DNA of 64,000 nucleotides from Oceanipulchritudo coccoides (GTDB lineage Bacteria; Verrucomicrobiota; Verrucomicrobiia; Opitutales; Oceanipulchritudinaceae): the NCBI RefSeq assembly GCF_010500615.1, contig NZ_JAAGNX010000001.1, positions 186,001 through 250,000 of the forward strand, read 5' to 3'. Positions 1 through 64,000 of this stretch are shown one piece after another. Both the position numbers and the translations under genes were made by a program. A model generated the notes under the pieces. That model made no database searches and was not told the DNA's origin. It saw nothing but the letters and a program-made list of their open reading frames with translations. Positions within the stretch are counted from its first letter, which is position 1, and each line of letters starts with the position of its first letter.

Positions 1-1248
1 GCCCGGATCTATTGGGATAACCGGGATAGATGGGTGAGCTTTGGATCAAGTAATAAGCGAATTGCCGCAGATAGGGCCGCAGCTTTTTACGGGAGACTGA
101 AGTTTGAAGGATGGGAGGCCGCTTTCTCTCTCATTAGGCCAAAGAAGGCAGCATCTGTCACCGTGGGGGAATTCATTGAGGCCGCAGAAGAGGCCCTGAC
201 CCATCCGGGCCGAGGTGGGAAGATCCCGAACCCTGACACAGTGAGGCAATACGCAATTGCTTTTCGTAAGGTTGCCGGAGACGTGGGAGGAGTTCGTAAG
301 ACCGCAAAGCGATTCCATGGAAAGGGATCTGAGGTATACCGGAAACGAGTGAATGCTCTTCCTCTCTCGAAGATCACGAAAGAGGCCGTGGAGGGATGGA
401 GATCGAAGCGGCTCAAGAAAGCCGGAACCGATCCGCTGAAGCTAAAGGCTGCAAGAGCAACCTGCAATTCCTACCTGAGATCCTGCCGAGCCTTATTCTC
501 TTCAAATGTCCTTGAACGGTTGCAAAGGAAGGGAATCGAGCTGAATCAATCACCATTTGCAGAAATCACTCCGATCAAGGAGGGGGATCACCGTTACCGT
601 TCTTCCATTTCGCGGGAGGTGCTGGTTCAACAGGCAATCCGGGAACTGAAAGTTGCCATGCCGGATCCGGAAGAAAGGACCCTCGAAGCTAAGGCGAAAC
701 GGGACAAAAACGAGCAATTCAAGGTGTTCCTGCTGGCTCTATTTTGTGGCCTCCGGAGGGGAGAAATTGACTTCCTGACATGGGGACAGATTCACCTTGC
801 TGAAGGATTCATCCGGATAGAGGAAACTCGCTTCCATAAGCCGAAGTCTGACACTTCCTGCCGGGATGTCCCCCTTGATCCGCAAACGGTGGACATGATC
901 CGGAGTTACCTTCCTTTCGCAGCGGGAGCTTTCTTTTTAGAGGCTGAAGCCAAACCGGAGGGGAGCCGGACGGATAGGGGTTACAGGTGCAACCGTCACT
1001 TCAAGGCCCTGACTGCATGGCTCAGGAAAAAGGGCATGGATTCAAAGGCCCCAATCCATGACTTGCGGAGAGAATTCGGGAGCTTTGTCTGTGAGAACAC
1101 AGGCATTCATGCTGCCTCAGTTATTCTCGGACACTCCGGGGTTGCTGTAACGGAAAAGTATTACCTCGACGTATCACGGAAGACACCTCCAGGAATCGGG
1201 AAGCTCCTCGGAGGCACTAAAGTGCGGGCCTCTAAACAAGCAGGGTAG
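1..1248 (+). CDS. Tyrosine recombinase/integrase, 5' end cut by window
   Basis: Site-specific recombinase of the phage integrase family, expected to integrate and excise the surrounding element. Catalytic residues are visible: Arg in GLRRGEI (codon at 754), His and Arg in HDLRR (codons at 1057 and 1066), His in LGHSG (1132) and the nucleophile Tyr in EKYY (1159), nine residues after that His as usual. A GTG at 34 could serve as start, but the same frame is open to base 1, and the codons before 34 (RIYWDNRDRWVSFGSSNK) look like the basic, aromatic N-terminal arm of related integrases. I therefore treat the gene as 5' truncated by the window rather than starting at 34. The next gene follows after 144 bases with no clear terminator. 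Confidence 0.9.
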   Translation, partial: ARIYWDNRDRWVSFGSSNKRIAADRAAAFYGRLKFEGWEAAFSLIRPKKAASVTVGEFIEAAEEALTHPGRGGKIPNPDTVRQYAIAFRKVAGDVGGVRKTAKRFHGKGSEVYRKRVNALPLSKITKEAVEGWRSKRLKKAGTDPLKLKAARATCNSYLRSCRALFSSNVLERLQRKGIELNQSPFAEITPIKEGDHRYRSSISREVLVQQAIRELKVAMPDPEERTLEAKAKRDKNEQFKVFLLALFCGLRRGEIDFLTWGQIHLAEGFIRIEETRFHKPKSDTSCRDVPLDPQTVDMIRSYLPFAAGAFFLEAEAKPEGSRTDRGYRCNRHFKALTAWLRKKGMDSKAPIHDLRREFGSFVCENTGIHAASVILGHSGVAVTEKYYLDVSRKTPPGIGKLLGGTKVRASKQAG

Positions 1249-1392
1249 GATTGTTTGTTTTTTTACAGCTTTCCGTGGTCAAAACCTTGCAAATTTATAT
1301 AAGCGTCTTTACCCACTTTTACAGACCTGTCCCAGCATGTCTTTAAACCAAACACACAAGCTCAGTTTTTATTAAGGAAGGGAAATATTCTT

Positions 1393-3720
1393 ATGCCCGA
1401 TGCAGAATGGCTCAAACCGATTGTTAGTGACTCGAATAAACTGAAACGAGAAGCTGCCCGAAGGAGAAAACCTCATCAGCAAGATTCAGTCGCCAAATCT
1501 GTACTTCAGGCATATCTGGATGAAGGTTGGGAAGAAGACATTCCGTTAAAAATAAAAGTGCGAATCAAGAAGCCTTGGACGCACGATGAGAAACTGGAGA
1601 ACTTCTCATGGTATTTAATGTATCTTCTTGGATATCCTGAAATTAGCTCAGGCAGAAATTTTCAGGTAAAAATTCAGAGGAAAGGCGCTGAACCATTCAA
1701 CAAGCAAATCGACGTTCTCGCGAAGGATGAGGAGACAGTGATTGTTACTGAGTGTAAGTCATCTGCACGGATAACGAAAAAGAGCCTTCAGAAAGATATC
1801 GAAGAATTTGCCAGTCTGCAAAAGCCGATTTCTAATGCGATTAAAAAGCACTACGGAAATGGCTTCAAGCCAAAGATTATTTGGTTGTTTATCACCCATA
1901 ATATTGCTTGGTCAAAGCCGGATAGAGAGAGGGCTGCAGGCTCCAACATCAACATCATAACTGAAAAGGAACTTAGGTACTACTTGCAGATTGCGGATCA
2001 CCTTAGGTCTGCAGCAAGGTTCCAATTTTTAGCTGAATTCTTGAAGAATCAGAAAATTCCAGAAATGGACGATGTCAAAGTCCCTGCTGTTAAAGGTAAG
2101 CTTGGCGGGAAAACCTTTTACTCCTTCGTTTCTACGCCTAAGCAAATGCTCAAAATAGCATTTGTGAATCATAGATCCTTAAATGACCCAGCAGGAGCTC
2201 CTTCATACCAGAGATTAGTGAGTCGAACGAGGCTAAGGCAAATTTCCAAGTTTATTCATGGGGGTGGTTTTTTCCCAACAAATATCCTAGTTAATTTTAC
2301 GGCTAAATCCAGATTTGAGCAGATTGCTAAAGATGAGGATACAAATGTAGCTTTTGGGAAGCTCTATCTTCCTTGCAAGTATAGATCCGCTTGGATTATT
2401 GATGGACAGCATAGGTTGTATGGTTTCGCTCCTCTCTCGGAAAAACACCTCAATCAGAACATTATGGTCGTAGCTTTCGAGGGATTGAAAAAAGAGGAGG
2501 AAGCTAACTTGTTTGTGACAATCAATCATGAACAAAAATCAGTGCCAAAAACCTTGCTCGATGATCTTGAAGGGGAGCTCAAGTGGGGTTCAGACAAGCC
2601 CACTGAAAGAATTGGTGCTATTAGTGCTCGGTTAATTGGCTATTTGAATAACGATATTGGCGAACCCCTTTATGGCCGAGTAACTCAACAGGGGATAGCG
2701 CCAACAGAGAAGACGTGCTTAACAGTACCTGCCCTGAAAGATGGAATTCGTAAGTCTGGCCTCGTGGGGGAGGCAATTTTAAAGAAAAAGGAATACAAGC
2801 CAGGTCCTCTTTCCGGAACATCTGACTTTGATACATTAGAAAGAGCCAGAGAGGTATTGAATAGCTACTTTACACTTCTGAGTAGCTCGAATGTGAAGCA
2901 TTGGGAATCCGGGCGACAAGGCTATCTTTGTACTAATGTGGCTTTGCAGGCATATTTGCAGCTGCTTGGCTCAATCATTAGCTATATGGAATCGGATAAA
3001 GGGCTTTCTGCAAGAGAACTTGAGCCCAATGACCTTATCTCAGAGGTTGAGGAATACATGGACCCCATTCTTAGTTGGTTGTCCTCCGCTTCACTGCTTC
3101 AAATGGAGAAGACTTTTAAGGTTGTGTTTGGCTCTGGGGGGCCAAGGGAATATTATTTCAAGCTTTGTCAGATGATACGGGAGACTATTTCCGACTTTTC
3201 TCCTGAAGGCATTGAGGAATGGACCGAAGAGCAATCTGATGAGTTGATCTTCGAAGCAGATAGAAAACTTAAAGAGCTGAATATCCATGTTCAAAAAACT
3301 ATTTTTGATCTTCTAAAGCTCAAATATGGAACAGCTGGTGAGGCTTATTGGAACAAGGGCATTACGGATAAAAAGATTAAGTTGAATGCCTATCAAAAGT
3401 CCCTTGATGATGAGGATGAGGAGCGACTTCCATTAGAAAATTACTTGGATTTTATTGAATATAAAAAGATTGTTGAAAATAAAATTCATTGGCCCATTTT
3501 TCAGCCTCTATTTGATATTCCGGAACCCGGAGAGAAGGGTTACTCGAAGAATGTAAGATGGATGGAGCGGCTCAACGAGTTAAGGCGAATTCCTGCGCAC
3601 GCCACTGAGAAGCGAAGCTATAAGACCAGTGACTTTGAGTATATAGATTTCATCTATGAGGAATTTATGGGTCGCTTGAAATCTGTTGATATTGAGTCCT
3701 TACCTTCTATCGATGCCTGA
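1393..3720 (+). CDS. DGQHR-domain protein fused to N-terminal PD-(D/E)XK-like nuclease domain
   Basis: 775 residues. The central part has the DGQHR signature at residues 337-341 (IIDGQHRLYGF), the hallmark of DndB-like proteins that regulate or accompany DNA-modification and defence systems. Before it, residues about 60-200 contain QIDVLAK (Asp107) and TECKSS (Glu120, Lys122). The D-x12-E-x-K spacing with the surrounding strand-like segments suggests a restriction-endonuclease-like fold. The C-terminal 300 residues are helical and charged with no motif I recognise. The start ATG has AAGGAAGGGAAA upstream at 1374-1385. The gene overlaps the following adenine methyltransferase by 8 bases, so the two are almost certainly co-translated. 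AT-rich composition unlike the later chromosomal genes indicates transfer. The nuclease activity is inferred from motif spacing only. Confidence 0.8.
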   Translation: MPDAEWLKPIVSDSNKLKREAARRRKPHQQDSVAKSVLQAYLDEGWEEDIPLKIKVRIKKPWTHDEKLENFSWYLMYLLGYPEISSGRNFQVKIQRKGAEPFNKQIDVLAKDEETVIVTECKSSARITKKSLQKDIEEFASLQKPISNAIKKHYGNGFKPKIIWLFITHNIAWSKPDRERAAGSNINIITEKELRYYLQIADHLRSAARFQFLAEFLKNQKIPEMDDVKVPAVKGKLGGKTFYSFVSTPKQMLKIAFVNHRSLNDPAGAPSYQRLVSRTRLRQISKFIHGGGFFPTNILVNFTAKSRFEQIAKDEDTNVAFGKLYLPCKYRSAWIIDGQHRLYGFAPLSEKHLNQNIMVVAFEGLKKEEEANLFVTINHEQKSVPKTLLDDLEGELKWGSDKPTERIGAISARLIGYLNNDIGEPLYGRVTQQGIAPTEKTCLTVPALKDGIRKSGLVGEAILKKKEYKPGPLSGTSDFDTLERAREVLNSYFTLLSSSNVKHWESGRQGYLCTNVALQAYLQLLGSIISYMESDKGLSARELEPNDLISEVEEYMDPILSWLSSASLLQMEKTFKVVFGSGGPREYYFKLCQMIRETISDFSPEGIEEWTEEQSDELIFEADRKLKELNIHVQKTIFDLLKLKYGTAGEAYWNKGITDKKIKLNAYQKSLDDEDEERLPLENYLDFIEYKKIVENKIHWPIFQPLFDIPEPGEKGYSKNVRWMERLNELRRIPAHATEKRSYKTSDFEYIDFIYEEFMGRLKSVDIESLPSIDA

Positions 3721-4528
3721 AGTTATTCCATTTTTAAAATGGGCTGGCGGAAAGCGGTGGCTCGTTTCTAAAAGATCTGACCTCTTCGATTTCGAGGCCA
3801 GAAGATACTTTGAGCCATTTCTTGGAAGTGGAGCAGTGTTCTTTCACTTGCAACCTCAGAATGCGATTATCAGCGATCTTAACTCAGATTTAATTGATAC
3901 TTACATAGCGCTTCGCGATTTCCCCAATCTTGTGCAAAGGGCTCTTCAAACCCACCAAAAAGGGCATTCCAAAGATTACTACTATGCTATACGCGCAGAA
4001 AATCCTGTGACTATCGTTTCCCGAGCTGCACGATTCCTTTATCTGAATAGAACATGTTTCAATGGGCTGTACAGGGTTAACCAACAAGGTTTGTTTAATG
4101 TTCCTAAAGGAACTAAGGAATCGGTAGTTTTACCCACAGACAATTTTGGTGAAACTTCAAGAGTCCTGCAGAATGTTGAGATCAATCACTGTGATTTTGA
4201 GGAGACTATTAATCAAGCTCGGGAGGGGGATTTTATCTATGTAGATCCTCCTTACACAGTACATCATAACACAAATAATTTTATTAAGTACAACGAGAAG
4301 ATCTTTTCTTGGGATGACCAAATTCGTTTGGCGGCTTCCCTGCAAGATGCTTCGCAGAGGGGGGCTTATATTCTTATATCAAATGCCGATCACAATTGTA
4401 TTCATGAATTGTATGCAGGTGACGATTGGTCAGTAACAAGGGTTTACCGTCACAGTCGTTTGGCTGGGAATGCTCAACATCGAAGGGATACCAGTGAAGT
4501 TGTGATTTCCAATTACGAAGTGATATGA
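3713..4528 (+). CDS. Dam-type (D12 class) N6-adenine DNA methyltransferase
   Basis: 271 residues. N-terminal FLKWAGGKRWL and FEPFLGSGAVF form the AdoMet-binding motifs of the Dam/DpnM family, and DPPY at residue 178 is the catalytic motif IV; the order (FxGxG first, DPPY later) is alpha-class. It should methylate adenine N6 in a short DNA site that cannot be predicted here. I chose ATG 3713, which lies inside the stop region of the upstream gene (ATGCCTGA), over the upstream start at 3686, because FLKWAGGK normally sits within ten residues of the start in this family. Overlap with the DGQHR-nuclease gene suggests a modification/restriction-like pair. It could also be an orphan methylase with its partner only adjacent. 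Confidence 0.9.
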   Translation: MPEVIPFLKWAGGKRWLVSKRSDLFDFEARRYFEPFLGSGAVFFHLQPQNAIISDLNSDLIDTYIALRDFPNLVQRALQTHQKGHSKDYYYAIRAENPVTIVSRAARFLYLNRTCFNGLYRVNQQGLFNVPKGTKESVVLPTDNFGETSRVLQNVEINHCDFEETINQAREGDFIYVDPPYTVHHNTNNFIKYNEKIFSWDDQIRLAASLQDASQRGAYILISNADHNCIHELYAGDDWSVTRVYRHSRLAGNAQHRRDTSEVVISNYEVI

Positions 4529-4926
4529 TCAGGGGGGCTGGACCCATCTTGGGAGGATTTATTTTCTGACCCAATTTTACAGAAGGCCAAAAAAAATTCT
4601 TTTACGACCTCTCTAAAAACGCCTTTTTTGCATTTATAAAACATTGGTGGATAATGAATTAGGGAACCTCCTTGTTAAGGTATATTTTGATTAAATAGTA
4701 TTCCCATATCTGCCAGGAATTTTCCACTTGCCTACAACTGTGAACCTGTGGCACTGATTGACCTGCCGACCGTTCATAGGTTTTCGCGCTGGACTCAGCA
4801 ACCAGCATCGAGGCGATCCGTTCGACGGAGGGTTTTCAAGCTCAAGCTCAAATGCTGCCTGAGTTTGAAGTTTGCCCAGTTTCAATCTCAGGCCCGAAAA
4901 GGGTATTATGATAGGAGATTGAAAAC
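4529..4926. other. 398-base gap without a supported gene; probable promoter for the HTH gene
   Basis: No reading frame here has a convincing start or protein-like composition. Composition changes from AT-rich in the first 170 bases to GC-richer after about 4,730, marking a junction between cargo and element backbone. Close to the right end are a TTCAAT and TATTAT pair (4881 and 4904, 17-base spacer), followed by AGGAG at 4913, nine bases before the HTH gene start. These are a plausible promoter and ribosome-binding site. Confidence 0.45.
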
Positions 4927-5142
4927 ATGGAAACAACCATCGAAACCCGCCTTTTGGCACGCAAGGATGCTGCCTCAATTCTCGGGATAAGCATTCGAAC
5001 TCTCGACAGGCTCGCGAATGCCGGAGAGGTGCAGAAGGTCTATATTGGAGGCAAGACCCAAATTGATGCTGCATCCATTCAAGACCTCATCGAGCGAGGA
5101 CGCGCACAAGCCATGCCAGAGCGTGAAGCTGTCGCCGTTTAA
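4927..5142 (+). CDS. Small HTH protein, excisionase/MerR-like DNA-binding domain
   Basis: 71 residues containing a helix-turn-helix of the 'HTH_17'/excisionase type: LLARKDAASILGISIRTLDR followed by a basic wing and a KTQIDAASIQDLIERG segment. Such proteins act as recombination directionality factors or small repressors of integrative elements. It is preceded by AGGAG at 4913 with nine-base spacing. Three further small genes follow on the same strand with short gaps, so it is probably the first gene of the element's core operon. Whether it is a true excisionase or a regulator cannot be told from sequence. Confidence 0.75.
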   Translation: METTIETRLLARKDAASILGISIRTLDRLANAGEVQKVYIGGKTQIDAASIQDLIERGRAQAMPEREAVAV

Positions 5143-5169
5143 TTACTATCCAACAAAAGGAGAAAGATC

Positions 5170-5340
5170 ATGTCATCACGGTATAACAAGGGAGGACCCG
5201 CCCCAAAGGGTAAGACACAAAAGGCGGGAATCAGCCCCAGTTCAACACCGGGCTTTAAGCACGATAAAGAAGCTCTGGAGGGAGCACGCCGGGAATTGAA
5301 AAAACCTGCTGCAAAAAAGAACATCAAGGGCCGGATCTGA
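5170..5340 (+). CDS. Small basic protein of unknown function (56 aa)
   Basis: A 56-residue frame starting MSSRYNKGG and ending NIKGRI, rich in Lys, Gly and Ala with no hydrophobic core, so probably disordered or nucleic-acid binding. It starts at ATG 5170 with AAAAGGAGAAAG just upstream (5155-5166), a strong ribosome-binding site. It sits in the 28-base to 22-base gaps between the HTH gene and the next HTH gene, filling what would otherwise be a 219-base hole. I recognise no family. The RBS and the position in a tight same-strand series are the support. Confidence 0.6.
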   Translation: MSSRYNKGGPAPKGKTQKAGISPSSTPGFKHDKEALEGARRELKKPAAKKNIKGRI

Positions 5341-5361
5341 GGCGACAAAGGCGACACTCCC

Positions 5362-5793
5362 ATGAGTAGGCAAAAAAAGAGTAGGAAACGTCTCAGCAAA
5401 AAGAGAGTGCTGGAGGCAATCGAGGATTCGCATGGCGTGGTTTACGATGCCGCACGCCGCCTCGGTTGTGCTCGCAGCTCGCTACACCGATTCATCGCGA
5501 AAAATGGCCTCACAGCGCACGTTGACAGCGCACGAGCGGAGTTGCTGGACATTGCAGAGCATCACCTTGCGAAGGCTGTCAAAATCGGTTGCCCGTGGGC
5601 AGTGCGCTACGTTTTGGGCACGCTGGGAAAAGAGCGATTCGGAAGTGAGGCTGCACAAGTGGCAGTCACTTTCGAGGCTCTCCCTCGCATTCAGGTTGTC
5701 GAGTTCAATCCCAAAACAGGGGCACCCGTGAAGCCGATAAAAAAGGGCCACAAGCAGTTATGGCTCCCATCCGTTGAACAAAGACCACAATAA
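5362..5793 (+). CDS. Fis-like HTH protein, terminase-small-subunit-like
   Basis: 143 residues. The basic N-terminus (KKSRKRLSKKRVLEAI) is followed by a Fis-type helix-turn-helix, VVYDAARRLGCARSSLHRFI, at about residues 26-46. A helical segment with LAKAVKIGCPWAVRYVLGTLG follows, resembling the part of phage terminase small subunits that precedes oligomerisation. The C-terminus is proline- and lysine-rich. It sits 2 bases before the next gene, so the two are co-transcribed. A DNA-binding role is well supported. A packaging role is not, because no large terminase or structural genes are present. Confidence 0.65.
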   Translation: MSRQKKSRKRLSKKRVLEAIEDSHGVVYDAARRLGCARSSLHRFIAKNGLTAHVDSARAELLDIAEHHLAKAVKIGCPWAVRYVLGTLGKERFGSEAAQVAVTFEALPRIQVVEFNPKTGAPVKPIKKGHKQLWLPSVEQRPQ

Positions 5794-5795
5794 AC

Positions 5796-6608
5796 ATGAA
5801 ACAAAAACCAGACTTCAACCGCTTCAAGCGGATCACAAAGCACGTTGCCAAGGCCGCGAAGGATGCCCGGCTCATTCCCCATTCACGGGTTTATGAGTCT
5901 GCCGCAATCGAGATCACGCCGCAACTCGGAGACACAAACGGATTCACGGAGGAAAGCGTCCTCGCATTTGTCCGACAGTTGGAGGATCAATTTCCCCACT
6001 GGTTCAGGCCAAACCCGGCAAAGGAATTGAAGGTTGACGCCTCCGTCCTTGTAAACGGAATCCGGGTAAGTCCCCCCAATCCATTCAAGAGCGGGGATCT
6101 TGAGGAAGTCGCCTTCCTTAGAAAGACCCGCCCGGATCTCGCCCGACAACTGGAAATCGAGTCTATCGCGGAATCTGGATACAAGGGTTTGTTGGAGGCT
6201 GATCCTTTCGCCCTTCTCACAGAACGGGAAAAACGTGAGCTGATCCAGTACGGGTATGATGAAGGCCAATCAAACCCCTTCGCTAAAGACTCCTGGGACA
6301 TCGAAGGGCAAGCAATGGCTCGAAGGTATCCTTTACTGGCTCGGATGCTTCAGGATGAGGCAAAATTGATTCAGGACCAGAACAACAAGAACGGCCCACA
6401 TGGGAACCCATGGCGCAAGGCATCCCTCAACCTGACCCGCGCTGGATACATCGCGGGGAAGGATCCGGAGCTTGCCAAGCTTCTTGAAGCGGAGGCCACT
6501 CAAGAAATGGAATTGCTAGAGGCACAGAAAACGAAGGCATGGAACGAGGCCGAAAAAGCCCGTAATGCGGCCGAGGAAGCCGCCCGTAAAATGCAGGATT
6601 TTCAGTAG
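5796..6608 (+). CDS. Hypothetical element protein with C-terminal coiled coil
   Basis: 270 residues; I do not recognise the family. The protein is soluble and highly charged. Several segments of about 20-25 residues recur loosely, each with a pattern like 'RPDLARQLEIE', 'YPLLARMLQDEA' and 'DPELAKLLEAEA', suggesting a degenerate helical repeat between residues 105 and 235. The last 40 residues (KAWNEAEKARNAAEEAARKM) form a clear alanine-rich coiled coil. It is followed by an intrinsic terminator, so it closes the small operon that begins with the HTH gene at 4927. Confidence 0.6.
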   Translation: MKQKPDFNRFKRITKHVAKAAKDARLIPHSRVYESAAIEITPQLGDTNGFTEESVLAFVRQLEDQFPHWFRPNPAKELKVDASVLVNGIRVSPPNPFKSGDLEEVAFLRKTRPDLARQLEIESIAESGYKGLLEADPFALLTEREKRELIQYGYDEGQSNPFAKDSWDIEGQAMARRYPLLARMLQDEAKLIQDQNNKNGPHGNPWRKASLNLTRAGYIAGKDPELAKLLEAEATQEMELLEAQKTKAWNEAEKARNAAEEAARKMQDFQ

Positions 6609-6634
6609 ATTCGAGGATAAGTTAAACTGAGCCG

Positions 6635-6671
6635 GAGGGGGTGGGGAGATCCTGCCCCCTCTTGTTTTTTA
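6635..6671 (+). terminator. Intrinsic terminator
   Basis: A 7-base stem GAGGGGG (6635-6641) pairs with CCCCCTC (6655-6661) and is followed by TTGTTTTTT. It lies 27 bases after the stop of the hypothetical gene ending at 6608 and separates that operon from the HUH-type gene. Confidence 0.8.
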
Positions 6672-6727
6672 TTAGAACCGTAAGTCAGAAATAGAGACTC
6701 CGTAAATTCCACACATAGACTTTCCGT

Positions 6728-8449
6728 ATGGCGACCCGGCAAAGGTATCAGGAACACCTAAGGCGATTGCTTGCCCTGTCAGAAAGAGGTCAGGATGAAG
6801 AGCTTTGCCCAGTATTCGCCACTTTCACGGCAAGGGGTGACACTTCACCCGCCCCGGACACGTTCAAGGCCATATTCGCGAAAATCACGCGCCGGGGTGG
6901 AACGTGGGGAAGGGTGTTCGAGGGTGGAGGGGATTCGCCGGAGAGGTTGCACGTTCATTCGGTTGTCACTGGCTTGACCTGCCGGGAGTTACTGGAGATC
7001 GGAAGGAAGACAGGCCGGACGGATGCACAGGAGATCACAAGAACCCCGGAGAAGGTGGTTTCCTACATGCTGAAGAACCTTTACGGTGAAGGACTGACCG
7101 GGAGGCGGGTTGCCTTCTCGCAAGGTGTTCCAAGGGCACAGGCAAGCGCACAGACGCAAGCGGAGCGGGCTCTTGTCTCACAGGCACTCGGAGGAATCGA
7201 CCTTGCAACCGCATTCGGTCCGAAGTGGAACCAGTTGACAGGGAGAGCACAGGCCCTTGCCCCGGTGGGCATGGAGAATACTCCACAGGGTCGGAAGAAG
7301 GCGATTCGCTCTTTCGTGTGCCTTGGCTGGGATGCTGGCCCGGTGTTCGAGCGGTGGGGAGATCCTGACTTCTGGCAATGGTGGCAGGCTGAAACGGAAG
7401 GACGTTTCCGGGTGGAGTTAGCCCGGCTCATGGGCATGAAAAGGGCCAGTGAGAAATCGGAAGATTCACCCGCTGGCCCTTGTGTCAGAATTAGCGACTC
7501 TGGCCACTATGAAATTTCCACTAAAACTTTGAAAGACCATGGTGGAAAAGCATTATCATTGGACACTGGACTCAAGGGAGTTAATACAACTTTGATGGCT
7601 TCAACATCAGCACAGTACTTAAAGTCTTCTTTTGCTGCCTTAAGGAATTGGATAGATTCCCTCGGAATACGCACCTCTAAAGGCAGAATTGCCGAATATT
7701 CACGCTTCTTGGAGGACTACACTACTTCTTTGGAAAACGATAGCCTAGATGCTTTTTTTTCTAGGTGGAAGCCAGGGATTTGCCTCTGCTTTCTTCAGGA
7801 AATTTACGATTTAATTTTTATTTATGAGGGTTTAGGCGATAGGAATGATTTAGGATTAATTTCACGATTAGAGAGGGTAATTTCAGGTAACAGCTTCTAT
7901 TCGGATGATGGAGCCAAAACTGAAGGAAGAGACTTCAGCTTCGAACTATTTGTTGCGTCCATATTCGCAAAGCAGGGAATCAATCTGACTCTGGATTCAG
8001 AGTCAGATGTAACTTTGCGCCACATTGGACTATCTATATTTGTGGAAGCAAAGAACTTGGGTAGTCTCCAAAGGATTGGGAGAAACACAAACAATGCCAA
8101 AAAGCAGATAATGAAGCGAATTAAACAGGAGCTTGTTCCGGCGAATTGTCGGGGTTTGATCGCTCTGAACTGTACAAAACTCTTAAACCCAGAATTTTTG
8201 TTTTATGAGATTAAAGATAAAAGCCCCGAAGCAGTTGCCAGTGATATGCTTTTCAAATTCGCATCAGAAAGAAGGAATAACTTAGTTAAGCATCTAGAAG
8301 GACGGGTGATTGCAATAATACTGGTTTTTGGAAGTGTTTTTCTGAATTTCAATTCACCATGTTACGGTCACCAAATCTCTGTGCTCTTGCAACCTGCTTT
8401 AAGCAGATCAAATCAATCTCTACTGAAAGGAATTTTCCCGAATCAGTGA
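6728..8449 (+). CDS. HUH endonuclease (Rep-like) fused to C-terminal PD-(D/E)XK-like domain
   Basis: 573 residues in two unlike halves. Residues 1-240 look like a rolling-circle replication or relaxase-type HUH nuclease: VFATFTARG (motif 1), HVH at 75-77 (metal-binding HUH) and VVSYMLKNLYG with Tyr113 as candidate nicking residue. Residues about 390-480 look like a restriction-endonuclease fold, with Glu406, Asp427, Glu440 and Lys442 in D-x12-E-x-K spacing (SDVTLR to VEAKN). Composition falls sharply from GC-rich to AT-rich at about 7,490, just after a 9-base inverted repeat, so the second half was probably joined to the end of an existing rep gene. An internal ATG at 7595 might give the C-terminal part separately. 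No strong RBS precedes 6728. Both activities are inferred from motifs. Confidence 0.7.
   Translation: MATRQRYQEHLRRLLALSERGQDEELCPVFATFTARGDTSPAPDTFKAIFAKITRRGGTWGRVFEGGGDSPERLHVHSVVTGLTCRELLEIGRKTGRTDAQEITRTPEKVVSYMLKNLYGEGLTGRRVAFSQGVPRAQASAQTQAERALVSQALGGIDLATAFGPKWNQLTGRAQALAPVGMENTPQGRKKAIRSFVCLGWDAGPVFERWGDPDFWQWWQAETEGRFRVELARLMGMKRASEKSEDSPAGPCVRISDSGHYEISTKTLKDHGGKALSLDTGLKGVNTTLMASTSAQYLKSSFAALRNWIDSLGIRTSKGRIAEYSRFLEDYTTSLENDSLDAFFSRWKPGICLCFLQEIYDLIFIYEGLGDRNDLGLISRLERVISGNSFYSDDGAKTEGRDFSFELFVASIFAKQGINLTLDSESDVTLRHIGLSIFVEAKNLGSLQRIGRNTNNAKKQIMKRIKQELVPANCRGLIALNCTKLLNPEFLFYEIKDKSPEAVASDMLFKFASERRNNLVKHLEGRVIAIILVFGSVFLNFNSPCYGHQISVLLQPALSRSNQSLLKGIFPNQ
7441..7481. repeat. 9-bp perfect inverted repeat at the Rep/nuclease junction
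   Basis: AAGGGCCAG (7441-7449) is exactly complementary to CTGGCCCTT (7473-7481). The hairpin lies inside the fused gene, about 10 bases before the abrupt fall in GC content. It resembles the stem of an intrinsic terminator that has lost its T-run, as expected if an ancestral rep gene once ended here. Confidence 0.55.
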
Positions 8450-8500
8450 ACAGGATTAATCTACCTTAGGTCGACAGAATTTGCAGATCGGAATCACCCA

Positions 8501-9106
8501 TTATTGACTTTTCGAAACGCTTGATGGTGGTTGAGGAGTGGATTGATTTTTGTTTAAATCGGGCAAACCAATTCTGGACATAAAGGAAGCGAATCTTTGG
8601 GATAAATCCTCTCGAAAAAGTTCAGGCATGCTCCACGATGATCCATGAGACTTGATTTTTTCCAGATGAGTTATTTTGGATGAAAAGTAGTGTTTGAAAT
8701 CAACTACTGAGTTAGGAATCTGAACTGTGTCAGGAAACTCTAAATAGTGATACCTAGGGTTTTGGTTGTTCTTAATGAAAGTGCCCTCGGTGTTTTTCCA
8801 TCTTTTGGGATTCATTCTATATTTTAGGTTAGAAAGATGATCACCAGTTCGAAAGTGTTCCACATTATATAGCGGAGCTACTAAAACAGAAATTAGATAT
8901 TTATCCTGGGATCCTTTGTCGGCTTGGCGAAATGTATAATCCTGCTGTAAATCACAATCTTGGGTGAGAATCACGCAAAAAGGAAAAACAATCTTTGAAA
9001 TTAATAACCTTCCTTGGTCTTCAACCACCTCCTCGATGAATTCGACGTTTTCGACGATATCCCCTTGGAGGACCCTTTGATTGGTGCTGGTAGTGACATT
9101 AATCAT
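8501..9106 (-). CDS. Unknown protein with TQDCDL motif
   Basis: 201 residues, last gene of a three-gene minus-strand operon whose members overlap by 8 and 23 bases. The N-terminal half is beta-rich and contains FCVILTQDCDLQQD at about residues 46-58, a motif I have seen in uncharacterised accessory proteins but cannot assign a function. The C-terminus is Ser/Pro/Gln-rich and probably disordered. AT-rich composition matches the other cargo. It converges on the HUH-fusion gene with about 50 bases between the stops and no obvious terminator. Confidence 0.6.
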   Translation of the reverse strand: MINVTTSTNQRVLQGDIVENVEFIEEVVEDQGRLLISKIVFPFCVILTQDCDLQQDYTFRQADKGSQDKYLISVLVAPLYNVEHFRTGDHLSNLKYRMNPKRWKNTEGTFIKNNQNPRYHYLEFPDTVQIPNSVVDFKHYFSSKITHLEKIKSHGSSWSMPELFREDLSQRFASFMSRIGLPDLNKNQSTPQPPSSVSKSQ

Positions 9107-9296
9107 TAGTGATCTTTGCCTTAATTATTATCCTAAATGGTTTGCCGTCGCCATATTCTGAGTAATCCTCTCCAGAACCACTCAGAGGAAAACTATCAGA
9201 CACCTCACTTTGAGTTTCGCGTTCTAATGGAGTCGAATCCAAATCCTCAAATAGTTTCAGAGGATCATCCTCTTCACTCGGATATTGCGGGTTCAT
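9099..9296 (-). CDS. Small acidic protein of unknown function (65 aa)
   Basis: 65 residues, strongly acidic, starting MNPQYPSEEDDPLKLFEDLD and ending with a short beta-like FRIIIKAKI segment. It overlaps the upstream TIGR04255-like gene by 23 bases and the downstream gene by 8 bases, which argues for translational coupling and against chance. No family recognised; it could be an adaptor or antitoxin-sized partner, but nothing in the sequence proves this. Confidence 0.5.
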   Translation of the reverse strand: MNPQYPSEEDDPLKLFEDLDSTPLERETQSEVSDSFPLSGSGEDYSEYGDGKPFRIIIKAKITND

Positions 9297-10050
9297 GACT
9301 TAAATCTTCTCTGAGGGGTTCTTCGATACTACTTTCAAATGCATCGTGAATCACTGTGTGAAATTTACTGAGGTAGTTCTCAATTTCATTGATGAAATAC
9401 GCCCCTGTTGAGAAGCAGTCATAGTCTAGAATAAATGATCTCCGCTTTATTTTCGCAGGAAAGTCTGGATTATGAATTCCATACCTAAATGTTAGTTGGA
9501 AATCCTCAAAATTATAAGTGGCTGTCTTGAATGCACGTGTTAAATTTGTTCCCGTCACCTTGCTTCCCTTGATAGTTATGTCGGGAATATCTAATAGCGT
9601 CGGATTAAAGAGGCCCGACCAATCCAGAACAGGACGACTATTGATCGTGAAATTGTTAATGTATCTGAGGCCAATTCTTTTAATCTTGTTTTCCTCGAAA
9701 ACCTCTGAAACCGCCTTTAGCGCGTTGTAGAATTCTGGTTCTAGCATTTCAAAACTCTCATGTTTCTTGTGGCTGACATAAAGGAATTCATCGGTTATAA
9801 CAAGGGAACTAGTTTTCTCCTTATTGAAAAAAGTCCATTTGATCCTTTCTTTCTTTCGCACGGTACCTTTTTCTGGACCTAGTTCAATCTCGTGCCCTTG
9901 TTCCATTTGGGGTTCGATTATCGGGAAGTACTCACGGGCTGCTTTGTAGACGACATCCGGAATACTATCCTGAAATTTTGGCACTTCAGATAAGAAATCT
10001 ACACGAGCGATAACCTCTGTAAGATAGTTCCTGGCATAACGGGAATTCAT
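9274..10050 (-). CDS. TIGR04255-like protein
   Basis: 258 residues from the ATG at 10050. The pattern RNYLTEVIARVDF near the N-terminus, a middle KWTFFNKEKTSSLVITDEFLYVS segment (not a known catalytic motif) and KRIGLRYINNFTI resembles the sporadically distributed TIGR04255 family, which occurs in accessory and defence-type loci and has no known biochemical activity. A TTG start at 10092 would add 14 residues, but the family-like sequence begins right after the ATG. It is the first gene of a tightly overlapping operon with the two genes downstream. Confidence 0.65.
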   Translation of the reverse strand: MNSRYARNYLTEVIARVDFLSEVPKFQDSIPDVVYKAAREYFPIIEPQMEQGHEIELGPEKGTVRKKERIKWTFFNKEKTSSLVITDEFLYVSHKKHESFEMLEPEFYNALKAVSEVFEENKIKRIGLRYINNFTINSRPVLDWSGLFNPTLLDIPDITIKGSKVTGTNLTRAFKTATYNFEDFQLTFRYGIHNPDFPAKIKRRSFILDYDCFSTGAYFINEIENYLSKFHTVIHDAFESSIEEPLREDLSHEPAISE

Positions 10051-10269
10051 AGAGACCCGACACTTGCATATTTTGTGCAACTGGAGAAGCAAAAGCTATG
10101 AACAAGTTTTTCACAGGCTTACTCTCAGTTAATTTCCTTTCTGGTGTTTTCATCCTCAGTTAGAAATCTTGTTGAGAGAAGGGGGATCGGAATCCATTAA
10201 CCCGGTAAAATCCCGTACAGCTGCAAATTTCTTTCTATGGCCTGGAATTGGTAACCCGTTGATTACCAA

Positions 10270-10345
10270 TGGAGCCAGCTGTCAGACTCGAACTGACGAC
10301 CTGCTGATTACAAATCAGCTGCTCTACCAACTGAGCTAAGCTGGC
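10270..10345 (-). tRNA. tRNA-Thr (anticodon TGT)
   Basis: The minus strand folds into a full cloverleaf: acceptor stem GCCAGCT/AGCTGGC, D-arm GCTCAGTTGGTAGAGC, anticodon loop with TGT between stems CTGAT/ATCAG, T-arm around TTCGAGT, U discriminator and encoded CCA. The 3' end faces the accessory region. Confidence 0.97.
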
Positions 10346-10348
10346 CTA

Positions 10349-10424
<76 letters not shown>

Positions 10425-10571
10425 CCGGAAAGGCTACGAATAAGGAAGGGAAGGCGGGCTTGGGCAAGTTAAAAATCTGGTTTTTTAAGGTGTGGCAGCG
10501 GGCAATTGCGGGTTGGCCGGACTGGCATTGTTCGCTTGCCAGAATCGGGGCCATTCCTAGGCTCTGGCGTC

Positions 10572-11204
10572 ATGATGGACGAGTTTGACGAAAGTGTCGG
10601 GGAAGAGGCTGCGGAAAGCCGTGGATCGAAGCTGGGTCTGGGTGTTTTGATGATTGGGATAGCCGGGATTGTTCTGGGCATTACGGGCATCATGATGGCC
10701 AATCAGGCACAGAAAAGTCTCAAGACCCTGGAGGCCAACCTGCAGGCGCGACCGGACAAGACGCCCGAGATGGAAAAGGCTTTGGAGAGCATGGAGGAGC
10801 GGCTGGTCAAGCTTGGAGGGGAATTTGTAAAACTGGGGCGGGCTGACCGTCAGCTCCAGGAAAACACGCAAAAGGCCTTTGATGCGGTATTGGGCGATGT
10901 GAAGACCAACCGTGAAGGGATTAATGACGTCACGGAGAAGATGACGGAATTGGTGGACAAACTGGAAAACTGGAAGCCATCGACCACAGCAGCCCGGAGG
11001 GTTGCTACACCGGCTGAGACGGCTGGGGACGGTGCCGAGGCAGCGGTGGCTGAGGGAGGCGTACACATTGTCCGTAGCGGCGACACGCTGAGCAAGATCG
11101 CGGTCGAGTACGGGGTGACACTTTCCGAAATTCAGGCGGCGAATCCGCGTGTGAATCCCCGGGCCCTGCAGATCGGCCAGAAAATTGTCATTCCCGGAAA
11201 TTAA
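10572..11204 (+). CDS. Membrane-anchored coiled-coil LysM protein
   Basis: 210 residues from ATG 10572. A short acidic cytoplasmic tail is followed by one membrane segment (LGVLMIGIAGIVLGITGIMM), a long coiled-coil region of about 90 residues, an Ala/Thr/Pro linker and a C-terminal LysM domain (HIVRSGDTLSKIAVEYGV to QIGQKIVIP) that should bind peptidoglycan. It probably links the inner membrane to the wall. A TTG at 10506 would add 22 residues that look like untranslated leader and were left out. It is followed after 26 bases by the Nudix gene. Confidence 0.85.
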   Translation: MMDEFDESVGEEAAESRGSKLGLGVLMIGIAGIVLGITGIMMANQAQKSLKTLEANLQARPDKTPEMEKALESMEERLVKLGGEFVKLGRADRQLQENTQKAFDAVLGDVKTNREGINDVTEKMTELVDKLENWKPSTTAARRVATPAETAGDGAEAAVAEGGVHIVRSGDTLSKIAVEYGVTLSEIQAANPRVNPRALQIGQKIVIPGN

Positions 11205-11230
11205 GCCCCACCTTCCAGGATTTTTGACGA

Positions 11231-11818
11231 ATGCCTGACAAGCGTATCAGTGCCTGGGAACGGAAGGAGACTTCCCTCCATGCGGATTGTTCGGTTTACA
11301 AGATCCTGAAGGAACGCTGGACCAATGAGCGCGAGTCTTCCCATGGAGACTTTTTTGTCATGGACGTGGGCGACTGGGCCGTTGCGATGGCCTTGACGGA
11401 ACGCGATACGATTGTCCTTGTACGGCAGTTTCGTTTTGGGACCGCCGGTTTTTCATGGGAGCTGCCCGCCGGCGTGGTTGATCCCGGAGAGGATCCGGTC
11501 GAAGGTGGTTTGCGTGAATTGTACGAGGAAAGTGGATACAAGGGAAAATCAACCAAGCTCCTTGGGATGGTACATCCCAATCCGGCGATTCAACGAAACT
11601 GCTGTCACTTTGTCCTTGTTGAGGGGGCTGAGCGCGTGGATGGCGGCGACCCCGGACCGCATGAGTTTTTTGACGTGGAGGAAGTGCCGCTGAACACCCT
11701 GTTTGACTGGGCGCGTGACGGGACGATCACCCATGGAATTGTGCATGCCGCGCTGTTCTTCCTGCGCGACCACCTCTTGGAGAGCGGTTACAAGCCGAGC
11801 GAGCTGGGTGTCAGGTAA
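11231..11818 (+). CDS. Nudix hydrolase, ADP-ribose pyrophosphatase-like
   Basis: 195 residues. The Nudix box is complete: GVVDPGE, seven residues, then RELYEESGY, matching G-x5-E-x7-REUxEExGU. The upstream part, VRQFRFGTAGFSWELPAG, is typical of ADP-sugar pyrophosphatases (NudF-like). It should hydrolyse a nucleoside diphosphate linked to another moiety, most likely ADP-ribose. Its 3' end overlaps the convergent SixA-like gene by 31 bases. Confidence 0.88.
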   Translation: MPDKRISAWERKETSLHADCSVYKILKERWTNERESSHGDFFVMDVGDWAVAMALTERDTIVLVRQFRFGTAGFSWELPAGVVDPGEDPVEGGLRELYEESGYKGKSTKLLGMVHPNPAIQRNCCHFVLVEGAERVDGGDPGPHEFFDVEEVPLNTLFDWARDGTITHGIVHAALFFLRDHLLESGYKPSELGVR

Positions 11819-12264
11819 GCCTGCAGGCAAAATCCGCTCTGGGTAAATTCCTCGCGCTTGAGGACCATCAGGGCACCTTTCTTGAAAGGCAGGTAAGAGC
11901 GCTCACGGTCGATGCCTATCAGGGCACTTGCGAGAATCGAGAGGTGCGGGTTGTGGCCGACAATGAGGACCGAACTTTCCTGCTTCTTCAGCCTTTTATA
12001 GAGATCGGCGGGGTCACCATGCGGGACAAGCTTGTCCATGTAGTGAATTTTTAATGTTCCCTTGCTGTTGTTTAAAAAGGGCTCAGCGGTCTGGCGTGCC
12101 CGTTCATAGGGACTGCACCAGATTTCCTCAAAATCGAAAAAGCCCCTTTCCATGGCGAAGCTTGCCATCTGTTGTGCGCACTCCTGCCCGCGCCCGGAAA
12201 GCGTGCGTTCCGGATCCGGAGGGCCGTAATCGGCGTGGGCATGTCGCATGAGGAACAGTTTCAT
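11788..12264 (-). CDS. SixA-like histidine phosphatase
   Basis: 158 residues with the histidine-phosphatase signature LFLMRHAHAD at the start, ERARQTAEPF in the middle and VGHNPHLS containing the second catalytic His. The length and the HAHA variant match the SixA subfamily, which dephosphorylates phosphohistidine on signalling or PTS proteins. It converges on the Nudix gene with a 31-base overlap of coding ends. Confidence 0.87.
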   Translation of the reverse strand: MKLFLMRHAHADYGPPDPERTLSGRGQECAQQMASFAMERGFFDFEEIWCSPYERARQTAEPFLNNSKGTLKIHYMDKLVPHGDPADLYKRLKKQESSVLIVGHNPHLSILASALIGIDRERSYLPFKKGALMVLKREEFTQSGFCLQAYLTPSSLGL

Positions 12265-12281
12265 GTGAACTTAGATAAACA

Positions 12282-12341
12282 ACGAATCACACAAATCACG
12301 CGAATATTAATTTGTTCTTTTATGTCCTTCGTGTGATTCGT
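12282..12341. repeat. Palindromic intergenic element
   Basis: ACGAATCACAC (12282-12292) is matched by its exact reverse complement GTGTGATTCGT (12331-12341). The left arm continues AAATCACGCGAAT, an internal near-repeat of the same word. It lies between the divergent SixA-like and MATE genes. It could be a REP-like dispersed element or a paired operator; no other copy was found in this window. Confidence 0.55.
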
Positions 12342-12351
12342 AGTTACATTC

Positions 12352-13695
12352 ATGTCCGGGACAGGGTACATCAGTGAGTTGAGGAAGACGTTGTTGTTGG
12401 CGACGCCGATCATGGCTGGCCATTTGAGCCAGATGATCCTTGGCTTTGTCGACACCCTGATGATTGGCCGGGTGGGGGTGGTCCCGTTGGCCGGGGCGGC
12501 GTTTTCCAATGCCGTGAGCAATATCCTCTTTATCGGTGGGATTGGCCTGCTCACGGCCGTATCCGTGTTTGTCTCGCATGCTTACGGGGCCGGAGACAGG
12601 AAAGAAGCCGGACAGGTGCTCAGGCGCGGGCTGATAATCGCCCTTTCCTGCGGGATCCTGATCTTCGGGCTGATCCGGGGAAGCTTTCCTTTTCTTCACA
12701 TGCTTGGCCAGCCAGAGGATGTGATCGAGGCGGCAAAGCCGTATCTCTTCTACATTGGACTCTCCATTCCCGTCGCCTTGACAAACATTTGTTTCAAGAA
12801 TTTCTCCGAGGCGCAGAATGCCCCATGGCCGGGCTTCTGGACGGGCTTGGGCGCGGTCTTTCTCAACATTTTCCTGAACTGGGTCCTGATTTACGGCAAC
12901 CTGGGTATGCCAGCGATGGGTCTGGAGGGAGCGGGGATTGCGACTCTCATCAGCCGATTTGCCAACCTGTTCTTTCTCGTTGCTTGGCTCAAGCGTGATG
13001 CTCGCTGTCGCGAGAGCTGGCCGATGGAGTGGTTTGGCTCCCTAGCTTGGAAGCCAGTTCTCGGCATGCTGCGCCTTGGTTTCCCTGTCGCCCTCCAACT
13101 GATCATGGAAATTGGGGCCTTTGGAGCATGCACATTGCTCATGGGATGGATCGGAGTCATTGAGATTGCCGCGCACCATATCGCTATTACCTATGCTGCC
13201 ACCACCTTCATGATTCCCCTCGGAATTTCCCTCGCGGTAGCCATCCGCGTGGGGCATGTCATCGGGGGAGGGGAGCCGCATCGGGCGAGAACCATTGGAT
13301 TCGGGTCGATCGGGTTTGGCGTGTTGTTGAGTGGTGTGTTCGCGACCTTTTTCATTGTCCTCAATGTGACCTTGGTCGGCTTCTTCACCAAGGATCCTGC
13401 AACCGTTGCCGTGGCCTCGGTCCTCATCATTATTGCCGGCTTTTTCCAGTTGTTCGACGGCGTGCAGGTCCTGTCTGCGGGTGCCTTGCGGGGGTGCAAG
13501 GATGTGAAAGTCCCCACCTACATCATCTTCATGGCGTACTGGGTTATTGGAATTCCCGTCGGGTCACTGCTGGCCTTCCCCATGGACTTCGGAGCAACGG
13601 GAATCTGGATTGGCCTGGCATCCGGACTTGGGGCAGCCGCGATCGGCCTGCTGGCCCGATTTGCCCTGATCACGCGGGGTTCACACATGGCCTGA
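12352..13695 (+). CDS. MATE family multidrug/Na+ antiporter
   Basis: 447 residues and about 12 membrane segments. The N-terminal LATPIMAGHLSQMILGFVDTLMIGRVG is the typical MATE opening, and the two pseudo-symmetric halves are visible (second half begins near GMLRLGFPVALQLIMEIG). It should export organic cations or metabolites in exchange for Na+ or H+. Full length. It is transcribed divergently from the SixA-like gene. Confidence 0.93.
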   Translation: MSGTGYISELRKTLLLATPIMAGHLSQMILGFVDTLMIGRVGVVPLAGAAFSNAVSNILFIGGIGLLTAVSVFVSHAYGAGDRKEAGQVLRRGLIIALSCGILIFGLIRGSFPFLHMLGQPEDVIEAAKPYLFYIGLSIPVALTNICFKNFSEAQNAPWPGFWTGLGAVFLNIFLNWVLIYGNLGMPAMGLEGAGIATLISRFANLFFLVAWLKRDARCRESWPMEWFGSLAWKPVLGMLRLGFPVALQLIMEIGAFGACTLLMGWIGVIEIAAHHIAITYAATTFMIPLGISLAVAIRVGHVIGGGEPHRARTIGFGSIGFGVLLSGVFATFFIVLNVTLVGFFTKDPATVAVASVLIIIAGFFQLFDGVQVLSAGALRGCKDVKVPTYIIFMAYWVIGIPVGSLLAFPMDFGATGIWIGLASGLGAAAIGLLARFALITRGSHMA

Positions 13696-13704
13696 AGTGG
13701 CTCG

Positions 13705-14025
13705 CTAAAGACTCCAGCCCGTAATAATGAATTCCACCCGCTTTTCCTTGCCCGCTTCCACCTGAATGAAAAGTTCCTGCAGGCCCTTGGCAGTCTGGGT
13801 GACCGCTTTCCAGCCACCGGGCACCTGACGCTGAACCTTTACAGCGCCCGTTTTACCAACTTTCCCAAGCGATTTTCCGCCGTAGGAGCGCCCGATAATG
13901 ACCGCCGTCACGCCGTCGAGCGCATTGATGCGATCAATCGTCTTCTGGCATTCCTTGGAGGTGCTTTGATGTCGGCCGCGGGGTGGCATGTGATCAGGCA
14001 AGGGAAGAAGCAGATGGGCGTCCAT
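13705..14025 (-). CDS. Conserved-looking hypothetical protein
   Basis: 106 residues, minus strand, with no hydrophobic segment. The central part, RINALDGVTAVIIGRSYGGKSLGK followed by beta-rich KVQRQVPGGWKAV and ELFIQVEAG, looks like a small folded alpha/beta domain rather than random translation. There is no competing frame on the other strand here. No function can be assigned. It is divergent from the symporter gene at 14085 and tail-to-tail with the MATE gene. Confidence 0.5.
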   Translation of the reverse strand: MDAHLLLPLPDHMPPRGRHQSTSKECQKTIDRINALDGVTAVIIGRSYGGKSLGKVGKTGAVKVQRQVPGGWKAVTQTAKGLQELFIQVEAGKEKRVEFIITGWSL

Positions 14026-14084
14026 CCTATATCAGCCAGTTTATTATTGCACTACATTGCAGTAAAACCGTGAATACGAAGGAT

Positions 14085-15494
14085 ATGAACCCCCAAAACG
14101 GAAAACTGAGCATCCTTGAGAAGGTGGGCTACGGGGCCGGGGATACGGCCTCGAACATTTTCTACCAGGCATTTAATATAGTCCTGTTTTACTATTATAC
14201 GGACGTGTGGGGGATCTCACCAATCGTCGTTGGATGGATCTACCTTGGGGCGCGTTTATGGGATGCCATCAATGATCCGCTGATGGGAATCATTGCTGAC
14301 CGGACCCAGACCCGCATGGGACGCTATCGCCCTTATCTCCTCTGGCTTGCCATCCCATTCGGGCTGATCGGATTCCTGACCTTCGCCAGCCCTGGCCTGG
14401 AGGGCAGCTTGAAGATCATTTACGCTGCTTCAACCTACACCGTGTTGGGGATGATCTACACGGCGATCAATGTTCCCTATTCGGCCCTGATGGGAGTCAT
14501 GACCCCGGATACGGAAGAGAGAACCATCCTGGCCAGCTATCGCTTTGTCGGAGCCTTCAGTGCGGCCTTGATAATCGGGGCAACAGTTCGTCCGTTGGCC
14601 AATGCCCTGGGCGGCGGTGACGAGGTTTTGGGTTACCGATTGACCTTTGCCCTTCTTGGCGGGCTCGCTTCGTTGCTCTTTATCTTCACCTTCCTGACGA
14701 CCAAGGAACGCCTTGCCCCGGAAAAGGCGGGGGCCGATACCCGTGTCGGGCGGGACTTGAAGATTCTCCTCAAGAACACACCCTGGATTATCATGGCGTT
14801 CGCCGGGTTCCTGACCCTTTCCAATGTAGCGATCCGTGCCGCGGTGACATTTCACTATTTCAAGTACTACGTTGGGGACACGGGTGAACGGTATTTCTGG
14901 TGGATGGATTTGACCTCCTTCTTCCTTTCCACCGGCTCCATAGCGTTCATCGTCGGTATCCTCTTCACCAACATATTGCGGAAGAAATTCGGCAAACGGA
15001 ACTCCCTGATCGGGATGACTCTCCTGAATGCCTTGGTAACGATACTTTTCTTTTTCATATCGCCGGACAACATTGCGGTGATGTTGATTGCCAATTTGTT
15101 GGGGTCTTTCTTTGCCGGCCCGACGCCCGCGCTTGTCTGGGCGATGTATACAGATGTGGCGGATTACGGTGAGCTGAAGTATGGCCGCCGCACAACCGGA
15201 CTGGTGTTTTCCTCGGCGATATTCGCCCAGAAGATGGGACTGATGATTGGGGGAGTGCTTTCCGGTTGGATCCTCGGCTGGGTCGGCTTTGTGGCCAATG
15301 CTGAACAGACTCCAGGATCCCTGATGGGAATCCGGGTCATGTTTTGTTTTATTCCGGGGGCCTTCGCCATCGCCAACGGGCTTGTGCTTTTCCTTTATCC
15401 GATCACCGAGGAACAAGTCCTTGAGATGGAAGAGGAACTGAACGCTCGCCGTGAAGCGCGGGAATCCGGCGAAGGTGCGATTCAACCCCAATAG
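14085..15494 (+). CDS. GPH-type sugar:cation symporter
   Basis: 469 residues, 12 membrane segments. The N-terminal VGYGAGDTASNIFYQAFN and YYYTDVWGI, and the RLWDAINDPLMG motif, place it in the glycoside-pentoside-hexuronide:cation symporter family (MelB/XylP type), which brings oligosaccharides or glycosides in with Na+ or H+. I chose ATG 14085 because the family sequence begins a few residues later. The in-frame extension to 13983 overlaps the divergent gene and lacks protein character. It lacks the operator seen further right, so it is probably not part of that regulon. Confidence 0.9.
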   Translation: MNPQNGKLSILEKVGYGAGDTASNIFYQAFNIVLFYYYTDVWGISPIVVGWIYLGARLWDAINDPLMGIIADRTQTRMGRYRPYLLWLAIPFGLIGFLTFASPGLEGSLKIIYAASTYTVLGMIYTAINVPYSALMGVMTPDTEERTILASYRFVGAFSAALIIGATVRPLANALGGGDEVLGYRLTFALLGGLASLLFIFTFLTTKERLAPEKAGADTRVGRDLKILLKNTPWIIMAFAGFLTLSNVAIRAAVTFHYFKYYVGDTGERYFWWMDLTSFFLSTGSIAFIVGILFTNILRKKFGKRNSLIGMTLLNALVTILFFFISPDNIAVMLIANLLGSFFAGPTPALVWAMYTDVADYGELKYGRRTTGLVFSSAIFAQKMGLMIGGVLSGWILGWVGFVANAEQTPGSLMGIRVMFCFIPGAFAIANGLVLFLYPITEEQVLEMEEELNARREARESGEGAIQPQ

Positions 15495-15546
15495 TTGAGC
15501 TTATTCCCTTGCGCCCGCGCGCAAGTGTGTAAACCTCCCCGCGCTT

Positions 15547-17163
15547 ATGATCACGATCAGGGATTTACTACTTCGGCACGGGGAGCGAGCGCTTTTCAAC
15601 AACATCTCCACCATGATCGGTCCGCACGACCGCATGGGTTTGGTGGGCGTGAATGGGTCAGGCAAATCAACCTTCCTGAAGGTGCTGACGGGACAGGTGG
15701 AATTTGATTCGGGGGAAATCGAGAAGCCGGACTATGTGACGGTTGGGTATCTTCCGCAGGATGGTATTTCGAGCCATGGCCGCAGCCTTTATGAAGAGGT
15801 GGAATCGGCCTTTGAGGATGTCCTTTCACTGCAGGCGAAAATCGACAAGGCGAGCGAGGAAATGTACGACCTCGATCCGGAGGATGAGGCGTACTACGAG
15901 CTCATCGACATGATCGGGGAATGGGAATTGCAACTCGAAGATCATGAGCCGGAGAAGATGAAGTCGCGGATTGAACGCATCCTCATGGGGCTCGGCTTTG
16001 AGACGAAGGATTTCCAGCGCGACACCGGTGAATTTTCGGGTGGTTGGCAAATGCGCATTGCCCTCGCCAAGCTACTCCTGCGGACACCGCTCCTGCTCCT
16101 GCTGGATGAACCCACTAATCACTTGGATATTATTTCCCAGCATTGGCTGGAAGGCTACCTTTCGAACTACCATGGTTCCCTGATGGTCATATCGCACGAC
16201 CGGGCCTTCCTGGATGCGATTACCAACAAGACCTACGAGCTCAAGATGGGCAACCTGAACGTCTATCAGGGCAATTACAGCCATTTTGAAAAGGCCAGTG
16301 CCGAGCGACTCGCGACGCAGCGAAAGGCCGCGACCACGCAGAAAAAGGAAATCGCCCGGCAGAAGGAATTTATCAACCGCTTCCGCTCGAACCAGAAGAA
16401 GGCGAGTATGGTGCAGAGCCGCATGAAGCAGTTGGACAAGATTGAAATTGTCGAGCCAGAGCGGGAGGAGAAGAAGATTTTCTTCCGCTTTCCGGAGCCA
16501 CCGCCGGCGAGCCACAAGGTGGTGAACCTGAAAGGGATTCACAAGGCCTACGGTGACATCAAGGTCTTTACCGGGCTCAACCTGGAACTCGACAGCGGCG
16601 ACCGTATTGCCGTGGTGGGAGTCAATGGCGCGGGGAAGTCCACGCTGGCGCGCCTCATTGCAGGCGTCGAAAAGCCGGATGCCGGTGAGCGCGAAACAGG
16701 CGTCAACACGGTCATCGGATACTTTGCCCAGCATCAGGCGGAGGAGCTCAATCCAAACAAGACCGTCCTTGAGGAAGTGGAGTCCGCCTCGGTCGGGTTT
16801 GAACAGGCAAATCCCCGGGCAGCGCTTGGGGCGCTGCTGTTCAGTGGGGAAGACCAGAAGAAATCCGTCTCCGTCCTTTCAGGAGGTGAGCGCAACCGCA
16901 TTGCCCTCGCCAAGATGCTCATGCGCCCGGCCAACTGCATCATTCTGGATGAGCCGACCAATCATTTGGACATCCGCAGCAAGCAGGTCCTCCAGGAGGC
17001 GATTACCCTCTTCAAGGGCACCGTCATCCTCGTCAGCCACGATCGCTCCTTCCTTGACCCGGTGGTGAACAAGGTTCTTGAAGTCCGCCCGGACGGCATG
17101 CGCATGCTCACTTGTAACGTTTCCGAATACATCGATCGGATTGAGAAGGAAGCTGGCGTCTAG
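15547..17163 (+). CDS. ABC-F family ATPase
   Basis: 538 residues with two ABC ATPase domains: Walker A GVNGSGKST and GVNGAGKST, signatures FSGGWQMRIALAK and LSGGERNRIALAK, and Walker B LLLLDEPTNHLD and IILDEPTNHLD. A charged linker of about 80 residues lies between them and there are no membrane segments. ABC-F proteins act on the ribosome as translation factors or antibiotic-protection factors. The subfamily (Uup or YbiT-like) cannot be fixed here. A short GC-rich hairpin precedes the gene. Confidence 0.94.
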   Translation: MITIRDLLLRHGERALFNNISTMIGPHDRMGLVGVNGSGKSTFLKVLTGQVEFDSGEIEKPDYVTVGYLPQDGISSHGRSLYEEVESAFEDVLSLQAKIDKASEEMYDLDPEDEAYYELIDMIGEWELQLEDHEPEKMKSRIERILMGLGFETKDFQRDTGEFSGGWQMRIALAKLLLRTPLLLLLDEPTNHLDIISQHWLEGYLSNYHGSLMVISHDRAFLDAITNKTYELKMGNLNVYQGNYSHFEKASAERLATQRKAATTQKKEIARQKEFINRFRSNQKKASMVQSRMKQLDKIEIVEPEREEKKIFFRFPEPPPASHKVVNLKGIHKAYGDIKVFTGLNLELDSGDRIAVVGVNGAGKSTLARLIAGVEKPDAGERETGVNTVIGYFAQHQAEELNPNKTVLEEVESASVGFEQANPRAALGALLFSGEDQKKSVSVLSGGERNRIALAKMLMRPANCIILDEPTNHLDIRSKQVLQEAITLFKGTVILVSHDRSFLDPVVNKVLEVRPDGMRMLTCNVSEYIDRIEKEAGV

Positions 17164-17219
17164 GTTAAGGTCTTATTTAGTGGTGGTGAGGCGGCCGCTT
17201 TCGTGATCTGTTTGAGGGC

Positions 17220-18698
17220 ATGCAGAAGAAATTATTCACGGAGCTCGAACTTTCCCCTGAGATACTCAAGGCCGTTGCGAAAATGGGCTTTGAAGAGGCG
17301 TCCCCGATCCAATCAGAGTCGATTCCCCCATTAATGGCGGGCGGGGACCTGGTTGGCCAGTCCATGACAGGTTCCGGGAAGACAGCGGCATTCGCCATTC
17401 CGGCCATCGAACAGGTGGATCCCTCGCTTGCCGAGACACAGGTCCTGATCCTCTGCCCGACCCGGGAGCTGGCCGTTCAGGTCGCCGAGGAGACCTCCAA
17501 GCTGGCGGCGTTCAAGAAGGGGGTGCGAGAGCTGCCAATCTACGGGGGGGCATCCTACGAGCGCCAGTTCCGTGGATTAAAGAAGGGGGCACACATCGTT
17601 ATCGGGACGCCCGGCCGGATTCTGGATCACTTGGAAAAGGGAACCCTGCAACTTCAAAACCTCAAGACGATCATCATGGACGAGGCCGACCGGATGCTCG
17701 ATATGGGCTTCCTCGATGATATAAAAACCATTCTTTCACAGACCCCGGAATCACGGCAGACCGTGCTTTTTTCAGCCACTGTCCCGAGGCCGATTGCCGG
17801 ATTGATCAAGTCCTTTACCAACGATCCAACCTGGATCAAGATTGAGTCGCCGTCCATCACTGTCCCGGCGATTGACCAAGTCTGGTATGAGGTGCACGGA
17901 CGAACCAAAGTGGAAGTCCTTTGTCGCCTCATCGATCTGGAGGACATCCGCTTCGCAATTATCTTCTGCGCAACCAAAATCATGGTCGACGATTTGGTGG
18001 AGCACCTCATTGCCCGTGGCTACATGGCCGACAAGCTCCACGGGGACATGTCCCAGATGATGCGCGAACGCGTCATGGATCGATTTCGTCGACGCTCGAT
18101 TGAGTTTCTTGTGGCGACTGACGTGGCGGCGCGCGGACTCGATGTGAAGGATATTGAAGTGGTTTTCAACTACGACCTGCCGAACGACGGGGAGGATTAT
18201 GTCCACCGGATCGGCCGCACCGGCCGTGCCGGCAGCAAGGGAAAGGCCATCACCTTTGTCAGTGGCCGCGAGGTCTACAAGCTGCAGAATATCATACGCT
18301 TCACAAAAGGGAAAATCCGCCGTGAGCGCGTTCCTTCTCTTGAGCAGGTGGAGGAGCGCCGGACAAATATCTTTTTCGATACATTGCGTTCAACGCTCGA
18401 GGGCGGTTCCTACAAGCGCTACGATAACCATACCGACCGCTTGCTCGATCAGGGCTATTCCCCGACGGATATTATTTCGGCATTGATGCATTTGCGTGAG
18501 CAGGAGAATCCGAAGTCGTCCGGTGAGGACATCCCGATCATCGAGAAATCCCGCTTTAATCCCGACGACCAACCGAGGCGCAAAGCTCCCCCGTGGAAAA
18601 AGGGTGGGGGGAAGCGCCCCTTCAATAAAAAGGGGTCCTCGCACCGCAAGGGTGGCCATCCCGGAGATTTTCCCAAGAAGAAGAAAAAGAAGGGGTAA
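17220..18698 (+). CDS. DEAD-box RNA helicase
   Basis: 492 residues. All core motifs are present in order: Q motif near SPIQSESI, MTGSGKT (I), PTRELA (Ia), GTPGR (Ib), DEAD (II), SAT (III), ARGLDV (V) and HRIGRTGRAG (VI). The C-terminal 60 residues are a Lys/Arg/Gly/Pro-rich tail (ending KKKKKKG), typical of RhlE-like helicases that remodel rRNA or mRNA. It starts 56 bases after the ABC-F gene on the same strand, so the two translation-related genes may be co-transcribed. Confidence 0.95.
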   Translation: MQKKLFTELELSPEILKAVAKMGFEEASPIQSESIPPLMAGGDLVGQSMTGSGKTAAFAIPAIEQVDPSLAETQVLILCPTRELAVQVAEETSKLAAFKKGVRELPIYGGASYERQFRGLKKGAHIVIGTPGRILDHLEKGTLQLQNLKTIIMDEADRMLDMGFLDDIKTILSQTPESRQTVLFSATVPRPIAGLIKSFTNDPTWIKIESPSITVPAIDQVWYEVHGRTKVEVLCRLIDLEDIRFAIIFCATKIMVDDLVEHLIARGYMADKLHGDMSQMMRERVMDRFRRRSIEFLVATDVAARGLDVKDIEVVFNYDLPNDGEDYVHRIGRTGRAGSKGKAITFVSGREVYKLQNIIRFTKGKIRRERVPSLEQVEERRTNIFFDTLRSTLEGGSYKRYDNHTDRLLDQGYSPTDIISALMHLREQENPKSSGEDIPIIEKSRFNPDDQPRRKAPPWKKGGGKRPFNKKGSSHRKGGHPGDFPKKKKKKG

Positions 18699-18802
18699 CG
18701 GGTCCTGATCCGTGCGATGGATACTGCGGAATAATGACCGAGTCTGGTTTCCAACCTCCCTGTCGATTTTGACAAGGAAGGGAATCTGGCGATTGTTATA
18801 TT

Positions 18803-20377
18803 ATGAATTTTGGTATTTCCAGCGCAGTCCTCATTGCCCTCCTCACACCCAGCTTATTATCCGCGCAGGATTATTTCCCTGATCCAATACCCCCGAGTGG
18901 GATTGCCCTGAAAGTGAGTGAAGTTGCTGTGGTTCCCGATTCGAGTCCCGGGCAACCGCCGCGGCTCAGCGTCCTGACCGAGGACCCCGCAGGCCGGCTC
19001 TTTGTCAACGACCAGCGCGGACCGCTTTACCTGGTTGATGAGCCCACCGGGACGGTCACTGAATACTTGGACATTCGCGATTACTCTGAACTGGATATCC
19101 TGGCGACCTTCGAAGCCGGTTTTCAAAGTTTCGCCTTTCATCCTGATTTTCTGAAAGAAGGAGCCGCGGGTTACGGACGTTTGTACACCATTCACAGTAG
19201 CAATGATACATCCACCTCGCCGGATTTTGATCCTGGCGGCAGTACGAGCCTTCACACTCTTCTGCTTGAGTGGCGGGCAGCTAATCCCGGTGCGGCCACT
19301 TTCATTCCCGCGCAACCGCTCAATCCTTATCGTGAATTGATGCGGCTGAAACAGCCTTTTGGAAACCACAATGCCGGACTGGTGGCTTTCAATTCCTCGG
19401 TCCCCTCAGATGATCCGGATTATGGTAACCTTTACATCGCGATCGGCGATGGCGGATCCGGGGGCGATCCACAGGAAAATGGCGAGGATGCCTCCAATCC
19501 TTTTGGTGCCATCTTGCGTATCGATCCTTTGGGTACAAATTCCGCAAACGGAGCGTACGGGATTGTCGCTGCCAACGCCCTGGCCGCGGATGGAGATTCC
19601 AATACGCTTGGTGAAATTTATGTCTACGGCTTGCGCAATCCCCAACGCTTTGGATGGGATGCCGTTACCGGGAATTGTTTTATCGCCGACATTGGCCAGA
19701 ACGCGGTCGAGGAGATTAACCTTGCCTCCAACGGGGCCAATTTTGGCTGGGATGTGCGCGAAGGGAGCTTCACCTTTGAGGGGGCGGATTCCGCAAGCTT
19801 GACGGGTCCGATTGCTGAATATGACCATACAAATCCTGTTGTGGACATGCCGACTGCTATTAACAACCGGGCTGTGACGGTCGGTGAAGTGGTGCGTGGC
19901 GCCTGCATACCGGAACTGGAAGGCAAGCTGCTTCTCGCAGATTTCCCAACCGGTCTCATTTTCCTTCTGGATGTTTCGGACGATCCCTTTGACGGAGGCC
20001 AGGACGGATTGTCGACCTTGACGCTTCTCGATGCGGAAGGCGCTCCCCGTAGCTTCATCGACTTGATCAACACCGCCAGGGCAGCAAGGGGGCTGTCCTC
20101 TTCCACGCGAACCGACCTGCGGTTTTCCGTCAATACGCCAGGCCGCTTGTATTTGACCAACAAACAGGATGGAATCGTGCGCCGCATTCTCCCGACCGCG
20201 AATCCTGAAATCTCGATTTCACAGGCACTATCCGGTGAGCTGGAGGTGATTTTTTCAGGCTCATTGGAGCAGAGTAGCAATCTTATGGAATGGGAAACCG
20301 TGAAGCCACAACCGCTTTCTCCGTGGACAATTGCCCCACCTCAGGAAAGCCAGTTCCTGCGGGTACTGAGCAAGTGA
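18803..20377 (+). CDS. Secreted glucose/sorbosone dehydrogenase-like protein
   Basis: 524 residues with a signal peptide (MNFGISSAVLIALLTPSLLSA). The body has the six-bladed propeller motifs of PQQ-dependent sugar dehydrogenases: FAFHPDF, GNHNAGLVAF, IGDGGSGGDPQ, VYGLRNPQRFGWD and IADIGQNAVEEIN. Many homologues have no proven activity, so a soluble aldose oxidation role is only likely. The last 50 residues form a separate small module (LEQSSNLMEWE to QFLRVLSK) also seen in other secreted proteins of this window. The 3' end overlaps the convergent membrane-protein gene by 37 bases. Confidence 0.85.
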   Translation: MNFGISSAVLIALLTPSLLSAQDYFPDPIPPSGIALKVSEVAVVPDSSPGQPPRLSVLTEDPAGRLFVNDQRGPLYLVDEPTGTVTEYLDIRDYSELDILATFEAGFQSFAFHPDFLKEGAAGYGRLYTIHSSNDTSTSPDFDPGGSTSLHTLLLEWRAANPGAATFIPAQPLNPYRELMRLKQPFGNHNAGLVAFNSSVPSDDPDYGNLYIAIGDGGSGGDPQENGEDASNPFGAILRIDPLGTNSANGAYGIVAANALAADGDSNTLGEIYVYGLRNPQRFGWDAVTGNCFIADIGQNAVEEINLASNGANFGWDVREGSFTFEGADSASLTGPIAEYDHTNPVVDMPTAINNRAVTVGEVVRGACIPELEGKLLLADFPTGLIFLLDVSDDPFDGGQDGLSTLTLLDAEGAPRSFIDLINTARAARGLSSSTRTDLRFSVNTPGRLYLTNKQDGIVRRILPTANPEISISQALSGELEVIFSGSLEQSSNLMEWETVKPQPLSPWTIAPPQESQFLRVLSK

Positions 20378-21204
20378 TAAACGGCATAGAGCTCCCAACC
20401 AAACGGGATATAGCCACCGTATCCGGCGAGTGGCATTTCGAATACATGAAGAAAATCCAAATAAGGAATGGAGTAGATCCATTTTGGATAAGCGTAGACA
20501 TTCCATAATTCCCAGAAAAAGCCACACATAAGGGCGGCTGCTCCAAAGACCAGAAGGGCTTGTCCGTTGCCTTCGGAAAGTTGCTTGATCAAGGAAGGGC
20601 GCCGGAACCGGGCATTCAATGGATCAATAATAAAAAACATGGAAAGCCACATGAAGGGGAAGAATGTGGACGGGAAGAAAAGCATCAGGATGAGCATTCC
20701 CCAACCGGACCCGTGCAAGATCCAGAGCAACCGCGAATTGAGTGAAAAGCCCGGCCACTTGCCCAACTTCTTCGGCCATGAGAATGTCGCGATCAGTTCT
20801 GCCGTGCTGAAAACGGCTGGGATAACTGTTGAGAACGAAAGCGACGAATAAAGGAAATACTCGGTCCCTGAGAAGGCTTCCCGGCCGAGGTAGATCCAAT
20901 TCTGCGTGAAAAGATTGAGCCCTTCAAAGAGCCACCAGACTGGCATTGAGACAAGGAACAGTAAGAGGTAAGCCGAGGGCTTGCGGACCAGTAGACAGCT
21001 GCCCGTCCGGCGTTGCACAATGCCACTAACTAGAAGGCAGTAACCGACCCATTGCGGGAAAAATAACAGATGGGTTCGCAGCCCGGAGAGTCCCCAGCTG
21101 AAAGCCCATGACAGCAGGAGCATGATCAAGCCCAACAGCGCATAAGCCGGGAGACCGGATCTGCGCATCAGTTTTGTTCCGGCTGTAGGAGGTGAAACCT
21201 GCAT
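20341..21204 (-). CDS. Polytopic membrane protein of unknown function
   Basis: 287 residues with about seven to eight hydrophobic segments and many aromatic residues, including repeated Trp in the last third (CGFFWELWNVYAYPKWIYSI). The overall look is of a small integral membrane enzyme or transporter such as the lycopene-cyclase-like proteins, but I cannot assign a family. It converges on the dehydrogenase-like gene and is divergent from the PEP-CTERM gene at 21356. Confidence 0.7.
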   Translation of the reverse strand: MQVSPPTAGTKLMRRSGLPAYALLGLIMLLLSWAFSWGLSGLRTHLLFFPQWVGYCLLVSGIVQRRTGSCLLVRKPSAYLLLFLVSMPVWWLFEGLNLFTQNWIYLGREAFSGTEYFLYSSLSFSTVIPAVFSTAELIATFSWPKKLGKWPGFSLNSRLLWILHGSGWGMLILMLFFPSTFFPFMWLSMFFIIDPLNARFRRPSLIKQLSEGNGQALLVFGAAALMCGFFWELWNVYAYPKWIYSIPYLDFLHVFEMPLAGYGGYIPFGWELYAVYHLLSTRRNWLS

Positions 21205-21355
21205 ATGTGAATTAAATCAAATGCAGTCATTAAACGGCAAGGAAACAGGGGGCATATGTAAATTGTTTTGTAATTTTTGAAAAAGCGTTATTTAATCCGG
21301 CCCCGACGGCCACAATTGCTCTAGAACAAACAGTCTACTGTATCATTTATTTATC

Positions 21356-22240
21356 ATGAAGTTGCGAACAATTATAGCCTGTCTATTCCTGTATTCAGTT
21401 CACTCGGCGAGTGCCATTATCAGCGTGGGAGGACCCACCACCGAATGGGTGGAGATTATCTACCCGGGGGTGCAGTCTGATTATCTCACTGACCAACAGA
21501 CCGGAATCTACGAATTTGATATTGTCGGATCGGCTGACGGAAGCCATCCCGGTATCTACACGCAATTCGACAATGGCGGCGATGACCTTAGCCGGACTGA
21601 TGGGGAGCTTGCCTTTCGATTTCGGGTCGGCGGTAATAAAAACCCTGCCTACTTTGAAGGCTTGGCATGGGTTGGAATGGATGTGAACGGCGATGGGGTG
21701 CTTGACCTGTTTGCCGGTGTTGAAAATCCAAAAGCCGCCACTTGGACCATTTCGATTCACGATGCTGGGACCGGGGCGAACATCTCCCCAAGCACAACCA
21801 GCATTTCGACAACCCCCGAGTTTTCCTACAACTCAATCGCCGGGACATTTGATTGGGCTCCAGTCACTTCGACCAACGATCCAAGTGCCACCAACTTCGA
21901 TCTCGATGGGGGAGGCGAAACAGACTATTTCATCAGTTTCAAACTTCCCTTCGCGGATTTGGTCAGCGCTATCAATACGCTTGTTCCGGGAACGGATTTT
22001 GATGACACAAAAGCCATCGCCTATGTTGCCGCCACCTCAACCCAGGGCAATTCGCTCAATGCCGATTTGAATGGGGTCGAGGCGGGCCGCGACAGCACAA
22101 CGACCTGGGAGATCCTCGGAGCATTGAGTCCCGAGCTGACCGCCGATGGCACACCCATTCCCGAGCCGGCTACCTATGCTGTCCTGCTTGGCCTTTCCGC
22201 CCTCATCCTGACAGGCCGCCGTCGACTTTGCAGGGATTAA
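21356..22240 (+). CDS. PEP-CTERM-anchored secreted protein
   Basis: 294 residues: signal peptide (MKLRTIIACLFLYSVHSASA), an Asp/Gly/Thr-rich beta-type body and a C-terminal PEP-CTERM signal (IPEPATYAVLLGLSALIL then RRRLCRD) that should be recognised by an exosortase for sorting to the cell surface. The exosortase itself is not in the window. The body has no catalytic motif that I recognise. The 150 bases upstream are AT-rich but lack the TTGGC repeat operator of the later genes, so its regulation is probably separate. Confidence 0.85.
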   Translation: MKLRTIIACLFLYSVHSASAIISVGGPTTEWVEIIYPGVQSDYLTDQQTGIYEFDIVGSADGSHPGIYTQFDNGGDDLSRTDGELAFRFRVGGNKNPAYFEGLAWVGMDVNGDGVLDLFAGVENPKAATWTISIHDAGTGANISPSTTSISTTPEFSYNSIAGTFDWAPVTSTNDPSATNFDLDGGGETDYFISFKLPFADLVSAINTLVPGTDFDDTKAIAYVAATSTQGNSLNADLNGVEAGRDSTTTWEILGALSPELTADGTPIPEPATYAVLLGLSALILTGRRRLCRD

Positions 22241-22303
22241 TTTCCCACTCCTTCCAAGTGCTTGCCTTGACGCTTGCCGTGGCACCATCAAATATGGCCC
22301 GCC

Positions 22304-23383
22304 ATGTTTGCGGCTAAATTAACGGGACCCTTGTTGCTGGGGCTTTTGCTCGTTTCCGGTTGTGCAAGCTTCAATGCTTCCCGGCAGGATAAGATTTATC
22401 AAGAGGTGCTCTACCTGACTACACGTGAGGACACAGGTAAATCAGATCCCGGTGAGCGTTTTGCAGGAGAACGGGGGAAGACCCGTTACGGTGCCGCGAT
22501 GGTGGCAATCGATCCGGAGCCGGTCTTGTCAGCCTTTTCGGTTGCTCAAACAAACCGGCTGATGCAACGCCCTCAACTTCCACGGCGGCAAGCGCTACAG
22601 AAGATCCAGCCGCTTCAGAAGGATGCCTTCATGGAAGCTATTGGCCGGTATTCCATGGATCGCGAAGTGCCCGAAGACATTCTGATCTTCATTCATGGCT
22701 ACAAGCGCAGCTTTGCCGATTCAGTGGAAAACGCCGCCCGCTTACGATACCAGCTTGCCTTCCCCGGACCGGCCATTGCCTTTTCATGGCCCTCGACGGA
22801 TTCGGTCTCCGGCTACCTCGCCGACGTCGAAAACCTCGACTGGTCGGTGCCAGCCTTGCGCGACCTGATTGAAGGAATGGGGGAGCGATTCCCGCACACG
22901 CGCTTGCATCTTGTTGCCCACAGTCTGGGCAATCGTGCCCTTCTGCAGTTGCTGGCGGAACTTCTTCAAAATGATCAGGAAGCGGATCGTCTTCCCATCG
23001 GGCAACTCGTCCTGATCGCTCCAGACTTCGATCGCGACATCTTCATGCGGGACGTTGCACCCGAACTTCATCGATTACCGTTTCGCAAAACGCTTTATGT
23101 CTCCTCCGAGGACTTTCCATTGATGGCCTCCGGGAAGGTCTTCCAGTATCCCCGTCTGGGGGATTCGCGTGAGCTTCCTCCCATCATCAAGGGAGTGGAA
23201 ACCATTGATGTCTCCGACGCCATCAACGTTTTCAACGGCCATGGCTACTATGAAGCAAACCGTGCCACCATCGAGGATCTATACTTTCTCATCCGTGAGA
23301 ATAAACCGGCCCATGAACGGCCGGGACTGATTCAGGTCGAGACCGATGAGGGACCCTACTGGCGACTCCAGCCGGTCATGTGA
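22304..23383 (+). CDS. Alpha/beta-hydrolase lipoprotein (DUF900-like)
   Basis: 359 residues from ATG 22304. The N-terminus has a lipoprotein signal with lipobox LLVSGC. Residues about 120-260 match alpha/beta hydrolases of the DUF900 type: ILIFIHGYKRSF (oxyanion region), FSWPSTDSV and LVAHSLGNRALL with the nucleophile Ser. The substrate is unknown. A TTG start at 22274 would add ten residues before the signal peptide and is less likely. No operator of the later regulon precedes it. Confidence 0.85.
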   Translation: MFAAKLTGPLLLGLLLVSGCASFNASRQDKIYQEVLYLTTREDTGKSDPGERFAGERGKTRYGAAMVAIDPEPVLSAFSVAQTNRLMQRPQLPRRQALQKIQPLQKDAFMEAIGRYSMDREVPEDILIFIHGYKRSFADSVENAARLRYQLAFPGPAIAFSWPSTDSVSGYLADVENLDWSVPALRDLIEGMGERFPHTRLHLVAHSLGNRALLQLLAELLQNDQEADRLPIGQLVLIAPDFDRDIFMRDVAPELHRLPFRKTLYVSSEDFPLMASGKVFQYPRLGDSRELPPIIKGVETIDVSDAINVFNGHGYYEANRATIEDLYFLIRENKPAHERPGLIQVETDEGPYWRLQPVM

Positions 23384-23470
23384 AATGAGATTTGGAGGGG
23401 GTGCCGAGAGCGGGCACTCAGATTCTTTGAGAATGCAATAAGTGTTCAAAGGAGTCTCTATTCGTGGCAG

Positions 23471-23536
23471 TTGGCGGGTTTTCTCAACTAAGTGGCTGAA
23501 TTTTTCTAATTAAAATTGTGAGATTTGTGGCATTCT
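23471..23536 (+). promoter_or_regulatory. Direct-repeat operator and promoter, copy 1 (symporter-HTCS)
   Basis: First half-site TTGGC (23471) with CAA 14 bases on, second half-site GTGGC (23492) with CTA 14 bases on; the two are 21 bases apart. A -10-like CATTCT lies at 23531. This is the weakest of six copies (two mismatches). It stands 53 bases before the symporter start, counted from the -10. Confidence 0.7.
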
Positions 23537-23588
23537 CCTGATCCTAATCCAACCCAGCCTGTGGTTCAGGCTACCCACTACAACTAAT

Positions 23589-25325
23589 ATGCACTATTTA
23601 GAGGTTATTCTTTTTCTCACTGCCGTGATCGGCGTCATTGGTCTTGGAATCTGGAAAAGTCGCGATGAAGCGCTTGATAGCGATCATGGCGCATCAGATT
23701 ACTTTCTGGCCGGTCGTGGCCTGACCTGGTGGCTTGTTGGATTCTCGCTGATCGCGGCTAACATCTCGACTGAGCAATTTGTGGGGATGTCGGGGGCTTC
23801 GGCTAACTGGCTTGGGATGGCCATTGCTTCCTATGAATGGATGGCCGCAGTCACGCTTATCTTTGTCGCCTTCTGGTTTCTGCCGAAATTCCTGAAAGCG
23901 GGCCTATATACGATTCCCGAGTTCCTGGAATACCGTTTTGATCCGGTCGCGCGGATGACCATGTCCATTCCAGCGGTTGTCACGCTGGTCTTCGTGACCA
24001 CCTCCTCAGTCATTTATTCCGGCGCTAAATTTGTCTCGGAGTATTACCACACGGTTCCGATCTTGAACAGCCTGACGGCAATGTGCTGGCTAATCGCCCT
24101 GTTTGCGGCGGTTTATGTCTTTATTGGCGGTTTGAAGGCCTGTGCCTGGACAGACCTGATCTGGGGGGCAGCCTTGATTATGGGCGGGATGATTGTCATG
24201 TGGATGGCCTTCTCAACCTTGGCCGACAAGCCCGCTGAAGAGCTCCTGCTGACCAAGGTTTCCAATTCGGAAGCAACTTTGGCAGACATTGAGAACGCGG
24301 GTGCATGGGAGCGATTCATGTTGCTTAATGACGGAGTCAACGGGGAGGCTGAAGTTCGAAATGGTCCTAATGGATCTGGAGGAAAAGTGCACATGGTCCG
24401 GCCTATGGAGGATCCTGATATCCCATGGACAGCCCTCCTGCTTGGTCTGTGGATACCCAATTTCTTTTACTGGGGACTGAATCAATACATTGTCCAGCGG
24501 ACTCTGGGGTCAAAGTCATTGGCGGAGGGTCAGAAGGGGATTGTTTTTGCTGCCTTTCTGAAATTGATCATTCCCTTTATCGTCGTCATCCCGGGTATCC
24601 TGGCATTCAATTTATTCAGTGGCGACCTGCTTAATTCCGTCACTGGGGAATATGATTATGACCGGGCCTTCCCGGTTCTGGTAAGGAATCTCATCAAGCC
24701 CTATCCATTGATTTCCTGGTTCGTACTGGCGGCCCTCTGTGGTGCTGTTATCAGTTCGCTGGCCTCCATGTTGAATTCCGCCTCAACCCTGGCCACGATG
24801 GACCTGTATGCGAAAATCACTGGAGAAAAGAATGAGGCCAAATTGGTCAAGGTTGGGCGGTTCCTCGTGATTGTATTCGTTCTTCTTTCGGCATTGGTCG
24901 CCCCGAAGCTGGATAATTTCACAAGTATTTTTGCCTATATTCAGGAATTCCAAGGCTTTATTTCCCCTGGAATTCTGGCCGTATTCATTTTTGGTTTCTT
25001 CTCGCCCAGAACTCCCCGATATTTCGGGGCCCTTGGCATTGCCATCAATGTTGTCTCCTATGGCGCTTTCAAGTGGCTGATCGGCCCGTTACTGGTTCAA
25101 AATGGTCTTTGGTACGCTGACCAGATCGCTTTTCTGGACCGGATGGCCATCTGCTTGTTCATTGTCCTGTTTACCGGTGTCTTCATTACAATAATCAATC
25201 CAATGAAGGAACCGGTGAAAATGCCGGTCAATGACACGATTGATGTCACCTCTTCACGGACCGCCAAGATTGCCGGCATCGGCGTCGTCATTTTGACGGG
25301 AATCCTTTATGTGGTGTTCTGGTAA
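23589..25325 (+). CDS. SSS family sodium:solute symporter
   Basis: 578 residues, about 14 membrane segments. The N-terminal FLAGRGLTWWLVGFSLIAANIS and STEQFVGMSG and the later LKACAWTDLIWG are hallmark SSS/SGLT motifs. It should import a sugar or sugar acid with Na+, probably a product of the polysaccharide locus next door. Preceded by operator copy 1 and followed after 49 bases by the HTCS gene with no terminator between, so uptake and sensing are probably one transcript. A hydrophilic loop of about 50 residues near residue 230 is longer than usual. Confidence 0.93.
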   Translation: MHYLEVILFLTAVIGVIGLGIWKSRDEALDSDHGASDYFLAGRGLTWWLVGFSLIAANISTEQFVGMSGASANWLGMAIASYEWMAAVTLIFVAFWFLPKFLKAGLYTIPEFLEYRFDPVARMTMSIPAVVTLVFVTTSSVIYSGAKFVSEYYHTVPILNSLTAMCWLIALFAAVYVFIGGLKACAWTDLIWGAALIMGGMIVMWMAFSTLADKPAEELLLTKVSNSEATLADIENAGAWERFMLLNDGVNGEAEVRNGPNGSGGKVHMVRPMEDPDIPWTALLLGLWIPNFFYWGLNQYIVQRTLGSKSLAEGQKGIVFAAFLKLIIPFIVVIPGILAFNLFSGDLLNSVTGEYDYDRAFPVLVRNLIKPYPLISWFVLAALCGAVISSLASMLNSASTLATMDLYAKITGEKNEAKLVKVGRFLVIVFVLLSALVAPKLDNFTSIFAYIQEFQGFISPGILAVFIFGFFSPRTPRYFGALGIAINVVSYGAFKWLIGPLLVQNGLWYADQIAFLDRMAICLFIVLFTGVFITIINPMKEPVKMPVNDTIDVTSSRTAKIAGIGVVILTGILYVVFW

Positions 25326-25374
25326 ATTGGGTTAGCCTTGCCCTGGTAACCTGAACCCTCTTCAATCGGCTTGT

Positions 25375-28300
25375 ATGTTTCCTAGTGCCTTCGATCCAGA
25401 TTGGCTGAAAGTATTCCGTTCCAGCTCCCGGATTCTCAAGCTCCTTACATGGCTGCTACTTCTCGGGAGCCATGCCTGGGCAGTCGTCGATTCGGGACCC
25501 AAACTGGAGTATCTTGCGTACGATAAATGGCGCTGGCGTGAGTTGAAACAATTGAGCGATATCCAAATACGGAGTATCGATGAGTCGATCGATGGAATTC
25601 TCTGGATCGGAGGAGGAGATAGTCTGTATGCATATGATGGATACAAGACCCGGCGTGTCCCGCTGGATGTGGAGGATGAAGAAATCCGTTCTATCGCGGT
25701 GCTGGATGAGGGGCATATCCACTATCTGACCAAATCTCATTGGGGCAGAATAAAAAACGGCAGCATGGAAATCCTGATGTCGCTTGAAGCTCCCGATGTG
25801 GCAACAAGCGAACTTGCGACCGATGATAACGGAAATGTTTTTCTTGGAACCTCCGGTGGCCTATTACGGTTCAGTCACAATAGTATTGAGCCGGTGGAAG
25901 TCTTGTTTGAGCGGATTGATAACGTCACTTTTTCATCCGCTGGAGAGATTTGGCTCTCCGAATCTAATTCAGGCCGGCTGGCTGTCTACAGGACGTCCAC
26001 GGACGGATCGGCCAATGTTGACCTCGTAAAGCTCATTAGCCCTTCGATTCCGATTGCGGAATATCCATTCAAGTTGTTCCCGGATGCCAAAGGCAAGGTA
26101 TGGATTGTCTCGGAGGATCCGGAGGTGCCCCCAGTCTATTTTACCCGGGACTACTCCGAAGTCATTCTTGATGATTTGAGGGGTTTGGGTGGATCCAACG
26201 TATGTTTTGGCATAACCGAGAGTCATGACGGGTCCATCTGGATATCCGCGCGGCGCTTTCTTCATCGTTACGTTAACGATAACTGGGAAGTGCTCGATAG
26301 CGAATTTCTTGATATCCCGACTTCGGCCCCGCTCCTTTATACCCTCAACGATGGATCCCTCTTGATTAGCGGTCCCCGTGAAAAAGTCGTGATCCTCAAC
26401 TTGGATTCGGGCCGCTTTTCCGGTTTCAAGGGGCTGCACTTCGAGGGGGAGGACCGGTTTGGTGGGCAATGGTTTATTTCGGAGGATGGCAGGGTTGGGC
26501 GAAATTCCGAGGATGGGGCACTCTGGACCTGGTTTTCCGCTGATGACGGGATTCCGGAATCGCCCAGCTTGATCTTCTTTTCCAGTGATGGGACAATCTG
26601 GGTTGCCGGAAGTCATGAAATGGCAGCTTGCGTCTCCCGGTTTGACGGGGAGACCTGGACCCGGGACAGCTTCAATGAAATGGGTTACCGGATCGGGCAC
26701 TTGAGCGCTTTTGAAACCAGCGGCGGCGATGTCCTCTTCGGCAATGGATCCGAACACACACCTCCCAGCAAGTGGGAGGGTGGTCTGGTTCGCTACTCGC
26801 CTGCCCAGGGTGGATACACCTATTCACGCCAACTCCCTCCCGAGGTGCCTTACCGTGTCTCCTGCATTGGGGAGGGCCCGGACGGGGCCCTGTTCATTTC
26901 CGGTCCTGGATTAAACAAAATCACAGATTCTGCGGTTTCGATTGTCCCGGTGCCCGGCTTGGAGCGCCCCAGTTGGTGGATTGACCATATGGCTGTCGGA
27001 ACGGATAACACCCTTTGGTTATGTGCCTGGGGCAAGGGCGTTTACAGATACCTTGCCGGTGAATGGCAGGTATATACCGAGTCAGACGGTTTATTGAGCA
27101 ACCGCGCCATCTATTCCCTGCCAAGCCGCTTCTGGGACGGTGTCTGGGTTACCACGCAAAAGGGAATTGTTCGTTTTGATGGCACCGCCTGGACCTCCGT
27201 TTTTCCCTTCCCTGACCAGATGACCCGTGAATCCAGCACCCTGCAGGAGACAGACGATGGCGAACTTTGGATTAATATCGCCTCGCGTGCATGGTTCTTC
27301 AGGTCTACCCCTGATCCGGTAAAGTCCGGATCCTACTATTCCATCCGGTATGTTCCGGAAAGAAATCCACCCGTTGTGTCACTTGTAGAGACACCGCGAG
27401 CCAGGGTCATTGACGGCAACCAGTATTTCCAATGGGAAGGCTTTGATTTCTGGTCGGAAACACCAGCTGATGCCCTCGAGTATTCCTACCGTGTCAACGG
27501 GGCGGACTGGAGCCCGTTTGCCACAGGAAACCAGATCAACCTGTCCGACTTGAAACCGGGCGACTATACCTTTGATGTGCGTGCCCGCGACAGGGACTGG
27601 AATGTCTCAGCCAGTCCAGCCAGTTACACCTTTGCGGTCGTTTCACCCCTTTGGAAACGGCCGTGGTTTATCGCCACAATGGTCTTCACGGTTGGACTGA
27701 TTGCCTTCCTGATCACCCTGATCATTCGCAACCGGGTTCGTCACATCCTTGAGATCGAGGAGTTGAAAATCCAGTTTTTTACCTACCTTTCGCATGAGTT
27801 GCGGACGCCTCTCGCGGTTGTCCTCGGCCCGATCGAGAGTGCCATGAAACAGGTCGAAAACACGGCCGTCCTGCAAAACCTGGCCTTGGCCAGGAAGAAT
27901 GCCAACCGGGTCCTTTCGCTGGTCGACCAGTTGCTGGATTTCAGGAAATTCGAGTATTCCAAGAAGACCTTCAATCCGGAGGCCTCAGACCTGTGCGTTT
28001 TCCTGCGAGATTCAGTTGAATCGATTCGCTCCCTGAGCGATGATAAAAACCAGCGCATTGAGTATCAGTCCTCCCTCAGTCCAGGGTATTTCCTGTTCGA
28101 TGGCGATATGCTGCAGAAAATCTGCAACAACCTGATCAGCAATGCCATCAAGTACTCTCCAGAAGGAAGTGCCGTGACTGTGGAGGCTGAACTCCTCAGT
28201 CCAGCAGATCCGGAGGAGTCACCGGTGCTGATGCTCTCAGTGGCAGATGAAGGGCCCGGGATTACCCCGGATGACCAGAAGTTGATTTTTGCGCCATTTT

Positions 28301-29292
28301 ATCGAATCAAGCGCGATAGCAGCCGGGGGAAGGGCGCTGGATTGGGCCTCGCCCTCGTAAAGGACCTGGTGAACGCTTGGGGAGGCACCATCGCCATTGA
28401 GAGTCCCTGCAAGGGTGAAGAAGGCACGCGGTTTCAAGTCAGTCTGCCCGTTCAAAAAGAGGATCGGCAGGAGGATTTGGCGATCCAGGTAGAGGAGGCC
28501 ACGGCAAATGATGATCAAGGGAGAGGACAGGATGTGGTCCTTCTGGTTGATGACGATGCTGACTTCCGCAGCTTCGTAAAATCCGAGTTGCAGACACAGT
28601 TTCAGGTAATTTGCGCCAAGGACGGAGCGGAAGGGGTGAAGCTGGCCGGGAAGCACATGCCCGGAGTCATTGTCTCGGACTTTCACATGCCTGGCATGAG
28701 TGGAGAGGGCCTGTGCCGGGCGATCAAGGGCGAACTCGAGACCTGCCACATCCCGATCATCCTCCTGACATCAGACCTGTCGCCTGAAACGGAACTCGTC
28801 GCGGTTAAAAGCTTTGCCGACGAATTCCTGCACAAGCCGGTTAGTATCGAGTTGCTGAGTGCCCGTCTAGATGCGGTTCTGGAGACTAGGCGTCGTTTGC
28901 GGGAACGTTTTACAAAACAGTTGAAGATTGAGCCTGCAGAAATTGCCGTGACCTCGACGGACGAAAAGTTGCTGGGCAAAGCGATTGAAGTGGTTGAAAA
29001 GAACATTCAGGACGACACTTTCAACGTGGACGAGTTTTCCCATCAGATGGCCATGAGCTCCCGTACGCTCTACCGTAAGCTCCGGGCAATAACAGGGATT
29101 TCCCCCTCCCAGTTTATTCGGTCAATCCGGTTGAAGCGGGCGGCCCAATTCTTCCAGGGAGGCATCACCAATGTCTCCGATGTCATGGTGCGAGTCGGCA
29201 TCCTGGATGCCTCCCATTTTAGTCGGACCTTCAAAAAGGAATTTGGCAAGTCGCCGCGCCAGTATGTTGCTGATTCTGAAGGGGAGGATTGA
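25375..29292 (+). CDS. Hybrid two-component system regulator (HTCS) with AraC output
   Basis: 1305 residues combining sensor and regulator in one chain. The N-terminal signal/anchor (residues about 18-36) is followed by a two-propeller periplasmic sensor (about 40-660), a Y_Y_Y domain (about 680-755), a membrane helix (about 763-785), HisKA with His807 in SHELRTP, a HATPase with NLISNAIKYSPEG, DEGPGI and GKGAGLGLALV, a receiver domain with VDDDADF and phospho-acceptor Asp1102 (VSDFHMPGMSG), and an AraC-type double HTH (about 1218-1300, MSSRTLYRKL to SHFSRTFKKEFGKSPRQYV). HTCS proteins bind an oligosaccharide outside and switch on polysaccharide loci. Here the six 21-bp direct-repeat sites around it are its probable targets, including one before its own transcript. 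Confidence 0.95.
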   Translation: MFPSAFDPDWLKVFRSSSRILKLLTWLLLLGSHAWAVVDSGPKLEYLAYDKWRWRELKQLSDIQIRSIDESIDGILWIGGGDSLYAYDGYKTRRVPLDVEDEEIRSIAVLDEGHIHYLTKSHWGRIKNGSMEILMSLEAPDVATSELATDDNGNVFLGTSGGLLRFSHNSIEPVEVLFERIDNVTFSSAGEIWLSESNSGRLAVYRTSTDGSANVDLVKLISPSIPIAEYPFKLFPDAKGKVWIVSEDPEVPPVYFTRDYSEVILDDLRGLGGSNVCFGITESHDGSIWISARRFLHRYVNDNWEVLDSEFLDIPTSAPLLYTLNDGSLLISGPREKVVILNLDSGRFSGFKGLHFEGEDRFGGQWFISEDGRVGRNSEDGALWTWFSADDGIPESPSLIFFSSDGTIWVAGSHEMAACVSRFDGETWTRDSFNEMGYRIGHLSAFETSGGDVLFGNGSEHTPPSKWEGGLVRYSPAQGGYTYSRQLPPEVPYRVSCIGEGPDGALFISGPGLNKITDSAVSIVPVPGLERPSWWIDHMAVGTDNTLWLCAWGKGVYRYLAGEWQVYTESDGLLSNRAIYSLPSRFWDGVWVTTQKGIVRFDGTAWTSVFPFPDQMTRESSTLQETDDGELWINIASRAWFFRSTPDPVKSGSYYSIRYVPERNPPVVSLVETPRARVIDGNQYFQWEGFDFWSETPADALEYSYRVNGADWSPFATGNQINLSDLKPGDYTFDVRARDRDWNVSASPASYTFAVVSPLWKRPWFIATMVFTVGLIAFLITLIIRNRVRHILEIEELKIQFFTYLSHELRTPLAVVLGPIESAMKQVENTAVLQNLALARKNANRVLSLVDQLLDFRKFEYSKKTFNPEASDLCVFLRDSVESIRSLSDDKNQRIEYQSSLSPGYFLFDGDMLQKICNNLISNAIKYSPEGSAVTVEAELLSPADPEESPVLMLSVADEGPGITPDDQKLIFAPFYRIKRDSSRGKGAGLGLALVKDLVNAWGGTIAIESPCKGEEGTRFQVSLPVQKEDRQEDLAIQVEEATANDDQGRGQDVVLLVDDDADFRSFVKSELQTQFQVICAKDGAEGVKLAGKHMPGVIVSDFHMPGMSGEGLCRAIKGELETCHIPIILLTSDLSPETELVAVKSFADEFLHKPVSIELLSARLDAVLETRRRLRERFTKQLKIEPAEIAVTSTDEKLLGKAIEVVEKNIQDDTFNVDEFSHQMAMSSRTLYRKLRAITGISPSQFIRSIRLKRAAQFFQGGITNVSDVMVRVGILDASHFSRTFKKEFGKSPRQYVADSEGED

Positions 29293-29314
29293 TTCCCCCT
29301 GTCCTTTCTGGCGA

Positions 29315-29379
29315 TTGGCGAGCGGAGCCAACTAATTGTCATCCCCGCGCAAACCAATGGCTGGCTTCAACTGTATACT
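29315..29379 (+). promoter_or_regulatory. Direct-repeat operator and promoter, copy 2 (large operon)
   Basis: TTGGC (29315) with CAA 14 bases on, then TTGTC (29336) with CAA 14 bases on, 21 bases apart; -10-like TATACT at 29374. It stands before the 13-gene operon that starts with the esterase gene. The predicted transcript start near 29386 leaves almost no leader before ATG 29390. Confidence 0.8.
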
Positions 29380-29389
29380 GGCGGGTATT

Positions 29390-30178
29390 ATGGTGATGTG
29401 TCTTAGCAGAATTTTTTGCGCCGGGCTTCTTCTGGTTGGTGGTCTCAGCGCTATTGCGGAAACTGGCGAAAGTTGGATGGAATCCTATGAGCCAGGCGCG
29501 TTTAAAGGGATGCCCTTCCGGCTGATGTCCCCCGTGAAGATCGATGCGGAAACCCGCTATCCGGTTATTGTTTCCCTGCATGGCGGTGGGGGTCGCGGGA
29601 CGGACAATATGAGGCAGTTGCGCGGATGGAACCAACGGCTCGCGGAGGCGAACCGAAGGGCCGAGTATCCCTGCTATGTCCTCGCGCTGCAGACGGAACG
29701 ACATTGGGATGCCGATCATCTGGCAGCCATCAAGGAGATCATTGCAAAACTACCTTCCGTGGATCGCAACCGGATCTATATCCTGGGTCATTCGATGGGG
29801 GGACATGGAACCTATTCCCTGCTTCAACTAGATCCCGGGTATTTTGCCGCGGCTGGTTCCTCTGCAGGAACGGGATTATCGACCACCGATGAGTTTATCG
29901 ATGTCTCCCTGATCAAGGACATCCCGATCTGGGCCTTTCATGGGGATCAGGATCCACGGTGTCCATATGAGGGTGGACTGAAACTGTTCACCCAAATGGT
30001 GAAGGCGGGCGGAAACCTGAAATTTACGACTTGGGCAGGCGATAAGCATGGCGGCCCCGTGGCCGAGAAAATGATTACTGGAAGCGACAATGGCAGAACC
30101 CTGATGAGCAGCGAACGGTGTGATCCGGAACCGGAATTCATGAAGTGGCTGTTCGCTCAATCCCTTACCTACCGATAG
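29390..30178 (+). CDS. Secreted alpha/beta-hydrolase, esterase-like
   Basis: 262 residues from ATG 29390. It has a signal peptide (MVMCLSRIFCAGLLLVGGLSAIA), VIVSLHGGGGRG (oxyanion hole), GHSMGG with nucleophile Ser135, an Asp in FHGDQDPRCP and a His in GDKHGG: a complete catalytic triad arrangement of the carboxylesterase/PhaC-depolymerase-like type. It probably removes acyl groups from the polysaccharide. Starts at 29336 or 29357 are upstream of the predicted -10 (29374) and would be untranslated from that promoter, so 29390 or 29396 is preferred, although the leader would then be only a few bases. It is the first gene of the long operon. Confidence 0.85.
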   Translation: MVMCLSRIFCAGLLLVGGLSAIAETGESWMESYEPGAFKGMPFRLMSPVKIDAETRYPVIVSLHGGGGRGTDNMRQLRGWNQRLAEANRRAEYPCYVLALQTERHWDADHLAAIKEIIAKLPSVDRNRIYILGHSMGGHGTYSLLQLDPGYFAAAGSSAGTGLSTTDEFIDVSLIKDIPIWAFHGDQDPRCPYEGGLKLFTQMVKAGGNLKFTTWAGDKHGGPVAEKMITGSDNGRTLMSSERCDPEPEFMKWLFAQSLTYR

Positions 30179-30210
30179 ATCTTATAAACATGCCCGCAAC
30201 TACTCTATTT

Positions 30211-33006
30211 ATGAAAACAAGAATCTCTCTATACCTCTCCCTTTGCCTTGTCTTCGTGGCACAGATCGTCGTCCACGGAGAACCCCCAGAGAAGCTGAAC
30301 ATCATTTATATCCTCGCCGACGACCTCGGATATGCCGACGTCAGTTTTAATGGTCAGGAAAAATTCACTACACCTCACCTGGATCGTCTTGCCAACGATG
30401 GGATGGTCTTTAACCAGCACTATTCAGGGAGCACGGTTTGTGCGCCTTCACGATCCACCTTGATGACGGGCCAGCATACGGGCCGGACGCCGATCCGGCA
30501 CAATTCCAAGGGTCCTGCCGGTGGCCAGCTGCCTCTGCCTGCGGGCACCGTGACCGTGGCGAAGGTTCTGCAGGAGGCCGGGTATGTGACAGGCGCGTTT
30601 GGCAAGTGGGGACTTGGCTACACTGGCAGTGAAGGCGATCCATCGCGTCAGGGATTTGATGTGTTTTATGGCTACAAGGACCAGGTAAATGCCCATCATT
30701 ACTATCCGCAGATCCTTTGGGACAATAATACAAAAGTTCAATTGAACTCGAAAGGGAAACAGGAAGTGTACGCTCCGTTCCGCATCCAGGAGGAGACGCT
30801 CAAATTTATCCGTGAGAACAAGGACCGCCCCTTCTTTTGCTACGTTCCCTCGGTCCTGCCTCATGCCGAATTGGTCGCTCCCGAAGCCTACATTGCGCGC
30901 TTTCGCGGGAATTTTGGTGAAGAGACGCCTTACGACGCGAAGAAGGGCTCACGCAAAACAGGCTATGGATCCCAAGCGGATCCCAAGGCGGCCTTTGCTG
31001 CCATGGTCCAGATTCTCGACGAACAGGTCGGGGAAATCCGTGCCCTCGTGGAAGAGCTGGGAATCGCGGAGCGCACAATCATCATCTTCACTTCTGACAA
31101 TGGTCCACACGACGCGGGTGGGGCGGATCCTGAGTATTTTGATTCCAACGGGCCCTTCCGGGGAATCAAACGTGATCTTTACGAGGGAGGCATCCGCGTC
31201 CCGATGGTTGCGTGGGCTCCAGACCGCGTCGACGCGGGCTCCGAGACCGACCATGTCTCGGCTTTCTGGGATGTTTTGCCGACTCTGGCAGAGCTGGCCG
31301 GGGCACCGGTTCCGGATGATATCGACGGGCTCTCATTTGCGCCAATCCTTTTGCAGAATGGAAACCAATCCTCGCACCAGTATCTCTACTGGGAATTTCT
31401 CGGCGGGGGAGGCAAGCTGGCGGTTCGCATGGGCAATTGGAAGGCGGTTCAACTCGGTGTATCCAAAAATCCCGACGGGCCAATCCAGTTGTTTGACTTG
31501 CCCACCGATCCGGAGGAAAGCATTGATCTGGCAGCAGAGTATCCGGAGCTTGTCGAACAGGCTCGTCAAGTCATGCAGGAAGCGCATGCCAAGCCTCTCT
31601 ACGCGAAATTTAATTTCCTCCCCGGGGACGACGCCAAGGATGCGCTGTTCCTTTATCGAAAGGGACCTCTCAAACTTTCCGCGGACGCCATCCACGATGC
31701 TGTCGGGAGCATTAGCCTGGACCAGTTGCCAACACCTAAGCCACAGATTGGAGTGAAGTTGAAGCCAGCGACAACGCCCTTCACCCAGCGTATGTGGGCC
31801 ATCGCATTGGATGATATTGAACGCAACATCGTGCTCACCGACGACATCCGCTACTTTGGTGCGGGCAGCCGTTATGGGAACCGCGTCTATACCCGTGACA
31901 TCGCGCTTACCGGAGTCCTCGGCGCAAATTTTTTCTATCCGAAGATCATGAAGGATTCACTGGTGCTGACCCGGAAAATACGCCGGGAGCTTGGGTACAA
32001 AGTATCGCAGAACAAAGACAAGGATCATGTTGTTGAAGAGATCAAAGTTCCGTGGGAAGTAATCGCCGAGAGTGACAAGGAAATCATGGCAAAATACCGG
32101 ACCAACAGTTACACGCGGCGCACGGACGATGTTGTCTGGCTCTGGGCGGCTGATGATTTATTCACCAAACATCCCGAACTGGCCGATTGGAATTGGCTCT
32201 ACACAGTCGGCGAGGAGTTTTTCAAGGATTTCTACGATCCCTGGTTTGATTCATCGGACGGACTGTACCGTGGCCAGCCGATCTTTCAGGATCTTACCAG
32301 CTCCGCCTATCCAAAGCACCTGACGATAGCGGATTGCGTGTTGATGAAGGCCGCTTCAACGAACGCGTTGTACTACCGAGGAATGCTGGCCATGGCCCAT
32401 GCCGCCACCATGTCCAGTCAGGAACCGGAACAAAAGGTGAAGTGGCTTAAGCGGGCGGAGGCCCTCAAGGCGGCTTTCCAGAATGAATTCCTGCTTGAGG
32501 GAGGGGAAGTCACTTACTACAAGGACCGTTATGGTGAGTTGAGCCCGCATCAACACAACCTTGGAACAGCCTTTGCCGTGATGTTTGGAATCCTCGAAGG
32601 GCCTGACGCGAAAAGAGCCTATGCAAACTATCCGACCCACGACCGCGGCGTGCCATTGATCCATCCCTTCCTACCGGATAATAAGGGGCCGCACAATGCA
32701 GCCACTTGGCCTTTCTGCAGCACCTTCTTTCTCTGGGGCAAGGAAGTCGCGACGGGCAAGTCATTAGTGGACTACAATGCAGCCCTGCTGGGGCGCTCGC
32801 TTGGCACGAAGATGGCCGAGAAAAGCAAAAAAATAGCCGCCAACGAAGAGGATTGGGATGCCGGTTTGGGGTCATTCCACGAAAAGATCCAACTGCCTTC
32901 CGGCCTGATCGATGGATCAGGACATCAACTATGGTCGGCAGCCGCCTTTCTCAATGTGTGTATCCGCGCCGGTATTATTTTCGATTCCGACAAAGCCTTC
33001 AACTAA
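30211..33006 (+). CDS. Sulfatase fused to (alpha/alpha)6 glycosidase-like domain
   Basis: 931 residues from ATG 30211 (signal peptide MKTRISLYLSLCLVFVAQIVVHG). Residues about 28-480 are a type I sulfatase: ADDLGYADVSF (metal site), VCAPSRSTLMTG with Cys77 to be turned into formylglycine, GKWGLG and TSDNGPHD. Residues about 500-931 are a second enzyme-like domain with six-hairpin features (YTRDIALTGVLG, RRTDDVVWLWAADDL, SSDGLYRGQ, GSGHQLWSAAAFLN), clearly related to the free-standing protein at 49848. One chain thus seems to desulfate and cleave. The family of the second domain is not certain (GH63/GH37/GH78-like folds are candidates). An upstream ATG at 30190 is possible. Confidence 0.85.
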   Translation: MKTRISLYLSLCLVFVAQIVVHGEPPEKLNIIYILADDLGYADVSFNGQEKFTTPHLDRLANDGMVFNQHYSGSTVCAPSRSTLMTGQHTGRTPIRHNSKGPAGGQLPLPAGTVTVAKVLQEAGYVTGAFGKWGLGYTGSEGDPSRQGFDVFYGYKDQVNAHHYYPQILWDNNTKVQLNSKGKQEVYAPFRIQEETLKFIRENKDRPFFCYVPSVLPHAELVAPEAYIARFRGNFGEETPYDAKKGSRKTGYGSQADPKAAFAAMVQILDEQVGEIRALVEELGIAERTIIIFTSDNGPHDAGGADPEYFDSNGPFRGIKRDLYEGGIRVPMVAWAPDRVDAGSETDHVSAFWDVLPTLAELAGAPVPDDIDGLSFAPILLQNGNQSSHQYLYWEFLGGGGKLAVRMGNWKAVQLGVSKNPDGPIQLFDLPTDPEESIDLAAEYPELVEQARQVMQEAHAKPLYAKFNFLPGDDAKDALFLYRKGPLKLSADAIHDAVGSISLDQLPTPKPQIGVKLKPATTPFTQRMWAIALDDIERNIVLTDDIRYFGAGSRYGNRVYTRDIALTGVLGANFFYPKIMKDSLVLTRKIRRELGYKVSQNKDKDHVVEEIKVPWEVIAESDKEIMAKYRTNSYTRRTDDVVWLWAADDLFTKHPELADWNWLYTVGEEFFKDFYDPWFDSSDGLYRGQPIFQDLTSSAYPKHLTIADCVLMKAASTNALYYRGMLAMAHAATMSSQEPEQKVKWLKRAEALKAAFQNEFLLEGGEVTYYKDRYGELSPHQHNLGTAFAVMFGILEGPDAKRAYANYPTHDRGVPLIHPFLPDNKGPHNAATWPFCSTFFLWGKEVATGKSLVDYNAALLGRSLGTKMAEKSKKIAANEEDWDAGLGSFHEKIQLPSGLIDGSGHQLWSAAAFLNVCIRAGIIFDSDKAFN

Positions 33007-33020
33007 CAGAATTTTAAATT

Positions 33021-35102
33021 ATGAAAAGAAAACCACTACAATTTGGCCTTCTGGTAATTTGCACGACCCTTTCCGCATGGGCGGGACCTCCAGTTGTTTC
33101 ACCGGATGGTGCCGCCTATTCCCTGGAGTGGGGTGATGATTTCCGTATAGATTCCTCGACCTTTGCCGTGGAGATCAATGGGGAGTGGATATACGGGGAT
33201 GCCTTTCCACAGCACACCTGGTCGAAGGAGGGAGGGAAACTTACCCTGACTTGCTCCGGTCTGGCTCCCGTTGAGTCCTTTGAGCTGAGTATTGAGACAG
33301 CAACCGAGGGTCCTTATGCTGTCATTACAGCATCCCTCAAGGCATCGAATGAGTTCAAACTGGGTGGCGTGCGCGTGCTGACCCGGAAAGGAGAGGCACA
33401 CAATCTTTCAGTCGGGGAAACCCATACGCAATGGAATGCCTTTCTCGAACATCTCGAAGCTCCCAAAACTGGAAGCATTTACTGGCTGGACCAGATGGAG
33501 CCGCTCAAAGCGAACAAGAAAGGGGAGGACCCCCGTGACGCGACCTGGATCTCGACCTTTCAGAACGATGCCACAAACCAGACATTTGCCATTGCCGCCC
33601 TGATGGGAGATTTTTGGCCGACCTCCATCGAATGGCGCAACGTAAAACTGGGCGACCTGCATGTCTCAATCCGCAGTGGAAGCCCCAAGGGCCTTGAAAA
33701 AATCCTCGTCCGCGCGGGAGCAAAAGTGGAAACCGATCCCATCCTGATTGGCTACTGGGACAACCGGCGACCAACCCAGGCATTGGCTGAAGTAGGCCGT
33801 ATCATGGGCGAAAGCGTCCGTCAGGGGAGACCCATGCGAATGATAGAACCTGGATGGAGTACCTGGCACTCCTACGCCCGGACAATCTCTGCAGACGCCA
33901 TGTTAACAGCCGCGCATACCATGAAGGACGAGCTTTACGATTTCGGTTACCGTTACATCCAACTCGACGGGGGATGGTGGACCGTTCCCGGTTCATATGT
34001 GGTAAACGATGAATTTTTGCGCGGCATACGAGACGTGGCCAATCAGATTACTGACATGGGCTTGAAGTTCGGCCTGCACATCAGCCCATTGCGGGTGAAT
34101 CCGACGGATCCTTACTGGAAAGAACACGCGGACTGGCTGGTCTCGCCATACGGTAAAAAAACCATTGATCCGCATGACGACGAAATGATGACGACCCTTG
34201 GCATGATGTATCTGGACGGCAGTCATCCGGATGTGCCACCGTATCTGGCGGGCCAGTTCAAGCAGATGGTCGAAGACTACAAGCCGACCTTCATGAAGTG
34301 GGATCATCACTACGGAAGTTTGGAAGAAGCTGATCGTTTTGATCCGACCATGACCGGCCTGCAGGCACACAACAAAGCCGTCCGCATGATCCGAGCCGCC
34401 TTGCCGGAGGACCTTGTCGTGACCCGCAGCATGGGCTGGCTTTATGGAGCGATTGAATGCTATGACGCCGTCCGGATCGGAAACGATATCAATCATCCGG
34501 GCGTCCGCAGCAAGGACGAACCCTATGCCAACATCACCTATGGCAAGACAAGCGGAACAATCCGGGACGTTCTTGTAGGACGTGAATACAAAGGGTTGAT
34601 CCGTTTCGCCCGTTCCGTTGCCCAGAATTACTACATCCACAATCATATCGCCATCTGTGATCCGGATGCCTTCTTTGCCTCGCCCCAATACACCTTTGAG
34701 GAGTCCCGTATGCACATCACCCTGCAGGCCCTGATGGGTGGATTCCTCTTTGGCGGCGACCGGATCGAGGCGCTTCCAAAGGAGCGACTGGCGCTATACA
34801 AGAAACAAGCCGTTCTCGATGTGTGGGCCAATCATAAGCATGCCGTTCCCCTCGACCTGTTTACCGGTGTAGATATCCCGCGGATTTGGAAACTTGAGCT
34901 GGAGGATCGCATTGTCTTTGGCTTCTTCAACTGGATGGATGAAGACGTGGATACTACCTGGTCGTTGGTAGAATTGGAACTGGCTGCTGGTGACTACCGT
35001 TTAACGGACCTCTGGAGCGGTGAAGCCGTGCCGATAATAACTGACGGAATACACCTGTCCATGCCGGCTCATACTGTTCGTTTGATTGAGTTCCAAAAAT
35101 AG
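33021..35102 (+). CDS. Secreted GH36-like (clan GH-D) glycosidase
   Basis: 693 residues with signal peptide (MKRKPLQFGLLVICTTLSAWA), an N-terminal beta-sandwich of about 250 residues, and a TIM barrel containing WSTWHSYA, YIQLDGGWW, FGLHISPL, TFMKWDHHYG with nucleophile Asp428 and CYDAVRIGNDI carrying the likely acid/base Asp. This order is that of alpha-galactosidases and relatives of family GH36, although the sequence is not a classical galactosidase and the true specificity is open. It lies 14 bases after the sulfatase-glycosidase gene in the same operon. Confidence 0.82.
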   Translation: MKRKPLQFGLLVICTTLSAWAGPPVVSPDGAAYSLEWGDDFRIDSSTFAVEINGEWIYGDAFPQHTWSKEGGKLTLTCSGLAPVESFELSIETATEGPYAVITASLKASNEFKLGGVRVLTRKGEAHNLSVGETHTQWNAFLEHLEAPKTGSIYWLDQMEPLKANKKGEDPRDATWISTFQNDATNQTFAIAALMGDFWPTSIEWRNVKLGDLHVSIRSGSPKGLEKILVRAGAKVETDPILIGYWDNRRPTQALAEVGRIMGESVRQGRPMRMIEPGWSTWHSYARTISADAMLTAAHTMKDELYDFGYRYIQLDGGWWTVPGSYVVNDEFLRGIRDVANQITDMGLKFGLHISPLRVNPTDPYWKEHADWLVSPYGKKTIDPHDDEMMTTLGMMYLDGSHPDVPPYLAGQFKQMVEDYKPTFMKWDHHYGSLEEADRFDPTMTGLQAHNKAVRMIRAALPEDLVVTRSMGWLYGAIECYDAVRIGNDINHPGVRSKDEPYANITYGKTSGTIRDVLVGREYKGLIRFARSVAQNYYIHNHIAICDPDAFFASPQYTFEESRMHITLQALMGGFLFGGDRIEALPKERLALYKKQAVLDVWANHKHAVPLDLFTGVDIPRIWKLELEDRIVFGFFNWMDEDVDTTWSLVELELAAGDYRLTDLWSGEAVPIITDGIHLSMPAHTVRLIEFQK

Positions 35103-35191
35103 AGTCGTTCGCCACTCTACCAACATAATGAAACAACCCGTACTCTCGAAATCGCTTTTGCCAGAACCGGTTGCTTTGTTTTAAAAATCAA

Positions 35192-36652
35192 ATGAAAAAA
35201 ACAATTTTTGTAACTCTATTGCTGCTGGGTTGCTGGGCTGTGGTGGATGCTGCTGTTCCGGAAGATTGGCGCGCAGATCTACCGCAACCGATCGTAGAAG
35301 ACCATCCGGAATGGGTGGATTTCTATTACGAGGCCTGGCGTTTTGCGGAACTGAAAAAGATGACCTACGAGGGGCATACGATTTTCGACACCGCCTTTAA
35401 GCCCGGCAAGGTTTGGTTGTGGGACACCGTCTGGATTTCCCATTTTGGGATTTATGTGCAGGATGCGAATCCCGACATTCGCGATCCGATGTATGCGTAT
35501 GATATGTTTTATGCGCAGCAGCGTGCGGACGGTTGTATTCCGCATGTCTGGAAGACGACCGGCGACCACAGCTACAAAGTGCATAATCCAATTTTCACGC
35601 TGGGAGAGCTCAATTACTATCGGCACACCGGGGACAAAAGCAGGCTGGCTGTAGTGTTGCCAAAGCTTGACCGCTTCTACTTCTACTTGAAGCAGCAATA
35701 CGGCGAACCCGACGGCCTCTATCGGAATTTTGACTGGCATAACGGAATGGATAATCGCCCGGTGGCTGATCTTTCCATCGATTCGACCTGCGAACAGGCG
35801 ATGGTAGCGGGACATCTGAAACAAATCGCCAAGTTGGTGGGTGATGACGCACGTGCTGCAAAATTCGATAAGGAATATTTAGCCCTGAAGACACGCATCA
35901 ATGAAACCATGTGGTCAGAACAGGATCAGTTTTACACCGATCTCAATGCTGACCGGACACCTTTCAATGCATGGTCCGTCGCTTCCTACTGGGCCTTGCT
36001 TTCAGGCGTCGCCGATGTCGAACAGGCCAGCAGCATGAATGCGCATTTATTTGACGAAGCCAACTTCAAGACACCCTTCATGGTTCCGACCCTCGGGCGG
36101 AAGAGTCCCGGTTACGATGCCGACGGCGGTCTCTACTGGAGAGGAGCCGTTTGGGTTCCCACCAACACGATGGTTATAAAAGGATTGCAGAAATATGGCT
36201 ACACGGATGCCGCCCGTGAGATTGCGATCAACGGCTTGGAAGGCATGGTCGCCACCTGGCGTGAGACCGGCACCTTATGGGAGAATTATGATCAGGAGAA
36301 TCCAGGGAAACGCGGCGAAAGAAGTCGGCCTGACTTTGTTGGTTGGAGCGGGGTTCAGCCCATCGCCACCTTGATCGAAACAATCATTGGCATTCAAACC
36401 AATGCACCGGAAAACCGGATTGAATGGACCCTTCGGATGACCGAGGAGCACGGGGCCAGAGATTTGAAATGGGGACCGAACTATATGAGAGAGGTTGACC
36501 TTGTCGCGGAGTCGCGAACATCGACGGATAGTCCCGTCAGCCTTATAATATCCAGCAACACGCCATTCACGTTGGTTGTGGATACTGGTTATACTATCAA
36601 GGAATTCGGGGTCGAAAAAGGCTCGAATCAGACCTTTTTAATTCAACACTAA
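35192..36652 (+). CDS. Secreted GH63/GH37-like glycosidase
   Basis: 486 residues from ATG 35192 with signal peptide (MKKTIFVTLLLLGCWAVVDA). The single (alpha/alpha)6 catalytic domain shows KVWLWDTVW, WHNGMDNRP with candidate acid Asp, GLYWRGAVWVPTNTMVIKGL and TLWENYDQENPG with candidate base Glu. The pattern follows clan GH-G inverting enzymes (GH63 and trehalase GH37). Probable action is on an alpha-linked terminal sugar. The upstream in-frame ATG at 35171 lies before the signal peptide and was not used. Confidence 0.8.
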   Translation: MKKTIFVTLLLLGCWAVVDAAVPEDWRADLPQPIVEDHPEWVDFYYEAWRFAELKKMTYEGHTIFDTAFKPGKVWLWDTVWISHFGIYVQDANPDIRDPMYAYDMFYAQQRADGCIPHVWKTTGDHSYKVHNPIFTLGELNYYRHTGDKSRLAVVLPKLDRFYFYLKQQYGEPDGLYRNFDWHNGMDNRPVADLSIDSTCEQAMVAGHLKQIAKLVGDDARAAKFDKEYLALKTRINETMWSEQDQFYTDLNADRTPFNAWSVASYWALLSGVADVEQASSMNAHLFDEANFKTPFMVPTLGRKSPGYDADGGLYWRGAVWVPTNTMVIKGLQKYGYTDAAREIAINGLEGMVATWRETGTLWENYDQENPGKRGERSRPDFVGWSGVQPIATLIETIIGIQTNAPENRIEWTLRMTEEHGARDLKWGPNYMREVDLVAESRTSTDSPVSLIISSNTPFTLVVDTGYTIKEFGVEKGSNQTFLIQH

Positions 36653-36686
36653 AACACATCAGGGAATGAATTCCTTTAGGAACTAT

Positions 36687-39600
36687 ATGAATAACCTTAA
36701 CACCATTTTGAGTCTGCTTGCAGTTTTTCTGTTTAGCGCTTCCGCATCCTCTGCGACGAAGATCTACTCTGCGCCAGAGGGCATTGATCGCAGTAGCGAC
36801 TTTGTCGTCACAGTGGATGGGCGGGAGGCCTTTGTGTTCTTTGTGGCAGAGAATAAGCATAGACAACAATACCTCCCCGGTGCGGATTTTGAATTTCTCG
36901 GGGAAAAGAAGGTTATTGTCAGGAATGTGGTACATGATCCTGGAAACGTGAAGATTCACAAGGCCCGCGAATCATGGGTTTCCTTTGAGACTGAAAAAAG
37001 CGCCCTAATAAGCCTCGAACAACTGACTGATCCATTGCCGCTGCAGGATATTCTTCTGATTGATGAACTTGGCAATGCAGTTGATCACAAAGTTGAGGGT
37101 GAGAAAATCCGTTTCAGCGCAGTTGCGGGGAACAAATACCTGTTGGTTCTCAACAATGACCTTTCGCGCCGACTCACACTATTTGCGGAGCATCCCGAGA
37201 TGGATGTGCCGGACATTAAAGGCGCGGACACCTTTCTAATCCAGCCTTGCACACCGCGTAACGACTACGAGACAACATCAAAGAAAACGCTCTACTTTGC
37301 ACCCGGACTGCATGAAATGGGCGATGCCTTTCCATTGAAGCCCAGCCTCCAGATTTATCTGGCACCGGGGGCCTATGTGCGCGGCTATTTTACCTGCCCG
37401 CCAGGTGCCGGTACGGAGGGTGCATCAGAGGTGAAGATCTTTGGACGGGGTATACTCTCGAGTGAATACAATCAAATAGCCGAGGGACCCAACTACAATT
37501 TCCTGCCCCGGCCGATTGGATTCTGGAGCAACTCGATTTACCTTGGCGGCTTTAATCGCGAGCCCGCTGAAAATCAAACGGTGAAGGGGATCACGATTAT
37601 TTATCCCACGCAGCAGCCAATCATGGGCAACGGTCGTAAAACGCTGATTGAGAATGTGAAAGTCATCAATTTCCAGAAGGGATTTGGTGGTATTTGCGTG
37701 GGTTCGGAGTCGATGGTCAGGGATTGCTATGTTTCGTCTGATACCCGGGTCCTCACCACCTTTGGCTCAGACACAACCTTTGATCGAAACATGGTTGTCG
37801 GTCTTAAACTCGACACGCCGTTTTATCTCGGCGACCGCATCCTCGACGATCTCAGCCATATCACTGTGGAGAATCTAACCGTCATAGGTAACTGGAAAAC
37901 TTTGATTGGCGTGCATCAAGCGCATTTTGGTAACTTGAGCAATTTGACGTTCAGAAATTTCAAGGCCTGGTACACGGGTAAGCAACCACGGACAACCCTG
38001 TTGAGTCTGGCGGTGGCTTTCTCGCCATACCGGCGCGATGATTATTTTGGGAGTATCAGCGATTTAACGGTCAGTGAGATAAATATTACTGCCTCGAACT
38101 CAGCGCCTGATCTGATTGTCTCCGCATTCGGGTTTAGTGAGGAGTGTGCGGTTCGGGACGTCAGTGTTAATAACATCCGCGTCAACGGGGAACCTGCCAA
38201 GCTCCTGCCGAAGATTGCGCAGGCTGCTTTTAATATTTCCCTGGATGACCGAACCATAATAGAAGGCATCCGGCCTGTGGCCAAAACCCCCGGTCGTGAA
38301 TACCCGCCCGTTCCAGCCGTGGACAATCCTGAGAAAACTTACAAGCGCCGGGACATGGACGGTGACAAGTTGGGTTGGAAAATTGCCCACGAGGTGGCTT
38401 ATCCCAATGCAAAACAAAAAGCCGATCCGAATTTTCCAAAGACCTTATCCGCTGCATTTGGCAACACTGCCACCGGCGCGAGCCTGAAGGGGATCAAGAC
38501 CATTGCCTCTCCGGAAGGGAATTTCCTGCAGACCTACGCGGCCGTCAATGACCCGCGTATGTATGTACTGCACTCGCCGGACTATGAGATGACTATTGCC
38601 CAACCAAGCAGTGGTACTGCAGCGGCGAGCGTGCCCGTCTATGAAAACATTGGCACGCTTTTGACCACCGGAAACCGCCTTGTCAACCCGCCACCAATGC
38701 TGACAGAGCATTTCGCAAATTTCACGCATCGCGGGCCTGTTGAGGTAACGGTCACGATGAAATCACGGGCACCTTCCGTCAAAGACGCACTGATCATGCC
38801 CTCGCACTTGAAGATCGAGCCGAGCTATGCGCCCAACGGGCGAAGCTTCTCGTTCACGATGTCTGATCCGCAATATCTGGTCATCATCGTCAATGGCGAC
38901 TGGCTCCGACCGCTCTTTGTATTTGGCAATCCCCCGGAAGATCCGGTGCCCGATCCGGCCGATCCGGCAGTACTGACAATTCAAACCGGCGACGACTACA
39001 AGACATTGGAAAACCGCATGAAACTTGCTGATTACCGGGTGATCAATTTCGCGCCGGGTTATCACGACATAGGCCTGTTCTTTCCCGTCTTCAGCAAGCA
39101 GACAATTTATATTCCGGGGGATGCATTTGTGGCAGGAACGATACTCGGAGTTGACCGGAAGAAGGCCCGAAATCATGCTTACGGAACCAAGCTGATCACG
39201 ATGAACAAGGAAATTTTCGAGTTTCCCGCCTTTAAGCATGGTTACCGGCAACCCGACGATTTTGTTCTTATGGATTCTTCTAACCGCGGCAGGAAGGAGT
39301 TTCTTGGTTCGATTAAAGACTTCACGATCCGCGGTCGCGGCATTCTATCCGGCGAAAACATGGACTGGTTCAAGGGGCAGGAAACCATTCCCGGCTATAT
39401 TATCCTTGTGGACCGGAGTGGGCGCAATGGTGTGCTGGAGGGGTTGACCTTCACTGGTCGGCACTTCCACTCGGCGAATTTCTTTGGTACCCCTGCCTTG
39501 CTTCGCAACGTCAAGACCTTGTACGGTTTTCACGGCAACACCGATGCCTCACAGTGGGGAATGGTGCGCCGGAACCTCTTCAGTATCGAGCAGGACGATG

Positions 39601-40169
39601 GGACCTACATTAAGAATGGCTTGGACATCGATGGCTGGCTGGCTTGGCAGCAGAACAATGCCAACGCATTCTGCTTCGCCCGCTCCATGCCCTCGGACGG
39701 CAATACTCTCGGGCATGCGATCGTTCGAAACGTCACCGTCATTGACGGGCGCTATGGCGCGTATTCGGTGAGCAATTTAGCCGGTGTGCAATACAACCCG
39801 ATGCGTGGCGGATTCTGGCTCGGCATCAATCATGACAGGAAGGGCGCCAGTTTCGGCTACATCGCCGACATTGTCATGAAGGACATCTATTTTGAGACCA
39901 TTGTTAATCCGCTCTTCCAGTTCGCACCAATGACTGGAACGGTTTATAACAAGATGATTGGCGCTGAGGACATCACCTTTGATAACATACATGTGCCGAT
40001 GGGCCAGAACTGGAAGAGTATCTTCGGGGGACGGACACAAGCTCCCGATGATGTGATGCGTGGAATTGTCATCAGGGACTTGATGATCAAGGGCAAGAAG
40101 ATCACCGAATTTGATGATTTTGCAAGGGTGCGCAGCAATGGCCGTAATCTGGAGGTTACCATTGAATAA
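36687..40169 (+). CDS. Secreted protein with two GH49-like parallel beta-helix modules
   Basis: 1160 residues. After a signal peptide (MNNLNTILSLLAVFLFSASASSA), two successive modules show the same motif order: LYFAPGLHEMG, IYLAPGAYVRGYF and KIFGRGILSSE in the first; INFAPGYHDIG, IYIPGDAFVAGTI and TIRGRGILSGE in the second. This order resembles the right-handed beta-helix of GH49 dextranase-type enzymes. A linker of about 230 residues separates them. Only the general fold is safe; the substrate is not known. I chose ATG 36687, with AGGAA four bases before it, over 36666, where the nearest purine-rich stretch is too close. The stop overlaps the next gene. Confidence 0.75.
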   Translation: MNNLNTILSLLAVFLFSASASSATKIYSAPEGIDRSSDFVVTVDGREAFVFFVAENKHRQQYLPGADFEFLGEKKVIVRNVVHDPGNVKIHKARESWVSFETEKSALISLEQLTDPLPLQDILLIDELGNAVDHKVEGEKIRFSAVAGNKYLLVLNNDLSRRLTLFAEHPEMDVPDIKGADTFLIQPCTPRNDYETTSKKTLYFAPGLHEMGDAFPLKPSLQIYLAPGAYVRGYFTCPPGAGTEGASEVKIFGRGILSSEYNQIAEGPNYNFLPRPIGFWSNSIYLGGFNREPAENQTVKGITIIYPTQQPIMGNGRKTLIENVKVINFQKGFGGICVGSESMVRDCYVSSDTRVLTTFGSDTTFDRNMVVGLKLDTPFYLGDRILDDLSHITVENLTVIGNWKTLIGVHQAHFGNLSNLTFRNFKAWYTGKQPRTTLLSLAVAFSPYRRDDYFGSISDLTVSEINITASNSAPDLIVSAFGFSEECAVRDVSVNNIRVNGEPAKLLPKIAQAAFNISLDDRTIIEGIRPVAKTPGREYPPVPAVDNPEKTYKRRDMDGDKLGWKIAHEVAYPNAKQKADPNFPKTLSAAFGNTATGASLKGIKTIASPEGNFLQTYAAVNDPRMYVLHSPDYEMTIAQPSSGTAAASVPVYENIGTLLTTGNRLVNPPPMLTEHFANFTHRGPVEVTVTMKSRAPSVKDALIMPSHLKIEPSYAPNGRSFSFTMSDPQYLVIIVNGDWLRPLFVFGNPPEDPVPDPADPAVLTIQTGDDYKTLENRMKLADYRVINFAPGYHDIGLFFPVFSKQTIYIPGDAFVAGTILGVDRKKARNHAYGTKLITMNKEIFEFPAFKHGYRQPDDFVLMDSSNRGRKEFLGSIKDFTIRGRGILSGENMDWFKGQETIPGYIILVDRSGRNGVLEGLTFTGRHFHSANFFGTPALLRNVKTLYGFHGNTDASQWGMVRRNLFSIEQDDGTYIKNGLDIDGWLAWQQNNANAFCFARSMPSDGNTLGHAIVRNVTVIDGRYGAYSVSNLAGVQYNPMRGGFWLGINHDRKGASFGYIADIVMKDIYFETIVNPLFQFAPMTGTVYNKMIGAEDITFDNIHVPMGQNWKSIFGGRTQAPDDVMRGIVIRDLMIKGKKITEFDDFARVRSNGRNLEVTIE
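40151..40164 (+). promoter_or_regulatory. Shine-Dalgarno site selecting a TTG start
   Basis: GGAGG at 40151-40155 lies six bases before TTG 40162. It sits inside the end of the upstream gene. The alternative ATGs at 40111 and 40138 have no comparable site and would place extra residues before the signal peptide. Confidence 0.65.
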
Positions 40170-43100
40170 GGTCTGGATAAATTGGCCTTCCTTCATTCTG
40201 ATCCTTCTGCTTTTCAGCTCTTCCGGGCGGGCAGAATTCGTATCTGACCTGATTTACGGCACAGCCGCAGGGGAGGAGCTCAAATTGGATTTATCCGTGC
40301 CGGAAGGGGAGGGACCGTTCCCCGTTTGCATCATTGTACATGGAGGCGGATTTGAACGGGGAGATAAGGGAATTCAGGTCAAGCCTCTGTTTGAACCGCT
40401 GAACAAGGCAGGCTTTGCCTGGGTGAGCATCAACTACCGGCTTGCCCCGCAACACAAGTACCCGGGAAGCGTTGAAGATGTCGAGACGGCAATCCGTTGG
40501 GTGAAGGCTCATGCATCCGAATACAGCTTTGATTCCAAACGAATTGCCTTGATCGGTGAATCCGCTGGCGGCTATCTGGTTTCCCAGGTCGGCGCGCGCA
40601 ACCTCGGGGACACCCGTGTCGCAGCAGTTGTTTCCTTTTACGGGCCATCGGATTTGATGACCCGTTTTGATGCAACTCGTGGAAACCCGTCCTCGAGCTT
40701 CAAGAATTACTTTGGCGTTTCCGAGGATACTCCAGCAACACGCGAACGGTTGATCGAAGCTTCCCCCGTAACCTATGTCCGCCCGGGTCTGCCTCCCTTC
40801 CTGCTTCTTCACGGCGATGAAGATTCTCGCGTGCCTTATGAGCAATCAGTCATTTTGTTCAAGCATCTCCAATCGGCGGGAGTGCCATCGGAATTCATCA
40901 CGATCAAAGGCGGAAAGCATGGCATCCGAGGATGGAGCAAAATGGGCTCCAATTACGCCGTGAAGGTTGTCGCCTGGTTGAAAAAAACCCTTCCTGCGAC
41001 GAAGAGGACAAAGTCAAAAAGCAAACCCAATGTGGTAGTTTTATTGTCTGACGACCTCGGCTACGCCGATCTTGAGTGCTACGGCGGACCGGTGAAGACA
41101 CCCGCAATCGACGGGCTGGCTGCCGCTGGTATTCGCTTTACCGATTTTTATTCAGGCGCCGCGGTCTGCTCACCTTCGCGCGCGACCCTTTTGACTGGGC
41201 GCCAGCATATCAGGGCGGGCGTCTACAGTTGGATCGATAACAAAAGCAACCGCTCGCATCTGCTGGAACGCGAAATCACGCTGGCGGAAGTGTTGAAAGC
41301 GGCTGGCTATGCCACGGCGCATTTCGGGAAATGGCATCTTGGCCAGCCTACCTCAACCATGGCCAAGCCGACGCCTTCGAATCACGGATTCGACGATTGG
41401 TTCGCGACGGAAAACAATGCCCAGCCAAGCCATCGGAATCCCGTCAACTTTATCCGCAATGGCGAGGAGGTTGGCGAGCTGGAAGGCTACTCCTGCCAGC
41501 TTGTAGTGGATGAGGCGATACACTGGCTGGATAATGAACGTAGTCAGGACAAACCCTTTTTCCTGAACATCTGGTTCCATGAACCGCATAACCCACTTGG
41601 CGCGCCGGACGAGCTGACCACCGTTTACGGAGGCCCGGAGATGGACGGGGCATTGTATTCGGCAACCATTGACAACACCGACCGGGCAATCGCGCGGCTT
41701 CTGGAGAAGCTGAAGACCATCGGCGCCCCGGAAGACACCCTGATTATATACGCTTCGGACAACGGAAGCCTGCGGAGGGACCGGGTCGGTGACCTGCGCG
41801 GCAAGAAAGGGCAGAACTGGGAAGGCGGTATCCGCGTTCCCGGAATCTTCTCGTGGCCGGGGCATATCTCCACTGCCAAAGTGGAAACGACACCCGCCGG
41901 ATTGGTGGATTTGCTTCCGACGGTGTGCGGGTTGCTTGAAATTGATCCCCCGACTGTTCATCTGGATGGCGCCGACCTTTCGGCCGTGCTGACGGGCAAT
42001 CCCGAATCCTTTGTCCGCCACCAGCCGCTTTTCTGGCATCTTCAGAAATCCGTTCCGATTGTCGCGATGCGGGACGGAGACTGGTCCCTGCTCGCTGAGC
42101 CGGATTACGAGCTGCCCACCGATAATAAATTCAACGAGGCGTGGATTCCAGCGATCAGAAATGGTGGCTACAAAAACTATCAGTTGTTCAATCTGAAGAC
42201 CGATCCCTCCCAGGAGCATGATCTGTCCGCCGAATTGCCGGAGCGGGTGGAACGGATGAAAAAACAGCTGCTGGAAATCAATGCCAGCATCATGGCGGAT
42301 GGTACGGATTGGAATGCGGACCTCAATCCGACTAAGCCCAACATCATCCTGATCATGGCGGATGATCTCGGATATGAGTGTGTTGGGGCGAATGGTGAAT
42401 CCGAGTATTCGACGCCCGCTCTCGATCGTCTGGCCGAGACGGGGATGCGCTTTGAGCACTGCTATTCCCAACCGCTATGCACGCCCTCGCGCGTCAAGCT
42501 GATGACCGGAATTTCCAATGTGCGCAACTACATCGATTTTGGAATTATGGATCCGCAGGCGACAACTTTTGGCTCGCTGATGAAGGAGGCAGGATATGCC
42601 ACCGCCATTGCCGGCAAATGGCAGTTGGGAACGGATCCTGCCCAGCTGGAGAAATTTGGTTTTGATGAGTATTGCCTGTGGCAGTTGGAGATGAAGGGGA
42701 GTCGATATAACGACTTAGCTTGCCTTCAGCTAAACACGGGCGAGAAGCTATCCGGCGGATATGGTCCGGACAAGGTGAATGCGTTTGTGCGCGATTTCAT
42801 CACGCGTCACAAAGATGAGCCCTTTTTCTGTTACTACCCGATGTTGCTGCCGCATGCACCGTTTGAACCGACGCCCGACAGCCTGACGCGTGACGCTGAC
42901 AAAAAGTCCAACTTCAAGGACATGGTTGCCTACATGGACAAGATGGTGGGGCAGGTGGCTGAACATCTGGAGAAGCTTGGGCTTCGCGACAACACGCTCA
43001 TCCTTTTCACGAGCGATAATGGAACACATGGAAGCATCACTTCCCGATTCAACGGACAGGAGCTAAAGGGCGGCAAAGGAAAAATGACGGATGCGGGCAC

Positions 43101-43554
43101 GCGCGTCCCGTTCATTGCCAACTGGCCCGCGGTGATCCGTGAAGCGAGTGTCGGCAAGGAACTGATTGAGTTCAGTGATTTCCTGCCAACCCTGTGCGAT
43201 GTGGCTGGAGCAACGCTTCCCGCTGATTTGAAGATCGATGGGAAAAGCTTTTACCCGCTGCTAAATGCGCTGTCTGGCAGTCCGCGAACAACCGTACATT
43301 GCTGGTATTCCAGAGATGGAACGGATCCCGCCAAGGAGTGGGCAAGAAACCAACGCTACAAGTTGTATCGCAATGGGTCATTTTATGACCTTCAAAACGA
43401 TTCACTCGAAAAGAAACCACTTCGAATCAGGGAACAATCCGATGGAGTCATGGCTGTCCATTCACTTCTCCAAGAGGAATTAAACCGCTACGCCTTGGCA
43501 CGGCCAGCGCATCTGGTCAAAGCAGATGACTTGCATAAGCAAGGTGGAAACTGA
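40162..43554 (+). CDS. Esterase-sulfatase-sulfatase three-enzyme fusion
   Basis: 1130 residues from TTG 40162. After the signal peptide come three modules. Residues about 25-285 form a BD-FAE/carboxylesterase-type hydrolase (IIVHGGGFERG, INYRLAPQ, GESAGG with Ser134, DEDSRVP, GKHG). Residues about 295-705 form a sulfatase (LSDDLGYADLE, VCSPSRATLLTG with Cys336, FGKWHLG, ASDNGS). Residues about 710-1100 form a second, diverged sulfatase (MADDLGYECVG, LCTPSRVKLMTG with Cys773, AGKWQLG, TSDNGTHG). No stop or frameshift separates them and linkers are short. It probably strips an acyl group and two sulfates from one sugar. It overlaps the beta-helix gene by 8 bases and is followed by the next sulfatase gene after 7. 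Confidence 0.88.
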   Translation: MNKVWINWPSFILILLLFSSSGRAEFVSDLIYGTAAGEELKLDLSVPEGEGPFPVCIIVHGGGFERGDKGIQVKPLFEPLNKAGFAWVSINYRLAPQHKYPGSVEDVETAIRWVKAHASEYSFDSKRIALIGESAGGYLVSQVGARNLGDTRVAAVVSFYGPSDLMTRFDATRGNPSSSFKNYFGVSEDTPATRERLIEASPVTYVRPGLPPFLLLHGDEDSRVPYEQSVILFKHLQSAGVPSEFITIKGGKHGIRGWSKMGSNYAVKVVAWLKKTLPATKRTKSKSKPNVVVLLSDDLGYADLECYGGPVKTPAIDGLAAAGIRFTDFYSGAAVCSPSRATLLTGRQHIRAGVYSWIDNKSNRSHLLEREITLAEVLKAAGYATAHFGKWHLGQPTSTMAKPTPSNHGFDDWFATENNAQPSHRNPVNFIRNGEEVGELEGYSCQLVVDEAIHWLDNERSQDKPFFLNIWFHEPHNPLGAPDELTTVYGGPEMDGALYSATIDNTDRAIARLLEKLKTIGAPEDTLIIYASDNGSLRRDRVGDLRGKKGQNWEGGIRVPGIFSWPGHISTAKVETTPAGLVDLLPTVCGLLEIDPPTVHLDGADLSAVLTGNPESFVRHQPLFWHLQKSVPIVAMRDGDWSLLAEPDYELPTDNKFNEAWIPAIRNGGYKNYQLFNLKTDPSQEHDLSAELPERVERMKKQLLEINASIMADGTDWNADLNPTKPNIILIMADDLGYECVGANGESEYSTPALDRLAETGMRFEHCYSQPLCTPSRVKLMTGISNVRNYIDFGIMDPQATTFGSLMKEAGYATAIAGKWQLGTDPAQLEKFGFDEYCLWQLEMKGSRYNDLACLQLNTGEKLSGGYGPDKVNAFVRDFITRHKDEPFFCYYPMLLPHAPFEPTPDSLTRDADKKSNFKDMVAYMDKMVGQVAEHLEKLGLRDNTLILFTSDNGTHGSITSRFNGQELKGGKGKMTDAGTRVPFIANWPAVIREASVGKELIEFSDFLPTLCDVAGATLPADLKIDGKSFYPLLNALSGSPRTTVHCWYSRDGTDPAKEWARNQRYKLYRNGSFYDLQNDSLEKKPLRIREQSDGVMAVHSLLQEELNRYALARPAHLVKADDLHKQGGN

Positions 43555-43561
43555 GGGAAAA

Positions 43562-45049
43562 ATGATAAGTAGCACACAGCGATACACACTAAACAGGCGG
43601 ACGTTGGGAATCCTCGCCTTTGTACTGTTAGGCGCACTACCATTGGCGGCAGAGGATCAGCGGCCGAATATCCTTCTGATTCTCTCCGACGACCACAGTC
43701 TGCCGCACCTGGGAGCTTATGGCGACCCAAACTGCCAGCGCTTTGAAATATCCCCTAACCTGGATGCCTTTGCCAAACAAGGTATGCGCTTCAATCGCGC
43801 CTACACGAGTTCTCCCCAGTGTGCCCCATCGCGCATCTCGATATTTGCCGGACGTTCCCCAGTCGGGGTTGCCGCCACCCGTTTTGCACAACCAGCCCGG
43901 CCGGATACACCGTTCGTGACGGATCAGTTGCGGGCCGCGGGCTATTGGGTCGGGCTGGATGGCCGAAACCATCACCTCGACGGTAAAAACAAGGAGCTAC
44001 CGCATGTCGAGGAAGCGCTGGTTGGCGCGGGGATGCGTGGAGCCCCTTTCGAAGAGCGCTTCGATCATGTACACGGGGGCAACTCCACGAAGCGTGCCGC
44101 CTTGGAAAAAGTTCCCGAAAAAATCTCGGCAGCATTGGATAAAGTGCCTGGGGGAACCCCATTCTTTCTTTACTTTGGTTTTAACCAGCCTCACCGGAAG
44201 TGGGGAAAAGACCACGTGGGCATTGATCCGGAAAAACTTGTCCTGCCGCCAGACTGGCCCGATTTACCGGAAGTCCGACTCGACTATGCACGTTATCTCG
44301 CGGAGGTGCGCGATCTCGATCGCGGATTCGGAATGGCGATGGAGCTTCTCAAGGAACGTGGGCTGGAGAAAAATACGATCGTCATCTTCATGGGCGATAA
44401 TGGCGAGGCATTGCTGCGTGGCAAAGGCACGCTGTTCTCACGCGGACTGAATGTCCCGCTTATTGTTCGCTGGCCCGGTAAAGTGGCGGCGGCAACCGTG
44501 AGTGATGCTTTGATCAGCGGGGTCGACCTCGCACCGACTATGCTGGCCGCGGCCGGTCTGGATAAAGGGGAGGGGATGACTGGCGTCAGTTTCCTTGGGG
44601 AATTGCTCGGTCAACTTTTCACCGGACGGACACAGCTGTTCGGCGAGCGGGGTTGGCATCATGGGCCAATCACCCGCACCGACGGGTTTGATCTTTCTCG
44701 TTCTGTCGTGACTGATCGATACAATTACATCTACAATGCCTTGCCTGATCGTGGCTATATTCCCGTCGACATGGCTGGAGGAAATGTGGCTTGGGAGGCT
44801 CTCAAGGCGGCCCATGAAAAGGGTTGTCTTTCCAATTTGCACGAGAAGATCTACTTCCAGAATCCCCGCCCCATGTTCGAACTTTACGACCTGGAGAGCG
44901 ACCCGTTTGAGCTGCACAATCTGGTGGGGAAGGAAGCCGTCAAGGATGTCGAAAAATACCTGCGCGAGCAACTGGACCGCTGGATGATTCGTGAAGGTGA
45001 CTATCTTCCGCTTCCATCCCATTCTCTTGCTACCAGTAGTGAGCACTAA
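43562..45049 (+). CDS. Secreted sulfatase (heparan N-sulfatase-like group)
   Basis: 495 residues from ATG 43562, preceded by GAGGG. Signal peptide RRTLGILAFVLLGALPLAAE, metal site LSDDHSLPHLGAYG, active-site QCAPSRISIFAG with Cys87, DGRNHH, and MGDNGE near residue 280. The LSDDHS and GRNHH forms resemble the sulfamidase/S1_8-type group rather than the DDLGYAD type of most neighbours, so it may remove a different kind of sulfate. The frame is open further upstream to 43526 but that part overlaps the previous gene. Confidence 0.88.
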   Translation: MISSTQRYTLNRRTLGILAFVLLGALPLAAEDQRPNILLILSDDHSLPHLGAYGDPNCQRFEISPNLDAFAKQGMRFNRAYTSSPQCAPSRISIFAGRSPVGVAATRFAQPARPDTPFVTDQLRAAGYWVGLDGRNHHLDGKNKELPHVEEALVGAGMRGAPFEERFDHVHGGNSTKRAALEKVPEKISAALDKVPGGTPFFLYFGFNQPHRKWGKDHVGIDPEKLVLPPDWPDLPEVRLDYARYLAEVRDLDRGFGMAMELLKERGLEKNTIVIFMGDNGEALLRGKGTLFSRGLNVPLIVRWPGKVAAATVSDALISGVDLAPTMLAAAGLDKGEGMTGVSFLGELLGQLFTGRTQLFGERGWHHGPITRTDGFDLSRSVVTDRYNYIYNALPDRGYIPVDMAGGNVAWEALKAAHEKGCLSNLHEKIYFQNPRPMFELYDLESDPFELHNLVGKEAVKDVEKYLREQLDRWMIREGDYLPLPSHSLATSSEH

Positions 45050-45083
45050 TCTGCCATATTGAATAATCACAAATATTTTTATC

Positions 45084-46802
45084 ATGAAAAACACACTCCT
45101 CATTGCTATCCTTCTCGCAGCTTTCTTTACCGGCTTACAGGCTCAAGACCGCGATGATTACGGGATCTGGGCCCGTGGAAACCGGTACGAGCAAATCAAG
45201 TTCCCGTTCAAGGGCATCGAGGCGAGTCCGGCTTGGTCCGACATCGAACCAAATGAGGGGGAGTTTAACTGGAGTGAAGTGGATGAAAAACTGGAAGAAG
45301 CCGAAAAGCTTGGATTGTATGTTCTGCTGAGTATAAACGTCGGCCCGGATGCTCCGAATTGGCTCTACGAAAAAGATGTCGAGAAGGTCATGACAGAAGG
45401 CCACCGGCATTCCGGTCCTTACCCGGAATATACAAAGCCGGTCCATATTCAGCATTATTACCGGCTTATCGAGGAATTTGGCCGCCATGTACGCAGCCTT
45501 CCCGCTGGGCAGGTCAAACGGATCTCGTCCGTTCAGGTGAAGACCGGGGCGACCGGTGACGAGTCACCTCACAAAGGCGACCTGCTGGATGACAAATTTG
45601 AAATTTCAAATAAAGCCTGGACGGATTTCCGACTGGCAGCCTTCAAAAAGTTTCAACACGCCTTTCAGGAGGGAGCAGGCCCGGTGATTCCCCTGATGTT
45701 CACCAGTGTGGTCGGTGAGAAGTTTGACCCATCCCTGATCGATTGGATTTCGGACAACGTCAAGGGCGGATGGGGAACCAAAATGGGTGGGACCGGACAA
45801 GGTTACCAGATCAACGATGAGGTAAACCGGACGGCTGCCATTTTACCGCATACCATTGATCCCGCGCCCGATACTTGGGAATTGTTCACCCGCTGTGAGA
45901 TGGACCAGGGTTGGAAAGAGGGGATTTATAAGAAGAATATCAAGCAGGCCTTTTACTGGACGAGCCTTTCGGCCCTGCACAGCGGGCTGTCGATGTGGAA
46001 CATGGCCCAGTCGGCGCTCGATTGGCACCAGGAAAACAATTTCTGGGTGGATGCCCTGTTCTTTAACGAATACGCCGGCCAGACACATTCCACTGAGGCC
46101 ACCGGCGCGTTTTGCGCATTGCGTGAGGGTCTGGATTCGAGCGACACGGAGAAGTTCCCGGAAGCTGAATTTGGAAACGCCTCCATTAAAAATGCGGATC
46201 GGTACCTTGCTATTTGCGTATCCCGTTCCGCCTATGGGGCGAAGATGGATGACGTCAGCGGTGTGCTTGCCGGGATGATGAAACAGCGACGCGGGCAGGA
46301 AGGCTTGAATGATGCCGGGTGGGGAATCTTCCGCGGGAACTATGAGCGTTTCCTGCACCAGATCGATGCCGACAAGACCAGCGTCGGCTGGTGGCGCGTG
46401 GGGGGTGCAATCACACCCGACAGTCCCATCTATGGCCGCTTTGCCCGTGGCTTTGAGCACGCGTCCGGGAAGGACCGTATGGGTTTCGATATCAAGGACA
46501 CTTTTTTCTCTGGTCAGCCCTTGGCGGGCGCTTATCCCATCAAGGTCAGGATTGTCTATTACGACAAGGGACATGGCCAGTGGGCGCTCAATTATGATGC
46601 CACAGACAATTCCGACAAGCGGGCCGCCACGATAACCAATACCGATTCCAGAGAGTGGAAGGAGATAGTTCTCCTTCTGAAGGACGCTCAATTCGGCAAT
46701 CGCGGACCGAACGGCGCGGACCTATCGCTAATCAACACCGATGACGAGGACGACATCTTTCACATTGTGGAAATCGGCCGGCCGCCACAACAGGTGAATT
46801 GA
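45084..46802 (+). CDS. Secreted TIM-barrel glycosidase (GH42-like)
   Basis: 572 residues with signal peptide (MKNTLLIAILLAAFFTGLQA). The barrel starts with ASPAWSDIEPNEGEFNWSEVDEK style motifs typical of clan GH-A beta-galactosidase-type enzymes. VKTGATGDESP carries a candidate acid/base Glu. The C-terminal domain (about 430-570) is a beta-sandwich ending GPNGADLSLINTDDEDD. It is a paralogue of the two enzymes at 61059 and 63192 but lacks their extra C-terminal modules. Family number is uncertain. Confidence 0.75.
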   Translation: MKNTLLIAILLAAFFTGLQAQDRDDYGIWARGNRYEQIKFPFKGIEASPAWSDIEPNEGEFNWSEVDEKLEEAEKLGLYVLLSINVGPDAPNWLYEKDVEKVMTEGHRHSGPYPEYTKPVHIQHYYRLIEEFGRHVRSLPAGQVKRISSVQVKTGATGDESPHKGDLLDDKFEISNKAWTDFRLAAFKKFQHAFQEGAGPVIPLMFTSVVGEKFDPSLIDWISDNVKGGWGTKMGGTGQGYQINDEVNRTAAILPHTIDPAPDTWELFTRCEMDQGWKEGIYKKNIKQAFYWTSLSALHSGLSMWNMAQSALDWHQENNFWVDALFFNEYAGQTHSTEATGAFCALREGLDSSDTEKFPEAEFGNASIKNADRYLAICVSRSAYGAKMDDVSGVLAGMMKQRRGQEGLNDAGWGIFRGNYERFLHQIDADKTSVGWWRVGGAITPDSPIYGRFARGFEHASGKDRMGFDIKDTFFSGQPLAGAYPIKVRIVYYDKGHGQWALNYDATDNSDKRAATITNTDSREWKEIVLLLKDAQFGNRGPNGADLSLINTDDEDDIFHIVEIGRPPQQVN

Positions 46803-46865
46803 TTGCCGCAGGGCAGCTGGGAGAGAAGAAAGTATGAACCTCAAAAAAATCAGGAGCCTATTTTG

Positions 46866-48290
46866 ATGATCAATCGAAAATTCATTCGATGGCTGATGGC
46901 CGCGGTATTTTCAGCCTCCCTTGCCCAAGCAGAGCTCGCGCTGACGCCCCCGCTTGGGTGGAACAGCTTTGATAGCTATGGCTGCAATATCTACGAAGAA
47001 CGAGCGATGATGGAGGCGGATGCCTTTATCGAAAAATTCGCGCCGCACGGATACGAATACTTTGTCATCGATAACGGCTGGTTCTCGTCGCCCGAGTCTG
47101 TTGAACAAGACGGGCTGCTGCTGGCCGTCACGACGCATGCCGACCCAAAAGATGTGGCCGTGAATGAGTACGGCATTGTGCAACCGTCCAAGCTCTTTTT
47201 CCCAAATGGATTCAAGGCGCTGGCCGACAAACTGCACGCGAACAACTTGAAGTTCGGTCTCCACCTCATGCGCGGCATTCCGCGAGTGGCGGTCGAGCGG
47301 GATTTGCCGATCAAGGGAACCCCATATACTGCCCGGGATATCTACACGACCGAAGGGGACTGCGGTTGGTGCGAATATATGCACGGCATTGATACGACCA
47401 AGCCGGGAGCGCAGGAGTTCTACAACAGCGTGGTCAACGAAATGGCCTCGTGGGGCGTTGATTTTATCAAGGTCGACCACGTCACTCATAAACCCGCAGA
47501 TATCGAAGCCTATGCGAGGGCGATCGCCCAGTGTGGCAGGCCGATGGTTCTGAGTCTCTCCGCTGGGGGCACTTCCAATGTCAAATACCTCAGCTCCTAC
47601 CGGCAGGCCAATATGGTGCGCACAACGCCCGATATTTGGGACCGGAAGGACAGTATCGATCATTCGTTTGCCTCGATGCGCAAGTGGCAAGGGTTGGAGC
47701 AACCCGGCACATGGCCGGATCTCGACATGATCCCCTTTGGTGAGCTGTGCATCCTGAACCGTAAATCGGTCAAGAAGAAGAAGCCGGGCAAGAGCGATGC
47801 CCAGTTTGCAGGCTACCTGCATCACTGGTGCTTTTTCACGGAACCGCAGAAAGAGACCTTTATCACGCAGCGTGCCATTGCTGCTTCGCCGATTATTATC
47901 GGCGGTTCGATGGTTAGCATGGATTCCCACTCGATGGAGTTGTTGACCAGTGCGGAGATGCTCGCCTGCGTCTGCAATGGCGTATCGGGAAAGCTGCTAC
48001 ATATGGAGGGTGCCATCGAGGCGTGGATCACACCGCTCAGGAATGAAGCGGAATATGGATTTATCTCCTACGATTACCCACAAGGCGGATGGATCGCCCT
48101 TTTTAATCGGTCAGAAGAAAAGCGGTCGGTCCCTCTTTCTGGTAAGTTCGCGAGTTGTTTCAGTTCCAAGGACTATACGCTCCACGACATTTGGAATAAT
48201 AGAACCATTGAGTTCAGGAAAAAGGGAAAGCCCACCACCTTTGAAATCGAAGCCAACGGTGTGGTCTTCCTGAAGTATGAGGAGCTGTAA
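46866..48290 (+). CDS. Secreted GH27 alpha-galactosidase-like enzyme
   Basis: 474 residues from ATG 46866, with AGGAG about nine bases upstream. After a signal peptide the protein begins LALTPPLGWNSFDSYGC, the classic GH27 opening, then YFVIDNGWF, FGLHLMRGIPR, CGWCEYMHGID and DFIKVDHV with nucleophile Asp204; ATMV-type RTTPDIWDRKDS probably carries the acid/base Asp. A C-terminal beta-sandwich follows. GH27 covers alpha-galactosidase and related activities; galactose is the most likely target. The frame upstream to 46803 is not expected to be translated. Confidence 0.87.
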   Translation: MINRKFIRWLMAAVFSASLAQAELALTPPLGWNSFDSYGCNIYEERAMMEADAFIEKFAPHGYEYFVIDNGWFSSPESVEQDGLLLAVTTHADPKDVAVNEYGIVQPSKLFFPNGFKALADKLHANNLKFGLHLMRGIPRVAVERDLPIKGTPYTARDIYTTEGDCGWCEYMHGIDTTKPGAQEFYNSVVNEMASWGVDFIKVDHVTHKPADIEAYARAIAQCGRPMVLSLSAGGTSNVKYLSSYRQANMVRTTPDIWDRKDSIDHSFASMRKWQGLEQPGTWPDLDMIPFGELCILNRKSVKKKKPGKSDAQFAGYLHHWCFFTEPQKETFITQRAIAASPIIIGGSMVSMDSHSMELLTSAEMLACVCNGVSGKLLHMEGAIEAWITPLRNEAEYGFISYDYPQGGWIALFNRSEEKRSVPLSGKFASCFSSKDYTLHDIWNNRTIEFRKKGKPTTFEIEANGVVFLKYEEL

Positions 48291-48327
48291 TTCACCTGCA
48301 CTGGGAAAGTGGAATAGTAACTAGGAA

Positions 48328-49821
48328 ATGATCAGGATAATTAAATTAATCGTAGCCGTTCTGGGCATGGCATCATCTGCTCAGGCAGATAAACCCAATA
48401 TACTCTGGCTGTTTTGTGACGATATGGCAGTGAACGCCATTGGCGCTTACGAAAGCCGTTTTGCGGACATGAATCCCACGCCGAATATAGACCGCCTGGC
48501 CTGGGAAGGCATACGGTTCGACAAATGCTATGTCGCTAACTCAGTCTGCGCCCCTAGCCGCGCTACATTACTGACCGGCAAGCACAGTCATAAGAACGGA
48601 CTGCGTGGCAACCTGGAGGACTTTGACCATGATCAGATGCAGTTTCAGAAGATGATCGGCCAGGCAGGATATCAGTCCGCTATTTTCGGAAAGACACACC
48701 TGCGTGGCGATGTCCAGGGCTTTGACCATTGGGAAACTTTGCCGGGACATGGCAAATATGAAAATCCAAGTCTGAACACGGCTAACGGAACAATCCAAAC
48801 AACAGGCCATTCGTCCGACGTGATAACCGACCATGCCCTGAATTGGTACTGTACCCGGCGTGATCCGGACAAGCCCTTCATCCTCATGGTGCACTACAAG
48901 GCACCCCACCGGAAATGGATACCCGCTTCAAGATTTGTCGGGGCATTCAAGGACAAGATCTTTCCCGAACCCAAAACCTTGTTTGACGACTATGAAACTC
49001 GAAAGCTGGCGGCCACCCATGCCATGGGTATTGGCAAGCATATGAAAGTGGAGAAGGACCTTAAGGCCGACCGCTGGCAGCACCGGAAGTTTCTGTTGGA
49101 TGAAAGCTTAACCGGTGAGGCGCTGGTCCATGCCAAATATCAGGCGTATTTGCAGGATTACTTTGCCTGCGTTGCCGGGGTCGATGCAAGTGTTGGACGC
49201 CTGCTTGCCCAACTCAAAGCCGACGGTATCTACGACAATACCATTGTCATGTTTTCCTCCGATCAGGGATTCTATCTCGGTGAGCATGGTTGGTTCGATA
49301 AGCGTTGGATGTACGAGGAATCCTTTCGCACACCCTTTCTCGTCAAGTGGAGTGGCGTTACAACTCCCGGTAGTTCAAACAGCGATCTTGTCCAGAATAT
49401 CGACTTTGCGCCGACTTTTCTCGATATTGCTGGCGTAGATGCTCCTGGGGAGATGCAAGGCGAAAGCCTCGTCCCGCTGTTTAAAGGCCAGACGCCCACT
49501 GATTGGCGGAAGAGCCTCTACTATCACTACTACATGACTCAGCACGGAACGACCCCCCACGAAGGGGTGAGCAAGGGCGACTTCAAATTAATCCGCTTCT
49601 ACGGGGAAAAGACCGGGGGCACTGATCAATGGGAGTTGTTCGATCTGGAAACAGATTCTGCGGAATTGAACAATCTTTACGACAACCCTGATATGACCGG
49701 TAAAGTTGCGGAATTGAAGGCCGAATTGTTCCGGCTCCGCGATTACTATGATGTCCCCGATGAAAAAGTCGGGAAGGTCCAGAGGAATAACAGAGATGGG
49801 CATCGGGCGAATTTTAGATGA
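48328..49821 (+). CDS. Secreted type I sulfatase
   Basis: 497 residues. Signal peptide (MIRIIKLIVAVLGMASSAQA), metal site FCDDMAVNAIGAY, active site VCAPSRATLLTG with Cys74, GKTHLRG, and SSDQGFYLGEHGW, a form typical of iduronate-2-sulfatase-like (S1_7/S1_16-type) enzymes. Complete length. It is in the long operon, 37 bases after the GH27 gene. Confidence 0.9.
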   Translation: MIRIIKLIVAVLGMASSAQADKPNILWLFCDDMAVNAIGAYESRFADMNPTPNIDRLAWEGIRFDKCYVANSVCAPSRATLLTGKHSHKNGLRGNLEDFDHDQMQFQKMIGQAGYQSAIFGKTHLRGDVQGFDHWETLPGHGKYENPSLNTANGTIQTTGHSSDVITDHALNWYCTRRDPDKPFILMVHYKAPHRKWIPASRFVGAFKDKIFPEPKTLFDDYETRKLAATHAMGIGKHMKVEKDLKADRWQHRKFLLDESLTGEALVHAKYQAYLQDYFACVAGVDASVGRLLAQLKADGIYDNTIVMFSSDQGFYLGEHGWFDKRWMYEESFRTPFLVKWSGVTTPGSSNSDLVQNIDFAPTFLDIAGVDAPGEMQGESLVPLFKGQTPTDWRKSLYYHYYMTQHGTTPHEGVSKGDFKLIRFYGEKTGGTDQWELFDLETDSAELNNLYDNPDMTGKVAELKAELFRLRDYYDVPDEKVGKVQRNNRDGHRANFR

Positions 49822-49847
49822 ATATTTTTCTGTAACGAGAGAAGCTT

Positions 49848-51230
49848 GTGAAGAGACGAAACAAAAAATTGGTAGGGATAGGTGCTTGGGTTTTACTGTT
49901 GTTAGCCAGTTACCTTTCCAGTCAGGATGTCGAATCGCAGCCCTTCCTGTTTCAATCCGACCCGTTGGCACTTCGATCTGATTCGGTCACCGACGCGCTG
50001 CGCACAATCAAACTGACTGACTTGCCCGATGTACAGCCCGCCTGTCCGGTTCGTCTGTCGGGCGTGACACCGATGACCGAGCGCCTTTGGCGTGCGGCCT
50101 TGGCCGATATTGAAAAGAATATCGTGACGCATGAAGGGGTGACCTACTTTGGTGCCGGCGCGTCGTTCGGTTTCAAGGTCTACACGCGGGACATTTCCTT
50201 CGCCGGTATCCTGGGCTGCAACGATCTTTATCCCGAGGTCATGCTCAGTTCGCTCAAGCATACAAGGGTTCTGCGTAAGCGACTCGGCTTCAAAACTTCG
50301 CGTGATCATACCATCGAAGACATTCCGGCCCCGTGGGAAACACTCAATATTGCCCGCCGGGAATTCTTTCTAACCTATCACACAAACGAAATCACGCGCC
50401 GGACCGATGATGTGATATGGCTTTGGGCGGCCGAAGATTTGTTGACGAAATTGGATAATCCCGAATGGGAATGGCTTTACGAGGAGGGGGAGTGGTTTTT
50501 TGAATACATCTACCACTATTTCCATGATTCGTCCGACGGGCTTTATCGCGGACAGGCAACCTTTGTCGATGCGCACATGAGCGATACACACAAGGAGACC
50601 GGCTATCCGATGGATTGGAAGTTGCGCGAATGCATCATGAGCAAGGCAACCTCCACCAATGCGCTCTACTATGAAGGCATGCAGGCCATGGCCAGAACCG
50701 CGCAACGGCTCGGGAAGGCCGAGGATGCCAAGCGATGGAAAGAACAGGCTCTGCAACTGAAAAGGGCAATGCTCCAGGAGTTGCGTCATCCTGACGGCAC
50801 CTTTGGCTATTTAAAAACCTGGGATGGGCAATTGATGAACGAGCGCCATGGGTTGGGGGAGGCTCTCGTTGTACGGTTCGGGATTGTCGAAGGGAGTAAC
50901 GCCCGCAAAGCACTGGAGGGTTATCCGATTACGGATGCCGGAGTACCCCTCTTTTATCCCTTCTTCGACCACGCGGACAATGATGAAGTTTACCATAACA
51001 ATGCTTCATGGCCGTTTGCAGATGCAATTTTCCTCGCGGCCCGGGAACAGGCCTTTGGCGAAGACCGGACAGCTGAAAATGCCGCCCTCTTGGCCCGCAC
51101 TTGCGTGAAGGGAACCTTCCATGAAGTGGTGAATATGCAAACGAAGGAACCGTTTGGATCAGGCAGTCAGTTATGGAGCGCGGCTGCCTTTATTGACGTA
51201 TGCCGCAGAGCCATCTTGGGAGTCGAGTAA
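49848..51230 (+). CDS. Secreted (alpha/alpha)6 glycosidase-like protein
   Basis: 460 residues from GTG 49848, with GAGAGAAG just upstream. The N-terminal hydrophobic segment (LVGIGAWVLLLLASYLSS) is a signal peptide or anchor. The rest is a six-hairpin-type domain with VYTRDISFAGILG, RRTDDVIWLWAAEDL, SSDGLYRGQATF, STNALYYEGMQAMA and GSGSQLWSAAAFIDVC, each matching the C-terminal half of the sulfatase fusion at 30211. The same domain therefore occurs once alone and once fused. Catalytic acids are not certain; the Asp of RRTDDV and of SSDGLY are candidates. Confidence 0.75.
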   Translation: MKRRNKKLVGIGAWVLLLLASYLSSQDVESQPFLFQSDPLALRSDSVTDALRTIKLTDLPDVQPACPVRLSGVTPMTERLWRAALADIEKNIVTHEGVTYFGAGASFGFKVYTRDISFAGILGCNDLYPEVMLSSLKHTRVLRKRLGFKTSRDHTIEDIPAPWETLNIARREFFLTYHTNEITRRTDDVIWLWAAEDLLTKLDNPEWEWLYEEGEWFFEYIYHYFHDSSDGLYRGQATFVDAHMSDTHKETGYPMDWKLRECIMSKATSTNALYYEGMQAMARTAQRLGKAEDAKRWKEQALQLKRAMLQELRHPDGTFGYLKTWDGQLMNERHGLGEALVVRFGIVEGSNARKALEGYPITDAGVPLFYPFFDHADNDEVYHNNASWPFADAIFLAAREQAFGEDRTAENAALLARTCVKGTFHEVVNMQTKEPFGSGSQLWSAAAFIDVCRRAILGVE

Positions 51231-51247
51231 CCCGTATGGTGAAGAAA

Positions 51248-53113
51248 ATGAGCAAAGCATTTTTTGGAATTTTGGCTGGGTCATTGATTGCGGCAGCGAG
51301 CTGGGAAACGACCACACCACCGGATGATGCTGGACTGTATTTTCATGACGTCCATACAGAGGTGACCGAGCCCAATGGCCTGGGTGAGAGCTTTCTGCGT
51401 TTAATCGCTACACGGGTAAAGACGAGCGAGGTGTTGAGCTATCGAATCGAAGCCTCTCCCAATATGATTGAATGGGCGGAAAAGGATTCGGAGACATCAG
51501 AGCCCCTTACTGAAATCATCTCTGCGACACCCGTTGGTACCCGTCTTGAGGAAATTACCGTTCAGGATCGTCAGCCGATCGATTCAGGCGACCCAAGCCG
51601 TTTTCTCAGGATGATTGCGGCAAAGAGCCCAGAGGTGCCCAATGTCCTGATCATCCTGGCTGATGACATGGGGTATTCGGATCTGGGCTGCATGGGGGGC
51701 GATATTGAAACGCCGCATCTCGATACGCTCGCGGAAAACGGGATTCTCTTTCCAAACTTCTACAACAATGCCAAGTGTGCGCCGAGCCGCGCTTCCCTGA
51801 TGACCGGGCAGAGTAATATTCGAACCGGTGCCCTGCACGGAGCAGGCGATGTCACGCAAGGCGGCATGACCATCGCGGAGGCGCTGAAGGGAAAATACAC
51901 CAACCTCATGATCGATAAATGGCATATTAAACCAAAACCCCTCGAGCTCGGTTTTGAACGGTACTTTGGTTCGGCCTTGAGTCCGGTGTTCTGGTGGCCG
52001 ACCGATGAAAAAACCGCGGGCAAAATGCGCCTCGATGACAGGACATACACCGAAGCCGACATGACCGAGCCTGTTGAAGATTGGTACCTGACAGTCAAGG
52101 ATACCGATTATGCCATTCAGTTCATGGAAGAGGATGTGGTAGGAAAGGATAAACCGTTTTTCATGTACTATGCCTCCCATGCGCCGCATTGGCCTTTGCA
52201 GGCACCTCGCGCCGATGTGGAGCGCTTTCTCGAAACTTATGCGGAAGGGACCGAGGTCGCTCGTCAACGCCGTTACCAACGTTTGCTCGAACGCGGTCTT
52301 ATGGATCCCGACACAAGTAGCCTGGGTTCCTTGAATGCAAATACACCGTTGTGGGAGTCGCTGAGCGAGGAAGAGAAGGCGTACTACCGCCTCGCCCTCG
52401 CCATTCACTCGGCGATGGTCTACCGGATGGATCAGGAGCTCGGCCGGCTCTTCGACTATCTGAAAGAAAAGGATCTTTTCGACAACACGGTTATCTTTTT
52501 CATGAGCGATAACGGTGCCAGCGCCGAGAGCGGCACGACCGTTATTCCGCCCGATCGGATCATGGGTGACCGTGGAACGGAATCGCGTCTCAACGACGTC
52601 GGGGCATCTGTCTGTAACACCCCCATGCGCGGGCACAAGTCGACCCTCTACGAAGGCGGTGTCAGCACACCCATGATTTTTCATTGGCCGGACGGAATTG
52701 GAACGCCCGGAATCGTTTCCAGGCAGGTGGGTCAATTCTGGGATTTGTTCCCGACAATTCTCGACCTTGCCGCACTGTACTACCCATCCGAATTCAGTGG
52801 GCGGACGCTAAACCCGCTTGATGGCGAAAGCTTGTGGCCGCACATTCTGACGGGCAAAGAGACCGAACGAACCCTTTTCTGGGACTACGAAAAGTATTCT
52901 GCTATCCGCATAGAAAAGTGGAAGGCGCTACGCAAATCCACTAGCAGCGAAATAAAGGACGCTATCTGGCAACTTTACGACTTGTCTCTCGATCGAACGG
53001 AAATGAATGACCTCGCCTCGCAATACCCAGAAACGGCGCAGGCCATGGCCAGCGCATGGGAGGAATGGTACATTGATGTCAGTTCCTCAAACAGCGCAAC
53101 AGCGAGCCATTAA
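51248..53113 (+). CDS. Secreted sulfatase with extra N-terminal module
   Basis: 621 residues from ATG 51248. Signal peptide MSKAFFGILAGSLIAAASW, then a roughly 110-residue module (TEPNGLGESFLR, LSYRIEASPNMIEW, SRFLRMIAA) that is nearly repeated at the start of the next gene. The sulfatase follows: LADDMGYSDLGC, KCAPSRASLMTG with Cys177, DKWHIKPK and MSDNGAS. The start was chosen by alignment with the next gene, whose only start matches this Met; ATGs at 51200 and 51236 are upstream alternatives. The module may bind carbohydrate or serve surface retention. Confidence 0.88.
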   Translation: MSKAFFGILAGSLIAAASWETTTPPDDAGLYFHDVHTEVTEPNGLGESFLRLIATRVKTSEVLSYRIEASPNMIEWAEKDSETSEPLTEIISATPVGTRLEEITVQDRQPIDSGDPSRFLRMIAAKSPEVPNVLIILADDMGYSDLGCMGGDIETPHLDTLAENGILFPNFYNNAKCAPSRASLMTGQSNIRTGALHGAGDVTQGGMTIAEALKGKYTNLMIDKWHIKPKPLELGFERYFGSALSPVFWWPTDEKTAGKMRLDDRTYTEADMTEPVEDWYLTVKDTDYAIQFMEEDVVGKDKPFFMYYASHAPHWPLQAPRADVERFLETYAEGTEVARQRRYQRLLERGLMDPDTSSLGSLNANTPLWESLSEEEKAYYRLALAIHSAMVYRMDQELGRLFDYLKEKDLFDNTVIFFMSDNGASAESGTTVIPPDRIMGDRGTESRLNDVGASVCNTPMRGHKSTLYEGGVSTPMIFHWPDGIGTPGIVSRQVGQFWDLFPTILDLAALYYPSEFSGRTLNPLDGESLWPHILTGKETERTLFWDYEKYSAIRIEKWKALRKSTSSEIKDAIWQLYDLSLDRTEMNDLASQYPETAQAMASAWEEWYIDVSSSNSATASH

Positions 53114-53143
53114 GCGATACCCTTTCATAAATTTACCAATAAA

Positions 53144-55561
53144 ATGAAAAAAGTAATTTCAGGAATAACAGGTTGTGTATTGATCGCTGCCGCTAGCTGG
53201 GGGATGAATACGCTGTCGGATGATTCGACACACTATTTCAGGGGTATGACTGCGGAGTTGACCGAACCCAATGGCCTGGGTGAGCGTTTTCTTCATTTCA
53301 CGGTTACGCTGGTCGAGACCGCTGAGGCGTTGAGCTATCGGGTCGAACGTTCGCCCGATATGATTGCATGGGTGGACAAGAATCCAGAGACATTGGAGTC
53401 CCTGACCGAAATCATCTCTGTGACATCCGTGGCTGCCGGTCTTGACAAGATTACCGTTCATGATTCTGAGCCAATCAATACAGACTCCCCAAGCCGTTTC
53501 TTTCGGATGGTCGCTGAAGCAAGTCCTGGAGCGATTCTGTTATCGGATGGCGCGGGCCTTTCACTGTCTATGGAAGAAGACGGTGGTGTTCAGGCAGTCA
53601 GCTTGTCTGAGAACGCACTGCCCATCGGCGGAACCGGAGGGTTTTACTTGTGTGAACCCGCTGACAAAGGCAATCGTGTTCCACTGGTCGGAAAAACGGT
53701 CGTGATAAATGATCAGGTCTATTTCACAGCGACCCCAGCCTTGCAGGCAACGGTGAGGGCCGTGTTCACGCAGGGCGACGGGTTTATCGAAGTAAGGGGC
53801 GAACTGGAAGATTTAACCGGTGAGGACCGTGGCCTCTGGCTGGGTTTTAATGTACCGGTCAATACAGTAGGCTGGAAATGGGGCCAAACGCTCAGCACCA
53901 GCCCGGTTATCACGAGTCAGGATACAGGCTATGAAAGTAGCTGGGACAACAGTTTGGTTCCGATTCCTGCCGTATGGACAACCAACGGCGGAATCGCGCT
54001 GTGTATTCCCCCGTCCGATCCGTGCGTATTCCAGCTGGCTTCGGATGCCGATGGCCTTCGCATCCAGATGGCATATGGGCTATCGGGGGACACGACCAAG
54101 TTTCCTTCGAAGGCGTCCTTCCGGTTCCGTATCTATTCGATCGATGGCACGTGGGGGTTTCGCGATGCCCTGGCAAAATACTACGACTGGTATCCAGAAT
54201 ACTACACCATCGATTCGGCGGCCATGTCGGCGATGGACCATCACCACGACTGGCTGGGGGTGAATTATGTGCCCGATTCGATTAAAGTCGACGATCTGGT
54301 TGATCCTGACTCGAAAGAGTATATGGGCTACACCAAAACCTCTGCGCGTATTCAGGGGCTGTCGAACGCGGCTCAGGTGATCGCGCAACAGGGATATCTT
54401 GGTGCGATTGCGATTGCCCCGACGATTCAGCATTATGAGAAAAATGGTGCCCCAAACTCTCCGCTGCTGGTTGAGGGACGAGCCGCGCTTATCAATTCCG
54501 TCGCGTACAAATCGGATGGAACGTTTGGGGATTTTGGCGTATATGACACAGACGGAATCGATTTTCCTCATAATTGTGATCCAGACCTTTTCAAGGATGC
54601 CGCCCATCCGGATTATCCGGTTTACGCCGATATGTATCTGCGCAAGGCCGAAGAGATCCAGACGCTCTTCCCCGATTTTGCCAGCATCCACTGGGATCGC
54701 CTCGGAGGATGGAGCCTCTTTCTCAACTACCGGCGGGAGCATTTTGCCTATATTGATCACCCCCTTACCTTCGATCAGAATGGTCAAGTCTGCATCTACA
54801 CCCAGCTTACCAACTACGAGATGTTTGATGAATTCCGGTTACGGGCCAGCCAAGGCGGCCTGTTTCACGAGGCGGCCGGCATGAAGGACTATGGTGCTGG
54901 AAAAATCCAGGATAATCCGCCAGCTGGTCAAAGCCGAAATGGTATGTTCTTTCTCGCCGCGGTGGTGGCTGGCGGGTGGCAAGAGGGCAGTTTCAAGGCG
55001 CAGGAACTCGGTGGTTTTGATTTCGAGCGCATGTCAGTGGGACGCAAATCCTATCGGGTCTCTTCCGGAAATATCGTAGCAAGAAGGGAGGCCCCGACGT
55101 TGGCTCTTGTGAAACGCGCTTTGGCGCAAACCACGGCCTATGGCTTTGCCTGCCCCGTGCAGGTGCAGTACTTCTTCTCGGAGGATCGTCCCGGCTACCT
55201 CCCGAATTACTCCTGGTACAACCTGCCGGATCATAAAGCGTTGTGGGATCAATATGAACCCGCTAACCTCGCGATCCGCCTCGCCGGCTGGGAGCCGGTG
55301 ACCCATGCCTGGGTAAACTCCAGTGCGGTCCAGCTTCAGCGCTTTGGTCGTGGTGATGAAATCTATCTCACCGTCTGGGGGCCAACGCCGCCCGCGTCCG
55401 TCGAGATCGAAATCGATGCCGCTGCCCTCGGTCTCAAGAGTAATCCGATCTTCGAGGAGATTGTCAGCGGCGTGGCAATGACGGTCACCCCAAGCCCCAA
55501 GGGCTGGAAGCTGACTGTGCCACTGGAAACAAACATGACCCGCGTGATTCGGATTCGTTAG
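53144..55561 (+). CDS. Secreted glycosidase-like protein with shared N-terminal module
   Basis: 805 residues. The first 125 (MKKVISGITGCVLIAAASW, TEPNGLGERFLH, LSYRVERSPDMIAW, SRFFRMVAE) closely match the start of the preceding sulfatase. After it, a beta-rich region of about 230 residues and a TIM-barrel-like region follow (MDHHHDWLGVNYVP, FASIHWDRLGGWS with a candidate Asp, LFHEAAGMKDYG), then a C-terminal beta-sandwich. The architecture resembles large retaining glycosidases of the GH31/GH36/GH101 kind, but I cannot place it in a family. It is the last gene of the long operon. Confidence 0.65.
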   Translation: MKKVISGITGCVLIAAASWGMNTLSDDSTHYFRGMTAELTEPNGLGERFLHFTVTLVETAEALSYRVERSPDMIAWVDKNPETLESLTEIISVTSVAAGLDKITVHDSEPINTDSPSRFFRMVAEASPGAILLSDGAGLSLSMEEDGGVQAVSLSENALPIGGTGGFYLCEPADKGNRVPLVGKTVVINDQVYFTATPALQATVRAVFTQGDGFIEVRGELEDLTGEDRGLWLGFNVPVNTVGWKWGQTLSTSPVITSQDTGYESSWDNSLVPIPAVWTTNGGIALCIPPSDPCVFQLASDADGLRIQMAYGLSGDTTKFPSKASFRFRIYSIDGTWGFRDALAKYYDWYPEYYTIDSAAMSAMDHHHDWLGVNYVPDSIKVDDLVDPDSKEYMGYTKTSARIQGLSNAAQVIAQQGYLGAIAIAPTIQHYEKNGAPNSPLLVEGRAALINSVAYKSDGTFGDFGVYDTDGIDFPHNCDPDLFKDAAHPDYPVYADMYLRKAEEIQTLFPDFASIHWDRLGGWSLFLNYRREHFAYIDHPLTFDQNGQVCIYTQLTNYEMFDEFRLRASQGGLFHEAAGMKDYGAGKIQDNPPAGQSRNGMFFLAAVVAGGWQEGSFKAQELGGFDFERMSVGRKSYRVSSGNIVARREAPTLALVKRALAQTTAYGFACPVQVQYFFSEDRPGYLPNYSWYNLPDHKALWDQYEPANLAIRLAGWEPVTHAWVNSSAVQLQRFGRGDEIYLTVWGPTPPASVEIEIDAAALGLKSNPIFEEIVSGVAMTVTPSPKGWKLTVPLETNMTRVIRIR

Positions 55562-55590
55562 GGGGCAGTCCGACGATTGCGGGATTCTTT

Positions 55591-55655
55591 TTGGCGGCTT
55601 CGAGCAACTAATTGGCTTCCCCGGACAACCCATCTTTCCTGAAATATGCCATACT
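55591..55655 (+). promoter_or_regulatory. Direct-repeat operator and promoter, copy 3 (EF-hand gene)
   Basis: TTGGC (55591) with CAA 14 bases on, then TTGGC (55612) with CAA 14 bases on, 21 bases apart; -10-like CATACT at 55650. A perfect copy. Distance from the -10 to the EF-hand start is about 60 bases. Confidence 0.85.
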
Positions 55656-55715
55656 GTCGGCGTCGGATTATATTTCGTACCCGATCAAAATAAAATAACG
55701 CTAATTCAAATCCAT

Positions 55716-56024
55716 ATGAAAAAACTACTTATCCTTGCCTCCCTTTTAGTTCTTTCCGCCAGCACAGCCCTTGCCGCCAAAACACCGAAGATGTTTACGG
55801 AAATGGATGCCGACAACAATGGCCAAGTCGATGTTCAGGAATGGATGACGGCAGAAAAAAAGAAGGCCGAAGACGCTGGCAAAAAATACAACGAAAAACA
55901 ATCGATGAAGCGCATGGGCCGCAAAGACGCTAACGGCGACAATATGATTTCCGCCGATGAATTTATCGCCGCAAGGAAGTCGATGGACTCCGGCGACAAG
56001 GCCAAGAAAAAGAAGAAGGATTGA
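55716..56024 (+). CDS. Secreted EF-hand calcium-binding protein
   Basis: 102 residues. Signal peptide (MKKLLILASLLVLSASTALA), then two EF-hand loops: DADNNGQVDVQEW and DANGDNMISADEF, each with the Asp/Asn/Asp ligand pattern and closing Glu. The C-terminus is Lys-rich (AKKKKKD). It should bind Ca2+ in the periplasm or outside. It has its own operator and terminator, so it is a single-gene unit in the regulon. Calcium buffering for sulfatases (which use Ca2+) is an attractive but unproven role. Confidence 0.85.
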   Translation: MKKLLILASLLVLSASTALAAKTPKMFTEMDADNNGQVDVQEWMTAEKKKAEDAGKKYNEKQSMKRMGRKDANGDNMISADEFIAARKSMDSGDKAKKKKKD

Positions 56025-56043
56025 CCCTCTTTCTTGCATTTCA

Positions 56044-56083
56044 AAAGGTGAGGGGGATTCTTTCCTCCTCGCCTTTCTTTTTT
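56044..56083 (+). terminator. Intrinsic terminator after EF-hand gene
   Basis: A 14-base stem (56044-56057 with 56063-56076, two G-T pairs) with a five-base loop, followed by CTTTTTT. It stands between the EF-hand gene and the sulfatase ATG at 56101, and argues that the sulfatase frame extension to 55957 is not used. Confidence 0.85.
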
Positions 56084-56100
56084 ACAAAGCTCAGAAACAC

Positions 56101-57561
56101 ATGAAAGCGACTGCCATGAAGTTTTTTCTCATTTCGGCATTTCTCGGTCTGGTTTCAAGCTTTGGGGCGACCGGCCAGCCCAACATAGTCCTCATCCTGG
56201 TCGACGATATGGGGTACTCGGACCTCGGTTGTTACGGCAGTGAAATTGAGACGCCCAACCTGGACCGGCTTGCCGACAATGGGATTCGCTTCACCAATTT
56301 TACCAATGATGCCAAATGCGGACCCAGCCGCACCTCCCTGATGTCCGGGCGCTTCCACTCCCAAGTCAAGGGAGCAGGTTTTGGATCGGTCATCACGATT
56401 CCCGAGATCCTTGGGCAAGGAGGCTACCAAAGCTTCATGCTTGGAAAGTGGCATATTTTCGACACGCCGCTGGAGCGCGGCTTTGACCGGATGTACGGGT
56501 TCATGGAAGGGTGGTGCAACTCCCTCACCGGTGAGTGGAAGGGTGAGCAGGTGCAGAAGCTCGATGGAAAGCCACATCGCTTGCCGGAGGGACTCACCAC
56601 GACGCAGGCCTACACGGAATTTGCGGAACGCTTCATCCGGGAACGGGATCCGGAGAAACCGTTTTTCCTGTATTTGGCCTACAATGCGCCACATTATCCG
56701 CTTCATGCCCCCGAGGCCGATGTGATGAAATACCGCGGCCGCTACCAGGATGGCTGGGGTGCCCTGAGGGAATCGCGGCTTGAGAAGATGAAGGCCCTCG
56801 GTATCGTACCGCAAGGTCAGCAGCTTTCCCCGACCGATGTCGCTTCATGGGATTCCCTGACCGATGCGGAGCGCGACCGTCAGGATCTCGTGATGGCGAC
56901 GTATGCGGCGATGATCGACGGCCTGGACTGCGGGGTGGGGCAGCTTGTGGAAACGCTTCAGGCTGAAGGTCTTTTTGAAGACACGTTGATTCTTTTTCTG
57001 AGCGACAACGGGGCCTGCCCGTTTGAGCGCACCGAGCTGGAAACATTGGAAAACAACTACATGCCATGGGACGCACGCTCCTTTTATACATATTCCGAGC
57101 CTTGGGCCAATGCCTGCAACACTCCCTGGAGCAAATACAAGCAGAACCAGCACGAAGGGGGCATTTCAACACCTTTGATCGCCCACTGGCCAAATGGAAT
57201 CGCCAACCCGGGTCGCCTTGACCGGGGTCGTGGTCATATCGTGGATTTTCACGCCACCTTCCGCCACCTCCTCGGGCTTGATTGCCCGGATCAATATAGG
57301 GGACATCTGCTCGGCCAGCCGCCCGGACTGAGCCTGGCAGCCGCCTTTGCCGGCCAACCCCGTCCCCTGCACGAGGAGCTGTTCTATTCCTTTAACAAGT
57401 TTTCGGCCCTCACCCAGGGCCGATGGAAAGTCGTCGATCAGCAATACCTTTTCAACTTGGAAGACGACCGCATCGAGGCGAATGACCTGCGCGCGGAGCG
57501 TCCTGAGCTGTTCCAGTCACTGAAGAATCGCTGGGACGAATTGGACCAAAGCTTCCGCTAA
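56101..57561 (+). CDS. Secreted type I sulfatase
   Basis: 486 residues from ATG 56101. Signal peptide (KFFLISAFLGLVSSFGATG), metal site VDDMGYSDLGCYG, active site KCGPSRTSLMSG with Cys73, GKWHIFD and LSDNGACP. Its motifs are closest to those of the sulfatase at 51248 (both DMGYSDLGC and HWPNGI/HWPDGI). It lies directly after the terminator of the EF-hand gene; no own operator is seen, so expression may depend on readthrough from operator copy 3. Confidence 0.9.
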   Translation: MKATAMKFFLISAFLGLVSSFGATGQPNIVLILVDDMGYSDLGCYGSEIETPNLDRLADNGIRFTNFTNDAKCGPSRTSLMSGRFHSQVKGAGFGSVITIPEILGQGGYQSFMLGKWHIFDTPLERGFDRMYGFMEGWCNSLTGEWKGEQVQKLDGKPHRLPEGLTTTQAYTEFAERFIRERDPEKPFFLYLAYNAPHYPLHAPEADVMKYRGRYQDGWGALRESRLEKMKALGIVPQGQQLSPTDVASWDSLTDAERDRQDLVMATYAAMIDGLDCGVGQLVETLQAEGLFEDTLILFLSDNGACPFERTELETLENNYMPWDARSFYTYSEPWANACNTPWSKYKQNQHEGGISTPLIAHWPNGIANPGRLDRGRGHIVDFHATFRHLLGLDCPDQYRGHLLGQPPGLSLAAAFAGQPRPLHEELFYSFNKFSALTQGRWKVVDQQYLFNLEDDRIEANDLRAERPELFQSLKNRWDELDQSFR

Positions 57562-57589
57562 GCGCGATAAATAGCAGGAAAAACGACTG

Positions 57590-57654
57590 TTGGCGGATTT
57601 GTGCAAGCAATTGGCGTTTAAAATCAACCGCCTTTCCACAGATTCCAGTAAACT
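57590..57654 (+). promoter_or_regulatory. Direct-repeat operator and promoter, copy 4 (PEP-CTERM gene)
   Basis: TTGGC (57590) with CAA 14 bases on, then TTGGC (57611) with CAA 14 bases on; -10-like TAAACT at 57649. A perfect copy. Confidence 0.85.
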
Positions 57655-57740
57655 GCCGTCGAATCTGGGAGGATCCTATCCCTCTTTTCTCAGTCCAGGG
57701 AATTTCCCCTAAAACCCGCTTCACACACATACTAATCCAC

Positions 57741-58616
57741 ATGAAAATTAAACGACTCACCTCTACCCTCGGCCTTGCAGGCTACTTGCTGGGTTTTTGC
57801 CTGCTTGCCACCCAGTCATCTGGCGCAATCTACACATTGGCTGCGTCTGGCGATATTCTCAGCGCCAGCGACGGAACTACTACTTTAGCGGATGCCATTA
57901 CAGCCAACGCTGGCACAATGCCGTCAGGTACTACAGTGGTAATCCCCACCGGCTTCGCTGCGACGATGCAGGGATTCAACGGCGTTGATTCGACTGACAC
58001 CATCATCAATGTGGACGGCTCCTCCACACTTACGGCTATCGGTAACAATAACGCTGACCGGACTCAAACAGTTACAATTAATATAAAAGATTCGGCGCAG
58101 TATTTATTGGATTCGGATCACAAAGTGCGGGCTGATCTCGTTTTAAATTATGATAGTAGCGCGGCATCCAGCTCTGCTGGCAAATTGACTTTCCAGTCCA
58201 GTACTACGCAATCCACCACCATCAATTTGAACAGTGGTTCCTTAATCTTTGGTGAAATTAGTTTGGCCAAGGCAGGCGAGTTCAACTTGAATGGGGGTGA
58301 CTTGTCATTTGCTGCAATTAACACCCTGACCGCCTCCGCTCCTGGTTTTATCGATTTCAATTCAGCAGCTGGCTCTGTGCTTACATTCACCGGTGCAAGC
58401 GCACTGACTGATCTGGACGTCAATATTGGGTTTGGCATGTTCCAGATTGATGGAGTCTCCCAAACAAGCATAGCTTCTTGGAGTCGGGTCCTGGATGGCA
58501 CAACACTGACGCTCACGCCGACGCCGGTCCCGGAGCCGTCGACCTATGCCCTGTTGCTGGGCCTTGCGGCATTTGGCTTTCTCACTTTCCACCGCCGCTC
58601 TCATAGGGGTTGTTAA
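57741..58616 (+). CDS. Secreted beta-rich protein with PEP-CTERM anchor
   Basis: 291 residues: signal peptide (KRLTSTLGLAGYLLGFCLLATQ region), a Ser/Thr/Asn-rich repetitive body with VLNYDSSA, INLNSGSL, FNLNGGDL and FQIDGVS, and a C-terminal PEP-CTERM signal (VPEPSTYALLLGLAAFGFL then RRSHRG). The body looks like a short beta-helix or autotransporter-like passenger. It is the first of three tandem relatives, each with its own copy of the operator but with a different C-terminus. A surface-attached, carbohydrate-binding or scaffold role is inferred; no catalytic motif is seen. Confidence 0.85.
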   Translation: MKIKRLTSTLGLAGYLLGFCLLATQSSGAIYTLAASGDILSASDGTTTLADAITANAGTMPSGTTVVIPTGFAATMQGFNGVDSTDTIINVDGSSTLTAIGNNNADRTQTVTINIKDSAQYLLDSDHKVRADLVLNYDSSAASSSAGKLTFQSSTTQSTTINLNSGSLIFGEISLAKAGEFNLNGGDLSFAAINTLTASAPGFIDFNSAAGSVLTFTGASALTDLDVNIGFGMFQIDGVSQTSIASWSRVLDGTTLTLTPTPVPEPSTYALLLGLAAFGFLTFHRRSHRGC

Positions 58617-58644
58617 CGTTATATACTAAGGGTGCGGAAAATTA

Positions 58645-58682
58645 AAGAGGTCCTTCCTTAGGGTGGAAGGGCCTCTTGTTTT
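58645..58682 (+). terminator. Intrinsic terminator after PEP-CTERM gene
   Basis: A 13-base stem (58645-58657 with 58665-58677, one G-T pair) with a seven-base loop, running into TTGTTTT. Stops transcription before operator copy 5. Confidence 0.9.
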
Positions 58683-58710
58683 ATACAGACAGGAAGGATT
58701 CAAAGGCAGA

Positions 58711-58776
58711 TTGGCGATTCCGGACAAGCAATTGGCCTGAAAAAACAACCCGGTATACGCGTTTATCCCCTATAGT
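58711..58776 (+). promoter_or_regulatory. Direct-repeat operator and promoter, copy 5
   Basis: TTGGC (58711) with CAA 14 bases on, then TTGGC (58732) with CAA 14 bases on; -10-like TATAGT at 58771. A perfect copy. The predicted transcript start (about 58783) supports the ATG at 58811 rather than the one at 58787. Confidence 0.85.
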
Positions 58777-58810
58777 GGCTCTTCACATGAACATCCTAAA
58801 GCTAACCCAT

Positions 58811-59809
58811 ATGAAAAATACAATACTCCATAAAACCTCCATCATTGCAAGTTTTGGTCTTGGAATGTGCCTCCTGGCTTCCAGCACCTCCGCGCAGTAC
58901 ACCTATATCGGGAACGATCCCGACATTGTCCTCGACGGCAATGGTTTTACTGGCGCGGCCGGTGAGACCTTAGATATCGGGACCACTGGTGATGTGGGTG
59001 GCCGATTTGATACCACGATGACTGATGTTGTTGGTGGCGGAACTCCTTATCCCATTGTCAGCGTTTATGGGAGTTCGACTTTGACGGCTAGTGGCGTCGG
59101 CTATGGAGGTGATCCCGAGGACATGGCGATGGAGAAATTGACTGTCAATATTTCCGATACGGCTGAGTTCCTCGTCGGGGTAGAACTCGAGTTTCGTAAC
59201 CAGTTCGTCCTAAATTATGATAGCAGTGCCGACTCTGTCAGCAGCGGGAGTCTTCGCTTGCTCGACCAAGCCGCGGCCGAAAAGTTCACATCTTTCAATC
59301 TCAACAGCGGCTCATTGACCGTAGGCCCACTCAGGTTTGGTGAAGTCAGCGACAAGGGTCAAATCAACCTGAATGGCGGTGACTTCACATTTGCAACGCT
59401 GAACGATGGTGATACCCCTGACCTGCCGGTGAACGCGCAGATCAACTTCGCCGATCCAGTGGGGGCTCCTTCGGTACTCACGATTACGGAAGCTACCGGG
59501 GTCGATTACCTCGATGAGTATATTGCGAACGGGTTATTTGCCATCCAAGGCGTTCCCGTGACTTCGCTTAGCGCTTATAACCTCAGTTGGACTCAGACCG
59601 GGACGATTACTGTGGTAGACCCGATAACTTTGGAAGAGACAATTGTACCAATTGGAGACCTGACCATGACGGCCAATGCCCTGCAATTTGTTACGGCGTC
59701 GCTTGAAATGAGCACGGACCTGCAGAACTGGAACCCGGTAGATCCTGGAGATTTTCAGATCACCACGACTCCGCGCTTTTTCCGCGCCGTTGTCGTACCG
59801 GTTCCCTGA
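58811..59809 (+). CDS. Secreted beta-rich protein, paralogue with 'FFR' C-terminus
   Basis: 332 residues from ATG 58811. Signal peptide (SIIASFGLGMCLLASSTSA), then a body related to the preceding protein: VLNYDSSA, FNLNSGSL, INLNGGDF, LDEYIANGLFAIQGV. In place of a PEP-CTERM anchor it ends with a short module (LEMSTDLQNWNP to TPRFFRAVVV) of the type that also ends the dehydrogenase-like protein at 18803. It may therefore be released or held differently at the surface. It has its own operator and terminator. No enzyme motif. Confidence 0.8.
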   Translation: MKNTILHKTSIIASFGLGMCLLASSTSAQYTYIGNDPDIVLDGNGFTGAAGETLDIGTTGDVGGRFDTTMTDVVGGGTPYPIVSVYGSSTLTASGVGYGGDPEDMAMEKLTVNISDTAEFLVGVELEFRNQFVLNYDSSADSVSSGSLRLLDQAAAEKFTSFNLNSGSLTVGPLRFGEVSDKGQINLNGGDFTFATLNDGDTPDLPVNAQINFADPVGAPSVLTITEATGVDYLDEYIANGLFAIQGVPVTSLSAYNLSWTQTGTITVVDPITLEETIVPIGDLTMTANALQFVTASLEMSTDLQNWNPVDPGDFQITTTPRFFRAVVVPVP

Positions 59810-59837
59810 TCTATAAAGTCTTTAGCTGATTTTGCAC

Positions 59838-59873
59838 GGCCGGTTCTGGAGTTCATCCGGGACCGGCCTTTTT
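59838..59873 (+). terminator. Intrinsic terminator
   Basis: GGCCGGT (59838-59844) pairs with ACCGGCC (59862-59868), followed by TTTTTC. It lies 29 bases after the stop of the gene ending at 59809. Confidence 0.85.
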
Positions 59874-59899
59874 CTTCTGCAGAGCGCTATTTCCTCACA

Positions 59900-59964
59900 T
59901 TGGCGGGGAAAAGCAATTAATTGACCAACAGGAGCAATCGGATTCCGAGACAATGTGTTTTAAT
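59900..59964 (+). promoter_or_regulatory. Direct-repeat operator and promoter, copy 6
   Basis: TTGGC (59900) with CAA 14 bases on, then TTGAC (59921) with CAA 14 bases on; -10-like TTTAAT at 59959. It stands before the 60079 gene, which runs into the two TIM-barrel genes with gaps of 2 and 9 bases. Confidence 0.8.
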
Positions 59965-60078
59965 AGAGCTGTTATGACACAACCTGCCTCATTAATACCC
60001 CTGCTGTGACCCTGACCGATCAGCGCCGATATTGTGAGGTTTTACACGCACCAAAAACTACCAAAATAAGATCGAATA

Positions 60079-61056
60079 ATGAAATTATACCCTACAAAAA
60101 CAAACCTGCTGCTGACCCTTACTTTAGGCGCATTCCTCACGGGGACTGCGCTGGCTGACATTGCCTTTACGAACGGAGGCGGAACAGGAGACTGGAGAGA
60201 TCCCGCCAATTGGGACGGAGTTAATTTTGTGGGCACCAGTCCCGCTCCCGAGGAACCGTTTGTGGTGGGCGACTCGGCCGATGCCGGCGGGGTTTTTGAC
60301 ACCATAGCCGTCACGGGCTCCAACCTGAGTGGCGCGGGCGCGATCATCAATGTCCTGGGAACTTCCAGTGCCTCATTTGAGGGAAACAAACAGGGCATCA
60401 GTATGACTATAAACTTTGAGGACAATTCCCGCTATCTTGTCGTTGATCTCAGCAAAGTCGGGTATGACTTTGTCCTGAATTACAACAGCGCGGCAATTTC
60501 GGATTCCTTCGAGGGCGAATTGCGGATCTGGCGGGCAAGCGGCCTGGTTAATGAAGTCTTCCGCATAGGGGCTGTCATTAACGTGAATTCCGGAGGAATT
60601 AACCTGGGAGCACTTGTTTATAACGAGGCAGGCATCGTCAACTTGGATGGTGGAAATCTCACGGTCGGGACACTGGATAATCCGGTTGGTGGTATCATCA
60701 ACTTCAGTTCCAACGGCGGGTCTACATTCTCTCTTAACTCAGCCGTAACCGTTAACGATCTGGATACGCTGATTGCCAGTGGATCTTTCACCATCGACGG
60801 TGTAGCCGAAGCGGAATCGCCGCACTCATTCTCCAAGGTGCTTGATGGTACGACTCTGGAAATTTCGGTTATCCCCGGGCAGGTTTCGACCTGGTTCGGA
60901 TATGATATCGTCGACGGAGCGGTGGATACAGGCGGTTGGATCGGCCCGGTCGACGTGGTTAATGACCCATGGGTATTTTCGTGGAACCTCGACGGCTGGA
61001 TGTACGCGCCGGCGCAACCCTCAGATAACGGCGCCTGGTTCTTTATCGCCCGTTAA
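60079..61056 (+). CDS. Secreted beta-rich protein, paralogue with W-rich C-terminal module
   Basis: 325 residues. Signal peptide (TNLLLTLTLGAFLTGTALA), a body related to the two preceding proteins (VLNYNSAA, INVNSGGI, VNLDGGNL, LIASGSFTIDGV) and a distinct last 58 residues beginning STWFGYDIVDG and ending WMYAPAQPSDNGAWFFIAR. The same C-terminal module ends the next protein. It replaces the PEP-CTERM and FFR tails of its relatives, so it is probably an attachment or recognition tail. First gene of the transcript carrying the two TIM-barrel enzymes. Confidence 0.8.
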   Translation: MKLYPTKTNLLLTLTLGAFLTGTALADIAFTNGGGTGDWRDPANWDGVNFVGTSPAPEEPFVVGDSADAGGVFDTIAVTGSNLSGAGAIINVLGTSSASFEGNKQGISMTINFEDNSRYLVVDLSKVGYDFVLNYNSAAISDSFEGELRIWRASGLVNEVFRIGAVINVNSGGINLGALVYNEAGIVNLDGGNLTVGTLDNPVGGIINFSSNGGSTFSLNSAVTVNDLDTLIASGSFTIDGVAEAESPHSFSKVLDGTTLEISVIPGQVSTWFGYDIVDGAVDTGGWIGPVDVVNDPWVFSWNLDGWMYAPAQPSDNGAWFFIAR

Positions 61057-61058
61057 AT

Positions 61059-63182
61059 ATGATTCCCCCCCCTTTCCCTCCTCGAATCCTTCTTGCCGCC
61101 TCCCTTCTTCTTGGAGGGGGGCTGGCTTTGGATGCAAAACTCGGTCTGGACCGCGAAGCTTACGGCGTCTGGGACCGGTCGGGTTTCCAGCCTGTTGAGC
61201 AATATCCCTTCACTCGCGGTCAGGAATGGTCGACGGGGTGGGAGCACGTGCACCCGGCCCGCGGGGTTTATGACTGGTCGGAACTTGATGAGCTACTGGA
61301 GTTTGCACACCAGCAAAACCAGAAAGTGTTTATCAAGGTGCAACCCGTCAGTGGACTAGGTGAGCCCCCGGCGTGGATTTACGGTGCAGGTGTGCCAAAG
61401 TTGTCCGACCGGAAATACACCTATGGCTATTATCTTGATCCGGAATTTAAGCTCTATTTTAGCGAGATGGTGCAAGCCATGGGCGACCATGTCCGCAACA
61501 ATGTTCCAGACCACCTTTTGGAATTGGTCGCTTTCGTGAGGGTTGATACGGGCGCAACCGGAGACGAGGAACCCTACGAGTACCAAAACCGAATCCCTTC
61601 GGCGTACAAGATTTCAGATGCGGATTGGCAGGATTACCGACTTTGGGTCTTCGAGCTTTACCGTCAGGCCTTTCAGGAGGGTCCCGGGGCCAAGATTCCC
61701 CTTCTCTTCCAAGCCATTGATCCGACCAAGGATACGGATGAATGGAACTGGGTAAGCCAGAACGTGACGGCCGGCTTTGGAGCCAAATTTGGTGGGCTGG
61801 TTCGGGGCCATCACATGACAAATTCCAATACCGTGACCATCGACTTTAAGGACAAGGCGGTTGATTCAGACTTCGGGCTCTTTTCGCGGAATGAAATGGA
61901 CCAGACCTGGTCCAAGACCTTCTTCCAGCTTAATATCCGGCTGAACATGTACTGGACAGCGGTTGAGCAGCTGCAACCCGGCATGAGTGTCTGGGACGTC
62001 ACAAAATCCTGCCTTCAGAATACCTATATCGACGGATACGCTTTCGCCTTTGAATTTTTCAATACCTGGGCGGCAGAATTGGATCCGCCAACGGCGCGTG
62101 GAGGATTTTCGATTCTCCACGAAGGATTGGATTTCGATGATAAGGAAAAATTCCCCGAATCGATATATGGGGAGAAGTCTCCTGAAAACCTTGACCGTTA
62201 TTTGGCCATTTGTGAAGCCTATGCCGACCAGGGTGCACAGATGGATGACGTCGATTCGGCTCCGCGCGGTCAAGTCTATCAGCGCGCCAACATGACGGGC
62301 TTCAATGACTGCGCAAGAAGTCTCTGGGCGGGTAACTATGAACGCTTCATCAGGCAGATTGATCCAGACAACACCAGCAAGGGACTCTTTCGAGTTAATG
62401 GTCCCCTGACCCCGTCTTCCCATCCCTACGATCGCTTTGCCCGGAGTTTCGACAGCACGACGGGTAAGAATACGATGTACTTTGATGTTCATGACAACTT
62501 GCTGCCATCGCGCAGCCAACGGGTGCAGCTTTCCGTGATCTATCTCGATAAGGGAACCGGGCAGTTTGAACTGGAATACGATGCCACGGACAACAGCCAA
62601 AAAAGTGCGTTTGTTGTCACCAAAACCAATTCCAATACCTGGAAGACGGAAACCGTGGTGGTCGACGATTGGGTCATGGCAAACAATGGTCCGAATGGTG
62701 CCGACCTGATGCTGCTGAATATCGATTCGGAAGACGACATCTTCCATATGGTGGAGTTGGTCAAGCTAGCCGAAGTTGTTGTTGTTACAGAGGGGCAGGG
62801 GACCGTCACCGGGCGCACCGATGCCACCATTTACGATCCTGTGATTGGCACCTTTGCCGAGGGTCAACGGCTCGAATTAACTGTGACACCTGCCCCCGGA
62901 TGGGAATTTTCCGGGTGGAGTGGTGATTTGGACGGAACGAATCCGCGTCCTATTCTTTATCCGACTGAAGATACGCAGGTAACCGCCCATTTCACCCGGG
63001 TGGGCGAGACCTCCACCTGGTTCGGATTTAAAATACTAAATGACTATGTGGATACAGGAGCCTGGTTGGGTTGGGTGCATGTCGCAAACGATCCATGGGT
63101 CTATTCTGAGAACCTGGGAAGCTGGATGTATGCCCCCGAACAATCCGGTGCGTTTGGCGCCTGGTTTCACTTGAGTTACTAA
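61059..63182 (+). CDS. Multi-domain secreted TIM-barrel glycosidase (GH42-like)
   Basis: 707 residues. Signal peptide (RILLAASLLLGGGLALDA), a clan GH-A-like barrel (WSTGWEHVHPARGVYDWSELDE, VRVDTGATGDEEP with a candidate acid/base Glu), a beta-sandwich ending GPNGADLMLLNIDSEDD at about 570, an InlB-type repeat domain (about 571-645: EGQRLELTVTPAPGWEFSGW) and a W-rich C-terminal module (STWFGFKILND to WMYAPEQ). It is a paralogue of the enzymes at 45084 and 63192. The start ATG lies two bases after the upstream stop. Substrate is unknown, but a galactan-type sugar is plausible from the barrel type. Confidence 0.8.
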   Translation: MIPPPFPPRILLAASLLLGGGLALDAKLGLDREAYGVWDRSGFQPVEQYPFTRGQEWSTGWEHVHPARGVYDWSELDELLEFAHQQNQKVFIKVQPVSGLGEPPAWIYGAGVPKLSDRKYTYGYYLDPEFKLYFSEMVQAMGDHVRNNVPDHLLELVAFVRVDTGATGDEEPYEYQNRIPSAYKISDADWQDYRLWVFELYRQAFQEGPGAKIPLLFQAIDPTKDTDEWNWVSQNVTAGFGAKFGGLVRGHHMTNSNTVTIDFKDKAVDSDFGLFSRNEMDQTWSKTFFQLNIRLNMYWTAVEQLQPGMSVWDVTKSCLQNTYIDGYAFAFEFFNTWAAELDPPTARGGFSILHEGLDFDDKEKFPESIYGEKSPENLDRYLAICEAYADQGAQMDDVDSAPRGQVYQRANMTGFNDCARSLWAGNYERFIRQIDPDNTSKGLFRVNGPLTPSSHPYDRFARSFDSTTGKNTMYFDVHDNLLPSRSQRVQLSVIYLDKGTGQFELEYDATDNSQKSAFVVTKTNSNTWKTETVVVDDWVMANNGPNGADLMLLNIDSEDDIFHMVELVKLAEVVVVTEGQGTVTGRTDATIYDPVIGTFAEGQRLELTVTPAPGWEFSGWSGDLDGTNPRPILYPTEDTQVTAHFTRVGETSTWFGFKILNDYVDTGAWLGWVHVANDPWVYSENLGSWMYAPEQSGAFGAWFHLSY

Positions 63183-63191
63183 TCATCAATT

Positions 63192-64000
63192 ATGAAGACA
63201 CCCCCTTTACCCTTAAGAATAATTCTTGCCTCATGCCTCCTCCTTGCAGGTGGTTTGATTTCTGAAGCCAAACTGGGGCTGGACCGTGAAGCCTATGGCG
63301 TTTGGGACCGCACCGGCGGGTTATCCGTGGAAACGTATCCTTTCACGCGTGGTCAGGAATGGACCACTGCATGGGAGCATATTAATCCCGCCCGCCATGT
63401 CTTTGATTGGTCCGAACTGGATGCCTTGCTGCAATTTGCCTACGATCAGAACCAGAAGCTATTCGCCAAGGTCTCGCCGGTCGGAGGGCAGGGCGGGCCA
63501 CCTTCATGGATCTACGAAGATCAGGGGGGCGATGTGCCTCGAGTAACCGGCGATGTCTTCGACTACGGCTTTTATCTGGATCCTGAGTACAAGCTCTACT
63601 TCAGCGAGATGGTGCAAGCAATGGGGGATCACATGCGCAACAATGTACCGGCCCACCTTCTCGACCGGGTCGCCTTTGTCCGCGTGGATACAGGGGCGAC
63701 AGGCGATGAGGAACCTTATGAAAATGCCGGCAACATCGATTTCCCTGAACTCTACGGGATTACGAATCAGGAATGGGAAGACTTCCGCCTGTGGGCTTTT
63801 GAAGTTTACCGGCAGGCCTTTCAGGAAGGTCCCGCAAGAAAAATTCCGCTATTGTTTCAGGACATTGATCCATCACAGGACCCGGTTGAATGGGCCTGGG
63901 TGACTGGGAATGTGACTGCCGGCTTCGGGGCAAAGTTTGGCGGGATCGTCCGTGGACACCATCTAACAAAATCCAATACTGCGACCACCGACTTCAAGGA
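63192..64000 (+). CDS. Second tandem TIM-barrel glycosidase, 3' end cut by window
   Basis: 269 complete codons from ATG 63192, nine bases after the previous stop, and still open at the window end. Signal peptide (LRIILASCLLLAGGLISEA), then KLGLDREAYGVWDRTGG, FTRGQEWTTAWEH, ARHVFDWSELDALLQFA and VRVDTGATGDEEP match the protein at 61059 almost position for position. It is a tandem duplicate with moderate divergence. Domains beyond the barrel cannot be seen. Confidence 0.88.
   Translation, partial: MKTPPLPLRIILASCLLLAGGLISEAKLGLDREAYGVWDRTGGLSVETYPFTRGQEWTTAWEHINPARHVFDWSELDALLQFAYDQNQKLFAKVSPVGGQGGPPSWIYEDQGGDVPRVTGDVFDYGFYLDPEYKLYFSEMVQAMGDHMRNNVPAHLLDRVAFVRVDTGATGDEEPYENAGNIDFPELYGITNQEWEDFRLWAFEVYRQAFQEGPARKIPLLFQDIDPSQDPVEWAWVTGNVTAGFGAKFGGIVRGHHLTKSNTATTDFK

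Follow-up and report, generated by a model that had tools for sequence, protein, structure and literature searches.

Three Paralogues with One Body

We analyzed a window of 64,000 nt from Oceanipulchritudo coccoides that contains three neighboring genes, here numbered 1 to 3 (Table 1). Their products have one body and three tails, an observation that our analysis confirms as a whole. Homology of the bodies lies far beyond chance: gene 2 matches gene 1 at 40% over 266 aa (E 3.5e-27), gene 3 matches gene 1 at 40% over 185 aa (E 2.7e-20), and genes 3 and 2 match at 33% over 251 columns (E 3.6e-15). The four motifs that a preliminary description had reported as common to the three proteins in a single order were all found, reading VLNYDSS/VLNYDSS/VLNYNSA, NSGS/NSGS/NSGG, NGGD/NGGD/DGGN and GMFQIDGV/GLFAIQGV/GSFTIDGV in genes 1/2/3. 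Its claim that the C-termini are wholly different also stood, with a PEP-CTERM tail on gene 1, a short FFR module on gene 2 and a W-rich module on gene 3. The start of gene 2 at 58811 is plausible; the frame is open from 58676, and a second in-frame ATG lies eight codons upstream. The ATG of the 61059 gene lies two bases past the stop codon of gene 3 (which ends at 61056), and no terminator is listed between the two.

Table 1. Features of the locus and of the associated operator copies; C1 denotes the contig of the window.
Feature	Window position	C1 position	Strand	Description
Operator copy	23471..23497		+	Two mismatches to pattern; upstream of sodium:solute symporter gene (23589)
HTCS-type regulator	25375..29292		+	Reg_prop propeller, Y_Y_Y, HisKA, HATPase_c, receiver, AraC HTH; candidate for regulating the operators
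Operator copy	29315..29341		+	Two mismatches to pattern; start of 29336 hydrolase ORF
Operator copy	55591..55617		+	Upstream of small EF-hand protein gene (55716) and sulfatase gene
Operator, gene 1	57590..57616		+	TTGGC-N16-TTGGC direct repeat, 21-bp phase
Gene 1	57741..58616		+	291 aa; signal-peptide-like start, beta-rich body, PEP-CTERM tail
PEP-CTERM tail, gene 1	58524..58598	244524-244598	+	Top PF07589 match in genome, 31.5 bits
Intrinsic terminator	58645..58677		+	After gene 1
Operator, gene 2	58711..58737		+	Copy of direct repeat
Gene 2	58811..59809		+	332 aa; body as in gene 1, FFR tail
FFR tail, gene 2	59654..59794	245654-245794	+	FFR profile match; itself a training row of the profile
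Intrinsic terminator	59838..59868		+	After gene 2
Operator, gene 3	59900..59926		+	Copy of direct repeat
Gene 3	60079..61056		+	325 aa; body as in genes 1 and 2, W tail
W tail, gene 3	60892..61053	246892-247053	+	Profile match, E 2.9e-20
61059 gene	61059..63182		+	707 aa; weak GH42-like similarity (below cut-off), InlB-type repeat, W tail

A search of a collection of genome contigs confirmed no relatives of the window body, and 3 of the 273 genomes of the order gave matches, strongly in the own genome and weakly in two others. The predicted structure of gene 3 (mean pLDDT 53) was too weak for superposing the bodies. A Foldseek search with this model returned nothing at E <= 0.001; many entries of its non-significant list are presumably beta-helices, which we take as a lead only.

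Operators and a Candidate Regulator

Each of the three genes is preceded by a direct repeat, TTGGC-N16-TTGRC, with a 21-bp phase. Exact matches in the window number seven against a chance mean of 0.42, a count reached by none of 100 shuffles; four of these precede genes and three fall inside ORFs, and other loci of the own genome hold five in 349 kb. Measured against the 27-base pattern, three of six window sites have no mismatch, one has one and two have two. A matrix built on these six sites recovered a seventh, held-out site at C1:256449 (score 24.8, with the runner-up in other loci at 16.3), which precedes a gene whose N-terminus looks sulfatase-like. The sequence AAGCAATT(GGC) was noticed first as an operator and was replaced by the direct repeat. 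Exact AAGCAATTGGC occurs eight times in the genome, twice before genes 1 and 2; of the other six, four lie in long open frames and two are on the minus strand. No palindromic operator is common to the window set. Sigma-70 promoters showed no excess (10 vs. 8.3), and no RNA element reached Rfam gathering scores within 57400-61200.

The three genes had been described as having separate operators and terminators, which was taken to suggest that they are independently dosed. Each gene does possess its own operator, all of one type, and genes 1 and 2 are followed by a terminator, but gene 3 is not. Independent dosing was not borne out, as the same operator stands before all three genes and recurs with further cluster genes. 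Because every operator here repeats a single site, genes 1 to 3 are probably co-regulated rather than independently dosed. Motifs of HTCS regulators are predicted direct repeats with a mean of 21 bp, according to PMC3878776. Agreement of the 21-bp repeat with this published layout, together with the HTCS gene at 25375, makes the product of the latter a candidate regulator; its Y_Y_Y domain scored 23.4 bits, below the cut-off of 26.6.

PEP-CTERM and FFR Tails

Gene 1 scored 26.8 bits against PF07589 (cut-off 20.7) and 21.1 bits against TIGR02595 (cut-off 16), and genes 2 and 3 matched neither model. Judged by these C-terminal model matches, gene 1 encodes a PEP-CTERM protein, and the genome has three exosortase (PF09721) matches above cut-off. 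As stated in the preliminary description, two of the tails are reused on other proteins of the window; we find them to be the PEP-CTERM tail, also borne by the 21356 protein, and the W tail, which the 61059 protein carries as well. To our knowledge, the role of PEP-CTERM tails is mostly not known.

Within the window, the 18803 protein carries a weak C-terminal FFR-like sequence (E 0.22), and a pattern search located others in the 51200 and 53144 proteins, close to their N-termini. All six strong matches of the FFR profile in the own genome are the profile's own rows, the next match having E 5.5e-4, and the profile did not report the FFR-type end of a further gene set (set C, below); the module was thus dropped as a genome-wide tail. 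Because FFR units also occur near the N-terminus of other proteins, where they form tandems, and internally in set D (below), the module behaves like a conventional extracellular domain, and it probably does not serve as an anchor. The idea of three alternative anchors is weakened to that extent.

The W Tail and Its Carriers

The W tail is a domain of 53 residues for which neither Pfam nor NCBIfam has a model. From 40 matches in the own genome we obtained 37 core W-tail proteins; the three matches outside the core end 16, 43 and 69 residues before the C-terminus. The domain ends <= 4 residues from the C-terminus in 35 of the 37 core proteins, and its hydropathy is far lower than that of PEP-CTERM. 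One unit was detected in 32/37 core proteins and two in 5/37 (tandem units also occur in 5/31 in another count), and in one relative W units lie 251 residues away from the C-terminus. Carriers comprise GH16, GH10, GH88/GH76-like, FGE-like, S9/esterase-like and beta-helix/CBM96 proteins and an MtrC-like cytochrome. Among the genomes sampled, 16 of 17 within the family have the tail, against 1 of 256 in the rest of the order, and a search by named organism gave no match. One genome of the set (G095) has W tails and lacks an exosortase match, a hint from a single genome that the two are independent.

A profile search of the PDB with the W tail returned only 7pl5 (E 2.1e-4) and 7pl2 (E 0.13), the former a weak match whose best single stretch has an i-E of 0.061; the reversed control gave a best value of 0.53 to an unrelated entry, and two column-permuted controls gave nothing. 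Both entries are labeled putative endo-beta-N-acetylglucosaminidase, which we take to be the choline-binding protein LytB. By sequence, the W tail may weakly resemble a solved choline-binding module. When 28 W tails were compared with Pfam/NCBIfam at E <= 1, no cell-wall-binding model matched, and the structure predicted for the W tail alone (mean pLDDT 55) was too weak for a fold search.

The W tail could be a CBM-like module that binds substrate rather than a cell anchor; the paralogues would then share one binding body, supplemented in some by a further glycan-binding module, and PEP-CTERM would be the only sorting tail. A small aromatic-rich domain, at times tandem, that occurs on several glycan-active enzymes and in several relatives sits behind a flexible linker such as DPDPDP would fit this role. 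However, the tail is also carried by enzymes that act on different classes of substrate and by non-enzymes such as the MtrC-like cytochrome, nearly always occupies the extreme C-terminus, and is borne by two GH16 proteins that already possess a CBM6, so that we regard the CBM-like role as doubtful. Its presence on varied enzymes and non-enzymes makes the cell a likelier partner than any one substrate. Its C-terminal position on numerous secreted proteins that are unrelated to each other, all in one genome, would also suit a secretion signal that is cleaved by a type-IX-like system and directs export through the outer membrane. Yet SprA_N gave no match in the 273 genomes of the order (control genomes were silent as well), no T9SS tail model appeared among the Pfam/NCBIfam matches of the 28 W tails at E <= 1, where NCBIfam gave nothing except one chance match, and tandem and internal copies fit such a signal poorly. 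We therefore consider a type-IX-like signal very improbable.

Alternation of Tails Elsewhere in the Genome

Homologous bodies with alternating tails were found in three further gene sets of the own genome (B, C, and E) and, weakly, in a set D. In set B, C1:935116 (PEP) and C1:936549 (FFR) are 78% identical over 348 aa, and a third member, C1:926979 (W), shows 39% and 35% to the other two. Set C comprises C2:1007758 (W), 1026381 (PEP), and 1023940 (FFR type by eye), and set E comprises C1:828519 (W) and 834066 (PEP), related at E 3e-19. The PEP and FFR-containing bodies of set D are 88% identical, but the FFR-like part lies inside the protein and the W homology reaches only E 5e-5. Overall, of 20 PEP-CTERM proteins, 8 are related in body to a protein with a W or FFR tail at E <= 0.01, and 5 at E <= 1e-15. 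The palindrome TTTACGTAAA stands before every tail variant of set C and was counted seven times in 29 kb vs. none in 619 kb of other loci (overlapping, relatives included). Set C thus parallels the window set in having one site before its members, and this too speaks against independent dosage. No common operator was established for sets B, D, and E.

Could the tails simply reflect neutral domain shuffling, in which duplicated genes took whatever C-terminal segments were available, with no division of location? PEP-CTERM sets evolve rapidly, with frequent duplication and loss, as stated in PMC1569441, and the two body families that we searched gave strong matches in no genome but the own; for set C, a match of any strength was seen in 3 of 17 genomes of the family. 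Against this, separate clusters have the same tails on bodies that are unrelated, the family as a whole has retained the W tail, and the members of the window set and of set C, though not demonstrably those of B, D, and E, each carry their own copy of the cluster operator. Moreover, the set B pair matches in DNA at 84% over 866 nt, and this match stops short of the tails. Neutral shuffling consequently appears unlikely.

Proposed Placement of a Common Body

The alternation in three further clusters, together with the W tail on very different secreted proteins, lends weight to alternative placement and suggests that the same secreted body is placed at several locations by a change of tail. We consider it reasonably probable that genes 1 to 3 encode co-regulated, secreted, beta-rich binding or scaffold paralogues that are sent to different places by exchangeable tails. 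The body homology, the identities of the tails, the shared operator, and the recurring alternation are the observations on which this reading is built. From them we infer the identity of the regulator, the W tail as an anchor, the locations, and the ligand.

In the mechanism that we propose, genes 1 to 3 would be paralogues of one secreted, probably beta-solenoid binding or scaffold protein in a cluster for the utilization of sulfated polysaccharide. One HTCS regulator would act on the direct-repeat site before each gene, so that all three products are made at once. The PEP-CTERM of the gene 1 product would be processed by one of the three exosortases, whereas the W tail of the gene 3 product may form a non-covalent attachment to the surface of the producing cell, through a glycan or another component, where the enzyme-like 61059 protein, bearing the same tail, would be held together with it. 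In the gene 2 product, the FFR module would serve as an ordinary extracellular domain, and the protein would probably be released or differently placed. The outcome would be one binding activity in several locations. More tentatively, it is possible that the W tail and a dedicated surface partner constitute a second route of surface attachment in this family, beside exosortase, and that its polysaccharide clusters follow a general scheme: a single regulator would drive parallel production of one binding body with several tails, and the same activity would thereby reach the outer membrane or matrix, the surface that bears the enzymes, and the medium.

Bodies of the set B type, 78% identical and differing in the presence of PEP-CTERM, amount to near-isogenic tail swaps, which makes the role of the tail directly testable. 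Since the W tail marks many secreted enzymes, uncharacterized beta-rich proteins and a surface-type cytochrome, its recognition would aid annotation of the polysaccharide degraders of this family. Neither the W tail nor this arrangement was described in the open-licence titles and abstract openings that were searched.

Comparison with Known Systems

Choline-binding modules serve surface attachment, and those of 7pl5 have in common with the W tail a hairpin pattern of W and Y. In contrast to them, the W tail is mostly a single 53-residue unit, with no repeat array and no Pfam match.

The locus also resembles HTCS regulons of Bacteroides in combining a hybrid two-component regulator, with an AraC HTH, and a polysaccharide cluster. 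HTCS regulators are called unique to Bacteroidetes in PMC3878776, whereas the host here belongs to Verrucomicrobiota, and the sites precede tail-variant paralogues. No SusC/SusD model was matched among the window proteins scanned, a subset of those encoded in the window.

With PEP-CTERM/exosortase (EpsH) sorting, gene 1 shares the motif, helix, and basic end, and the genome supplies exosortases. According to PMC1569441, most PEP-CTERM genes form single units preceded by long upstream regions, their bodies evolve fast, and their shared site, in Proteobacteria, is of the sigma-54/PrsR type. The site found here is instead an AraC/HTCS-like direct repeat that is common to other genes of the cluster, and the adjoining paralogues bear other tails.

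Finally, alternative anchoring had been put forward as a new idea for such loci, and it is not wholly new: homologues with differing sorting tails (GlyGly-CTERM, PEP-CTERM, and LPXTG) appear in passages of PMC3237569, where one body family bears several C-terminal tags, as here. The examples given in those passages come from different species, whereas in O. coccoides the variants occur together in one genome, two sets of them each under one operator, and one of the tails is an aromatic domain without a model.

Results

Genes 1, 2 and 3 share a common body, carry different tails and stand behind the same operator, and the alternation of tails recurs in the O. coccoides genome. Judged by sequence similarity, the three are genuine paralogues: gene 1 aligned with gene 2 at 40% across 266 aa (E 3.5e-27) and with gene 3 at 40% across 185 aa (E 2.7e-20), and every motif of the series claimed as common in the preliminary description was found, with its order kept in all three proteins. 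N-terminal signal peptides were assigned to them by eye. The PEP-CTERM end of gene 1 scored above both the Pfam and NCBIfam cut-offs, and genes 2 and 3 had zero matches in either collection at E ≤ 1. In the predicted model the body is beta-rich, with block-mean pLDDT of 50 to 87 for residues 91-240 and lower values outside, and it is most likely a beta-solenoid. Separate terminators had also been proposed; these stood for genes 1 and 2, and gene 3 has none. Two bases past its stop codon starts the ORF of a 707-aa protein, the first of a tandem pair, with weak, below-cut-off GH42-like similarity, an InlB-type repeat and, at its end, a W tail as in gene 3.

Coordinates of the features discussed
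Feature	Location	Strand	Remarks
Gene 1	57741-58616	+	PEP-CTERM tail
Gene 2	58811-59809	+	FFR tail
Gene 3	60079-61056	+	W tail
Two tandem paralogous genes	61059-63182; 63192 onward		Weak GH42-like similarity (observed for first)
Direct-repeat sites upstream of genes	55591; 57590; 58711; 59900		Exact matches
Direct-repeat matches within long ORFs	2636; 16909; 55100		Exact; longer-matrix score ≤ 11.2
Multihaem cytochrome, MtrC/MtrF-like	L108 (G000:C3:665705-669854), ORF 2001-3710	minus	W tail
Set C member	1007758		W tail
Set C member	1008853		Longer W-type end
Set C member	1023940		FFR-type end
Set C member	1026381		PEP-CTERM; followed by TonB-dependent receptor

Upstream, genes 1 and 2 have a 40-bp stretch in common, with a score matched by none of 200 single-base shuffles; gene 3's upstream region was not significant in this test against gene 1 or 2 (36/200 and 33/200 shuffles reach the score). 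The core of the stretch is a direct repeat, TTGGC-N16-TTGRC (21 bp start to start), which is present at gene 3 also. Seven exact matches occur in the window vs. 0.42 (sd 0.64) in shuffles, a count reached by 0/100; other loci of the genome, partly overlapping, had 5 in 349 kb. A matrix was built on the four exact upstream sites plus 23471 and 29315 (two mismatches); its scores for these six run from 26.5 to 33.7, and no other window site exceeds 16.3. Beyond the window the matrix found a seventh copy just past the window end (C1:256449, 24.8), upstream of a gene judged sulfatase-like from its N-terminus; apart from this, the best score in the other 349 kb of partly overlapping loci was 16.3. 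The surroundings of genes 1-3, with sulfatases, melibiases, GH63/trehalase-like, GH42-like and esterase-like proteins and a symporter, are a sulfated-polysaccharide cluster, which also encodes a hybrid two-component regulator (HTCS) with an AraC domain. Elsewhere in the window, 34-10424 has lower G+C, ends near two tRNA genes (10270-10424) and carries ORFs presumably integrase-like and DNA-methylase-like; it looks like an integrated element.

Bodies of 37 W-tail, 20 PEP-CTERM, 3 FFR-type and 2 other proteins of the genome were compared all against all; the PEP-CTERM proteins were selected by pattern, and 19 were also among the 20 PF07589 profile matches. At E ≤ 0.01, the body pairs were PEP/W 8, PEP/FFR 2, W/FFR 2, W/W 17 and PEP/PEP 4. 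In set B, whose cluster contains a sulfatase and a LacI regulator, the bodies of the PEP-CTERM (935116) and FFR (936549) proteins are 78% identical over 348 aa; their DNA matches at 84% across 866 nt and the match stops before the tails. A W-tailed relative (926979) reaches 39% and 35% to these bodies, respectively. Set C has W, longer W-type, FFR-type and PEP-CTERM ends, with that of 1023940 assigned to the FFR type by eye and unmatched by the FFR profile. Set E pairs 828519 (W) with 834066 (PEP-CTERM), next to a TonB-dependent receptor; set D is a weaker instance, and three more PEP/W pairs lie outside clusters (L033/L023, L038/L061, L047/L059). Paralogues are expected to cluster after tandem duplication; what is unusual here is that their tails differ. 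In two sets a PEP-CTERM gene lies directly 5′ of a TonB-dependent receptor gene (L124:6381-10936, L126:14067-18405), as if it served the receptor.

Set C has an operator of its own, the palindrome TTTACGTAAA, upstream of every tail-variant gene, the receptor gene and one other gene; another copy lies in the LacI-family ORF of the cluster, at its 5′ end and preceding the DNA-binding domain. The palindrome occurs 7 times in 29 kb (L123 and L124, G000:C2:1003000-1032000) and 0 times in 619 kb of the other, partly overlapping fetched loci. No operator common to the members was shown in set B, D or E.

The W tail spans ~53 residues (consensus WxGYxxxxxGxVDTGxWLGxxxVxxxPWVYSxxLxxWxYxPExxxxxxGxWxY) and is covered by no curated Pfam or NCBIfam model. 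Its core set is 37 of 40 matched proteins from the fetched own-genome loci, three with 16, 43 and 69 residues past the domain being omitted; the domain ends ≤ 4 residues from the C-terminus in 35/37, and 6 and 8 residues from it in the remaining two. In 30 of 31 ORFs from additional fetched loci (three of these ORFs own-genome), it ends ≤ 8 residues from the C-terminus. The sole clear non-terminal case in the relatives' loci read is an L088 protein (relative genome G147) with two W units, 251 residues short of the C-terminus. Top 18-residue hydropathy is ≤ 1.16 in W tails vs. ≥ 1.39 in 20 PEP-CTERM ends. The hosts include GH16, GH10, GH88/GH76-like, FGE-sulfatase-like, S9/esterase-like, beta-helix/CBM96 and multihaem MtrC-like cytochrome proteins. 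Twenty were scanned: 10 gave nothing in Pfam at E ≤ 0.001, and for one the sole match fell below its cut-off. At E ≤ 1e-5 the tail occurs in 17/273 genomes of the order (16/17 in its own family, 1/256 outside), and an exosortase match in 16 of these 17 and in 201/273 overall. Against PDB sequences at E ≤ 10, the profile matched only 7pl5 (2.1e-4) and 7pl2 (0.13), best single stretch i-E 0.061; a reversed control hit an unrelated protein at 0.53 and two permuted ones matched nothing. PDB lists both entries as putative endo-beta-N-acetylglucosaminidase, which we take to be the choline-binding protein LytB. A longer tryptophan-rich C-terminal domain (L050:4090-5733, of YPWVYHxxHxWLY type; L120:1143-2222; L123 gene 1008853-1011831) is apparently a distant cousin.

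The FFR profile gave six strong matches in the genome, which are its own six rows, the next being at E 5.5e-4. The module is C-terminal in gene 2 and set B; in two proteins, FGE-like by eye, tandem units of it are found close to the N-terminus. Since it is N-terminal in some proteins and C-terminal in others, we class it as a general-purpose extracellular domain and not an anchor.

Discussion

We infer that the cluster's HTCS regulator drives genes 1-3 jointly, and one regulator would produce all tail variants simultaneously. The PEP-CTERM protein would undergo exosortase processing, and the gene 2 product is probably released or otherwise placed. The W tail would retain the gene 3 product, and that of the enzyme-like gene behind it, on the surface of the producing cell, because so varied a cargo under a single type of tail requires a common partner; the tail's presence on an MtrC/MtrF-like cytochrome hints at surface attachment.

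Among the titles and abstract openings of open-licence papers searched, we found no description of the W tail, or of several tail variants adjacent in one genome under one operator. Homologous bodies with alternative sorting tails are known (PMC3237569), and in PMC1569441 the genes for PEP-CTERM proteins form single units with a common upstream site, and their bodies evolve fast. The HTCS motifs predicted for Bacteroides (PMC3878776) are direct repeats with a mean distance of 21 bp, and the window operator resembles them in both respects, as a direct repeat with 21-bp spacing.
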